Part shown: positions 1 through 64,000 of the stretch, one piece after another
How the letters are laid out: each line of letters starts with the position of its first letter
Numbering within the stretch: position 1 is the first letter of the stretch
Assembly: GCA_963920665.1 (NCBI GenBank)
Contig: OY987270.1
Span: forward strand, 13,604,019 to 13,668,018
Length of the DNA: 64,000 nucleotides
Reading direction: 5' to 3'
DNA from: Straminergon stramineum
Lineage: Eukaryota; Streptophyta; Bryopsida; Hypnales; Calliergonaceae
Notes under the pieces: model-generated
Seen by the model: the letters and a program-made list of their open reading frames with translations, nothing else
Told to the model about the DNA's origin: nothing
Databases searched by the model: none
Position numbers and translations under genes: made by a program

Positions 1-643
1 TTTGCATATAAATGGTGAAACTTAGAAGAATTCTTCCACAAAATAATGGCCTCATCTATTATGTTGTCATAGTCTTTGTTAGATCCTTCCAAGGCCAATC
101 GCATGACACTATCGAAATTGGATGTTGTCATACGATTTTGAAGTTTTTCCTCTAGCAACTTTGAGAGGTGCCTTGCACTCCTACAAGGTGGTGGGCCACG
201 ACTCTGTGAGCTAGGAATAAATAAGGTTTCTAATTTTTTTTTCCATTTTTTTCCATTTTTCAATAATGAGAATTTCATACTAGATCCTTTGGCACAAGTG
301 CAAAGGTTGATATCCGGTGGGCGGTGGCAACAAACCTTCATTAGCTGGGTATTAGCCAATAATTTTTTTGGCAAGGCAGCTGAAATCCCCCAAATATTTT
401 AAGGAAGCAGTCAAATATCCTCCAAATTTTGGGTGGCACCGGTTGATTTCCGGTTCTAAAAATTTCTTGCCAGTTTCACATCCTTTAATTTCAAAATGCA
501 ACCGGTTTTTTTCCCAAATCCACCGGCTAACTTTGAACTAGCTGCCGGTTTTTTCCGATCATTGGTCCGGAACGTTCGCGTACAGACATGTTCATGCAAT
601 TCGATCTGGATCGACATGGCGCCCTGCAGTTTCGCAAGAGAGC
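1..643. other. Upstream region of the first gene, no gene seen
   Basis: No coding region is supported here. The first 450 bases are AT-rich with T-tracts around 228-260. From about 540 the composition becomes GC-richer, as expected for the 5' leader of the gene that starts at 644. An ATG at 616 lies in a different frame from the gene and would make a short upstream ORF. Confidence 0.5.
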
Positions 644-2677
644 ATGGCCCCGAGCTCCATCCCGATGCACCAGCTGCAGTCTTGCGCTAGCGACCAGGGC
701 TCCCAGAGCGCACTCTTAGCACCTGTCTCCGAGCATATCGCCCTGGACGTCCGGGAACATATCGACAACGATAGTAATATCAACCGGGTTGGGTTACAGG
801 GGTTTGTTAATTTGAACGAGATCGAGGCGGACAGCCTGAAGGAGATTGAGGGCGACCTGCGCCTGAAGTTGATTCTTTCCGACTGGCAGAATCGTCTGCG
901 GGAATCGCAGGAGCGGAAGGAGCGCAAGCGGATTCTGAGTTTGAACGTGAAGAACGAGATTTACCAGCTGATTGGGTTCTTCAGCGTCTTCCAGGGTGTG
1001 GTGCTGACCACGGTGGCGCAGGCCAGCCAGCTAACGTGCTACAACTGGTGGGGACCTTTCGCGCTGTCGCTGCTGGCGTCGTTTACCACCTTGGTTGGGG
1101 TGGGTAACAAGTTTCATAACTTTATTAAGTGGAAGCGCGCCACGGACTTCGAAATCGAAAACTCCAAGGTATGGCCTGGTCGGTACTTGCTTGCTAGCTA
1201 GCTCTGGTCCAATTCAAGGTATCATGGCAAGTATTTGCTAACTTAGCTAGCTCCAAGCAATGGCCGGTACTTGCTAACTTAGATAACGCTGGCGGGGTCC
1301 TACCGACACAGGAGAAATAAAATCCGAAACGTACGTCCCTCTGTGGAATTTTTGAAGAATGTGATAGTGAATAGGATACACTACGTATGGAATTTGGACA
1401 CAGAAGGACATTCGTCCGGTTTCCATTCGGGGATTTCTCCTGCGTGATCAATTGACATGAAGATTTGTCGATTACAAATCCAAGTTTCTCGGAAATAACG
1501 GAGATTTCTCAGATGATTCTGCACTAGCTAGGAGGAGGAATCAGGGAAAATCAGTTGCACAAAGTTTCCTTGTTGGCAAGCGGTAAAACAGGGAGTGCAC
1601 CTCGGGAACCAGAGGGAGTCGCTCCATGTCTAGAAGAGACAGTCGTCGTTTATTAGTCTGGGTTGCCGGTGCTTTCTTTCAAGTTCGCCCACTATCTTTG
1701 CCAAGTGGTCGACTATTGCTGATGCAGTTCACCTTTTTAATTGATTCGTGACTAGTGTTCTCGTTTGCTTGTCCTCTCTAGGGGCTTCAATTTAGCGAGA
1801 CTCCTAGCTACGTGCACACATTTCTCCTTATAGTGCGTGTCACACTCATTTGCTAAAGTCACACTATTTTCAATTATTATGGGTTGAAATATTATTGAAT
1901 TGTACCAATTTCCCCCAAAATAAAACTTTGCTGTGACATGAATTTCTAGTAAGTTAAAACAGTGTACTATAAAAGCAATCTTTACCGAGTGGTAGCACCA
2001 GACCAAAAAATAGTCTAAATAGTGTGGGTTCCTAATTTAGGGGCCTCAAAGAGACTGCGGGCTGGAGGATCTTCGAATCGTAGGATTTCAATTCGTGGAA
2101 CTTTTTATCTTCATAATATCTTCGCAATTCGTGGTGCCTACAGTGTTTGCACTGTTTTGGAGAATGAGAATCCAAGTTAGGGAATTGTAGGTGCATGCTT
2201 AAGAGGGTAAAAATCTAGTCAATTGTGTTAATGTGACTTATCCAGTTTCACGAGGGCTACGATTCCTCTTCAGGAGAAAGGTAGGAATCAATATTCTGAA
2301 ATCGTCCAACCAATTAATTAGTGACCTTGATTGAATTTGGGGTGTTAATAGAAACCTTTCCTCCGCTCCTTTCTTCCCTCTTTTTGAAATTGGATAGAAA
2401 TTAATCCCTAGCTATGAGTTACAAGACTCATTTGAAAATTGTGTGGTATATGTATAATCAGGTGTTGAAGGGCCAAATATCTCGCTTGAAGAAATTTGGA
2501 GCTGATTTCAAATTCTCTGAACACGCTAAAGACGTGCTTCGCAAAAAGAAGGACGCGGGAACACAGTTCAGACGTTATTACATTCTCGCTGTCTTGGTGA
2601 TAGTGTCCATGATGGGCTTCTCCGTCATCATGCTCATCTCTTGTCGAAGAATCCTGTGTGACAAGGGTCGTGCCTAA
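644..2677 (+). CDS. Three-TM membrane protein of unknown function, two exons
   Basis: Proposed exons are 644-1178 and 2412-2677, giving 266 aa. The donor after 1178 (phase 1) and the acceptor CCCTAG before 2412 join in frame; the stronger-looking donor at 1169 would hit a stop at once. The N-terminal half is acidic and helical, with charged residues around 65-105. Hydrophobic segments lie near residues 107-127, 135-157 and 234-256, and the tail ends in a Cys-rich ILCDKGRA. The region between TM2 and TM3 is basic and probably coiled. From memory, similar proteins (QLIGFFxVFQGVVxT, then NWWxPFxLSL) occur in mosses and lycophytes without known function; I cannot name a domain. Exact splice sites are inferred. 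The neighbouring gene on the same strand may be unrelated. Confidence 0.62.
1179..2411 (+). other. Intron of the three-TM protein gene
   Basis: A 1,233-base AT-rich stretch between the two proposed exons. It carries stops in all frames and no convincing additional exon. A direct repeat of a short segment containing GGTACTTGCTA occurs near 1179 and 1265, close to the donor. Confidence 0.5.
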
Positions 2678-3335
2678 ATATTTGCAAACCCCTCTCTCTT
2701 CCTTAACAACAAGACCTACACAGGTGTGTGAGAATGGCATTCAGTACTTCTCAGAAACCTTTCTGCATAATTATTGACTCAGTCGTTCTTAAACTGCATT
2801 CATTTGCTTTAGATTCGACCCTCTTTGAATCCTATTAGGTTTAGCCATGCGAATTTTGTGACATTTCAACATTTCACACCTATTTGCAGAAGCATTCACA
2901 ACAGTATGTAACTTTGATTAGGCAAGTTCGGGTATATGTGATCAATGTATGTTATGCCCGCAATGGAGCCAATTTCTATTGAGGTGGCATCCAAGAATTG
3001 GATATACAGATCATCATTATACCTCATATCTTTGTCAGTCTTTAGCGTCATGTTGCCTCTCTAGATGAGACAACCCTAATGAGCCTTCTGACTGGTATCC
3101 AGAGCTCTCCAATGACTAGAAATAACGCCAAATTTGTTACATTGGCAAGTCTGCATTGGCTCTTTTCCGAACGCCATTCCAGAAACTTAGATTTATACCA
3201 GTCCTCGTTTTTGTGCACGTGAATGTCAAAACTCTAGCAAACTGAATCGTGGCAATTTAATATGAATAATATGAATACTGAATATATGTGTTGCACCTTA
3301 CAGGTAGGAGATTTTTGAGACAGAGGTATTGCATT
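2678..3335. other. Intergenic spacer, or 5' leader of the next gene
   Basis: No ORF of substance. A splice-acceptor-like TTACAG ends at 3303, 32 bases before the ATG used by the next gene, so part of this region may be an intron in its 5' UTR. Confidence 0.4.
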
Positions 3336-4646
3336 ATGGTGAAAGTCGCTACAATTTTAGAGAATGGCACTTGTTCACCCTTTGAGGTAAGGTCGGAAAG
3401 TTCATGTGGGGTGCACACCGTTTTGACAAAACTTGCCCCTCAAGAGAAGTTCACATTAGAGAGAAGCTCAAGTGATACGTACCTGCAACACTGGGTTGTG
3501 ATGGACTCTGCACATGTGATCAGCTTCAGCAGCGATGAGCTCATTGATTATGACAAAATCACAATTGTCAATGAAGGCAGTATCTACAAGAAGGTTATGA
3601 ACCCGAGGGTATTCAAGTCCAAAAGTCTGTAAGTATTCTCTCCTAACTAAAAATTTACATTGTGGATAAGCTTAGATGCATTGCAGGACGAATTATGAAT
3701 TTATGATTGAATGTATCTAGGTTTTTAGTTAGTACATGAATAATGTTATTTGGAGTTAGAGATACTAATTGTGAACCACTCAAAGTTTAAAAGGACCATC
3801 TTCCTTCTGATGAAAAACTACATTACATGTCAATTAGACAGTGGATTGGATGCTCAAAAGTGCTAGGGTGTGGTCTATAGATAGATAGGTTTTCTAGTTG
3901 GATAAGTAGTCCCATTGGTTGAAACCCTAAACCAATAGCATTACTAATCAGCGGCGAGTGAGTTGATTCCATTTATAAAATTCTGATTTAACTTCAAACT
4001 TCAAGCAAATTGCTGAGAAAGTATATTTTCAAAGCTAAAGAGCACGAAATATCCGAAAAATGTCAATGAAAATTGGATTAATTAATTATAAAAACTCTGG
4101 ATATCAACTGGTTTAGCTTAATTTCTCCCCAGACACTAGACACAACGCCAAATTTATGGAGATTTCAAATTTCATCAGAGTCAGTGGCATATTCCATCTA
4201 GAACCTGTCAAATCTTTATAGGTCATAATTTTAACCCTGAGTACTTGAATGTCACAATTTTGGTGCTCTGAATACGTAACTCACCAATCTAACAAATAGA
4301 CACATGGACATAATTAACTACAGTGCACCCACATTCTTAAAAGTACTTGCTATTTTCTTACTATAATTTCCACATTGCAGAGTTTGAGTTTAACTATGCA
4401 TTTCTAGGGCTTATGTGATTAACGGTGTTGCTGATTAATTCCAGGCCCAATCGGGGATCACCCTATGTGCAACCTGAAGGTGAAGAAGGTCCCTATCAAA
4501 TGCAGAACGCCTGTAAACCATCCTTCAGGAAAAGCTTCAAAAGGTTTTTCAACTCCACAATCAGACGTGGTCTTGATTCTACCACAGAAGAATCAGACAG
4601 GGTTGCGCCAAACATGCACCGGCCGAACCGACTTCATTCCATATAA
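3336..4646 (+). CDS. Small soluble protein, two exons, DUF7748-like
   Basis: Exons 3336-3628 and 4445-4646 join through a consensus donor (GTAAGT at 3629) and a CCAG acceptor. The intron is phase 2, so the codon is CT|G. The product is 164 aa and ends in TAA. The first 98 residues form a compact beta-rich region (MVKVATILENGT..., then DKITIVNEGSIYKKV). This resembles the small bryophyte domain I remember as DUF7748; that link is from memory and weak. The second exon adds a basic, Ser/Arg/Asn-rich, probably disordered tail with no predicted membrane segment or signal peptide. Function is unknown. The clean splice junction and frame make this look like a live gene. Confidence 0.65.
3629..4444 (+). 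other. Intron of the small soluble protein gene
   Basis: 816 bases, AT-rich, bounded by GTAAGT and a pyrimidine-rich acceptor ending CCAG. Nothing else is recognisable inside. Confidence 0.6.
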
Positions 4647-5795
4647 TTAGCTATAAATCGACTTCTCTAATTAACATTTGATTCAGTTAGAGTTCGGAAG
4701 CTAATCTTTGGTACGAACAGTGCATGCTTACCAGTACAGTAGATTGTGAGACTCTAGAATGTACCTTCACATGGTTATATATAATTAAGAGCCGGTTTCT
4801 TTGATGAGAATGTTCATAGAATCAGAACTAGTGCTGATTAATTTCTGGGTCTTTGAAGATTGAATTGCCAGAGGAGCTTTGTAGGAAGCTTTGCAAACAT
4901 TTCTATTCATTCAATTAAGCTGCTGTTTGTGAGATTTGGAGAGTTGTACTGTGAAGGATTGTCTAGAATTCAGTAGATGACATGCATTTACCGTCAATTT
5001 CTTTTAAAAGTGTTGCGATTCTGTCACCTAATATGGTGAGTTTGTGGCATTCATCTACACAAAGCTCTGAGACTACTAGAACTAGTACCGGTACATAGAT
5101 TTGCGTTTCAAGCTGAGCACAGTCCTGAGAAGTGCCGGAGTAGGGAAATTTTGCCCCGCCTAGGAAATTGATGCTATCACAAACCAAGAGTTCGATTATC
5201 GATCCAATCGTAAAATCAGAGTTTTGAAGCTAGAGTCATTCCTTTATGCACGTCGCGTCGAATGACCAACGTACGTGAACATAGCTTGGCAAAAATTTCA
5301 GTCTATAGAATCACTTAATCTACAATGTTATGTAGCCACCAAATGCAATCCTCCCGCCATGCCTCTATCCCAAAGGGACAAATTAAACCAATGTAAGATG
5401 CAGTGGAGACAAATAGAAGAGGCACAGAGTTGAAGTACACAATCGTACTAAAGAGCAACTAGAATGGAATCTGGTTTAGTTTTCAATTGTTGGTTTGGAG
5501 TTTGGACACATGTTCTTCTAGGATGAAAATCAAGGTTGAAGTTTTCATGCCCTAAATGGTTCAATGAACTGAAGAAAGCCGCAGTGAAAGAGAGAGAGAG
5601 AGGCCTAGAGAAAAGGAGACGCCGAAATCCAAGATGTTCAAAACCTTTGCAAAATTCCAAGTTTTGCTCATGGAGTGGCCGTTTTGCTCATGGAATGGGA
5701 GATTTAACTCCACAAACCCAACATTTTAAAAATCCAGATCTGTCATGTAATATTGACGCCCATTAAAGTGACTGTACATCTAATTGCAACTGCAT
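4647..5795. other. Intergenic, nothing recognised
   Basis: Short ORFs only, such as an Arg/Lys-rich 76-codon frame at 5536-5766. None has a recognisable domain or splice context. A GAGAGAGAGAG run lies near 5590. Confidence 0.5.
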
Positions 5796-5799
5796 TTAA

Positions 5800-6760
5800 C
5801 CCCTCACCGCCCAAGGCCTGAACAGGTCTAAAAACAACATTTCTTTTGAAGTGTTACAGATATAATTTTTACTGAGTTATAGAGATCTCAACCATACAAT
5901 CTTGTAGTTCACTTTCTGTAGATTACATGCACCAAATTTGGTATCATTTGACCGCTTAGATTGAAAGATTATAATGTTTTAGTGTTGAAAAAGGGTGTTG
6001 AAATTTTCCTAAACATACATTTAGAGGCGAAATTCAGTTTCTAAATCTACTCAAATGAAGAAACTTGAAACTACAAAGTGATTCAAAATCAACATCAAAA
6101 CACATTGATGAAAAAAAATATCATTCAATTGACTCATTGTGTCTGCAAAATGACTTTGAAATGTCAAAAAATAGCAAGAAAAATTGCAAAAAATAAATCA
6201 AAAACTGAACCTCCTTCTACTAAAATGCTTCTCAATCACTCATAACTTCGTGGATTGATATGAAATTTTATACACACAAACTAGACAAGTATGCGCAACT
6301 TTTACAAAAAAAATTATTGGATTCTAACATTTTATGAAGAAGAAACAAGCCGCCGAAGTTCACTGTAATCCAAAAATGTCAGGATTTTGAACTTTGAATT
6401 GCTCCCAAACATTCAAAACAACCTGGATTGATATGAAAATTCTACCACAATAACTAGACTTCAATGGGAACATAACACAACAAATTTTATTGAAAATGAA
6501 CTTTGGATGAAGGAGATACAAGCCCCCGAAGTTGCAGCCACCAAATGCAGTTTGCTGAATTCAATTTGAACTTGTGAACTTTGATTGGTTTCCAAAAATT
6601 CAGAAAATCTTGGATTGATCGGAAAATTTTACCACTCTAACTAGAATAGAGATAAAAAAATTCTCCAACAAGTTTTATTGAATTCGAACATCGGATGCAA
6701 AAGTTACAGGACTCTCAATTTGACCTAAGGACACTTTTGGTCCCCTTGGGCGGTGAGGGG
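5800..6760. mobile_element. TTAA-flanked non-autonomous DNA element, copy 1 (961 bp)
   Basis: The ends are perfect 17-bp inverted repeats: CCCCTCACCGCCCAAGG at 5800-5816 and its complement at 6744-6760. TTAA lies immediately outside each end (5796-5799 and 6761-6764). A TTAA duplication with CCC...GGG termini is the signature of the piggyBac superfamily. No transposase is present, so this would be a deletion derivative or MITE. The interior contains three diverged tandem units of about 165-170 bp (about 6200-6715), each with a TGGATTGATATGAAA-like core followed by an A/T-rich segment. Confidence 0.75.
6200..6715. repeat. Three diverged tandem units of about 165 bp inside TTAA element 1
   Basis: The motif GGATTGATATGAAA or GGATTGATCGGAAA recurs at about 6252, 6425 and 6613. 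In each unit it is followed by an AACTAGA motif and then an AGTT(C/G)CA-like segment. Similarity between units is partial, so the array is old. Confidence 0.5.
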
Positions 6761-6764
6761 TTAA

Positions 6765-8189
6765 TATTTGACTCTGGACAATTTCTCCGTGAACTGTTGA
6801 ACTTCTAAATATGAGACCCTTGGGCAAAATCAAGGCCTATGGTACACTTTTCTCTCTAGAGTTGGACACTCAAGCTGCAACAAACAATTCTGAAGACTAC
6901 ATTGCATTAATCATGTATGTATCATAGACATACAATTGAAAAAGTCAAACTCTAATATATCCTTCACGATTTAATGTTCAAATTTTGAGCATTTAAGATA
7001 ATGCAAACATGTCCCAAGCCCAAAGAATCTTGGATCCTTCATTACTCTAACTATTTGCAAACATAGATTTTCAAAAGTATAGAATAGAAACACCTAAAAC
7101 TACCAATAGAAGCAATTTAGCATAGTTGGAGGCACCTTTTCTAGAAAAATTAAAATAAAATTTTGTAGTATCGGTAACTAAAAGTCATAAATTTAAAAAA
7201 AAAAATAGATTTTTTGGATATGGCATGTAATTTCTATGAATTTTCAAAGTAGAAGCTCCCCATAGGTCTAAAACCATCACATAGCTAGATCTAAAACTGA
7301 AATTTGATGAAATCAACAATCAACTAATCGTAGGTAAATATTACATGGATAGTTTAATGACACTTTTGAGGGACATTCAAGGAAAATCTACTATGCATGA
7401 ATGGATACAAGGACAATTTTGGGTGTTTCTACCTTAAATGTGTTTCACCTCAAAAAGTTACCATAAAAATATAAAGGTAGACATTGTTGACACTCTATAT
7501 AAAAAATTCAATATTTTCTATCCAATTAAAGTCACTTAGAAGGCCGCAAGTCCAACATTCTCTATCAAAGAATTATTTAATCTACTAAACATTAGAAATA
7601 TTTTTTCAGTATTATTATTTTTGTCTATATAAAAAAATTGCAAATTTTCAAAAATGTGGGCATCCATTTTTAGAATTACTTTTTGCTGACCATAACGATT
7701 GGGTTTGTTATTCGATTGAACTAATTTCCACCAAATGAATATTGTAGTGACAAAAGTTTTACACCCTTACTAATAGGATAAATCAGAGTCATCCAATGTT
7801 GTTGTTTTTATATGGAGAAGGAACCAACTATTTCTTTAATATGCATGTGACATTTGAATGATACTTATTGACATCCATATGACTAAAACCAAGGGAATAC
7901 CTACTAAGGTTTTTTTCATTATTTTTTTGTAACAAAGAAAGTGATTTTTAGTGGATTGACAAAACTATTACATCTATTAACATGGATGAAACATGGAAAA
8001 TATGGATGAAATATACATGCATTCATCCTATAATGTGTAAATTTATCCATATTAGAATAATATTTTTCCTCAATTTTATAGCAATTGAGTGATTTCATCC
8101 ACCTTGAAAATAGAAAAATTTGTTGCCAAATACTCCCTCAAAAAAATTATATAGTTTTTGAGTAATAAATTTCCCCCATCACCACACAA
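6765..8189. other. AT-rich spacer, nothing recognised
   Basis: No ORF, tRNA or clear repeat. Long A- and T-tracts are common. Confidence 0.5.
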
Positions 8190-8194
8190 ATACA

Positions 8195-8440
8195 TATTGA
8201 GTTTTGAATGGGAGAAAGGCTTTACTTAGATGGTAGAAGATACCAAGGCCCATGAGTGGGCTAAACATAAGGTAGAAGCCTTTCACTAGTTATCCACAAA
8301 CCATGTGGGATAACTAACTACCTTGGGCTGCCTTTGACTACAAGCAATACCCAATGGACTCTAAGTCTAACTAAGAGTCTAATGCTACTCCTAGAACTGA
8401 ATGTACACTACCTACACTAATATGCACATGTTCTTCAACA
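8195..8440 (-). repeat. 3' LTR of the Copia element
   Basis: 246 bp, matching 13554-13799 in full length. Just inside it on the minus strand lies the purine-rich AAAGTAGGAG, a likely polypurine tract. Confidence 0.93.
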
Positions 8441-10032
8441 CTCCTACTTTGAGAGTGGTCAAAGGCACGGAGGCCCATCTTCTCAATCAAGTTGTGGTGT
8501 TGGGGCTTCCTAAGAGCCTTGGTTAGCACATCAGCAACCATAGCTTAAATAGGCACATACTTGAGCTCAATCACCTCAACCTCCACTCATTCACGAATGA
8601 AATGGTATTGCACATCAATGTGCTTTGTTCGAGAGTAGTGGGTGGGATTCTTGGCCAAAGCAATGGCCCCTTGGTTGTCACACAAAATTTGTGTGCTCCC
8701 CTCTTGCACAAGGCCAACATCAATCAAGAGCTGCTTTAGCCAAATGGCCTCCTTGGTGCATTGGCTCATGGCCATGTACTCCGCCTCCATTGTAAAAAGA
8801 GCTATGGTGGGCTGCCTCTTGGAATTCCATGAAATGGCACCCACTCCAAGCTTGAACACATAGCCGGTGGTGGATCTTCTATCCCCCTCATCACCAACCC
8901 AATCCGCATCACAATACCCATGCAAGCTCACATGGGCACCTCCAAGTTGCAACTCCAATCCAAGTGTGCCTTGAAGGTACCTCATCACCCTCTTAACCGT
9001 TGCCCAATGCTTGGGGCCATACTTAGACATGTGTTGGCTCACAACACTCACCGGGAAGGCCAAATCAGGCCTTGTGGCTACCGTGGCATGCATCAAACAA
9101 CCCACAGCTGCCTTATAAGGCACACCTTGAATTTCAACCCTCACCTCCTTAAATTCTTCATCCGTGAGCTTGGACAACTTCTCATGAGTGTCAAGGGGTG
9201 TACCTATGGCCTTGCACTCCTCCATGTTGAACCACTTCAAGATCTCTTCAAGGTACTTGTGTTGGCTCATGGTGATGGTGCGAGCAGCCCTATCCCTCTT
9301 GAACTCCACCCCAAGGCAATAACTCAACCCTCCAAGATCCGTCATCTCATACTCCTTGTGGAGCATAGCCTTCACTTCAAGCATCTTGGTCATGTCACTT
9401 GCAAGGAGGATCAGATCATCCACATAGAGAATCACAATCACCAAATGCTCACTACTTTGCATGGTGTACAAAGAGTGATCAGCATTTCCTCTGTGGAAGC
9501 CCTTCCTTGCAAACATGCCATCAATATCTTGAAACCATGCTCTCCCGGATTGCTTTAGCCCGGGGAGGGCCTTCTTCAACTTGCATTTGAGATGCTCTTG
9601 TCCTTCTTGCACAAAGCCTTGGGGCTGATCCTTGTAGATGACCTCCTCTAGTTTGGGGTTGAGAAAAGCCGTCTTGACATCCATTTGATGCATCTCCAAG
9701 TCCATGGTTGCCCCAAGAGTCACAATGCACCAAATGGTGCTAAACTTGGCAACGGGGGCAAATGTCTCATTGAAGTCCACCCCTTCCACTTGGGAGAACC
9801 CTTTAGCAACCAGCCTTGCCTTGTACCTCACAATCTGCCCCAAAGCATCCCTCTTGGTGGAGAACACCCACTTGCAACCCACACTTGATCTCTTAGAAGG
9901 AAGGGTTGCAAGTTCCCATGTCCCCTTGGCAATGAGGGCCTTGTACTCCTCTTGCATGGCCAACTCCCACTTGCTTGCATCTTCGCAACGCAGCACCTCT
10001 CCAAGTGTGGATAGATCTCCAAGGAAAGCCAC
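8441..10032 (-). pseudogene. pol: Copia reverse transcriptase and RNase H
   Basis: A 481-codon open stretch (8587-10032) holds the RVT_2 domain. It starts around KWELAMQEEYKAL, runs through MDVKTAFLNPKL and has the catalytic box ILYVDDLILLA. RNase H follows with YCDADWVGD, STTGYVF, EAEYMA and LCDNQGAIALA, and the end reads TKHIDVQYHFIRE. RT copies the genomic RNA into cDNA and RNase H removes the template. The frame is offset from integrase by a frameshift between 10133 and 10032. A TGA after HFIRE and a TAA shortly after cut off the last part (MVADVLTKAL). FLNP instead of the usual FLNG near the first motif is a further change. Confidence 0.93.
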
Positions 10033-10132
10033 ATTTGTCTTGTTCTTTATGTTGTGGGGAAAGAATGTGATTCAGCCACCAATCTCCAAGGGGCTTGCAG
10101 GTCCTTGTTGGATAACGGGACTCCTCTGTGGG

Positions 10133-11572
10133 CTAATCTTGCTCTTCCAAGGATTGATCATGCTCTTGCACCCTTGGTGAAGTGCTTGAAGAAGGGACTA
10201 CTGGTCTCTTCACTTGGGGTGTAGCCACCTTCTTCTTGGGCTCCACTAAGTCTTCATCTTCCTCCTCTTCATCTCCTTCCTCTTCTATGTGCACTCTTGG
10301 AATTGTGCCCACCATTTGGGCTGGTCCTCCACTTCTCCCACTTGAGTTCATTTCCAAGAGCTTGGGATCAGCTCCTCCATCCTCCAAAAAGGTCACATCA
10401 CAACACTTGATGATGGCCTTGGTCTCCACACACATCAACCTATAAGCCTAGGTTCCCTCACAATAACTAAGGAAAAGACACTTGATGCCCTTGGCATCCA
10501 ACTTGGTCCTCTTGGCACTTGGCACCAAGGCATAGGCAATGCACCCTAAGGTGCGCATGTGAGACACATGAGGCCTAATTCCACTCCAAGCTTCTTGGGG
10601 TGTCTTGCTTGTCAAGGCTTGTGTGGGGCACCGGTTCCTTGTATACACCGCATTGGACACCACCTCCCTCCAAAGCTCAAGCTTCAGCCCTTGGGCATGA
10701 ATCATGGCCCTTGCCATTTCCACAATGGTGCAATTGGCATGCTCCGCAACGTTGTTTTGTTGAGGAGTGTAAGGTGCTGAAGTGTGGTGCTCAATGCCAT
10801 GGGCCTTCAAGAAGGCCTCAAAGGCCTTGGACACATACTCTCTTCCATTATCCGATCGCACCACCTTCACCTTGTACTCAGATTGGGCCTCTACAAGGGC
10901 CTTCCAAGTCTCAAAACGCCCAAACACCTCACTTTTGCACTTCAACATGTACACCCAAATCTTGCGTGAGAAATCATCAATGAAGGTCACAAAATACCTT
11001 GCTCCTCCTATGGATGTGGTCTTCATCGGCCTGCACACATCGGAATGCACAAGCTCCAAGGGCTTGCTGGCCCGTGTTGCCCCATCCTTGGGAAAGGGTT
11101 GCCTTGCTTGTTTCCCCTCAATGTACCCCTTGCACCCCATAGAACTCTAATCATGCTTGCAAAAAGAGAGGTTCAGCCCCTTCACAATGTGTTGGAGGCT
11201 CTTCATGCTCTTCACATTCGAGTGGCCAAGCCTCCTATGCCAAAGCTCCACAAGGGCCTCATGAGCTGATCCTTGGGCCACACAAGCTATGGAAGTACCA
11301 TTCACCTTGGTAAAATCAACTTTGTACAAGTTGCCCTCACAAGGGGCTGATGCAATCAAAACGCCACTAGGTGCCCTCACCCCACACCCCACCATGTTGA
11401 AATGCACTTTCAAACCTCCCAAAGATAATTGGCTCATCGAAAGCAAGTTGGCATGCAACTTGGGGACATGGAGGGCCTCCTTGATTTGAATCCTCTTGGT
11501 CTTCCCTTCCACTTGCACCTCCACAAGGATCTCCCCCATGCCAAGGGCCTCTACCATGCCATTGTTTCCCAA
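10133..11572 (-). pseudogene. int: Copia GAG-pre-integrase and integrase region
   Basis: This continues the gag frame without a shift. The GAG-pre-integrase segment contains LWHRRLGHSNVKSMKSLQ. The integrase core follows, with the catalytic Asp/Asp/Glu series readable in LVHSDVC, RSDNGREY and NNVAEHAN. The integrase C-terminal part and an acidic linker (EEEGDEEEEDEDLVEPKKK) come next. TAG codons interrupt it after FCKHD (near 11150) and after SYCEGT (near 10445). The frame ends at 10133 and the downstream RT is in another frame. Integrase would insert the cDNA into host DNA; this copy is dead. Confidence 0.9.
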
Positions 11573-11596
11573 ATAAATCCTCTTCCCCGAAATAGG

Positions 11597-12490
11597 CTAA
11601 TCGGTGCGGAAGGCATCTCGATGGTTGGTCATGTGTTGAGTGGCCCTCAAGTCCACAATCCAAGTGAATATGTTGGCCTTCTCCCCTCCTCCATGGGTGG
11701 CAAAGGCAAAGTCCTCCTCTTCCTCCACTTTGCAAGCTTGGTGTGCACTCTCCTTGTCTTTGGCTTGGCTGCCTTTGCAATGCTTAGCAATGTGGCTTGA
11801 TTTGCCACACTTGAAGCATGTCCTTGTCTCCTTGAACGCCTTGGTGTTGCCTCCCTTGCCATGTCTTGAGACAAGGGTTGATCCCTCCCCATGGACCTCA
11901 TTCTCTTTGTGCTTGGTCATCTCATGCATCAAGCGTGTGGTGACAAACTCCATGGTTAGCTCCTTGGTGGGCCTTGTCTCCAAGGCGGTGATGAGGTACT
12001 CATAAGACGGTGGCAAGCTCTCCAACAAGGTCATCACCACATTTCCATATGTGACGGGGTTTTCCAAGCAAGCTAGTTCATCCGCAAGAGCCTTGATCTT
12101 GTTGACATGATCCAACATGTCATCTTCCTCTTGCATCTTGATGGTGAAGAACTTGTGCCGAAGAAAGAGGATGTTGGAGAGGCTCTCCGTCTCATGGATG
12201 TTGCAAAGGGTGGTCTATGCTTGGGCTAGTCCCTTGCAATGTTGGATGTGTGAAATCTGCCGGTCCACAAGGTTGATGGCAATGAGAGCAAAGGCCTTCT
12301 TCTCCTTCCTCTCAAACGCCTTCTTGGTCTTTGGATCAACATCTTCACTTGGAGGCTCCTCACTCCCATCCACCACCTCTCACAAGTCCTTCTCCGCAAG
12401 GATCATCTCCATCTTGAACTTCCACATGCCAAAGTTCTCCCCATTGAACTTGTCAATGATGTGCACGCCTTCTCCTCCACTTGATGCCAT
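11597..12490 (-). pseudogene. gag: Copia gag region
   Basis: The frame opens at an ATG (12490, minus) with MASSGGEGVHIIDKFNGENF, a typical Copia Gag start with the F-G-x-N-F/Y-x-x-W motif. A UBN2-like Gag core follows (ALADELACLENPVTYGNVVMTLLESLP). A CCHC zinc knuckle, CFKCGKSSHIAKHC, keeps the CX2CX4HX4C spacing. Gag would package the element RNA in virus-like particles. In-frame stops break it: a TGA after ILAEKDL, a TAG after GLAQA and a TAG after AFRTD. The protease signature just before the last stop reads DLRAT where the family has D-S/T-G-A. The catalytic motif is therefore altered. Confidence 0.88.
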
Positions 12491-12911
12491 GGTGAAACAT
12501 CTCCCATTTGTTGGTAGCACCCCAAGTGTCTCCAAGCTCAATTCAGCCTCCAAACACTCACTTGGGGCGAATTGGGCTGAAATGACACCAATCAGCCCTC
12601 ACAAGGACCTTCGAAGATCCTTGCAACCCTCAGAACGACAAACCACTCCTCACAAGTCCATCACCTCCTCTCAACACTAATTCAGAACCTAATGAAGCTC
12701 ACAACCACCACATGGACGTCATGGGCTAGTGCTACTTCAAAAAACAATAAGGAAATTCACAATTCTCCTTACAAATGGGATACTCCACACTACAAGGATC
12801 TCAAGACTTCCAATCAGCCCTAAAAAGAAGTTCCCACTCACAATGAGCACCTCATGGACAACAATTGCCTCCAACAGCCTTAATTGGCTCACCAAGCCAC
12901 TCAAAAATCCT

Positions 12912-13125
12912 AATTGGGTGTCACTCACTCCCAATGACACAAATCAACCCTCTTGAGTTCACAATGTCCGCTATTAGGTCTCACTCACTCACAAGGGCAC
13001 AAACCAGCCCTCTTGCTTCACAAAGTACACTACTTGGTCTCACTCACTCACAAGGATACAAACCAGCCCTTTTGGGTTCACAAATTCGTTTCACTCACTC
13101 ACAAGGGTACCACTCAGCCCTCAAT
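12912..13125 (-). repeat. Tandem repeats of about 60 bp in the Copia leader
   Basis: The plus strand repeats the motif TCACTCACTCACAAGG, then a gap containing CAGCCCT and a TTCACAA-like segment, four to five times. Spacing is about 60 bases near 12919, 12981, 13041 and 13092. On the element strand this lies between the 5' LTR and gag, where packaging signals usually sit. Confidence 0.6.
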
Positions 13126-13553
13126 GGATGGCAAATGCCTCATGCAATCCAAAAATGCTTCCCAACCTCACAAAGGCCTCTCACTAGATTGCAATTGCCA
13201 CAATCACAATCACCACTGAACCCAAGTGCACAATCAGACCCAATGGGCTGCCAATGTACACTTGTAAGCACAAACTCAAACTAGGAGCATGCAACCAGCC
13301 CTAACTAGGTCTAATTACTACCATGAGCAACCTCACACTCAAAATGGACTCAAAACCTCACAAACCAACCAACAAAAGCTCAAAACAAAATGCACTTCTA
13401 GGCCTTTTTTTTTTTGGGAAAAATTACTCACACCATATGGTTTGTAGGTGAAAAAGAGACCAAATTCAATATGCTCCTCCAAGCTCCAAGATCTTCTCGA
13501 AATGACTTGAATCTCTCCCTCAAGTGCAACTCCAAGTGCGTGGGCCCATAACT

Positions 13554-13799
13554 TATTGAGTTTTGAATGGAAGAAAGGCTTTACTTAGATGGTAGAAGAT
13601 ACCAAGGCCAATAAGTAGGCTGAACATAAGGTAGAAGCCTTTCACTAGTTATCCACAAACCATGTGGGATAACTAACTACCTTGGGTTGCCTTTGACTAC
13701 AAGCAATACCCAATGGACTCTAAGTCTAACTAAAAGTCTAATGCTACTCCTAGAGCTAAATGTACACTATCTACACTAGTATACACATGTTCTTCAACA
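13554..13799 (-). repeat. 5' LTR of the Copia element
   Basis: 246 bp, the promoter-bearing copy given the minus-strand orientation. A few bases inside, the minus strand reads TGGGCCCACGCAC, starting with the TGG expected of a primer-binding site. It is not the usual initiator-Met match, so the primer tRNA is unassigned. Confidence 0.93.
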
Positions 13800-13804
13800 A
13801 TACA

Positions 13805-14775
13805 CATACAAAAAAATGCCTAAATCAAATTTGGCTAATATAGCAGAAATATGGCCATTCTATAAAAAAGAACTGAAATTTCCTTCCCCCAAATAGCCTT
13901 CAAGTATTTTCTCCATTGCAAATTGGCAAAAATTCATACAAACTGTAGTCACATCCAACATTTATGAGTGGCATGCCAAGCTTACAATCCACCCTTGATA
14001 TATGTTAACACTTAGGAGCAAAGAAACTCTTAACAATTATGAAGGGTAGCAAAGACAATTTGTAACACTTACATGAATAAACACTTAATTTGTGACTTTA
14101 GAATTAACAAAAATAACACTTGTAAAAATGAAGGAAGAAAATACATAAAATATGAATGTCATTAGACATTGAAGTGTATTGGAAGAATGAATCTAAAGTA
14201 GTTTGATGAGATTCTTGCACATGCCTCTAATGATAATGAAGGATTTCTTTCTTTTGCACCAGAGTAAATTCAAAGCCCTTCCCCATTGTAGGCCTAAACT
14301 TTTAGCCTCTTTAAATCATCAAATCACAAATTTGTCACAAGATTATAACATTGCTAAATCCTAAAATGGCACAACACTAGAATATAAAGAGATTGATGCA
14401 AGGGAGCTTGAAGTTTAAATCCCAAAGAAGTTGATGGAATTTATGGCCAATATTGTTTGCATGATGTGGAATCTAGAGTACATGATGTGGAGTGGATGAT
14501 GTGTGAAGACACTATGAGCTATATATGGTACTATTAATGCCAACTACAACATGATCTTCACATTACATGATAGACATAATTGAATTTCATCCAAGTTATA
14601 AATTTTCACAGCCTCACTTTCATCCAAATTAATACTGATGGAGGTGAAGTCATTGAAGAAGGGAGCATAATTTTTATAAATTCTCTTAATAGCTAACAAT
14701 TAACACTTACTAGTGTATTTTTTGGAGTTTGGTGTGTGTGTGTGGAGCGAAAATTTTGTTAACACGAATGCGATT
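13805..14775. other. AT-rich spacer, nothing recognised
   Basis: No coding region or terminal repeat was found. A short GT-rich run (TGTGTGTGTGTGG) lies near 14731. Confidence 0.5.
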
Positions 14776-14779
14776 TTAA

Positions 14780-17442
14780 CCCCTAAATGCACAAGGCACC
14801 AAAATGTGGTGTTTGGAAAACTTTGAAGTTAGATAAAACCTAAGCAATTTGTTATTTTTAGTAGTTTATATTTTTGAAAAATTCTTTTCAAAGTCTAGTT
14901 TTAGCATCAAAAATCCGATTTTGAAAATAATTGATTATGATTTTTCTATTTAAGATTTTGTGCAATAGTGTCCATTGCAATCTTGACTTTTTGTAGCGTT
15001 GGGGGCTCTTGGAAATGGGCCTCAAATACACTAGATCTTGGAGAAAAAATCACATTCAAAATTCATTTAAAAAAATTGCAGAGTACATTTTGTTGAGCCA
15101 TAAATTGGTTGGGGTTTTGCATGTTAGGCCCTTTAACTTCATATTTTTTTGGTAACCAAATTTTTAGATTTGACATGTGAAAAGAGGATGTTAAAAATTT
15201 TGCAATTTTAATACCCTCATGATCAAACGTTGTTGAATAGAGAGAGGTTTGTCTTGGGAAATCATAGGGATCTTGGCTATGATATGAAATGACTGAAGAA
15301 CACAAATAGACATGATCGTGTAAAATCTTAAATCTTGTTTGTTGAATCTTCTAAATTGTCGTAGAATTGCTTCCCATTGGCCTATCCTATTATGGGCTCT
15401 AAATGGGTATAACAGTCAAGGTAGGTGATAAGAAACCACAGGCCTCAAACGGATAAAACAAGACAGTCACACCATGAGCTGAACCGTCTAAAAGATTGAT
15501 TCCTAAATTTTAAACTCCCGATGACTAGCAAATGTGCCTCACCGTGAGAATAGAACAAATTTCGACCATGTGGGCTATCAACATCACTTCGTCACCACTA
15601 CACAAAATGAGGCTAAGCAATGGTTTGGCCCATGCCGCCTGCAACAAAAAAATTTACAAAAAAATTGAAAGCCACAAGCTACAACATATAAGTCTTCAAA
15701 ATCTCCTCCAAACTCCAACTCCTTAGCTAAACTTTGATTTGATGCCACCAAAATTCTACAAGTCCAAGTGATATGAATGATAGCTTTTTGGAAAGATAAT
15801 ACAATTCTCCACTCATCCTCTAAATTTAAAATCAATTTAAAGCTTTGTCCAACTTCTATGGCTGCCCGAAATTTTGACCTTTGAAATTGAAGGCAACAAA
15901 CCCTTCTTCACTTCAACACTCACAACTCACTCATACAAATTCCAAATAGAATGAATGATATCTTCATGAAAAGCTAATAAAATTTTCTTTACTTTTTTCA
16001 ATTTTCATTGCAAACAAAAGACCTATCCATCTTTTATGATCGTTCAAAGTCTTTGCCCTTCTATATAGAAGACAATAGACATTCCTCTACTCAAACTAGT
16101 ACAATTTTTGAATAACAACTCCAAATCAAGCAAGTGAGATCAATTTAGAATCACAACGCCGTGATACATAACTTCTTCAATTTTCATTTCAAACTTCATA
16201 AAATTCAACGTACTATGGCTCCTCAAACATTCAGCCCTCCCAAACACAATGAGAGAAACGATGAATAGTGCCCCATTTTTCCTCTACCTTATCTTCTACC
16301 TTCACTACACAAGTTAAGTCGACTTCAGCCTATACCTTGTCCATGTGACTCTCCTATCATCCATTAGTCATCTATTTTGACCTTTCAACTCAATCTACAT
16401 CCTTAGCTAGAAGATAAATCACTCTAAAGTCACTAGAAGACAAACTATTTATATATTTCCCTCTATATCTTCACACATTCAAAATAAAATTTGAAATTAC
16501 TTTTAAATACAAAATAAAGGAACTAGGATTTAACATATGTCTATGAGAGGTAAAAAATAGAGTTCCAATTGGAATATCACTCCATCTATAAGAACTTGAG
16601 GATGCGTTTGATGGTAGTTGTCATATATTCTACACGGTTTGTCTTAGTTAAAGGATTGAATGGCTCTTCTAACCAACGTTGGTGGCCATGACTCTCCTTC
16701 ACAAGTCTAGTCATACAATAATATTGGTCAACATTAAGACCCTCAAAACACCCTTCGAATGTCACTTCTCGACTCCCAGGCTCAACACATCCAACTTGCA
16801 ACAAAATCACCAACGCTCGAACATCACGCTGAAGGTTCCCATGCCACCGTTGCTCTAATCTAGGTTTCTTCGATGGTCAAGAAGGCCTAGCTTTTTCTTG
16901 TAGACGCTCATGTGGCGATGCGAGACTCAGAAATAGAAGAGGTTGATCCGATAGTTGTAACAAGGGAAATTCAAATTCAAATTCAAACTCCAATTGAGGT
17001 TCTTCATCTTGAGACTCAGAAAAAACCCTCTAGTTCGACATACTAAAATCCAAAGTAAGAAAAATAAAACACTATATCAATTTCATAAAGCTTTTCAATG
17101 ATCCCTCTTTTCTATAGTTTGTCAAGAAGAAGGTGTCATCTTGAAGCTACTTCAATTGACATCGTATTTCACACTACATTATTGTAATCAAATCCATTCA
17201 AAAACACATGTAAATATACATTTTTACACAATGCTTGCATTTACAATGTGACAACGTTATAATCTTTCAATCGGTAAGTGATATTTTTGTATTTTTTTTC
17301 CCATGTGATCTCTAACATGCCTAGTTTGAATATGCATGATTAAAATTTTTATAATAATGATACAACTTATCAAAATGATGGATTTTTATTCAATTTAGAA
17401 CAAATTTCTAGAAGCTCCAAAATGGCTTTGGGCATTTAGGGG
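14780..17442. mobile_element. TTAA-flanked DNA element, copy 2 (2.66 kb)
   Basis: The left end starts CCCCTAAATGC at 14780 and the right end finishes with its complement GCATTTAGGGG at 17442. TTAA flanks both (14776-14779 and 17443-17446). The inverted repeat continues imperfectly inward (CACAAGGCACC against CCAAAGCCATT). The termini resemble the other two TTAA elements in this window. The interior holds AT-rich tandem-like units of roughly 180 bp (about 15700-16200) and a degenerate minus-strand ORF (16586-17041). piggyBac affiliation is inferred from the ends only. Confidence 0.7.
16586..17041 (-). pseudogene. Degenerate ORF inside TTAA element 2, unknown product
   Basis: From an ATG at 17041 (minus) one frame runs 152 codons to TAG at 16586-16588. 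It is interrupted only by a TAG at codon 4 and one TGA near codon 61. It contains an acidic/aromatic run (QLEFEFEFEFP), a basic KKPRLEQRW segment and then EPGSREVTFEGCFEGLNVDQYYCMTR as scattered motifs. An acidic N-terminus followed by a basic patch would fit the N-terminus of a transposase or a DNA-binding protein, but I do not recognise the family. The open reading between the two stops is longer than expected by chance in this AT-rich DNA. Confidence 0.4.
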
Positions 17443-17735
17443 TTAAGGTAGGTACACCCAAAAGTGCCACAAATTGGCATTGTGCATTGCTACTATTATT
17501 GAGTTGATCAGATTTTTATATTTCTTTGTTGGCAAGAGAAAGGAGGTTCCAATGCACCAAAGAACACATCATTTGGATATTATATGCAAGAGTTATTCAT
17601 GGTCAAAGTCTATTTCTAAAATTGTTCTATGCAAATAGGTACATAATTGAATTTAGGAATGTTCACTTACTGTAGATGGCGCTTTTAGGCATAGGGTAAT
17701 TTTCGGGGTACCCACCTTAACACTTATTGGGGTAA

Positions 17736-18129
17736 GAGCATCCCTACCAATTTGTCCCCATCCCTATCGCCACTTAGATGAAGAGTGAGTGAAGATGGGG
17801 ATAGGGAATGACAAACCCACCAATTCTCCCCAATATGTGTCTAAATTCAGTAAATAACCAAGCAAGTAGTAAGCGGTAACCTAGCAAGTAATAAGCAAGT
17901 AAAAATTAATTAAGAAGTGACAAATCAGAGAAGTTCACATACTAACTATGAGTGAAAACCCGTATAGAATTTACTCAATTCAAGTTTTGTATAGCACCCC
18001 CCATTTGGATAACTAGACCCTACCATCCCTAAATATTTAGAAATACAGGCACATGGAGGGATGCAAGTCTTTCCTATCCGGATGAAATTCATCCGGGTAG
18101 TCATAGGGGAGACCCTTAGTGGGATACTC
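17736..18129. mobile_element. Small TAA-flanked MITE, PIF/Harbinger-like
   Basis: It starts GAGCATCCC at 17736 and ends GGGATACTC at 18129, a 9-bp terminal match with one mismatch. TAA is duplicated on both sides (17733-17735 and 18130-18132). TWA duplications with GAGCATC-type ends are typical of Tourist/Harbinger MITEs. 394 bp, non-coding. Confidence 0.55.
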
Positions 18130-18132
18130 TAA

Positions 18133-19296
18133 TAGATTTTGAGGGTGGACTATACGGCCTTGATTTATAACCCCGCAGGCCATTTACCCTTTTCAGATTC
18201 TACGGCTTCCACACTTTGATTTTGCATGACAAAGTCTGCTTTCTAGAAAATCTTGGTAAGTTATTCATCAGCATGCATTGGCATCTAAATTACAACTTGG
18301 CAAAGCACTTCTTGCACTTCCAGTTGTGATGAGAGCCCAACTCCCACACACTTGGAGTGACTAGATTGATCAAAGAGTTCATTGGGTTCATCTCACCTGA
18401 AATTTGTGAACATTCGGCAGCATCTCCAACAATTGCAAGGAGAAAGAATTCTTGACCAAATGCGGCAAAGCAAAGGTGGGCCGGATTAATGCGTTTGCTC
18501 ATCGATGGAGTTGTGAGGTAATCCTTTTCTTCTTACATTTTCTTTGTCATACTTTGTCTTTCGTAATAATCTTGAACATTTGTAGGATCAATGAGTTGTT
18601 GACGATTATGTATTTGTTGCCGACACTTTGTTGTTGAAGATTGTTGGTACGAGTATTCTATTGCTGTGATTTTGGCAGATTTTGGCAAGTGGATTTAAGT
18701 TTTAGTTTTGTGTTAGGTGATTTGGTCTAGATGCTTGCAAAAAGTCACTTTCAGTCTTCAGAATTTGTATTGAGAGCAATGAAGAATTGCGCTTCTTACT
18801 TTCCTCATCATGCATTGTCTTTGAACTTTGAAGTATTTCTTCAATTTTGTCTTTGGTTACAATCTTGAATGCAGACTCATCATTAGCTAGCTGTTTTGTA
18901 TTGATATTATGGGTTTTTTCTTGTGGTTGAGTCATTTAGCTTGTAATTTTTTTGCTATGAGTAGACCAAATTTTGGGTGGGATCCTTATGTAGGTTTACG
19001 ATTTGAGTTGTTTGTTGGGGTGATTTAGTTCTGGATGCCTTGCAATGCCTCAATTTAGGTATTTGTTAGCCCTTTGGAATTTGTTTCATCAACATTACTT
19101 TTCTAATGTGTACGATTTGTCTTTAAACTGTGTATAATGCCTTGTTTTTTTGTACTAGGAACACCAAATTACTCGAGCTCTAGGGTAGAAAACAGCAACT
19201 ACCAAAACAAGTGTACTCACTTGTCACTACCAAGACTTGGAGTTTTCAACGATAGGTGGATCATTCTCACACTCAAGCAACGAAACATAGCATCCA
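18133..19296. other. Spacer upstream of the kinase relic
   Basis: AT-rich with only short ORFs. The segment from about 19150 (SSSRVENSNYQ... in one frame) may be an eroded extension of the kinase pseudogene, but I cannot support it. Confidence 0.4.
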
Positions 19297-20507
19297 ATGA
19301 CGGCTTCTTCAACACCATTATCTAATTATCTGGAGGGTGAGACTTCCTCGAGAACCATTGAAAAGCAAATCGAACAATCCAAGTCTCATTGGAGCAAAGT
19401 GGCCGAGTTTCAAATGGATGAAGACAAAGAGGACAAAGCAAGCAATGTGGAAGATGGCTTTGCAGTCGCATCCCAAATGGGGTAGTTTCTTCAAAACATT
19501 TGGTAAAAGTGGTGGAATTGGTGACGGGCCAAAAGCCCTCCGAGGGAGGGCAAGCTGAGCTTTATGATGCACACATCAATTGGGACCATCCAATGGCCCA
19601 GGAAAATGGCTTACGATTTCAAAAGAAGTAGGCATTGAAGGTGTTCAAGAAGGGGACTTCCTTGTGACAACTCCAATTACAATGGCCTCCTGGAATGCTC
19701 TTGCATTATGTGGAGAGAGTAGAATGGAATTCTAGTGGCAACCTTCCCCAAGAAAGGAATATTTCTGATGTATATCATGGCATTTTATTGGAAGATGGTA
19801 GGCTTCCATTCTTGATGGTGAAGGAACATGAAGATTTGCAACATCAAATTGATCAATTGATGTTAACAACCCAGATAAATCGTTGTCCATTTTTTAAAAC
19901 AGATGTGGAAGCAGTGATGTATAAAGTGGCATTGGGAGAGGAGCGGTTGCTTAGTCAAGGCATTATTCATAGGGACCTCAAAGCATCCAACATACTTTGT
20001 ACAAAAATTGAATTTGGTTGGACATGTCACGTTGCGGATTTTGAATGCTCCTTTGGAGTTTTTGGAACAGGGTTCTTTAGGGCTCCTAAAATATTGGAAG
20101 CATGCAAGGATTATAGTATCAACGACGAGCCGGAATTGTTTACAAAAGAAGCAAATGCCTATAGTCACGGAATGATGTGTTATGAGGTCTTGATAGGAAA
20201 GCTTCCATTTGAAGGCTATAGACATGGTGATTTTGAGCATGTGTTGTTAGGACAAAGGCCCAAGATACCTAAGTATGTTGAGAAATGGATACATGAATTA
20301 TTAAGAAGGTGTTGGCAAGCCAATCTTGTTGCTAGACCTTCTTTTCGAGAAATATTGGACATTCTCTTAGCTAATTCCAAAAGATGTAGAAAAATCCAAG
20401 TTCATAGAGAAAATATTGCGGCAGAAAAAGCAAGAAGGAAAAATGTTAGTTTTTATGTATATTTTTCTAGTTTATTAAAAAAATTTACATATTTATTTCT
20501 ATCATAA
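19297..20507 (+). pseudogene. Protein kinase pseudogene, moss-type
   Basis: The 270-codon stretch from 19695 is the C-terminal two thirds of a kinase domain. It has IIHRDLKASNIL (catalytic loop), VADFECSFGV (DFE where most kinases have DFG), GTGFFRAPKILEA (APE replaced by APK), EANAYSHGMMCYEVLIGKLPF and a subdomain XI-like RRCWQANLVARPSF. The same frame extends upstream through GGQAELYDAHINW and ALKVFKKGTSL to about 19485. It is broken there by TAG (19629-19631) and TGA (19665-19667). Upstream, an acidic stretch in another frame (KSHWSKVAEFQMDEDKED) implies a frameshift near 19485. No glycine loop is visible. Family resemblance is from memory of bryophyte kinases. It is probably non-functional. 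Confidence 0.7.
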
Positions 20508-20982
20508 TTGTCTTTCCATTTATTCTCAACTATGTTGTTAATACTTAGAGTCCCTTAAGCCCCTTTTAAGAAGTTGAACAAAGATTTTGAATTTTTTGGG
20601 CAAAATAAATTATAGCGTGGGTAGAATTTAGACATCAGACTTTCATTTGCAAGTTTTTCTTTTCTTCCCATCACTTCACAAATTCATTCAAAACTTTGCA
20701 CAATAATTGTGTAGCACTTAATTCACTATGACTCCAGTACTAAGCTCTTGAAAACTTTCATAATCCAACCAATGGATGTAGGCTCCAAGGCTTTTTTTGG
20801 ACTAATGTCCCCTGTATTGACTTTATTGCATAGGCCAAATTTTGGAGGGACAATTTCAGAGTGGTCAGATTTTGATAGATTTGGCAAAATTTTGCCAAAA
20901 AAAAAGCCTTGGTGGGCTCTCTTATTGTAGGAATTAATTAAAAAAATAAAATACTACATTACAATAAAAAAAATAGTTGTAC
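20508..20982. other. AT-rich spacer, nothing recognised
   Basis: No supported feature. A GT directly after the last charged kinase codons (near 20443) could be a relic donor site. Confidence 0.4.
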
Positions 20983-20985
20983 AAT

Positions 20986-21201
20986 CACTAGAAGAAATTT
21001 GTGTTTTAGGTGATGGGTTTTAGGTGACATCTAATGAGACCCCCTTGTTTTTATGTCAACAAAAATGTTCAATGTAACATCTTGATGTTATGTTGAACAA
21101 TTTTGTTGACATAAAGACAAAGGGTTGCCACATTGGATTACACCTAAAATGTGTTTAAAATTTTTTGGGCTTGTCACCTAAAATGAGGGTTTTTTATAGT
21201 G
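20986..21201. mobile_element. CACTA-type MITE, copy 1 (216 bp)
   Basis: Begins CACTAGAAGAAAT and ends TTTTATAGTG. AAT lies directly outside each end (20983-20985 and 21202-21204), the 3-bp duplication expected of CACTA/En-Spm elements. The inner part is a foldback: TGTCAACAAAAATGTTCAA pairs with a TTGAACAATTTTGTTGACA segment, and TTTTAGGTGA occurs near both ends in inverted form. Confidence 0.75.
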
Positions 21202-21204
21202 AAT

Positions 21205-22423
21205 GTTTGTTCTAATAAACATGGAGAGGGGACTCCACTCAAGATAATAACTAAGCAATTGTGCAATCAAAGTTTCTTCATAATTTTGGAAACTAAGTTT
21301 TCAAAATTTTTTTACTATGTCTAAACAAATACAAATTGGTCTAAATAATTGTTTTGAAATAGAATTATTCTAAAAATAAAACCTTTTCTTTTTCAAAAAA
21401 ATGTTTGTATTTGAAATTGATTGACATGTTTTAGCATCCTAGAATAAATTTTGTTTCAATTTTGTGCTCAATCAATCAATATTTGGAATTATAGAATACA
21501 AAATTTAGAAGTTAAAAAAACCAAATTGTTACTTCATGAAATTTTGTTTCAACTTCTGTTTCTTTATATTTTATGTTGGAAATTTAAGTCAAGAGTCCAA
21601 GAGATTTTTTAAAAAGAAACTTGATTTTCATTCTTTAAAAAGATTCTTCAATAAACGTAGGAACAAGTAAAACTAAATCATTAGTAGTTTGAAGATGGAA
21701 TTGAAATTGTTAAATTCTACCTGTGAGATTATTATGGTAAGCAATTTAAATATGATGCACCTTTCTTCTTGGAGAATTGTGAACTTCATAAATGAATCCT
21801 ATAAGATATTTTTCAAGAAGATGCTTAGATTGCAAGCTAAACGAAACTCTTTATAAATTTAACCCCTGGCTACTTGAGCAACCATATATAGTTGATCCAA
21901 AATTTCAACTCATTTGTATGTAGGCAATTAAATTCCTTTGACAATTCTAAAAATTTTTATAGGTAGTATTGAAGATTAACTATTGAAGCTTTTATTGTTC
22001 ACTGAAAAAATGAAGTATTTGATTTTTGAGAGGTCTTCAAAGGCATATATGTACCTTACTGGAAGAAGGAAGCTTGCCCATAGTTTACTTGATTTCCCGG
22101 CTTTGAGCAATACTTGCCAATTCCATTTAATTTGAGATCTAAAAAATTACACTTATCCATTTTATTTGGAAATGGTCCAAATGGAAAGTGTAAATTGTTT
22201 TCATGATTTTCACCACCAAAAAATTGAATGTGTGAGTGTTGATTTGGAATAATTTACGATTACTACTTATCCAAAAAATTGTATTTCAACAATTGCAAGG
22301 AGGATTGTGAAATGAGATTGGTAGCTTGTCATTTGAACTCAAGGTTTTGGGAAGTGAATTTTAGTATCCTAATACAATTTTTAGTTGTTCATGTCACTTC
22401 CAATCCTGAAAACTCTTATATGC
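21205..22423. other. AT-rich spacer, nothing recognised
   Basis: No coding region. A lone TTAACCCCTGGCTA at about 21860 resembles a TTAA-element end, but no partner was found. Confidence 0.5.
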
Positions 22424-22461
22424 AAATTTCTCAAACATAGAGGAGAGGGGTAGCATATTAA

Positions 22462-23401
22462 CCCCTAAAGGTATTTGACTATGTTTTCACCAAAAACGCT
22501 CTAAAACTGTCATCTCTAGTACAAGTACCAAATTTTAGAAAAACAACATTTTTGGACAAATGTAACCAGAGGATCTTGCAGTAAGCTGATTTGGGAATAT
22601 GTGGAAACAATTTCAGAAGTTTCCACCGTTTGGATTGCAAGATATTAGCATTTGAAGTGACAAAAAGTCATTTTTTGGCCCTGCAAAAATCTTGGCAGAT
22701 GCACTCCACAAGGTCAAATCATTATGAAAAAATGTCCAAAATGGTTGTAACTCTTTGGATTCATTCTTCAAGTCATATTGGCTACATTCTTGAAATTTTT
22801 TAGATTATTTGGAATTGTACAACATATAGGAAAAAAATAGTAAGTTGAAAGAAGTAGAGAATGATTCAAAATACTAAATTGTTAATAATTTATTTATGGA
22901 ATTGAAAAATGCCAATCCCAATGGTTAAAATGTTGTAATAAACAATCTACACCTCATGTTTTTATTTTTTTCCACAAATATTAAAAATTGAGTGAATTAA
23001 AGGTCTTCAAAGTTTATTTTAGAGTAGAGATTCCATTACTACCCACAAACTACCCACAACTAAAACTCTTCATAACTTTCATCTCATAAATTGAAATGGA
23101 ATGATTCAAAGCTTTCCTCGTATATATAAATCAGGAAAATAAATTTCAAATTTTTATTTTAAAAAAAGTGATTTTAAAGAAGTTTTTTTGCTGCCAAGTT
23201 GCCCGCCGAGCAATGAAAACAACATATCATAAAATAACTTTTTAACTATGTATTCAAAAGTTATGAAAATTGTTGGGTCTTAAAGCTACTCCTTGGGCAC
23301 TTGTTGTGTGAAAATTTCAAAGAAAAAAAAAAAAATTCCATCCGTAGTGAGTTGCCCGAAATTGCTATGTTGCCCTAAAACAACGTTTGGTCCTTTAGGG
23401 G
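22462..23401. mobile_element. TTAA-flanked DNA element, copy 3 (940 bp)
   Basis: Ends are CCCCTAAAGG (22462-22471) and CCTTTAGGGG (23392-23401), with TTAA outside at 22458-22461 and 23402-23405. The empty site GCATATTAAAAATAG at 23634-23648 carries a single TTAA. This shows directly that insertion was into TTAA and duplicated it. No transposase ORF is inside. Confidence 0.85.
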
Positions 23402-23432
23402 TTAAAAATAGGATTCAAACAAATTCTCAAAC

Positions 23433-23614
23433 CACTAGTAGAAAATAGTGTTTCAGTGGACATAAATCAACTGATTTTTTTCAAAACTACATTGCATAGA
23501 ACATAGATTTCTGAAAATTGCTTTGCAATCAATGCAAATCTTCTGTTTTGGGGTAGAAAACACAGAAAAATGTTAGTTGATTTTTGTTCTTTGAAATATT
23601 GTCTTCTACTAGTG
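23433..23614. mobile_element. CACTA-type MITE, copy 2 (182 bp)
   Basis: Starts CACTAGTAGAAAATAGTG and ends TCTTCTACTAGTG, flanked by AAC on both sides (23430-23432 and 23615-23617). The other tandem copy at 22431-22440 shows the uninterrupted site CAAACATAG. Interior foldback arms include ATCAACTGATTTTT near the left end and its rough complement near the right end. Confidence 0.85.
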
Positions 23615-23657
23615 AACATAGAGGAAAGGGGTAGCATATTAAAAATAGAATTCAAAC

Positions 23658-25842
23658 ATGCCTCTTTTAATAATTTCACAACTCCTATGCAATTTTACAC
23701 TTAAAATTGATATGCACATTAATCTTTAAGCGTACAAAGTCTCCTCCAAAATTGGCAATTTCAGAAAAATCATTATAAAGTGTTATTTGGAAGAATATTT
23801 AGGAATTGATATACAAATTAAAGTTGTAGAGTATGAGTTTTAGATTCCATATTTATGGTTAGATTCACCAATTCTATCACCAAAATTTTTTTATAAATTT
23901 TGCAAGGGAAATTTCAAAATTCCTTCTAAATCCGATCACGAGCAAAATACTATTATTTTTTGAGTAAAATTTGTTGGTATGGATTTGAAATGAGGTTCTC
24001 TTGATATGGTGATTTAAAAAAAATTGTGTTCTTTGAATCTATAACCTCATTTTTGCAAATCTAGTTTTGATCTAGAGTCAATGTAATTTTGGCTTGGTCA
24101 AACACTTGACATACTTCCACATTTGTAATTTTAGAAAAACAAATGTATTCTAGTTATATTAAATCCAACCATTTGATAGGACAACCATTTGATAAAGTAT
24201 CTTTACAAATTAGGATGACTTTCATCCAAGTACTAATGAAAAGAAACGTCAATTACAATTTGTTCATCATCTAGAAATTGGACCAATCAAGGTGTTAAGG
24301 TATTAGTAAGCAAGCTCTTTAAACATCTTTATGGTTCAATTTGAAAAAAAAATTGCTTTATTGGAGATAACTACGAGCTCACACTCTTTTTTCATAGGAA
24401 AAACACACTTGAAAAGACTTAGGCACAAGGGTTAACTCACTAATTTAAATGGAATGAATAAAAGCTTTCCACAAAGACTTTAATATATTTAATGAAAATC
24501 AAATTTTGAAAGTTTTGTTTCAGTGCTTATATTTGTATTTGTTATCCAAGTTCAAACATTTTGTATTTAGTGTTATTCAACTATTGCTCTAAGTCACCAA
24601 TTGAAATAAAATTCATAGTCCTACAAAAATGCTATGATGTCTTATCTTGAAAAAAAATTCAGGAAAATCTCATCAAAACATGAGATCCTAGAAACTTGCC
24701 TGAACCTTCAACTGATCTGTGAAGGAGGACTAGCATCCTTTGGGGGATGTAAAATTAATTAAGTAAAGGCCAAAGAATATATGATGAATGATTCTAATTG
24801 GTATTTTATGACAAAGGACTAAACATTTACATTGTATGGTTGACGGATAAAGTTTCAATCTTGTCCTTCTAAAGTCATTGTTTATTTTCCATAAACTTGA
24901 GGCTTTGATAGTTTTAAGTTTGAAATAGATAATTCAAATATATTGTGAATAGTTACACCTTACTAAATGCACAATGATATGGAAGTTGCATTTGGATTGA
25001 AAAACAACATCTGATTTCATTAGGTTGAAGTGGCTATGAGGTTTGCTATTATGTGAGCCTAGAAGCGTGAGCCTATGAGCCTTGAATATTGTAGTCTAGA
25101 TTTTACTTTCTCCACAAAAACCGGGACTATTGAGTATAGGGATTCTTTATATCTAGGGAATGATCAAATAGTCTAACATGTTTTGGCTAATATCACTTGT
25201 ATTTTGAATTTTAAGTGGAAATTACACCAAGAATAACATATAACTAAAGAAATACCATCCCAATTATAATTCCACTCTTATTTTCCAAGAGTGATTTGGT
25301 GGCCAATCCTTAATAATGCTTTGGACTTATGAATGTGGTATTGGTCCTATCTTGTGTACTAGGTGTTATATTTTTAAAACAATTAGTCAAGGATACACAA
25401 TTGGTGTTGCACATGATCCAAAACTTCTAAATGCAATATATATATATATATATATATAGGTACACATCACACATCCATCTATAATTCATTAATTATTGGT
25501 GATATTCTTTTACCAAAACAATTTGTCACTGTCACTACTTAGCTAGCCTAATCACACAAATTTATCATGAGTTTGAAATTGTTCTCAGTCTTGTCTTCAA
25601 CAATTGGTCTCTCTCTACTAAGGGCATGAGTTTGTGTGTGCAAATCTTTAATTTTTCAAACAACAATGCCCACACTACTTCCTAACAATGATTCCTACCA
25701 CAATTTGTCTATAATGCAATCTCAAGGAAGTCAACAACAATTCAATGCCAAATGGATTATTCATTCCATGAATTCCAATTAACCCTATTCACCAACTCAC
25801 CATCTTTCTACTATTTGTCTATCACCTAGAATGTCTCTAGAG
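23658..25842. other. AT-rich spacer with a TA microsatellite
   Basis: Nothing coding is seen. A (TA)n run of about 23 bases lies at 25437-25458. Confidence 0.5.
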
Positions 25843-25843
25843 A

Positions 25844-26060
25844 CAAGAGAAAGGAGTGTTTTAAGCGAGTTTTTAAATATAGTCCTAGACATAAGATTTT
25901 AAGTAATGACCTTTAAGAAGATTTTCAGTAAAAATTTACTAGAAATACATGTATTTCTAGTAAATTTTTACTGAAAATCTTCTTAAAGATCATTACTTAA
26001 AATCTTATGTCTAGGACTACATTTGAAAACTCGCTTAAAACACCCCTTTCTCTTGTAGTG
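25844..26060. mobile_element. Long palindromic MITE with a CACTACAAGAG right end
   Basis: A nearly perfect foldback of about 217 bp. The left arm from CAAGAGAAAGG through TTTTTACTAGAAATACAT is repeated as its complement, ending CCTTTCTCTTGTAGTG at 26060. CACTACAAGA is the classic plant CACTA terminus. The left end lacks the CACTA pentamer: AGA sits directly before CAAGAG, and AGA also follows the right end, so a small terminal loss is likely. Confidence 0.7.
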
Positions 26061-26063
26061 AGA

Positions 26064-26553
26064 TCCATGCTTACCCAACCTACATGTCAAGAGCGTGCAC
26101 TTAACCATTCGTTACATTGAGAGTATAAATCACTCGGGAGGTTATACATGCCAAAGTATACCCCAATTCCATTCCCATTTCCAAACAGACCATTTCAACA
26201 CATCTATTATATTAATTACACATTGTCACGCAATCTGCCTCTACCCATTGTCACAAATTTGGTCACGTTTTCATCCTGATTATTTCATCCTGTCATTTTG
26301 AATGTTTTTCATCTAGTTCTGGAAGGTTGAGAGTCAATTGGTTGTACAGTCCATATACTCCGAAGTTCCATTGTTACACTAAACTTACAATAGGTCTATG
26401 CTAGTATGCTCTAAGACACAATTATACAGTTCAATATCCAAAATCAAAAAAACAATTGAAGAAATGATTTGTTCTCAACCCGTACATTTCATCCTTGTTT
26501 CTCTAGTCAAATTCAGATAACCAAAACAACTGCAACAATTAGCCATACTCATC
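26064..26553. other. Spacer, nothing recognised
   Basis: Short ORFs only. No terminal repeats other than those of the flanking elements. Confidence 0.45.
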
Positions 26554-27417
26554 TAAAGGTCTGTTTCCACTTGGTCTTAGAGTCCCGTTCTTTTGGTAAT
26601 GGAGGAGTCGTAACTAGCCCTGCATTCTCACTTTTGGTGATTGGTATCCACCGAACCTACGTGGCTCATGACCTGGCAAGAAGGTAAGAGCAGTCTTACG
26701 GCTATTAAATGATATACAACTTGCGGCCCACCACTGCCGAAATAGTTGGTAGCAGACAAGTAATTATCTTCTAGAAAAGTAGATTTGAGAAATTCCAAGC
26801 CGTTCTTATCTATTGGTGGCCTTGAGGCCGCATTACAGAGGACCGCTATTTGGTAATAGCCCCAAATTACGGTAAATTACAGCAAAAAGGAGGCACAATG
26901 TGCGAATATAAAAGGCAGCCACATGCAGAAAGAAATGCGATCAGTTCCTGTTGTACTATTGAAGTATTCGAAATCCTTTGGAAAGTGAAAGGTGCATTGA
27001 GCTCCCTTTATCAACTGTCATGCAATTCTTTTTTTTTGAGGTCTAGAGTCCTTTTGAATTCTTGTGTCATTTCCTTGTGAAGTGGTCATTTCTATTATAA
27101 TGTGAGGGATATAGAATGACCTCAATTGTCATGCAATGCTTGAATTTTTGGCTCGTACTATGAAGTCATCCTTGACCTCATTGGCCTATTCTCAATGCAA
27201 TTTCTTAGGAACTCTTTTCTCATATGAAAGTAGTAATTGAAAGGGCTTGCGTTTCAATTGTGCTAAAAAATGATGCATACATTGCATCATTAAAGCCCCG
27301 GCTTTACTCTTGTCATTTTGACACATTGGCATTGTATATTATTTCTCATTTTTTGGGAACAAGAGAAATACACTGAAGTGTTGACCATTTGTTGTTTTCA
27401 GTCATTCAAATTTCGAA

Positions 27418-29485
27418 ATGGAGAACGAATTGGATGCACCACATTACGGAGGCCCTATGCGATCGACAACTATTCCCCTTCAAGGTTAGTTATTACTTGA
27501 GTTTTACTTCATATTATTTTATTTATTTGCAATCCTTGTGGAGTCGTTGAAGTACAAACGACACTAGACCTGCAAAACAACAAACAACACTCCGATGCCC
27601 AAATGAGTACTTGTATGACTGAATTGAATATGTAGTGTAAGTATATTCAAAATGTCCAGTACCATGTTATTGCTTTCAATGTTAGTGCATTTTACTGTTT
27701 TCAATCCATTGAACATCCCCCTCTTGTACATTTTCTTCATGTGCCTTTCTGTCATTGCTTTCTTCCTTCTACATCAATAAAATTCCTTGCTCCTAGTACT
27801 TACCGTGAGTGTAGTAGTCCCTGCAAATATGAACACAACACCTACAAAAATCAAACAGTCTCTTTGATATTTGAGTGAGAACTTGTAGAACGATAGACAA
27901 TATATATGGTAGTTATGCATGCCATTAATTTTTCAAGTTATTTTCTTTCCATGAGTCTCAAAAGTCTACCATGTCCATGAGAAGGTTTCACCTAATTCAT
28001 GTAGTAATGTGTACGTTCGGATATCCTCCCAACTGTTGAAATCTATTTTCCCTTCAACATCTCATCAATGTTTTCCTTTCATTCTCAATTTAGAGCACCT
28101 AATTCTCAACCCGTTTTATAAAGCCAAGCGGTCTTCTTGTATCGACCCCAAGAGTGAACTGTCCTAATACTCCTGCAACATGCACATTTGCAGGAATAGA
28201 AGATGCATCACAAGGCAGTCAACCAAAACGAGCGCGGAAGGATCGAGGGCCCAACTGGTTGCCACAAGAAATCTTAGTCCTAATAAAAGCCAAACGTGAT
28301 TTGTACTTGAAAGAGCTGGACGCAGTGGACCGCTGCGACCTCATGGCACCGGACACATCTAAATGGGCACAAATATCGTAGCAAGTCATGCGCGCTCAAT
28401 TGTCACCATGTCTGTGAGATGGTCCATCATGCAAGACAAAATGGAACCACATTTTTCCTGACTACAAGAAAATCGCTGACTATTTTTGCAAGACAGGTAC
28501 GAATGTACCTGATTATTGGGATCTCACGTTTGCTCAACGAAAAGTTGAAGGACTACCCCATCAATTTGTACACGAATTCTTTGACGCCATACATGAATGG
28601 TGTAGGATCCGTCCCCAAATCCATCCCCCCCACGTGCGAGATTTATTGTCACCATCAGATGGTAATTTCAGGTGAGCAGTGCAGCAACAACATGACGATG
28701 TGAACGATGAAGAGAGTGAACCAGATACCGAAGACCCATTGGAGGTCTCACAGCAAGTGGCATTTGAAGCAACTAACGAGACTTCACCACCTCAATCGCC
28801 ACGACACTCAATGTCTACACCATCTCATACAACACCCATGAAAGAGCATGCAACTACCCCAGCTTCAAAACCATTCACCGGCCTCCCCTTTGGTGTCTTC
28901 CCTCAGCTCATCAGTTCCTTTGACACTGCAGAGTATGACGTGCATAGGCGGCCAGGCAATACAGGCATTAGGAAGAAAAATATTTCTGGACATGCCGTGA
29001 TTGCAGAAGTTACCAAGGCCACAGGAGCAGTAATGGCCTCCCAGATGCAAGAAATTGCAGATGCATCACTCAAATTGGAGAAATCCAAGATTGATGTCCA
29101 ACTCCAACTCTTCACGAAGCAAATGGCATATCAGAGGGAGAAGGATAGGCACACATATGAGGCAAGTATGATGGCAAATGAGAATGCAAGATTGGCAATT
29201 TTAAAGCAAACGGAAATGGTGAGTTGCCTCTCACAATTGTCCACTGTTTTAGGTAATGGCTTTAGAACTGCAAGCCATAGGGGAGTACATGCAAACAATG
29301 AAGGTGGTCCCAGCCATTTCCCCGCAGCGGACAAGGGATTTGAGGATGGTTACATACCTCATCCACCTAACTCCATCCCAACTGCTACCATAGGCATTGG
29401 CCGAAATGGTGAAGGAACAAATGCTGCACTTGCAACAGAGGGACACGGTAAAAACAACCCTGGGACTACTACAACTACACCTTGA
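27418..29485 (+). pseudogene. Harbinger ORF1, Myb/SANT-like DNA-binding protein
   Basis: Exon 1 (27418-27484) starts ATG and encodes 22 residues. It joins in frame, phase 1, to exon 2 at 28194 through a CAAG|GT donor and TTTGCAG acceptor. Exon 2 opens with a trihelix-type domain: GPNWLPQEILVLIKAK, then SCKTKWNHIF, DYKKIADYF and DYWDLTFAQRKVEGLP. It continues to a long Ser/Thr/Pro- and Gln-rich region and a coiled stretch (MQEIADASLKLEKSKIDVQL). In PIF/Harbinger elements this protein binds DNA and brings the transposase to the nucleus. Three in-frame stops interrupt it: TAG 28379-28381, TGA 28415-28417 and TGA 28673-28675. The frame is otherwise open to TGA at 29483. Confidence 0.8.
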
Positions 29486-29812
29486 CTTTGCTAGAAGTAC
29501 TACGCTATAATACTGCTTTGTTGTAGGGGAACTACTATAGTGTTAGTGTGCCATGTTTTTTCCACCACTGCTCCTTTGATTGCACACCATTAGCCTTGGT
29601 GGACCTCCAAGTCTTCTCATAGGGCTATACAGTAGAAGAAAGAGTGAGCAACAAGGTGGAAATGTGTATTTCAATTTTCTAATAAAAACTATCGCTTTGA
29701 TCATTGCTATGGGCATTCAATGTCGTGAAGTGCATTACAAAAACAAAAAACCATGGACATACCTTCTTGTCTATGGCAAAAAACGCCGTCTGGTAGTCAA
29801 GTGCACTCGTAG

Positions 29813-31120
29813 CTATGTCCTCTTTTGAATGCCCAAAGCTGTGGCCATGTCCTCGGGAATCACCCCACCACCGTCAACAACAGGAGCCTCTTCATCAACC
29901 ACTTGACCCTCCAAGCCTTCGATACGTAACACTTCGAGGAGGTCCTCGACCTCTTCATGAGACTGACGTAATAGCACATTGTGTAGAATGGCACAACACA
30001 AAATCACATCTGGTAAGAAGGTCACAGCAAGGTCAGATTTCTCGAGAAGCTCCCGAAATGATTGTTTCAAAATGCCAAAAGCATTTTCAACGATACAACG
30101 CCCCCTTCGCAATTTTTTGTTGAAAAGAGCCTTTGAGACAGATAGTTCACGTCGGCCTCTGTGTGGAACCATTAGCCAAGGAAGAAGTGGATATCCTGAA
30201 TCGCCAAGTAAGTAGGGAGTGAAACCGTCTACAGAACAAGCTACATCCATCAGATTGCCATATATGGCCAAAGTGTGTAGCGAGGAACGTCGAAGCATGC
30301 GACTATCATTAGTCGAACCTGGCATGCCGACATATAGGTCAAGAAATCTTTTCTCACTATCAACAACAGCTTGGCAATTTATACTATATCCTCCGCTCTT
30401 GAAATAAAAATAATCCGCAGCTCCAAATTTGGGCTTGGAGATACTGACTTGCATACCGTCAATGGCACCTACAACTCCTGGTAAAGCACACAAGTTAGTA
30501 AATTGAGTTTGAGTTTCACACATTTTCTCTCCAGTCGGCCAAGTAATTTCGTGCCGCATTGTCTCGTTGATGGCATACACTACTTCACGAAGCACTTTCG
30601 ACACTGTACTCTACTCGATAGCAAACATCTCACTACAAATGGTCAAATTTGCACCATGTGTCAATTTGAATAATGTGCAAGCGACACGCACAAGCACTAG
30701 AATAGCTAGTCTGTACTATGTGTTGTTTTTTTGCACATTTGGCCTGAGGAGTTCTGCTAGAGAGAAGACGGTAGACTTCGTCATTCTAAACATCGAAATC
30801 CATCGGCTGTTGTCATATTGTTCCAAAAGAAAACGGGAGAACCATGTCGTGGAACGAGGTTTAACCCAAAAACTGAGATCGTCATCGAAGACAATGAAAG
30901 AAGTGCACAATCTATAATTGTGTAGTGTACTTTTCATGAGCGACAACGAATCAATCATTGGGGCCTGCACAGACTGCACAATTGCGGATAGGGATTCTTC
31001 GCATTCCTCCTCCGATTCTGAGGATATGGAAATCTCCAACGTCTCATTAGCATGCAACAACAACGATAGCAACCAAATAGTGAAAGCCACCACGTTGGTT
31101 GCATTGCCAAATTGTTCCAT
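29813..31120 (-). pseudogene. PIF/Harbinger transposase (DDE_Tnp_4 type)
   Basis: One frame runs from ATG at 31120 to 29813, about 435 codons, broken by TAG at 30716-30718 and TAG at 30614-30616. The N-terminal part has an acidic run (SSESEEECEES) and a helical region before FRMTKSTVFSLAELLRP. The DDE core shows GVVGAIDGMQVSI (first Asp), VGMPGSTNDSRMLRRS (second Asp), LGDSGYPLLPWLM and RRGRCIVENAFGILK (Glu). It would cut and paste the element at TWA sites. Apart from the two stops the catalytic positions are kept, so the gene died recently or is suppressed. It converges on ORF1 with a 327-base gap. Confidence 0.9.
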
Positions 31121-32070
31121 GTCGGCTCCAAGGAACTTGGGTGTTCAGGTCTGCGAGAGGAATTCCAAATTTGGCATTAGGCACGATGGAGGCAAGGGAA
31201 CAAATGCTTCACTGTTTACCAACATTCACACAATGAGAAACAACTACAAGCATGTGTACAGTTAAAGGAAGAACTCGGGGAAACATGGAGACCTCATTCT
31301 GCCAAAAATGAATTATACCGAGGAGGCATGAAATGAGAAAACAACACTACTTAAACCCTAAACTTGCCCCCCAAATACGAAAGCATGAGCAAATTCTTAA
31401 CTATGGACAAAAGATTACACATTCAAGCTGCCCACATTTCTGAAGGCAGATACCCTACAACGAATTTGGAATTATTGAAGATTCTTACCTATGAGAACCG
31501 CTACGACGTCAGCGAAGTCCTCCTCACTGAAGATATCGCTCTCAGTGTCACTCGAAATATGAAAGACGAGCACGCAGGGAAGCACAGCAGGGCGATCAAG
31601 ACAACAAGCGGTATGGACAACAAATAAATGACAACCAGAGGTGTCCATCAGAAGCGCTAGAACAACCTCCAGGAGAAGCGAGACATAGGCAAAGCAATCA
31701 AAGTGACAAAAAGAAGCAATCGTAGGCACTCCACAAGCTGAAGGAACTCAAAGAAAGAAGTCGAGGGCGACATTCAAGTGGTAACAGTGATTTCATGTGA
31801 ATGACCCCGCCTCACCTCATTGGACCCCACCACTACACACATCCTTGTGAAATTACTGATGGGAATGGCTGCCAAAAGATATTACAGATATGGCTGAATT
31901 TACAGATAAGACCATGCATGATGTGAACACTACCTAGTCTTTCGGTGCCCTAAAATGTGGAAGCCTTGCTCTGGTGCAACCAACACTCTAAGTCCCTATT
32001 ACCCCCTCTATAGGACGTGTGCTTATTGTTAACAGATGGAGACTGTGTAACACCAAGTGGGAAGGGGCCT
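31121..32070. other. Right flank of the Harbinger element, upstream of the transposase
   Basis: A minus-strand frame at 31472-31729 ends in an acidic SSDTESDIFSEEDFADVV-like segment. It could be an upstream exon of the transposase, but no junction is convincing. The stretch otherwise holds no ORF. Confidence 0.35.
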
Positions 32071-32073
32071 TAA

Positions 32074-33400
32074 TCTCATTGTTGTTTATCAATCTCACTA
32101 CTGCGGTTAATTACAGATAAAAATAGATGAGTAAATAACTAAAGTGGACTTCCATACATCACCCCTAACTGGAATTGAACAATTTGTCAGCTTAAACTAC
32201 TAAACTTTCAATACATGATCATCACAACAAATTATTCATCAATCATACATCAACAAAACCCCATGGCCTAATAAATTAACAAATTCCACAAATTTCAACA
32301 CATTCAGTTATACGTATAGTAGGAATTTCTTCTAATTTTCATTATACATGTAGACAAATGTTCAACATTTTTACTAAACTAATTTTAACAACTTGTAGAT
32401 TCCAGGTTTACAACAATCATCCCAATAGCTACAGACTTCTAAAATTGGAAAACCCAATCAACCAAGTCTTTCCATATAATTAATCCATTTCAAGACAATT
32501 GGTTTAAGATATACATTACCGTACCTGATGATAAAACGCAAAATCAATTTCCAGCAGCTCGCCAACAATTTGAATTAAAAATCAAAACAGCTTCAACTTG
32601 CAGTCTTGTTCATGCCACACAGCCTGAAATCCTCATTTCACAATTTATCCAACAATGCTCAACCAGGAACACCACTTTACGGAATGCTCTAAGGTAGATG
32701 TGCCAATTACTGCACAGACGAAATTCAAATCCTTCTCCACAATATTATAGAAACTTATAAGCTTGGAAACTTGGCTCGATTATTGAATGTCATGATAAGA
32801 TTCACTTCCAAAAAAAATTTGGAAAAAGATTTCCTCTTGCAAATTTCATTTAGACTTCAAGTTACCAATCCTCAAATTCAGTAAAGTAGAGCTTACATCC
32901 CTACACCGCATAGTGAGGGATGCTTGTATGCAAAGAGATTCTTTCAAATGCACTCATGATATTATGGATGTGTGGATCTTGTGTGGTGGTGTATGATTTT
33001 AGGCTATGTGCGGTTAATGGCCTGCTTACCATAATTATCCAATTAACTGAAGTGCACTCACTCCAAACTTTCTGAAATGATTAATTAATCTTACAGCCAA
33101 TCCATCACTGCAGGCAGATAAAACATGAAAGAAAACCAAAGAAAACCAATCACTGGATACAAACAAAATATAGATTTCACAAATTGTCTGTAACTTTGAC
33201 TGCACAAAAATACTAAAATCAGTTGTCACAATTAGAACTACAGAAAACACAAACCCACAGACAAATGGTTGAAACAATAGACAAATTTTTTTTAAAGTAA
33301 TTTTATGTATATAGAAGTGAAGGAGTTCGAGAAAATTGACAACTGTGTACTGAGAGAGTGAGAGAGAGACAATTTAGAATTCTCTCCCCTTATTGTCTAC
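32074..33400. other. AT-rich spacer, nothing recognised
   Basis: No supported gene. A GA-rich run (GAGAGAGTGAGAGAGAGAC) lies near 33352. Confidence 0.5.
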
Positions 33401-33403
33401 AAT

Positions 33404-33526
33404 CACTAGTAGAAAATAGTGTTTTTGTCAACAAAATTCAGCAGACATGTTTTTGTGTTTTCTGCCAAAAAACACAAAAACATGTCAGCTGAATTTTGTT
33501 GACAAAAATACTATTTTCTACTAGTG
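33404..33526. mobile_element. CACTA-type MITE, copy 3, near-perfect 123-bp palindrome
   Basis: CACTAGTAGAAAATAGTG at the left pairs with the complement ending TTTTCTACTAGTG, and almost the whole element folds on itself. AAT is duplicated at 33401-33403 and 33527-33529. It belongs to the same family as the 182-bp element at 23433. Confidence 0.85.
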
Positions 33527-33529
33527 AAT

Positions 33530-34657
33530 GATGACTATTAGTCTTTTAAAGACATCTAAACAAGTTGTCTCTTTACATATCTTAGCTATTTTAGGTCATT
33601 TTGAATCTTAAGACGACTTTGTATTCATATTTCTTCACAAGTATGAAAATGACCTAGTATCTAATATGTTTTCATGTTGCAAAAGACAATTTGTTCAAAA
33701 AGAAAAACATAAGGTGGACTACAAAGATTATACATCTATGTTATAGGGGTCTATAATAAGTGTTTATGTCATAAGCACTTTCTCTAGTTGTAGTATATTC
33801 ACTTATATATATGCTCAAGGTTCACATGCTTGCATTTCCATGCTCATACACTAGCACTATTGAAGTGGCTACAATCTAAACTAACATATCCTATAGGATA
33901 TTGACCCCTACTTTTTGAATGGAAAATGAACTAGCAATTTATTTCAAAAATATAAGTAGGAAATTAGAGACAATAATATTGAGTTCGGAGATAATTTGTG
34001 TAAGGAATTGATTGTTGTATGGAATAATGGAAAGGTGTCACTTTCATAAGAGGTTGATTTTTCATAAAGTCTTGTTCAATTTAATTTCTTCTTGTGCAAT
34101 GTTTTAATAGAGTTGTTGACCAAAAAATTCATTCCTCACTTAGACCTTTCCCATAGAGTCACTCTTCTGCCAAATTTAAAACTAACTATATATTTTGAAA
34201 GCTCAAAAAGTGGGATAATTGAATTATGTATTAAATTTGAGGTATAGACAATAACTCCACCTCATTCCTTTAATGCTAGCTAAGCACAATTTTGTACCTA
34301 CAATTCCTCCCAAATGTGCTATATTCATTAGCATTTACTAACATTATTATGATTGTAGATTGCTCCTTAGAATCTAAACATACCTCAAACCAAGCAAGCA
34401 TCTTGTAGATTGAATTTAGATCAACTTTAAATTGGTAGTAGATTGGTAGTGGATTTAAAGCAAATTTTGGAGCCTTCTAATCATGATTTTAATGTATTAT
34501 TTCTAAATTTTTATACTACTACTTTCCATTGTTTAACATGCCTAGAAATTTCATACCTTTTGTCTCTCTTTCATAACTTCTAAAATATGAAGTTAGTTTT
34601 AAAATTTGGTGAAAAATTAACTAAAATAAAAGTCTCAATAAAGAATGGATCTTGCTA
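33530..34657. other. AT-rich spacer, nothing recognised
   Basis: No ORF, terminal repeat or RNA gene seen. Confidence 0.5.
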
Positions 34658-34661
34658 TTTG

Positions 34662-34688
34662 AACACCGAATTAGGCATTTTTGCACTT
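34662..34688 (+). repeat. Left terminal inverted repeat of the giant element
   Basis: 27 bp, followed by GCACTTAGAAGGTGC, an imperfect palindrome that overlaps its inner end. It is preceded by TTTG. Confidence 0.65.
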
Positions 34689-34981
34689 AGAAGGTGCGAT
34701 ATTGCACTTGGCTCGTACGCCATATAAAATAGACAATTTCAAATATTAGGGGGGGGGGGGCATTTTTCCAAAAGTTTATTTACTATTTCATGGACAAGTT
34801 GTTCAAAGACAAATCATCATATTGCTCCAAAATTTAATTTTACTTCATAAAAACCTTGTACACTTTTCACTCCTCCAATCCTTGCTACTCATAATGCATA
34901 TTGTTTTGCACTTCACATTAAATTATATCTAAATGCCTACTACTAGAAGGTGAATAATAAAATACATAACATAATACTTTT

Positions 34982-37900
34982 CTAGTACATGTTCAAATCA
35001 TTTTGTAGACGTTCATCATCAAGGTCCTCCATTTGCATTGCCATGTACTCCACAAGATGCGGTTTAGCCTCAGTCAGAATGACCATTGTCTCCTCTGTTT
35101 GTATACCGTGCACAGTGATGCTGGAGCTCATTGCATGACCTGTTCTACCTCGATGAGGGGCATCCATCCATGAATATATAGTAGCTTCCTTCTCAATCCA
35201 AGCAAACCTCTCCCCAGACAGTTCCCATGTAGATTCCATGCAATTCGTGTACCTCACTCTATTACTACCTACTTCTTCTTCTGCTCCAGATCTCATTGAA
35301 GGCCAATACCACAAGACTTTCATCTTTGAGGCCCACCTCCCTTGACCAAATTCCAATACCTTTCTGATGTAAAAAGGTACTCCTCCTCTTACTTCCCTCA
35401 ACTCCATAGTAAGTGCCACAAACTGGCCTATGATAATGTCATTCTCTGGATTGAAAGGAGGAAAAGGATCTTCATTTGCATCTTGTATTGCTTCTGTTCT
35501 TGCATGATGACTTCCGACTCTATTCCTTCCTCCAATCACTCTTCGAGATACTTCTTGTGGGGGTCTATCTCGACGAGGTCCAAAATACCCCCTCCTCTCT
35601 GGATTAGGCATTGTTGCCATAATCAAGTCCACAGCTGCACTCCTTGTTGTGTTTCCATCAGCGTCAGTAGATGCACTTGAATTTATACCTTCTTCCACCA
35701 CATTTGGAATAACATTATCTTCCTCACTCTCGTTCAAGATATCGCTAGGCCAAAATGGTAAATCACGTGCCCCTTCTCTATTCTGTTGTAGAAAATCTTC
35801 TAGATAATCCTTGAAGTCGTTTGTTTTGTCCACAACTTCCATGTTCTTCATCCTGTTAGCACCTCGCAATATTAACTTCTGTTTGTAAGCAATGAACTCG
35901 TCCAATGCTTTCAATTCTCTCTGATCAGCTGCAAACACTTCTGCAAGATTTGGTTTCTCTGTTACACTTGGTAGTGAGTTCAAACACAAATGTCCCGTTG
36001 ATGGGCCCCACTCATCTGAGCTGAAATGTTTGTGTTGCACACGGACCAAACCATTTTCTACGTAAAACCTCATATGGTGTGGAAATGTTATGCCCGTCAA
36101 CTGATCCCCACCTCATAGCAAATGAGGTGTGATAAATGCCTTCCAGTCTCGAACATGTTCAAGCTTACGAGTAGTTACAAAAGCCTCGGTATATGATGTT
36201 CCTTTCTCCACCAATTGTAACATCTCCTCTAATATATCTATGTCTCTCCTTTTGAGGACGTTTGAAATTACACTGAATCTCTGATCAATGTCCTCGTGGG
36301 TGTGTCCAACGATTAAAAAACATAGATGCACCTCCTTGAAAAAACCAAGGCCAACTAGTGCGGCACACAAGCCAAACATGTAGATGTTCTTGTTCTCCCT
36401 TGTTGTGTTGTCACCTTGAATCCTCAACGTCGGTGGCAACGATCCTTTCCTACGCTTCACGTCACATATTACGTTCATAACTGATGTTATAACTTGATTG
36501 CTATCATGCTTGTGGTGAGCATCTATCCACACATCAGCATATAATCCAATCCCATGGACCAAGACACCACAAAGATGAGTCTTCACGAATCAAGATTCGA
36601 TGTTTTTCACAGATTGCCTCATCTTCGGTATCATAGTTGTATTTTGATCCATACCATCTACAATCAAACACATGAAAATGTCCGGAGTAATCATTGCAGA
36701 TCTCTTGAACAACCAGTAATCTCGCCTCTCCTCCATTTGAATTCGAATGTGCACAATGTATAATTCTTTGATCTTCACCTTCACGGCTACATTTGTTGTG
36801 GATTCCATTCCACATTTATACTCCCAACAATGGTAACACTTTGAGAATCTTGAAAATGGTGGAATCTGCACATGCGGGAACTCCTTCCGCCAAAGACGAC
36901 AAAATGAGCTCATGGACAATTCAGTCCCATCCACCAGTTTCTTCACTTCTTCGTTCACATACTGAAACACATCCAGCTTGCTTGTATTCATTGGCAACAA
37001 AATCAATGGTAATACCGCATTGTCCTTCTTCCTTCTTACCGATCGATGGGGTTGCTGACATCCTGCTTCATTTACAAAAACATCAAGACTTTCCCTAGCA
37101 GCTGACATTTTTGCACTTTCCCTCCCTTGACATGTGTTTCCGTGAATACCTGCCACTCTACCATATATGTTATGTGATGTCTTCAACTGCTTAAAACGCC
37201 TTTGTGAATAACCCAACGCTGCGGCAAAGCAAGCATTGCAAACCACTCTACCATTTAATTTTGTCACATACTTGCCTCTTGTTTGCCCCTCTATTCGAGT
37301 GTAGAAAGCATTGAGCATTTGCATTATCCATGTAGCCCTCGCTTCGTATTTCTGACCCCATGCCATGTATCGTTGATCCAAAATGTTTTTGGCATCGACA
37401 TCACGTAAACAATTGCGTTTACATGCTCCTCTCTGCTTCGCGCATAAAACACTTTCAAGAGTAACTTTCTCACTAGCTAATTCCCCTCGTTCTCTTGGAC
37501 TTCTCACCCTTGCCCTCCGATTTGTCATTGAATACCTCCTCTTCGGTGCATGTATAGGCATTCCTTGTACTCCTAGTGCATCATGAACACTAGCTTCAGA
37601 TTCCTTTGTCATAGGAGAACTTCTTGTAGATGTACTTCTTTCACCATGACTTGCTGGGGTTGCATTTGAAGCAGTAGGGCTCTCCTCCATGTCATTAAAA
37701 TCAAATTCTGGTGTTGCAATAGGAGGAAAGGAAAAATGTTGTTCTTCAATTCTAGTACTGCTTGTTGTTCTTATTTCCGAAGGACGTGCCCAACGGATTG
37801 AAGATCGACGCCATCGTATGACCTTATCCACACAATCAATGAGCAACTTCCCCACTACCTCACCAACCCATTCTCCTTCATGCAAGGCATGTGTAACACG

Positions 37901-38182
37901 AACTGCAATTTCGAATGGACGTAACTTGAGTTGATGAAGTTCATCCCCACATGCAAAGCTTGTATCCACCACACCAACTCCTACAACATTCCCATCCTTT
38001 CCAAGAAGTTGCACCATCCCGTTAGAAGCGTTTGAGACTACATTTGAAGGGGCGCGATCTTCTTCTTGGAAAAGTCTTCCTCGTACCACACGCGTCAATC
38101 GTTCACCTACGATTCTTCATTCAGTTGCAACCACCGAACTCCCAACGGCATTAAAGGCTACTAGACTACCAAATGCTTCCAT
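34982..38182 (-). pseudogene. Transposase-like gene of the giant element (DUF7869-like)
   Basis: A single minus-strand frame of about 1,067 codons from ATG at 38182 to TAG at 34982. It is interrupted by exactly three TGA codons (38117-38119, 36590-36592, 36113-36115), each one transition from CGA. The N-terminal third is basic and Ser/Thr-rich. A Cys-containing helical region follows (VCNACFAAALGYSQRRFKQL), then CYHCWEYKCG, which may bind zinc. The core has VDGMDQ (about 509), QGDNTTREN (about 589-597) and VGHTHEDIDQRFS (about 625-637). This D...D...E/D spacing suggests an RNase-H-fold nuclease. The layout matches proteins I remember as DUF7869, found in mosses, oomycetes and invertebrates. 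The C-terminus includes a BAH-like stretch. The transposase role is inferred. Confidence 0.7.
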
Positions 38183-38282
38183 TGCAACTGTCTTCAATCA
38201 ATCGTGCAGAACCGTTTGTCACACAGTGGTGCAATGTTGAACTACCCTCTCTTCACTCATGTGTCTTCGATCTGTCTCCATA

Positions 38283-39301
38283 CACTAGAAGAAAATCAGG
38301 AGTTTTGCGACTACAATTAGCAACTAGTTTTGTAGTTGCACCGGACATTTGCAACTGGGTGACAATTTGGAGCTCGCAATTGCAGTGGACAAGTTGCACC
38401 AGTTGCAATGTAGTTGCAAAAGTTGATAAGATTGGGTTTTTTTGGACAGCCTACATGGAACTTCATCGATGAACTCTTCTAACGTGGAAAGTATTTTTGT
38501 GCAACTCGTTTGCAACTAGTTTGCGACTTATTTGCAATTCATTTGCAACTAGTTTGCGACTCATTTACAACTTGTTTGCAACTCATTTGCAACTTGTTTG
38601 TAACTCATTTGCAACTTGTATGCAACTCATTTGCAACTTCACATTTATCTTTTTTTAGATGACCAAATTCAAATATTGATATTGAATAGATTTCACTAGT
38701 TTATGAAACTTTAAATTTCATAAGTTTTAAAATTTCTTATACTTTAAACATTTGTAGATATCTACAAGTTGTAGAAATCTACAAAGTCTATTATCAAACT
38801 TCATTACGTAAACATGATATAACTTACAATTCTTATGTGTTCAATCTAATGGTACTCTTGACAATTGATATGGGACAATTAATATAAAACTTGATTCTAT
38901 TTATTTTTTAGTCTTATTTTAGTTGCATTCTAGTTGTTCTCTAGTTGCATTTTAGTTGCAGTGTAGTTGCAGTCAAGTCAAATTCAGATTATATGCAACT
39001 GTAGTTTGACACACTAAACTATATAGAACGTAAAGTTATCCACGTCGACAATTGTGATGAATATTGGATGTAGAATAAATCACAATAATTCTGTTGTTAC
39101 ATTCTTGTAACCCAAAACTTCAATCTACGACTACTTTGCAACTACATGCAACTTGAAACTTCAATCTACAACTACTTTGCAACTACAGTAATGTATATAT
39201 CAAATTTGGTGCAAATATAGAGGGTTGTAGTTGTAGGGCAGTTGCATAGGACATATAGTTGCATTTCAGTTGGTTGTGGCGGACACAATTTTCTTCTAGT
39301 G
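38283..39301. mobile_element. CACTA non-autonomous element with subterminal repeats (1,019 bp)
   Basis: Begins CACTAGAAGAAAATCAGG and ends CAATTTTCTTCTAGTG, with ATA duplicated at 38280-38282 and 39302-39304. The interior is packed with variants of TTGCAACT and TAGTTGCA. A dense array of TTTGCAACT-type units, alternating with ACTAGTTTGCGAC, occupies about 38505-38640. Such subterminal motif arrays are where CACTA transposases bind. It has no transposase. It sits about 100 bases upstream of the start of the minus-strand DUF7869-like gene, within the giant element. Confidence 0.85.
38505..38640. repeat. TTTGCAACT subterminal repeat array
   Basis: Ten or more imperfect copies of a 9-11-base unit (TTTGCAACT, TTTGCGACT, TTTACAACT) in direct tandem, separated by CAT or TAG triplets. 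Inverted single copies (AGTTGCA) are scattered to about 39270. Confidence 0.8.
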
Positions 39302-39304
39302 ATA

Positions 39305-41323
39305 TACATACAGAAAAGTTAACATATGTCACACACACCTTGTAAGGATCTTCTAAAGAACCAAACAACATTGACACAAAGTAAACATCCTCATATACAT
39401 TAGGAGAAGACACCTCCATATTATTTTTTTCCTATGTCCTCTCTTCAAATACTATGTCGTTTTAATTGGTTACAACAAACTGAATCAAATCTAGCAAGTT
39501 ACTCTTAAGACTTCCTAAATAATCATTTCAATGTATTTTAACTTGGACAAATGTACATTGAATAACCCAAATGCAGACAAAAATTTCATTCATTCCCAAT
39601 CTATGTGTCCGACTCAAAGTCTAAATTCACCAAAAATTAAATGTTCTTCACTTTAGTATAAAGATAAATACATTTCATGAAATTTTTGAGTTCCTATTTA
39701 TTTCCTTGAAAATAAACATCTCTTTGGTTTTCTTAAGGAACATTGGTCTAAGTTTCTATACTTCAATTTTAATACATAATTGACATAATAATTTTTCAAA
39801 CTTGCACATTGTAATGTTCAACAACATGAGGAAAATGATATGTAAAGTTTCACAATATAAAATAAAATTTAATTGTAAACTATATATTCATTGAATAGAA
39901 ATCTTAAACTTCATATGAGGACTATAAACTAGAGATTTACTTTTTATAACTCATAAATTTCCTTAATTACCATTCTAAGATGTAAACTAAATTCTTCAAT
40001 ATGAAATACTTCAAGTTGAACATTTCATATGAAAAAGAATCGAACTTACAATGATATGCATTTCAAGAAATGCACTTCATAAACGTTGTTTTCAACAATT
40101 ATTGTTTGCCCCTAGAGAAGGAGGAAGACCTTGTACTCTATATACTCCAATTTTGTTACATTATTCTCTAAGTTTTCATACTAATGTACTATAATTACAT
40201 GTAGTTGATATAGCGTGACCACACTTTCTAAAATAGACTACTTCCAAGTTGTAAATAAAATAGTCAACTGTTAACTCTTGAAGCTACAAAATTATTTATC
40301 AATGTAGAACTTCCGATATCATAAAATATGTGAAAAGTTGAGGATAACAATAACAATCTTTGCTTCTAGGCCTTCTAGGTCTTTCAAGTGTAATGGTCCT
40401 CTACTCTACAAGCAAATACACTTTCATTGTGATCATAAGTTCTAAACTTTTTAAATGTACTCATACACTATAATAGAAGAGCTTAGTGCTTCTACATTAA
40501 ACTACCTTTGAAGTATCAAAATTTTGAACTCAATCTATGGAGATCCAAAAAATTTGAAAACCCTATGTTCCTAGTAATTCTATTCTGCACATTATAACAA
40601 TATTATATGAATTTTTTCTTAATAAGTTCTTCAAATATGCACTAAACTTTAAACAAAAAACAAAATAGCATACAATCAAACCTACTTATTCCATAAATGT
40701 AATTCGAAGTTCAAGTACTAAATGAAATTTCACAATTTTTATAACTATTGTGTTCTAAGTGAAGTAATACACAAGTTTAAGAAAATTAGGATACCATATG
40801 TCCTCCAAAGAACAATTCTTTGTGCATGCATCCGCAGATTATAACACTACATAAAATAAGGTTAACTAGTAAGTGTTCAAAATGTCTTGTCCAGTTTGCT
40901 AATTCCATTAATACCAACATAAAATAGTTTGTACTACAATACTTTATTCAATATTCAAACATGAGTGGTACAATTAGAATTAAAAATTCCATCTGTATGA
41001 TGTCATAAACCATTTATTACACATATATTTTACTAAGAACTCTACAAGGTTAATTTTAGAATGTCTGCCGAATTTCCTTTTCAACAAAATATTATCATTC
41101 TTTAACTTCAATATGTGGGAGTGACTTTAACATGAGGTTGTTTGGAAGCTCTATAGGATTTCCTTCATAGAATATCATATTTAGAAAATATGTTTCTAAC
41201 TAAACACCCACAAATTTGGCTTTGGTAGGAGGTGCTCACAATCTTTTGTATTCATGCTTTTTTGAAATAATTAACTAAGCTTTGAATATCAACACTAAAT
41301 GCAAGCCTTACATATGAGATTAA
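39305..41323. other. AT-rich interior of the giant element
   Basis: No ORF above background and no recognised repeat. Confidence 0.5.
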
Positions 41324-41795
41324 GGGCCTCTTCACACTATGGCCGTCCAAGTCGAGAGGCTGTGGGATTGAGTGGCCAAACTTTGGTGAGAGTCCAAGGA
41401 AATGAGCAATAAATAGGTCAAAAAAACTAGGAATTGGAGCCTTCGGCCGGCCATAGTGTGAAGCCTCCAAAGACCAAAGTCCAAAGTCCAAGCCCAAAGT
41501 CCAAACCTATTTCATTTTTTCGACTTCTAATCCATCCAATTTCTGAAATTCTCAATATATTGTCTCCCATGTGACAATTTTTTCAAGCAAAAGGTTAAAA
41601 AACATGAGAAAGGAGTCAAAAATGGCCTTGGAAAAATAATTACAGCACATGCTCTCATCATTAAACAAGGAATATGAAGGATATAAATGGAAGAAAAAGG
41701 TGGCATTAAACATTGAAGGGAAGTAGGTTCATAGAATGCAAAGACTCCCCATTGTAATTGTGGAGACTAGGGTTCAAACCCCAATGGGGACACAA
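41324..41795. mobile_element. Harbinger-like MITE copy, truncated or variant, nested in the giant element
   Basis: Begins GGGCCTCTTCACACTATGGC after TAA. The next roughly 470 bases match the complement of 54304-54775 with only scattered differences. An internal inverted copy of the same terminus (GGCCATAGTGTGAAGCCTC) lies near 41452-41472. The far end is followed by an A-rich (A7-8C)n stretch to about 41832 rather than the left terminus seen in the other copy. Confidence 0.6.
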
Positions 41796-41799
41796 ACAA

Positions 41800-44210
41800 A
41801 AAAACAAAAAAAACAAAAAAAACAAAAAAACGCAAAAGGAATGGAAATAGAAGCACCTCATATCTGCTTAAATCATCTCCGTTGATTATCTGAAACCTAA
41901 GTCTTCGACGCGCGCATGTGCTTCCTTGTCTAGCCGCAAGAGTTTCTCCTCTTTGCAAGAATCTTATCAGCTGATCTGCTACATCACTGTTTTCGATAGG
42001 AAGTACAAACTAACGTGGAGGTGAAGCTGCCCAATGCCAGAGCAACGTCATCCAGCAACCGCAAGCAGGAGGTGCGTGCACAAACTTGCTTCTTCAATTC
42101 CGAAACACTAAATCGTACTTGCTCCAACCCGCATCTAAATTCCCGTACGTGCTAAAGAATGCGCGATTAGCTCATCATTTGTAATTGAATCACAGGAAGC
42201 GCCTCGATTGTTTAGGGTCATACGGCTTGGGACGATCAGCAACTTCCGTCACCGCTTGGCGAGGTGAAGGTAACCCTAATCAAACTTCATCTTCTTACTT
42301 GCGTGACTCTGAGTCTTGAAAAATTTGTATATGTCACCATCTCCTACCAAAGAGGTGAAATTGTAGAAAAAAGTAGGACCAACGCCAATGAATAGTGACC
42401 CTCCGCGCGCGCAGAGGGTCACTGTTCATTGGCGCTGGTCCTACTCTTCACCGCTGCAGTCGTGAGGAAGATTTGGAAACAAACCCCCTCAAGTGAACAG
42501 TGACCCTCTACACGCGCGGAGGGTCAGTGTTCTAATTCCTCTAGAGTGCACTGTTCATTGCTGGAATTGATTGTACAGGTGGCCCTTGGTGATGCTATTT
42601 TCTCGTGCAATGTGGAAGACGGTGCTACTCAATTTCTGGAGAAAGCGCGAAAGTGCGGCAAAGTAGGTAAGTGTGCTTACCTCGCAATTGGAAATCAATT
42701 ATTACTGAGTCGTGGAGGAGAATCTCTGCGCTTCCTTTTCCACTTTATCCGGTCCGCTGAATTTGCTTTGCGCTCTGCGCGGTCCTCTGTTTGGTCACCG
42801 CAATCTGTCCTCTGCCTTCGATATATTCTGTTGTCTGACACTGTGATATTACTAATGCGCCAGGGTGTCCTCGCAGAGTCCAACGAATTTGAAGTTATTG
42901 TTGCGTGGCAGGGTGTCCTTGCGAAGTCAGATGGAATTCAAATCAATCGTCTGCAACCAGCTGTTCCTGCTTCAATTTCGCAATTGCTACTTCAATTTCA
43001 TAGTTGCCGTAAGTTCTCCTGGATTTGCTGAAGTTGGTTTGTGTTCGGGGAACTGGTGGAACGACTAACAATAGGAATGAATTGAACTTTGTCAAGCCTG
43101 GTTTCTTTCTCTACTGTTGAAAATTGGAATTCTCTGCGCACTGCTGCCACTCTCTTGAATCTCAGTTTGCGGAATTAGCGACATCGTGGAAGGTCAGATT
43201 TGCCCTTCTTGTACTGTTAGGAAACAGATTCATACAATTTAATGTTACTTCAATAGGACATTAGGCTAGCAAATCAGAAGATCAAACGTCACTACCTAGT
43301 AGAAACTTCATTTGAACCTACTAGTAACCAGCTTCAACTTTGTAATTGTTGAAGCACTTGTCTCAAACCTGCAAGCAACTAATGACAACATAGAATTTGG
43401 CTGAGCGCTAGTGATGACGAGATATAGTTCGGCAGAGATGCATTACCTTCACCGTTTTGTATGTTTTCCGCCTTCATAGTTCGTGTGAGAAGTATTGTTC
43501 TAGACTAGCGAGAGAATCTGCGTCCAATCCAGTACATCAATTTCGACCTGTATGAGAAACTAGAAGAGAAGAAATTGACAAGTAATGCAAACAAGAAATA
43601 CATAGACCAACGCCTTATTGGAAGATCTGGTTTGTATCCACGGAGCTAGTGATGCGATGAATGTCTGCAATCTGTGATTTTTTGTTCTGGACTTCGTTTC
43701 AGCTGCTACCAACTTCCAACGACTAAATTTGCTCTTCTACGGGAATTGGTCGATGACCTCATGTTCTTTCTGCGTCCTCTGTCATTCTAGGAAAACCCTG
43801 TTGAAACAAACACAAGAACTTGACGAATTGATTCAGTGGATCATCATGGGCTCACGGAGGCTCACATGGACCAAAAAAAGAGTTAGAATTGACCTCGGGT
43901 GAAAATCGTCTCTAAGCGCTGTCTCTGCCAGATCATTTTCTCCCGCACGTTCAAGGTCCTCCAAAATTACACGGTCCTGAAGTGGTTCACTGCTGGAAGT
44001 CGTGAATTAATGTCTCTGTAATCCCAAAGAAAATAAAGCACAACATAGTTCTTGTACTGTAGAACCTGTCTTTTCACTTTAGACCTACAAATTGTTCTTT
44101 AAAATTTTATAAAGCCCTAATCCTAAGCTTCAGTAAATGACCACCTCGAAAAGTGTGCAAAGTTTTAATGTTTCCTAGTATTTTAAGATAGTACTTCCTG
44201 ATTTGCAGCC
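41800..44210. other. GC-richer segment of the giant element with exon-like pieces
   Basis: Composition shifts from strongly AT-rich to balanced between about 41850 and 43900. It includes several GT/AG-bounded open stretches and the 161-codon ORF at 42546-43031 (VALGDAIFSCNVEDGATQFLEKARKC is its most protein-like part; start and family unrecognised). Two CG-rich hairpins sit at 42373-42532. This may be captured host sequence or the promoter and leader of the rightward gene, whose first ATG follows an acceptor-like TTTTCATGTGTAG at 46475-46489. Confidence 0.35.
42373..42444. repeat. 72-bp hairpin with 31-bp arms
   Basis: Arms 42373-42403 and 42414-42444 begin GTAGGACCA and end CTGGTCCTAC, with two mismatches. 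The loop is the alternating CGCGCGCGCA. A shorter related hairpin (GAACAGTGACCCTC against GAGGGTCAGTGTTC) follows at 42495-42532 with a CACGCGCG-containing loop. Confidence 0.85.
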
Positions 44211-46494
44211 TTAAATACAAGGACCAAGACCATGGCAAACAAACCCAATACTCTCATAATAGAAGCAGCTCTTGTGAAGTTCATTCGCTCAAGGAAAAAC
44301 TGAAAGAAACATTGAAATCATTACAGATGTCCAAAACTTATAATACACTCCAATTATGATTGTACAATGGAGAAAAAAATCTAATAAAATTATTCTAGTC
44401 ACTGGGTCTCACCTATGTTAAAAGTAGTCTTTAAAATGAACAATGTTGAGGTCAAAAAAGTATGGAATCCTGAGCACCACTGTAAACATGTAGTACTAGA
44501 ATATGGCAAAATTTTAACACACTACATTCATATGAAAATAATGAAGTCCAAAAATAAAATGTAAATCAATGAAATTGGTGTTCTAATATTAATTATATGC
44601 AGAAAAAACCCATTGGGATAGTTTTCAACTCCATTAATATAGTATGAAATCTCTTCATTTATTTCTTACATGAAGTAGGTTCAATACAACTAATGTATTC
44701 CTACATATGAGTCAAGTGGATTCATCTTGGTGTATTTGTAATTTGCAAATAGGTAATTATGTAGTCAATTAGTATTAACTTGTAGATCACAATATGACCG
44801 AAGTTCATTGCTTGAGCACTTGTAGGAGTAGGAAGAATTATATTACAAAGCTTCAGTAGTTGTAATAGTGAAGAGAAGATATCATATCCTAAAACTTTTG
44901 ACAATACTAGTGTGCACTGAAACATATTATGAAACGACTAATACCTTCTTAGGTGTGTTGTCTATATTGATTTAGGGTTGTTATGGAACGTGCTATTTGA
45001 GTAGTTCATATACATGAAAGTCAAAATTTGTAGAACGTGTATTGCTTGTCTACAAAGTGTTACATAGTGAGGACTTGGGGACCATTCTTGAAGAATATCT
45101 TATATTTTTTATTGAATTTTCATTTTGCTTTTGTATTCTATAAATTTCAATTAGAATTTTGGTTTTCAGTGAGTGTGATGTGAACTTCATTATGTGTACA
45201 TCAAATTCAATTAATTACACATTGATGACATTCAAATTTTTGGTCTTCTTTTTCAATTTAAATTAATTACATAAGAAGTACATTTGAAGCTTTGGCCTTA
45301 TGTTTTAATTTCAAATTTATGTGTTGTAGTTTTATTTGAATTTCTTGTTTTCTACTTTAGTTCATCATGATATTGCATTATATTTTCTGAAATTCTAATC
45401 TTATTTTGTTATAAGTTAATTATAATTTTAGTTTTCGTCCTTGTATTATATACATTTTTTGAATGCATAATGATTTAAAATTCTTTAATTTTGAAACTAC
45501 TTAGTTCTCTTGTATTATAGTTTAATTTCAGATTCTCCTACTATACTTCTGTTTGAAATTCTTCTAAGATTATTTGAAGATAATTGTTTGAATAAAAACT
45601 CTTTGTATTACTTTAATTTATTCCAATCTATTTTATTGTATTTTATATTTGTTGTCTTGAAATTTCTTTATCAATTCTTTTCTTTATTATAGTTATCTTT
45701 TTCAACATTGAACAAAATAAAATGATCAAAAACATTCCATATTACTTTTGTACTATATAAGACTTAGTCAATTTGAATTTATTATAGCTGAACATCCATA
45801 ACTAAATGTTGTATTTATAAGATGAGGTCCTTGTTTAGAAGTGCACACCACGAGAGTTTCAAAGGAAAGTTCCACAGATAATGCATTCCATGACTTAATA
45901 CTTGTCATGTACAAACATACCATAGTTATTGGCCTCTATGACGTACGTGTCTTTTCCTTGTCATTTCAATAAGATGCCATTCAAGAATTTCATAGCTTTG
46001 TCGAAGTGGTTTTCATGCACTTTGATGCAATCCATAGTATTTTGTGATGAAAGTTTGGGGACGGAATTTGTTGATATTGAAAAAGAAAGGGTGCCTCTGT
46101 GTTTATTGAATTACAAAACTTTCTATTAAGTTGTTGTTGTTGTTGAAGATGATGACCTCATTTACATTTAACGTTATTGTATTTTCACTATAGATGTCCA
46201 CATATTATTCATGTTCGTTAATATTGAAGATTTTGGATGCTTTTATTCATAGAAGTGAGGTGTACAAGTTCCAAAGTGACGTTCATGCATTTCTTACAAA
46301 CTTTACTATTAAGTCTTGAAGACTAGGAAAACAAAAAAATTCCATATTAGGTTCTATATGGTAGAAGTTGTTTTGGTTAAACCACTAACTACGAACGATC
46401 TTCAGTAGTATATTAGTAATTGTTGTACTGTTTACCAAATTTGAATATTCTTTCAATTATTGAATTCCACTTTTATTTTCATGTGTAGAACATC
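44211..46494. other. AT-rich interior of the giant element, upstream of the long frame
   Basis: No clear gene. On the minus strand a stretch near 44213-44300 reads FLERMNFTRAASIMRVLGLF followed by a hydrophobic run, after an acceptor-like TTTCAG. It might be an exon, but nothing joins to it. Confidence 0.35.
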
Positions 46495-49400
46495 ATGGCA
46501 CCGAAGGTCCATTCGAAGTGGTTGGAGCATGGATGGTGGATAGTAGGGAATGGTGCGGAGAAGCCTTCATTATGGCTCACTGACTTCCCAATTGAAGAAG
46601 GGCGATATTGGAGTGCTCTGGGAACCTCATATGGAGTCATTGAGAGCGTCGCAGGCACTGTTGATGAAGGACTCACTGTGGCTGTTACCAATAGTGAAAT
46701 GGTCTTTGAAAAGTACAAATTGAGGAAGCGATTGATGATGGCACCAATTCCAGCAGAGCTTGTTCTTGTTCTGTCTCCTATGCATGGTTTGAAGACATTG
46801 GTGAAATTCTGAAAAACTATGTCCGATGACTTGAAGATTCGAAGAGAAGAATCTGTTAAGAAATTCAAGGACTCAACCCCTCAACAATTGTTTGAAGCAC
46901 GTAAACGGTATGTGTAGATTCGAAGCTATGAGGAGCTTCAAAGAAATGACCCTACTGCAGCCCAACAACAGCCTGCTCCTACAGAACCTGAGGATACAAA
47001 TGATTTATATCGGCTATATGCAGCTCCAGTGAAAGAAAATTGGATTCCAGTGTCTCAAAGGAACAAGAAGCGTGTTGCTGTCGAAGAAGAAGAAGGTGAC
47101 ACTCATTCAGATGAAAGGGATGTTTCTGAAAGGCAAAGAACACATCGACAACGTCTTGTTTCTGCGACAACAAGTGTTGAAGTTCAGCCTTTGAGAGAGA
47201 ATGAATGTGGAAGGCATGAAGAGGCATTATTACAAGGCAATGCACCAATTATTCCTTCATCAGTGCAGGATGAGCTTGGAGAGGAATCTATTGAACCACA
47301 ACAGAGTGGTTTTGAAGCAAATGAAGACAATGAACAACAGGGTGTTACAGGAATTGTAATTGAAAGTGACACTACAATTCCAAGAACAATCACAGAAATT
47401 GGATCAGGATCAAGAGTTCGAAGAATTGGCTCAGCAATCCAAATAAGCAGGGCAGGAGTTATGATGTCTAATACAAATGTTGGAAGGTCTAGTACCAGCA
47501 GAGGACAAGGTGCTAATAGAGGACGAGGTGCTAATAGAGGACGAAGTACTGGTAGAGGACGAGGTCGAGTTGTAGCCCGAGACCATTCTGCATTGCAAGA
47601 CATTGAAGAGGAACATCAAAGGCTTCACATAGTGGAAATGGGGTCTCAAGAAGAGCAAAGCCTTCGCACTCGTAGTGCAGTACAAAGGCATCATCAAAGA
47701 ATAATGATAGGAGGACCTCCTCCTACAGCCAATGATGGGGTTCATGTAGTGGATGATGATGATTCTGCAGAAGAAGAGCCTAAGCAAGCACGTACTAGTG
47801 TATTGTTACGAAGTGTTACAAAACCACCAGTGGTTTTTCCTACAGAGACTGAGTACAAGGCGAGATATATTTGGGGGCAGGGTACATTTTTCAATGCAAA
47901 CATTGATAGTATCCGTGATGTATTAAATGTAGAGACAAACCACAGAACGCTAATGGACTGGCGAGTGACTGAGATGTACCAACGTTTGAAGGGATTTAAA
48001 GCTGAAGGAATTAGTGCAATTACACTTCATCCAATTGCATATCATTATGAGAATGTCAATGATGAAGGACAACCAGAGAAAGTGGAGATTTCTTTTAGTC
48101 ATGAAGGTGCTGCACGTGAATTCGAGGTTGCATTTTTGACACACTACTGTGCAGATCCATCTACCCCAAGGAGTATGGTGCAGACTCAGTGGTTGGAGAA
48201 TAATATCGTATAGGAGCCAGTGGATGGGCAATATATTGTAGGTGCTTGTAAACGAGCCCAATACGATTATCAAGAGGGCAAAATCAATGAGGAGGAGTAC
48301 TTGAAGCAATTTGCAAGAAGGAAAGCAAAGTTTGTGGTCTACAACAACCCACAGTTCTACATAGAAGCATCGGTTAGAATTAATGCAAGGGAGTTTGACC
48401 GGACGTTTTTCACCACGTACTATGAAAATCTAATCAAGCTGCGTGACATTTGGAAATCTTGTGGAAGTCCTAGTGTTGCTGCACGAGTTGATGATGCATA
48501 TCGAGCGAAGGCATTGACAATGGCAGTGAGTGCATTGCACTAGAGTCAAGACTTACCACAACGTATGTCATTGGGGGAGTTGTCCAAAAAAATGATTGAC
48601 TACACAAGGCACATTTGGAATGAAGATGAAGAGGCATATCAAGCAATATTGTAGGTGTGCAAAGACTATGAGGAAGGGAAGTTGTTTTTTAGCAAGAAGT
48701 CAGAGAAGTGGAAGAAAATGGCAAGAGAGCACAATTTGGATGTCACAGTGGATGGGAATCCTAAGAGGAAGAGGATGGAGAAGACCTGGTGGAGACCTTT
48801 GAGTAGAGTCTCTCAAGAGACCTATGTACGTGTGGTGAAGCAAATGGCAGCAAAGTCAGTGGTTGATGGGAGACGACCTTCTCAACAGTACTATTTCAAT
48901 AATGCAACCTCTCCGAATCCCCCTAAAGGTACTGTAGCTTATGCAGTGGATCGTGTACAGCGAAAGGATGCAATGAGAAATCAAATTCGATTTTTGATGG
49001 TCAAGGCGAAGGATGAGAATCCATTGTCAATGGATGATTTCTTTGCAATAGATGCAAGCACGTATGGATCTGATGGAGGAAGGCAATTCACATTGATGGG
49101 GAAGACGTTAGATATTAATTCAAAGACTTTGTGGTGTTCTCCAACTATAAAGACAGTTCAATCATTGAGCAATATTGATCATTTGATTCCAGCGTTTGTT
49201 AGGCAACACTTTACCGATATCAGAGCTGGTCGCAGAGGTTATATAGGCTATAATCGGGATGTCGAGGATGTTTCCAATGCACGATGGGACTGGCAAGTTG
49301 CACTTTCAGTAGTCCATCACCAAGGAAGAGAAGAATCGGTGCATGTGAGGTGTAGAGCAGGGTTCTTTGAGGATGATTACATTGAATTGGGAAAATCGTG

Positions 49401-51099
49401 TTTATGGATTTTTGATTGCAGACGTGGTGGTTCAGAAGGGTTGGATAGAGAATGGTCAAGTGAAGATTACAACAAAGTGATGCATCAAATTCAGCATTAG
49501 ATGTCTTCAATTCTACGGTGGACCGCCATATTTCTTTTTCCACCGGGTGTGTACTTTGACGAAGCAATGCAATCGAGGATGTCTTTGCCAGAAAGTAGTC
49601 ATTCATTGAAGGGTTCATGGATATTTAAAAGACAAACTGTTTCATCATATGTGCATGATCTACGTCATGGTGAGCAATTGCAGCGAGTAGTACAAGCAGT
49701 GGGGGACATTGCCATCATTATGCAATATCCGCATAAAAGTGGGCCTATGGAGAACCTTCCTCACAGTATAGAGGAGTTAGATGTGGTATTTCAAGGCATT
49801 TGGAGTGGAGAAGTGATGCCACGAGTTGAAGACAAGCTGGAGAGGACACCAATGGAGTTGAAGAGGATGGTGCAGATGTATCTACCTAAGAATTGGAGGT
49901 TGGTGACATTGGGCATTACAATGGCTATTCCGGGGATTTTAGAGAATGGTTTTCTGGGCAATGAAATTATCATCATGGAAGGCGACACAACACGCATAAA
50001 TTTTGTATACAATACATTGCAATTGATGTATGGGGATAAAATGGTGGTGGTGAATAGTGCAAACACTTCAGCTGAACAGAGAACCTCGCCAGTGTTGAGT
50101 ATGGGAGAGCAATCGCCTAATTATGATCCTTCTGAAGCAGAAACTAGTGTACCACATGGTAGGCTTGAGAGGGTACTGCGTTCATCGAGTGATTCATCAG
50201 ATGTAGAAGAAATAGTTGAAAGGACTAAAAGAGAGAAGCGAAAGGGAAAAGAGACCACAATTGATTTTGGAGCTTCATCATCAAGTGGAAATGGTAGTGA
50301 CTCTAAGCAGACGAACTCTGATGATTTACCTAGTGGTGGCCAAAGTTTGGGATCTGTTGACACTGATGCTGAAAGTGACGCTCATGGAGACCAAGAAGAC
50401 TTGCAGAAAATGGAAGAAGACCCTGATTATGCTCCAACATTATAGAATAATAATATGGAGAATGCAGCAGCAACAGATGTTGAAGTTCATAGAGGAGAAA
50501 TTGAAGGTTTATCAGCAGCAACAACAGATGTTGAAATTCATGGAGGAGAAATGGAAGGTTTACCGGCAGCAACAACAGATGTTGAAGTTAATGTAGAAGA
50601 AAATGAAGGTTTACCGGCAGCAACAACATATGTTGAAGTTAATGTGGAAGAAAATGAAGGTTTACCGGCAACAACAGCAGATGTTGAAGTTCATGTGAGA
50701 GAGCTTGAAGGTACACCAGTAGAAACGGAATCCATATCTGCCTTGTCAGCATTCACATCTCTGGACTCTATGAGTTTGACTTTGAAGGAGGATGGATATT
50801 TCTACAATAGGGAAAATGTACGCTTTGTTAGGACAGGAAATGAAGGGCATTATGTTTTTCATCGGGATTTTTCTATTTTGGAAGAACCTACCCAATCACA
50901 GTCTTTTTCAGAGGGGGTGTCAACACCCATTGTGAACGTTCTGGTAGATAGGGCATTAGAGTATGGCTCTCCACCTTCACTCAGTCCTAGAGGTGGTCCA
51001 AGTATAGTTGAAGAAACTGAAGTAGTTGGTGGAGGGGAAGCAGAAGACTTGACACAGTCATCCGCACAAGTATTGGAAACACCAGATGACACAGTGTAG
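46495..51099 (+). pseudogene. Giant element long frame, about 1,535 codons, unknown protein
   Basis: One frame runs from ATG 46495 to TAG 51097. It is broken by a TGA (46810) and six TAGs (46915, 48211, 48541, 48652, 49498, 50443), with no frameshift. Codon composition and protein texture stay coherent across every stop, so this was one gene. From the N-terminus it has a compact domain (WLEHGWWIVGNG, then LTDFPIEEGRYWSALG). A charged linker and an RG-rich patch follow at 47490-47570 (RGQGANRGRGANRGRSTGRG). Next is a long globular region (YIWGQGTFF; TWWRPLSRVSQETYVRVVKQM; YNRDVEDVSNARWDWQVALS; WIFDCRRGG) and then an acidic disordered tail with 17-residue repeats. I recognise no family. Being inside the element and opposite the transposase, it could be an accessory DNA- or RNA-binding factor. 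Confidence 0.65.
50464..50718 (+). repeat. Five 51-bp coding repeats in the long frame
   Basis: Each unit encodes 17 residues of the form EGLPAATTDVEVNVEEN. Five units, the outer two more diverged, sit in the acidic C-terminal tail. The period of 51 keeps the frame. Confidence 0.85.
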
Positions 51100-51615
51100 T
51101 CTTCAAGTATTTAATAGTGGTGCATACATCGATAGTATGGTAGTATACGATGTGTGGAAGTATAAAAGTTCTTAGTTGATTTGCAAAATGTTTGTAGACA
51201 TTGGAGTGTTCTTTTTTGGAGTTGTGTGGATTTTAAATCTAATATGAGAAGATATGGACATTTCTTCGACTTCATTTAGATTTTCTAAATAAATTCTTCA
51301 ATGACTATAGTGTTTTTTTACTTTTCAAGTGATATTGACATAAAAAGAGTATGATATCTATAGAATTGAAATATATAGTGTGTGGTGAATAAAATGAAGA
51401 AACAACAAAAGTAATCAAAATGAATGAAGTGTAAATTTGTACTTGTTGTATTTAGAAGTGTTGAAAAGTGCATCCCTATGTAAAAATACCATGTATAATT
51501 GAAGCAAAACACAAAAGAACCTGAGAGAGTTGTTTTTGAAACAAGGGGGGGGGGTCAATTTTTGTTAAAACAATATTTTAGTGAATAGTATTCCATATGG
51601 TCATTGCACTTGGCC

Positions 51616-51642
51616 AAGTGCAAAAATGTCTAATTCGGTGTT
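51616..51642 (-). repeat. Right terminal inverted repeat of the giant element
   Basis: The complement of the left terminus with one G/A difference. Its inner end overlaps the perfect palindrome GCACTTGGCCAAGTGC and it is followed by TTTG. Confidence 0.65.
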
Positions 51643-51646
51643 TTTG

Positions 51647-54105
51647 CCCCCAAGTCTACTATGCTTACTTTTCTTTAATGTGTGAATGAGATGGACTTTG
51701 GATTCATCTTGGTTAGACTTATAGCTCAGGAGGGGGATATTGTTGTGCATTTTTAGAAAGCTAAGCAAGTCCAAATATAGGGTGTCATTTTTGTTTGGCA
51801 TTTACAAAATTAAATTTTTTAGAAATCTAATAGTTGCTTCAAAAATCACATTTTTATCAACTGTTACTTAACTACTAATGACCCAAGCAAACATTTATGG
51901 TCACTATCCCTCTTTATTGAGCTTCTTGTCCTCAAATTTTGAGTTTTTTTTTAAGAATATTTAGATGTGGAAAATAGAGTAATTGTGAATCCAATGGAGA
52001 TAGTTTCATCAAATTCCAAGTTAAACTCCGCCTTGTGGAATTTTCTTAAAGTTGAGTGATGTAATATAGTTCACAATTCATTTTGCCTATAGTTTAGCTT
52101 GGGCATGGACTAAAAAGTTGGCCAACCAATTCGGTTATTGCCCACCTTGAAAAGAGTAGATCCAAATAGCTCAAGGAAAAGACAAGTGTCCTATTCTTGA
52201 TTATTTTACAAACACTACTTTCATTTTAGTGACCATTGTACAATGCTAGCTCCACTAGGAATTGAAAAATGCTCAAAATTTTGAAGAATTTAGATAAGCA
52301 TTTTGAACTTTTTTTTCTTCTAAGCACTAAAAGATCATCAGTTTGAAATATTCTCACTAAGATATGTTCCTTCAAAATGCCTTGCACGTTTTTACTACAA
52401 ACCCAAATAAAACTTTAAACTCGAATATTTACTACATTGTGTGGTCAAACAATCTAATTTTTTTTTTGAGGTTCTCACTTTCGATGTAAACTCTAAGAAC
52501 CTACAGTTATAGTCTATTCAATCTCAAGAAAAAATGAGCAAACCAATTACTCAAGTTCTTGGTAGTTTTGGCCCATTTTGAAAATACACCCCCATGAGTT
52601 ATTAGGGATTAAAGATCTATAAAATATATGCTTTATACTCATATGATTACATATCAATACAATTATGCCATCATTTAGCCTTAGAGCTTAGCCTTTGAAA
52701 ATACATAACTATTTCATTGTGCCTCTAAAAACATCAAATCACTATAAAAAATATTACTCAACCTATTTCATTTGTTCTATAAATATTTTTTAATGTGAAA
52801 AGATACTACATTGTTTTCTTTTGTATACCAATAGTCCCATAGAACTTCATGAAACTTAACTCCTACATTAGTTTTAATACTTTACGTGTCAAAATAGATT
52901 ATTTTTGAAATTCAAAAGGTAGAAAGTGTCATTTTCTAAGTTTCAAATCTAAGATTAATTATTTTCATTATTGTAGATTTAAAAATAACTTAATCCTTTA
53001 AGGACTACATGATTCATGATCACTAAATAGTAAAATTAGGTTGCTTTAACAATTAGGTTGCTTTACTCCAAGAAAGTACTTTACAAGCCATGGAAATTAA
53101 CAAATACTTCTATCTAGATATTTCCATTTGTACACATGGAGGTTCATGAGTCCCAATTACAATAATACCTCATTCAAAAGTAGTGCATTCTTCTACGATA
53201 ACAATAAATATTTATTTAGTATCAAATGTCTAGAAATTAGTGTGTGACAACCTAATTTCACAATTTAGTATTGTTTATTTTCATTATCTTATTATTCACA
53301 TCATGTATTTTACTTTTTCTTTTGGTTATCTTATTATCTTACTCACACTATCTTATTATTGCACATTGGGGTTAGATTCATCAAGCCCTATACGAAATCA
53401 TTTTTTTGGTTTATTTTCCTTTGGTTAATTCAATATAGAATTTCTCAGAGTTCATTTCACATGATTTAGAATATTTTGTGACCTTTAACATGGTTGAGAA
53501 TTTTTTGTGACATATAGCAATATTTATAGCTTAATTGGTACTTAGGACTTTATCCATACTTGTGGTTTTATCTCTACTCAGGGCTTCAACTTTGTGGGGT
53601 TTTTTGAGGATTAAGATTATTTTCATTAATATTTTTTACACTATTCAATTAGGCTACATTATAATTTCTAAAAATTTCATTAGATGGCATATTTACTTAT
53701 ATTTTAGACTAGTTTTTAATGAATCTCATCTGAATGTAGGGTACTCACATATTTTCAGAATTCTAGAGGAGTGTGAATATACATGCTCTAAGGTAAACTT
53801 GCCTATGACAGGCAAAATGAGTGGTGTGTCCTATTGGCATTAGCAAAAAGATTCAGATTTTTTTCCATACATAGACAAATGTGTGAATTGAAAGAAGCAA
53901 TTGAAATTTTTTTTTGGACAAAGGAAGAATTTTTTATGAATTTTTGAAGTGTACAGCCCAATTGGCCGAATAGAGTTTGTAGACTATCCCAAATCAGCAA
54001 AAAATATTTTCATAATGGTCATCTTACTACCTAAAGCAGTCACAACATTTTCTAACATGGTCATGATATAATAAAGGAATAAAAAAATAACTTTATATGA
54101 CCAAT
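51647..54105. other. AT-rich spacer right of the giant element
   Basis: Nothing coding; short ORFs only. Confidence 0.5.
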
Positions 54106-54108
54106 TTA

Positions 54109-54775
54109 GGGCCACTTCACACTACAGCACAAGTTCGAGAGTCCTTCGATTTCAACCAATGAGATTGCAGAAACCCAAGAGTTCGGCCTCTTGAGCCTTC
54201 ACACAAGGAGGCACAATCCAAAGTCCGTCACCCACTTGTCTGCCTACATGGCAACCAAATGTCTACATGGCGACGGACTCTCGATTAGAGTTTATTTGTT
54301 TATTTGTGTCCCCATTGGGGTTTGAACCCTAGTCTCCACCATTACCATGGGGAGTCTTTTCATTCTATGAACCTACTTCCCTTCAATGTTTAATGCCACC
54401 TTTTTCTTCCATTTATATCCTTTATATTCCTTGTTTAATGATGAGAGCATGTGCTGTAATTATTTTTCCAAGGCCATTTTTGACTCCTTTCTCATGTTTT
54501 TTAACCTTTTGCTTGAAAAAATTGTCACATGGGTGAAAATATATTGAAAATTTCAGAAATTGGATGGATTAGAAGTCAAAAAAATGGAATAGGTTTGGAC
54601 TTTGGGCTTGGACTTTGGACTTTGGCCTTTGGAGGCTTCACACTATGGCCGGCCGAAGGCTCCAATTCCTAGTTTTTTTGGTCTATTTATTGCTCATTTC
54701 CTTGGACTCTCACCAAAGTTTGGCCACTCAATCCCACGGCCTCTCGACTTGGACGGCCATAGTGTGAAGAGGCCC
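54109..54775. mobile_element. Harbinger-like MITE, full copy (667 bp)
   Basis: Left end GGGCCACTTCACACTACAGC, right end complement GGGCCTCTTCACACTATGGC: about 17 of 20 positions match. Flanks are TTA on the left and TGA on the right, so the duplication is imperfect. The right 470 bases are an inverted near-copy of 41324-41795. It contains the internal terminus-like AGTGTGAAGCCTCC (complement) about 130 bases from the right end. Confidence 0.65.
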
Positions 54776-54980
54776 TGACACTAGAATGGTGTAAGTGCCC
54801 GATGACAGTCACTAATAACTCCATGACCATCTCCCAAGAGAAGATTATTGCCAGAAATCAGCCTAATGTAGACATGTAGTCCTAATCCCATTCATTAGAA
54901 AAAATTTGCCATGGGTTGATATAAGACTCTAATGGGTGATTTTCTAGATGACTTCATTTATTTAGGCAGTTTGCCTGTTA

Positions 54981-55760
54981 GAGCATCCCCACCCGTCTGG
55001 CATTTTGGATGACTGGTTAAAAGAGGCTGGCAAATCTGCCCCACCCGTCTGGCAAAATCGATGAACTTGTTAAAAGGCCGGCCTGAAATCCACTTGTGGC
55101 TGGCAAAATGGGTCTGTTTTACAAGCTAGAGCCTGGCTGGCAAACCGGCTGGCAAACCGAGTAAGACAAGAAATCCCGCAAGTTCCCCGACAAACAGCTT
55201 ACCGAGGTGAATTTTTTTCTAGAACTATGCTACTCCAGACAGGTAATTTCGATGTACATACATATCAGGTAATATGGATATTACCGATTGCAAAGAGCAT
55301 TGTATGAAGTATTAAACATTCTGGTTTGTCGTTTCTCCAAAGTATCAATATTATGGTTTCTCCTTGCTTCGAAGTATCAACATTTTGGTTGCTATGAAGG
55401 TGACTGTCAATATTCTCCATGTTACTAAAATTGGAGTGTAGCAAACTTGAACTGGGTGCCATATTTTGCTTCATTTGCTTAGTTTTGTGGAAATTCAAAA
55501 CTGTGCAAATCAAATCAGTATAGGATTTCATATTGAGGGTGATATTTGCAGAATCCTGTGATTCAATACATGGGATTTTTGCAACACTATGCTGCAACCG
55601 AATAAAAAATTGAATTAATTTAACCCCAAACGCCTGCACTTTCACCTCGCAGGTGGCTTCTTAACAAGTTACGGGTGGGGCGGTCCACTTTCCCGCAGCC
55701 TGCAAAATGGATACCCTTGCATTTTGCAAGCCAAAATTTGCCAGACGGGTGGTGATGCTC
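54981..55760. mobile_element. Harbinger/Tourist-type MITE (780 bp) upstream of Sec61
   Basis: Terminal inverted repeats of about 28 bp: GAGCATCCCCACCCGTCTGG at the left and the complement of GAGCATCACCACCCGTCTGG at the right. TTA is duplicated on both sides (54978-54980 and 55761-55763). CTGGCAAA motifs recur inside. It lies roughly 1.1 kb upstream of the Sec61 start codon, in or next to the promoter. Confidence 0.8.
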
Positions 55761-55763
55761 TTA

Positions 55764-56894
55764 TGGGCTGGTTTACCTTACCAGGTTCCCTGGAATCTTC
55801 GAATTCCGTGTTGAATATGCCTTCCAGTCAACTTCGGCAAGCCACGAACCTGCGTCCCACCAAAACCCTAGCCCCAAATTTCATCCACTTTTGGATGAAT
55901 ATGCAGTCATTCGAATGAACGTACAAAACGGACTTTCTCACCCTCAGTCCCTCACAGGTCCTATGACTCACATCGCTGACATGGCGCCCCGCAATTCGCT
56001 ACCACGACCGTCACCATCCCCACTACCCCTACAATCTACTCAAAAACTACATCCCCGAAACAGCCCGAAACCTAGATCTCAAGAACGGTAGATTCCAAGA
56101 GTGGAAGCCCCACTTCGCCTGGTGCTTCAACGCCGAAGCCCCTTGTGTAGCCGTCTCATTTCGCTGCTGCATCTATTTCGATCTGGCGTCCGCGTTTGCA
56201 ACTCGCGGAGCCGATGCGCAACTGAAGCGCCGGATCAGTTGTCTCTCGGTACATATTTCTGCTTCTTCTTTGGTTCGATTTGGATGTTTTCGGATGTTTT
56301 TGGATGTTTTTGGGGTGTTTTCTGGAGCCGTAGAGTCGATCTAGGGTTTTGGTTTTAGATCTGGAACTGGGATTGTGGCGAGGTTTCTGTGGGTACCTTT
56401 AGCTCCCTGTGGAAATTCGGGAGTTTCCTTGTGTCGAAGCTCTGAGCTGGAGTTCCACTTGTTCTTGCAGCGATGAGCCCAGTTGTAGATCTTGCGTTTA
56501 AGGAATTTGTTTGGGGTGGAGCGCGTTTTGTTTAGCCTTTTGTATATGTGAAGTTTGCGGCATTTGAGGGGAGAATGCCAGGTTAGTTGCGTTCATGCGG
56601 GGTATGTTTGTAGCGAAATATCTGTTTTGCTCTGTGATGGTGATGGAGAAGAATGTTTGGATAATGAGGAATATTTGTGGAGTGAAATATTGTAATGGAT
56701 GTATGTTTTCCGAACTGATTGTCGGATTTGGAGGGAAAGCTAAGTGTTTTTTTGTTGCTTTTGCAGGTTTTTGAGTTTTTGTGGTTACATCCACTAGGGC
56801 TACGGTGATATAGATGCGGTTCGGCTTCTAGGGTTTGTAGACACTTTCAGGGGGTAGGGGGGTTTGTGTAGGGTTTTTAAAAAACCGGTGACAG
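55764..56894 (+). promoter_or_regulatory. Sec61 promoter and 5' UTR, probably with a leader intron
   Basis: GC-rich leader-like sequence occupies about 56000-56250. A donor (CTCTCG|GTACATAT) at 56249 and an acceptor (TTGCTTTTGCAG) ending at 56766 would remove 518 bases of T-rich intron. About 128 bases of 5' UTR would then remain before the ATG. A 5' UTR intron is common in plant housekeeping genes. The transcription start cannot be fixed from sequence alone. Confidence 0.45.
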
Positions 56895-59095
56895 ATGGGG
56901 GGCGGCTTCAGAGTTTTGCATTTGGTCCGACCGTTCTTGTCGGTGCTGCCCGAGGTGCAAACAGCAGAGAGGAGAGTGCCGTTTAGGGAGAAGGTTATGT
57001 ACACTGTTGTGTCGCTTTTCATCTTTCTGGTTTGCAGCCAGCTGCCTCTGTATGGAATCCACTCCGCGACCGGGTCGGACCCGTTCTACTGGATGAGAGT
57101 GATTCTTGCATCTAACCGAGGAACCGTGATGGAGCTAGGTATCACTCCCATCGTTACTTCGGGACTCGTGATGCAGCTTTTGGCTGGATCGAAGCTCATT
57201 GAGGTCGACAACAGCGTGAGGGAGGACAGGGCTCTTTTGTATGTAGTCATCAACTCCACCTGTGCTTTTTATTGATCAGATTGGACTTACTTTTCAACTA
57301 TCCTGTCGGGCACAACCACGTTTTTAAAATTTTGACTGATGACCTGTTTATTCCTTTCTGTTTATAGAATTGTCGTCTACTGCAAGTGGCGGGTTTTTAA
57401 AATTTCTGTTTTAACTGTGTAGGAATGGTGCCCAGAAGCTCCTCGGTGTTTTGATCACCATCGGAGAGGCCGTCGCTTACGTCTTGTCAGGCATGTACGG
57501 AAACGTTAGCGATCTCGGAGCTGGAAATGCAATTCTCATCATTATCCAGCTCTTTTTCGCTGGGATCATTGTTATCTGTCTCGATGAGTTGTTGCAGAAG
57601 GGTTATGGACTGGGCTCCGGTATTTCTCTGTTCATTGCGACCAATATCTGGTAAGCTTTTAGGACTTGATGATTCTCTTGTAGGTTTAGCTTTTCTACTG
57701 TATTGATGTGATCTGTGCATTATTTGTTGAATTTCCTTTGTGTTTTATTTTAGTCATTCATGTTGAACTGTACATTCAATCGTCAAGGTCACTCATTCCT
57801 TCGCGCTATACTGCAGTGAGAACATCATCTGGAAGGCGTTTAGCCCAACCACCATCAACAGTGGCCGTGGAGCTGAATTTGAGGGAGCTGTTATTGCGCT
57901 CTTCCATCTTCTGTTAACGAGGTCGGACAAGACTAGAGCACTGAAGGAGGCATTTTACAGACAAAATCTTCCAAACGTGACCAATCTGTTGGCAACGATC
58001 GTTGTCTTCCTTATTGTTATCTACTTCCAAGGATTCAGGGTTGTTCTTCCTGTCCGTTCCAAGAGTGCACGTGGCCAACAAGGTTCTTACCCAATTAAGC
58101 TATTTTACACTTCCAACATGCCCATTATCCTCCAGAGTGCTCTCGTCTCCAACTTATACTTCATTTCACAGGTATGCTTGGCGTCTAAATGCCTTCAATT
58201 ACCATTGTTTCTTCATTTCAGAAGCGAATTATCAATATTTTAAGAGGTGTTATCTCACCCTCGTGGTTCTTTCATGTGAATTTCCAGCTTTTGTTCAAGA
58301 GATACAGCAGCAACTTCGTTGTGAATCTACTTGGCAAATGGAAGGAGTCGGAGTATTCACAGAGTGGGCAACTCATTCCAGTTGGAGGCCTCGTTTACTA
58401 CATCACTCCCCCTACTAGGTATTCCGGACTGCCTGTGAATTGATACCTGTTTTTTTGTGTTTGAAATTACTATAAGTTTGCTGATTTATTGGAGAAGTTT
58501 GCTGACCGTCACGTACTGGTTGTTTTGTCCAGCCTTGGAGACATCGTTGCGAATCCATTCCACGCACTTTTCTACCTGACCTTCATGCTCACAGCTTGTG
58601 CTCTTTTCTCAAAGACATGGATTGAAGTATCAGGATCATCTGCTCGAGATGTTGCCAAGCAGCTTAAGGTAGCTTCTAAAACTTTTTATTCCCCATTTTT
58701 TAGGTCTATTTAAAATCCGACAACGTCTGTTTTCAGAGGACCACGATTGTCAGTATTTCAAAGTCTCAGTCTCAGTTGCAAGTGAGAACCAGGGAAGGAA
58801 GAAATCTTCGAATCTTATCATTTGCTGACCGAAGCTATTGTTGTATCTTCGACAGGAGCAACAAATGTTCATGCCAGGTCATCGTGAATCCAACCTTCAG
58901 AGGGAGTTGAACCGCTACATTCCCACTGCGGCTGCTTTTGGAGGCATGTGCATTGGAGCATTGACGGTTGTTGCCGACTTCATGGGCGCCATTGGGTCAG
59001 GAACTGGAATCCTTCTCGCCGTCACCATTATTTATCAGTACTTCGAAACCTTCGACAAGGAGCGTGCCAGTGAGCTTGGATTCTTTGGGTTTTAG
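56895..59095 (+). CDS. SEC61A: Protein transport protein Sec61 subunit alpha
   Basis: Six exons: 56895-57238, 57423-57650, 57817-58171, 58288-58418, 58533-58668 and 58856-59095. All junctions are GT-AG and in phase. They give 477 aa, the usual size for plant Sec61-alpha. Sec61-alpha is the pore of the ER translocon. It passes secretory proteins across, or into, the ER membrane with the beta and gamma subunits. Readable marks are [20 protein letters not shown] (TM1), [20 protein letters not shown] (plug and TM2 region), [26 protein letters not shown] (TM5), the cytosolic ribosome-facing [20 protein letters not shown] loop and the C-terminal [18 protein letters not shown]. Multi-spanning, no cleaved signal. 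No stop or shift was found, so this gene looks active. Terminal stop is TAG. Confidence 0.96.
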
Positions 59096-60208
59096 CTCCT
59101 GAACTTTTGTTGCAGGTTACTGAAATTGCAAGCTCTATTGCTGACTTCTGTAACTCAATCGGATCCACTTGAGAGGACGATGTGTGTTCAGTTACAATCA
59201 GGGGATGTCCTGTGTCTATGGAAATTAGTGAGAGTCAGGCCGGTACATCCTGCCTGGCCACTCTGCCAAATTTTGCAGTTGGGTTATGTCTAGATCTCCT
59301 AAATGGTTCTATCTTCCGACCCTAGGGTACGGACTTCAAACCTCAGCTTTTCTGATTTGCCTACTCTGCTGCGAGTTTAGGGGCAACGTGTAACTCAATA
59401 TTGACCTCTCATACTGGGACACTGTTTTTTTAATTGAAAGAGTTTTTTTTAATCAATCATCTTATTTTTTGGCTTTCGTGTGTTGCTGTTTTACATTACT
59501 GTTGTATTTCTTATTGGACTTACGAGGTGTCAAAATTCAACAGTGCTTGACCTCAATAGCAAGACTTTTCCATCGCTTTCTATTTTGAGGCAGGTTCTCT
59601 TTTGAGCGACAAATTCGTGTCTGAAAGGTTTAGCCCCCTGTTTGAGACCTGAGATCGTGTCAGTTCCCAAGTTATCTCTGCACCGACACACTTTAGGTAC
59701 CGCCGTACCGCAAAGTCGTTACTAAAGTCAGCAAATGGCCGTGTTATTAAAATAAAACCATTATCAATTGGAGGTCACTTATTTTTTACTGTCTTCTTTC
59801 GTACCCTACGTGTAGGTCAGTTCTCATAGATGATTAGGGTAAGTCTGGAACATGTATTAAATTTGAAAATTTGTACCACTATTTCTGAAAATCTGAAAAA
59901 ATTTCATTGTTGCCAATTCTGAATATGAAAAGCTTATTCCTGAGAAAATTTAGAAAGAGGAACAGATTTATGCATGAATAGAAAAAATCAATCCATTTGA
60001 ATCAAAAAATTATGAAGAGCAAAGTTTCAAAAGCCAAGAATTTCAATTGAAGGTACAGAATTTGCCATATTGTTCAAATGCCAAAATGAAATTGTTTTGG
60101 CACCAAGTTGCTTGATTTTGATGTGTACATACAGTATTCCCATTGTCATGTGATTGTAAAGAATTGAATTAACCATATAAGGACTTTGGAGATTGAAAAG
60201 GTCTAAGG
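59096..60208. other. Sec61 3' flank and spacer
   Basis: The 3' UTR probably occupies the first 300-650 bases. AATAAA-like ATAAAA motifs lie near 59750. No gene follows. Confidence 0.45.
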
Positions 60209-60420
60209 TAAGAGCACCTAATGGCATCCCTATATCCAATGGCGTCAACTCTACAAAGCATAATCACTTCAAGCTGTAAATGTAAGTAGACAATAGAGAG
60301 CTTATTTTTTTGACCTAAAATGATAAGATGTCTACAATCCAACTACATTTATGTTCTAGAATGAATTCTTGGCCTAAAAAGGAATGCCATTGGGTACAGG
60401 GATGCCATTGGGTACTCTTA
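60209..60420. mobile_element. Small MITE, about 210 bp, Harbinger-like ends
   Basis: Left AAGGTAAGAGCACCTAATGG and right complement AAGGTAAGAGTACCCAATGG pair well, and ATGGCATCCCT continues the match. Exact borders are uncertain because TAA and TTA occur within the inverted repeat, so no clean duplication can be assigned. Confidence 0.55.
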
Positions 60421-62764
60421 CCTTAATGGATAATTGTAGGAATAAAAAATGCACCTAAATTGGAGGTTGCTTCCTTCTAAATTGGTGTGCATGAGAGTAA
60501 AATACTAACTTGAGCTAATTTGGGGCTTATGAAAATTTGCAAGATTAATCTGTCAAGGATGCCAAGGACCAAATGCATTTGATGAATGACTTCATTGTTC
60601 ACTATAGAAACAAAGAATGCACCTATTGGCCTAATAATAAAATTTTGATTATAGGCAGTTGCATCCTTCAAGGGTTAATATGCATAGAACTTTGAGATAA
60701 AATCAAAATATTAGAGTGGCTCTAAATGTTATGAAATGTAACCCTCTTTTGTCCCCTATTACATTCTTTAGTACTATATGTTATAGAATTAATTTGAATT
60801 CAAATTGCATTTTTTAAAAGAATAATAAGGTACAATCTTGTCATAGTTGAAGAGAACCTTGGTAATAATGTTATGGGATCCATATTCATTGTTTTAAAAG
60901 TTATATTCTTCTCCAATTGAGGTCTAGGTCCACTTTTGTACAAATAGGTGTCAAAAGTTTCTATGATAGAGAATTGTAAGAATAAATTCTTAAAGTCCCA
61001 AAGCCTTTTTCTTTTTGAAAAAACATTGAAAATTGCAATTACTAGTGCATTGAGTATACATGTAAAAAATTATTTTATAAGGAACCAAACCAAAGGATGT
61101 TGGACTACTCATGTATAAAAGCATGTGTTAGCCCATAAAATACTAGAGCACCTTTTGGGCCCAAATTGTCAAAAACTTCCACTTTTTAGGTCTATGAAAA
61201 AACAATGAAAAAAAGAAGTTTTCTTTGAAACTCAATTGTACAAATTTTGTCCTAGACTATATTGGGAATACGTGGAAAAAATTTAGAAACTTTGATTGGA
61301 CAATTTGAAAGACTAAAGCATTTGAAGTTAGAAGATTTTTATTTTTTTGGCTATGACTACCAAGGTCAATAGACTTTAACACTTCCTAGAGTGAGATTTT
61401 TGTTCTATACAAGGTTTTTTTTTTTGACAGTTGCATCCTATATTATGTGAGTTATATACCTACCAAATTTTAGAGGTAAATATGGAGTTTAGGAAAGATT
61501 TCCTACCTCCCCAAATTGTACAATTTTTTTTGGGTAGAACAACTTTTGATTTGTGTACTTGACTAGAAAAAAATCTCACTAAATGATGACATATCCAAAA
61601 TTTGTATCAAAATTTCAAAAAGATTCCATTAGTTGTGTCCAATATAGTAGCCCCTTCTTGGATTCAACTCAACTTAATTATGAAGCGGTCCCTTTTTGGG
61701 TTCAATTCAACCTAATTGAACCTAAGAAGGGGCCACTCCGTTATGCAAAAATTTGGATGGGAAAGAGACTTCTAAACTCACTAATCAGACCAAGATTTGC
61801 ATGATGGGCTCAAATATTTGCCATGATTACCCAATCCATCTCCAAGATTTCTTGGTTTAGTCATGGAGGATTGCTAACACATGCCTCCCCACCAATTTCC
61901 ACAAGCCAAGTGGCTACTATCAACTTTAGTGGCCCTACATGGTGGCACTAATGAGGACGTGGACAACTTCATACTCACTTCAAGTAGTAGTAAAGTTAAT
62001 AAAGAAACTCAAAGTCCCTTGATGAGTTCAATTCTCCTGTAATGACTCAACCTAATTAATTCAAATCTCATTTTTTGCAAAAATTCTATCATGGATCAAG
62101 GTTTTCTTCCCAGACATGGTGACATTACAACAATCCAATGTCACATGAAGTCTCATAGAGCCTTGCAATGTCCAATAGAGTCAAATTTACCTTTGACTTC
62201 TAAAAAATTTATCCCCTTTTTACTTAGGTTGCTGGGATGCCATGTAGCATTTGCATGGTACATAAAGGGGTGTATGTAGGTACAGAATGAATGGATGACT
62301 ATGGGTTTGGGGCAACTCCATTTATGGGCGACCTCAAGAAGGAGAACACATTTGAAGGTGACTGTGGGTAGAGAGGGTTGACCCATGGTCATTTTGTTGA
62401 AGCCACAGTTGCCTCTAATAAACCTGCAATTGTTCATTATGCACCCACAATCGACCCTAATAGATTTTAAGTCACCCCTAGTAGACCCGCTATCGAGTAG
62501 AGAGGCCTTGCCTTGGGAAAACGCGGGGCTTTTAACTGCAACTAGATGTGGCCCAAATAATAGAAGATCCCGTGGCCATATAAAGTCACAAACATAATAA
62601 TAAACCCCCAGATGATGCCATATGAACCAAAATACCATCACATTTCTATACACCCCTCCAAAGATGTCATGGAGTCTCAATATACATCATGTGTGGTAAA
62701 AAATAGTAAAAACAAAGTCATATTCTTCATAAACTCCCCTTGAAGAAGTGTTTGATAGATGAAT
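60421..62764. other. AT-rich spacer, nothing recognised
   Basis: Scattered short ORFs, such as 73 codons at 61583-61804, have no recognisable domain. A 175-codon minus-strand frame at 62153-62680 has biased but unrecognised content and no splice context. Confidence 0.45.
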
Positions 62765-63420
62765 GAGTTCCACGTCCATTATACAACTCCAAACTAAGAG
62801 TGTGATATGTCCCTGGAAAGCTAACAAAAATTTCTACAACCTCTTCGAAATTCACTCAAAACTAAGATACTGTCCGACTTTTATGGTCGGTTAAAGTTCA
62901 CCTTTTCCAACTCAAAGGCAGCTCACCTATACTTCACTCCCAAGTCCATAACTTTCACATACTACCTCCAAATCAAGAAAATAAACCCATTTTGAAAAGT
63001 TAACATGAATATCTACAATCTCCCCAATTTTAACTCAAATCTAAAGTACTGTCCACATTTCATAGCCTTTCAAAGTTCACTCTCTTGAAAACCCGAAAGT
63101 ATCTTTTCACCCTTTCACTCTTAAGTCCATAACTTTCACATACTACCTCCAAATCAAAAAAATAAACCCATTTTGAAAAGATAAAAGAAGTATCTACAAC
63201 CTCCCTTAGAGTAACTCAAAACTAAGATACTTTCTACCTTTTATAGTCTATCAAAGCTCACTCTCTTGAAAGTTTGAGGCAACTCCACAACACTTCACTC
63301 CCAAACTCATAACTTACACATACTAACTCCAAACTTAATGAATGATAGCTTTTTGGAAATAAAAAAACAAGATACACAAGCTCTCAAAATTTCATTACCA
63401 AACTCTCTATGTACAATGTG
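62765..63420. repeat. 181-bp tandem repeat, three to four diverged units
   Basis: The motif CCATAACTTTCACATACTAC or its variants recurs near 62947, 63128 and 63308, a period of about 181. Each is followed by CTCCAAAT and later by a CTCTCTTGAAA-like segment. The units resemble the interior of TTAA element 2 (about 15700-16200). The sequence after them (GAGGTAAAAAAAAAGAGTTC near 63733) resembles 16540-16565 there. Confidence 0.65.
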
Positions 63421-64000
63421 CCATGCCCTCTTAAAGTGACGGGTCTCCTCAACAAACAAGGAGGAAGAACATGACCCTCCACCTCCGTGCCATCCACCTA
63501 AGCTAGTGGATTTTGGCCACTAAGATGCTGCATGAGCCATAATATACCCATGGGCCACCTCCTATCCTTGATAAGTCTATCCATATCATCTATGTGGACT
63601 TCTAATCCATTAAAAAAACAAAGAAAAGGTAAAACAAGCTTTACCTTTTGTTTTTACAACTTCAAATAAACAAACTAAAATATTAAAATATTTTCTAATA
63701 TAGAAATTAAAGAACTAAATGTTTGTCAAATAGAGGTAAAAAAAAAGAGTTCAAATGGAGTATGACCCCATTTGTTTCTTGAGAGTCTAGAAAAAAAAAC
63801 CTCCAATTTAATAAAAAATTATATATTTTCACATAATCAACGCATATACAATGCAACACCACAATCATACATTCTGACCTTATGTGAGCTCCTAATTTGT
63901 CACTTAGGACTCATTGTTTGTTTGTTTTTTCAAATCTCACAATTTACGAGCTAATTAGATGCAAAGGTTTTAAAAATAGGTTGTGACATATCAAAGTAGG
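63421..64000. other. Window end, possibly inside a relative of TTAA element 2
   Basis: No gene seen. Similarity to 16440-16600 suggests the same repeat family, but no terminal CCCC...GGGG end is visible before the window stops. Confidence 0.35.

What the first reader, a model, noticed from the sequence alone, without database searches (positions are those of the whole stretch)
34662..51642. Candidate giant (17 kb) terminal-inverted-repeat transposon with two long genes
Seen: 27-bp inverted termini with one mismatch, 17 kb apart and facing outward, TTTG outside both, and matching subterminal structure. Between them lie a DUF7869-like frame with D, D and E/D motifs reading left and a 1,535-codon orphan frame reading right. 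Established: cut-and-paste plant transposons are usually under 12 kb, and a 4-bp TTTG duplication with ACACCG ends matches no superfamily I can name with confidence. Inference: this is one element of an undescribed or poorly described group whose transposase carries the DUF7869-like domain.
Basis: partly seen in the sequence, partly recalled or inferred. Interest (0 to 1): 0.92.

Follow-up and report, generated by a model that had tools for sequence, protein, structure and literature searches.

The report
Giant two-gene Sola-like DNA transposon
This is a 17-kb mobile DNA element, present in many copies in its host genome and framed by 4-base duplications, that likely moves by cut-and-paste using a protein of a family with no assigned function (DUF7869) predicted to be its transposase, and it carries a second large gene whose job is unknown.

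Summary
Window 34662-51642 is one 16,981-bp element with 27-bp inverted ends (one mismatch) between copies of TTTG. Of 40 scored left-end hits in the host assembly, 26 pair with a correctly oriented right end of their own; 23 of these span 7.3-19.3 kb. All 10 copies read whole carry perfect 4-bp target-site duplications, 8 different words. Seven of the 10 carry both genes, all decayed; their stops differ from copy to copy (24 of 29 positions in gene 1 and 47 of 54 in gene 2 occur in one copy only). Between older lineages dN/dS is about 0.20 (gene 1) and 0.34-0.38 (gene 2). Gene 1 (1,066 codons, Pfam DUF7869) has near-invariant D, D and D residues and a predicted RNase H fold. One copy holds a nested 21.5-kb element with a distant DUF7869 gene, AACA ends and a 4-bp duplication.

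The 'undescribed group' inference is weaker. Published Sola elements have 4-bp duplications, DDD transposases and sizes sometimes above 15 kb, occur in moss, and one 21.5-kb brown-algal Sola1 has an opposite-strand accessory gene. I file this as probably Sola-type; comparison with Sola transposase sequences could not be run, and the host's name is not known.

The parts
34658..34661 (.). left target-site duplication TTTG
34662..34688 (+). left 27-bp terminal inverted repeat (AACACCGAATTAGGCATTTTTGCACTT)
   Evidence: 40 scored matches of the left 301 bp in the assembly, itself included
34682..34913 (+). left subterminal TGCACTT motifs (34682, 34703, 34907)
34982..38182 (-). gene 1, predicted transposase, 1,066 codons plus stop; 3 in-frame stops in this copy
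   Evidence: homologues of 1,044-1,070 aa at 98-100% coverage
36014..36595 (-). DUF7869 domain (PF25273), position transferred from the copy on C4 (residues 475-668 of the 1,012-aa query there)
36284..36658 (-). predicted catalytic acidic residues: D 36656-36658, D 36410-36412, D 36284-36286 or 36290-36292 (HTHEDID)
   Evidence: D 23 of 23, 22 of 23, 20 of 21 and 21 of 21 rows; RNase H topology in the model
38282..39301 (.). about 1 kb present in the window copy and not in B-E, CACTA-type ends with ATA duplication; an insertion, not part of the element proper (limits approximate)
46495..51099 (+). gene 2, orphan accessory protein, 1,535 codons with the stop; 7 in-frame stops in this copy; RG-rich repeats 47500-47565, 51-bp tandem repeats 50464-50718
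   Evidence: three database homologues
51616..51642 (-). right 27-bp terminal inverted repeat
51643..51646 (.). right target-site duplication TTTG

Best explanation
This is a 16,981-bp DNA transposon with 27-bp inverted ends and 4-bp target-site duplications, one of at least 26 paired copies in its host genome, likely moved by cut-and-paste by its DUF7869 protein, which is predicted to be a DDD transposase, and probably a giant member of the Sola superfamily. Shown: the ends, their pairing, the duplications, shared gene content, past selection on both genes, and the same end type and duplication length on a distant DUF7869 element. Predicted: the transposase would bind the TIR and the repeated TGCACTT motifs at both ends, pair the ends, cut, and insert with a 4-bp stagger that host repair turns into the duplication. 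Inferred: gene 2 encodes an accessory protein that the element needs or profits from, probably a DNA- or chromatin-binding partner. The three shorter copies read (9.6-12.1 kb), which have lost most of gene 1, are presumably mobilised in trans. Every copy read whole is now decayed, so present activity is not shown.
Confidence: 0.72

Rival explanations
1. DUF7869 elements form a separate, undescribed superfamily that resembles Sola only in duplication length and size; mechanism otherwise as above.
For: No Sola sequence test was possible; no held paper contains 'DUF7869'; AACA ends are shared by two families only 22-25% alike in their transposases, which suggests an old, coherent group.
Against: 4-bp duplication, DDD residues, size above 15 kb and an opposite-strand accessory gene are all reported for Sola or Sola1.
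Confidence: 0.2
2. Gene 2 is captured host cargo (a passenger) rather than a second transposon gene.
For: Gene 2 evolves faster than gene 1 (dN/dS 0.34-0.38 against 0.20); giant elements can carry unrelated genes (PMC12477816 passages), and the nested element here carries a NIF phosphatase domain, 8.4e-17.
Against: It sits in the same place and orientation in all 7 copies read that keep gene 1, across two lineages about 80-85% alike; it has been under purifying selection; its homologues are orphans too, and P0147 shares the start MAPK-H--W--HGWWI. No host family was recognised.
Confidence: 0.2
3. A Ginger, IS3EU or IS481EU element (integrase-type transposases that can also give 4-bp duplications).
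For: 4-bp duplications are listed for Ginger1, Ginger2 and some IS481EU; the predicted core resembles integrases.
Against: Ends are AACACC..GGTGTT, not TG..CA; TIR 27 bp, not 40-270 bp (Ginger values); Pfam finds no rve domain in gene 1 at E up to 1.
Confidence: 0.03
4. Two unrelated short elements that happen to flank 17 kb of host DNA.
For: 27-bp repeats alone can arise from dispersed short elements.
Against: Left and right ends differ beyond the TIR and pair in 26 of 40 hits, spans 7.3 kb or more; no opposed left-left or right-right pair under 30 kb among the scored hits; 4-bp duplications join the two ends.
Confidence: 0.01

Closest known systems
Sola superfamily, Sola1 of the moss Physcomitrella (PMC9033089 table, PMC10741241 passages)
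   Same: 4-bp duplications, DDD-type transposase, variable TIRs, some elements above 15 kb
   Different: Whether Sola1 transposases carry DUF7869, and the end sequences of moss Sola1, could not be checked; a second 1,535-codon gene is not mentioned in the passages seen
Sola1-1_Ec32, 21.5 kb, Ectocarpus (PMC12477816 passages)
   Same: giant size; long accessory gene on the strand opposite the transposase
   Different: its accessory protein is 1,104 aa with ParB-like and DNA methyltransferase domains; gene 2 here and its homologues give no significant Pfam or NCBIfam match
CACTA / EnSpm elements of plants
   Same: large, with short TIRs; two genes in the classical maize element (recalled)
   Different: 3-bp duplications and CACTA/G ends; here 4 bp and AACACC
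Nested DUF7869 element in copy E (G000:C4:26278832-26300368)
   Same: DUF7869 gene (6.1e-42), AACA ends, 4-bp duplication, frames on both strands
   Different: transposase 22-25% identical, 21.5 kb, TIR of about 13 bp, different opposite-strand frames including a NIF phosphatase domain

Membership tests
Sola superfamily | 4-bp target-site duplications | tested here: met
   10 of 10 whole copies; 5 of 7 further copies with good ends
Sola superfamily | DDD transposase | tested here: met
   as conserved residues only: D 23 of 23, D 22 of 23, D 20-21 of 21 rows; RNase H core predicted, catalysis not tested
Sola superfamily | TIRs of 11-1124 bp, size 2 kb to above 15 kb | tested here: met
   27-bp TIR, 16,981 bp
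Sola superfamily | sequence similarity to Sola1/2/3 transposases | not testable with these tools
   no Repbase or Dfam library on hand; Bao 2009 not held
CACTA / EnSpm | 3-bp duplications and CACTA/G ends | tested here: not met
   4 bp and AACACC ends
Ginger | 5'-TG..CA-3' ends, TIR 40-270 bp | tested here: not met
   AA..TT ends, 27-bp TIR
piggyBac | CC..GG ends with 4-bp duplications | tested here: not met
   ends AACACC..GGTGTT
Mutator / MULE | 7-12-bp duplications in plants | tested here: not met
   4 bp
PIF/Harbinger and relatives | DDE_Tnp_4-type transposase | tested here: inconclusive
   Pfam lists only DUF7869 for gene 1 at E up to 1, while DDE_Tnp_4 is found elsewhere in the window; a remote relation is not excluded
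RNase H-fold transposases/integrases as a fold class | solved relatives by fold | tested here: inconclusive

The most novel reading that the evidence does not exclude
DUF7869 marks a superfamily of giant two-gene transposons of its own, with AACA ends and 4-bp duplications, in which the transposase carries a C-terminal BAH-like chromatin-reading module and the opposite-strand gene encodes a degenerate ParB/methyltransferase-type partner that binds the element's own DNA and helps it find or keep chromatin sites.
Probability: 0.12. Interest if true: 0.8.

Novelty: new variant of a known kind. Interest (0 to 1): 0.5.

Why it matters
It ties a domain of unknown function to a predicted job: DUF7869 proteins are the likely transposases of giant elements with 4-bp duplications, so genes annotated with that domain should be treated as possible transposon genes. 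It also gives a family in a chromosome-scale assembly in which an orphan second gene has been kept under selection beside a transposase in at least two lineages, which makes the role of second genes in giant transposons directly testable. The recent copies (2.4-3.3% apart from the window copy) let boundaries and derivatives be read cleanly.

Tried and rejected
Gene 2 as a ParB-methyltransferase protein: read by eye from a DGQHI motif in P0146-P0148 and an INGQHS motif in the nested element. Tests did not support it: no Pfam match for gene 2 pieces or homologues beyond weak chance-level rows, no NCBIfam match, no credible PDB-sequence match, two weak PHROGs of unknown function for P0146 and one for P0148, profile comparison with the nested frame at probability 0.7% and 2.1%. 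Local alignments against shuffled sequence gave 26, 8 and 69 of 500 shuffles at or above the observed score for P0146, P0147 and P0148, so only P0147 is suggestive. ParB and methyltransferase motif knowledge is recalled.

Relatives in viral contigs and prokaryote genomes: none confirmed with alignment A1 (23 proteins) as the query. Captured genes in the shorter copies: only short frames (largest 147-194 aa in F, I and J); some are remnants of genes 1 and 2 by eye; no family search was run on them. Host identity and a genome-wide DUF7869 count: not obtained.
Full report
Observation. Beyond the 27 bp the ends carry TGCACTT motifs (21 and 42 on the left; 21 and, inverted, 32 on the right). Of the ten copies read whole, nine keep the left pair (G lacks it) and all ten keep the right pair. 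The minus-strand frame is one gene of 1,066 codons (34982-38182) broken by three stops in this copy; the plus-strand frame is one gene of 1,535 codons with its stop (46495-51099), broken by seven.

One element, many copies. The assembly is 326 Mb. The tool scored 40 of 64 candidates for the left 301 bp and 40 of 75 for the right 300 bp, so counts are lower bounds. Pairing gives 27 left ends with a right end in the correct orientation within 70 kb; I drop one (C6:13833336) that reuses another copy's right end, leaving 26 of 40. Twenty-three span 7.3-19.3 kb and three span 37-51 kb. Thirteen left ends and 14 right ends found no partner within the scored lists. No opposed left-left or right-right pair under 30 kb occurs among the scored hits.

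Duplications. Ten copies were read whole (A window; B C4:2971526; C C1:40959696; D C1:28149299; E C4:26265685; F C8:8771827; G C1:9996534; H C9:20066273; I C6:13887752; J C5:19175345). All ten have perfect 4-bp duplications, eight different words. Seventeen more left ends were read; 13 also had the right end read. Seven of these have both termini within four mismatches of the TIR: five perfect, one 3 of 4 (C1:33309642), one none (C6:7136692). The other six have a damaged end and no duplication; four of them, on C7, appear to share one flank and so look like one insertion copied with its surroundings. No 500-bp flank of one whole copy matches a flank of another. For copy J, a related repeat in the window (23710-23925) runs 17 bp across the junction at 84% identity, a weak paralogous empty site.

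Genes. Copies B-E differ from A by 2.4-3.3% (transitions exceed transversions 3 to 5 fold); G and H form an older lineage. Both genes are present in A, B, C, D, E, G and H, with gene 2 of E split by a nested element; F, I and J (9.6-12.1 kb) keep only remnants of gene 1 next to the left end. The seven copies have 3, 2, 1, 6, 5, 11 and 7 in-frame stops in gene 1, G and H with frameshifts as well. Over the seven copies gene 1 has 29 stop positions, 24 seen in one copy only, and gene 2 has 54, 47 in one copy only; each position is a sense codon in at least one other copy. The recurrent ones mostly cut across lineages, the commonest being codon 106 of gene 2 in A, C, G and H. Two homologues, P0147 and P0148, read through the corresponding place, so I take that stop as recurrent decay and not as a gene boundary; this is an inference. 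dN/dS is 0.207 and 0.201 for gene 1 (B against G and H) and 0.375 and 0.337 for gene 2 (A against G and H); among the recent copies it is 0.4-1.1 for gene 1 (B against A, C, D, E) and 0.68-0.71 for gene 2 (A against B-E). So both were selected as proteins while the lineages were active and drift after insertion.

A second family. Copy E is 38.2 kb because a 21,537-bp element lies inside its gene 2. That insert has AACATCATATTCA at both ends, a GGTT duplication and a DUF7869 gene at 6.1e-42; the undisturbed sequence in copy A is the empty site. Its transposase is only 22-25% identical to gene 1. End type and duplication length therefore go with the DUF7869 protein across a wide distance, on the evidence of two families. 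It also carries a NIF-type phosphatase domain (8.4e-17) on the opposite strand.

Place among known elements. From passages of PMC10741241: Sola has a DDD transposase, 4-bp duplications, 2-9 kb with some above 15 kb, TIRs of 11-1124 bp, and occurs in Physcomitrella. PMC9033089 lists Physcomitrella Sola1. PMC6786969 reports more Sola in the fern Azolla than in Salvinia. PMC12477816 describes a 21.5-kb Sola1 in Ectocarpus with an opposite-strand gene of 1,104 aa with ParB-like and methyltransferase domains, and giant elements thought to be mobilised in trans. PMC3627910 gives AT-rich 4-bp duplications for Sola2 families of amoebae. PMC4455052 says that Repbase keeps Sola1-3 as one superfamily. 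PMC10045372 gives duplication lengths of other superfamilies. PMC10294476 gives curated bivalve Sola1 elements a mean of 5,445 bp, far shorter than this one. I saw passages only of all these papers. The founding Sola paper is not held, so the sequence test is missing. The search 'DUF7869' found no held paper, so the link from this domain to any transposon is not in that library under that name; it may be in print elsewhere.

Mechanism. Best supported: cut-and-paste by the gene-1 protein with a 4-bp staggered insertion. Shown: ends, pairing, duplications, coding history. Predicted: fold and catalytic triad. Inferred: binding of the ends through TGCACTT, trans-mobilisation of the shorter copies, an accessory role for gene 2. 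Gene 2 has three long homologues (44, 47 and 40% identical) and no recognised domain; its RG-rich stretch and short tandem repeats suggest, without proof, nucleic-acid binding.

Verdict. A real, well-bounded giant transposon family; the domain-to-transposase link is the useful new point; membership in Sola is probable but not tested by sequence.

Noticed in passing
window 38282-39301: About 1 kb present in the window copy and not in B-E, with CACTAGAAGAAAA / TTTTCTTCTAGTG ends and an ATA duplication: a CACTA-type insert upstream of gene 1.
   Followed up: partly
window 41323-41808 and 54291-54776: 486-nt inverted pair, 97% alike, one inside and one outside the element: probably a separate short mobile element.
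   Followed up: no
window element near 45983: Copies B-E share about 493 bp at this point that the window copy lacks, with no overlap at the junction.
   Followed up: no
G000:C4:26278832-26300368 (L046-L048): Nested 21.5-kb element with a distant DUF7869 gene and, on the other strand, a NIF phosphatase domain and an INGQHS-bearing frame.
   Followed up: partly
G000:C7:21.05-21.36 Mb: Four copies with apparently the same flanks and the same damaged right end, suggesting tandem or segmental duplication of one insertion.
   Followed up: no
window 46810-46812 (gene 2 codon 106): The same codon is a stop in 4 of 7 copies from both lineages, more recurrent than any other stop; reason not tested.
   Followed up: partly
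window 8590-11140: Copia-type retrotransposon pieces (RVT_2 1.4e-69, rve 1.3e-18).
   Followed up: no
window 29816-30604: DDE_Tnp_4 / Plant_tran transposase frame (1.2e-30).
   Followed up: no
window 62814-63271: Direct repeats of about 180-bp spacing, 73-85% alike, with a diverged copy near 15907-16064.
   Followed up: no
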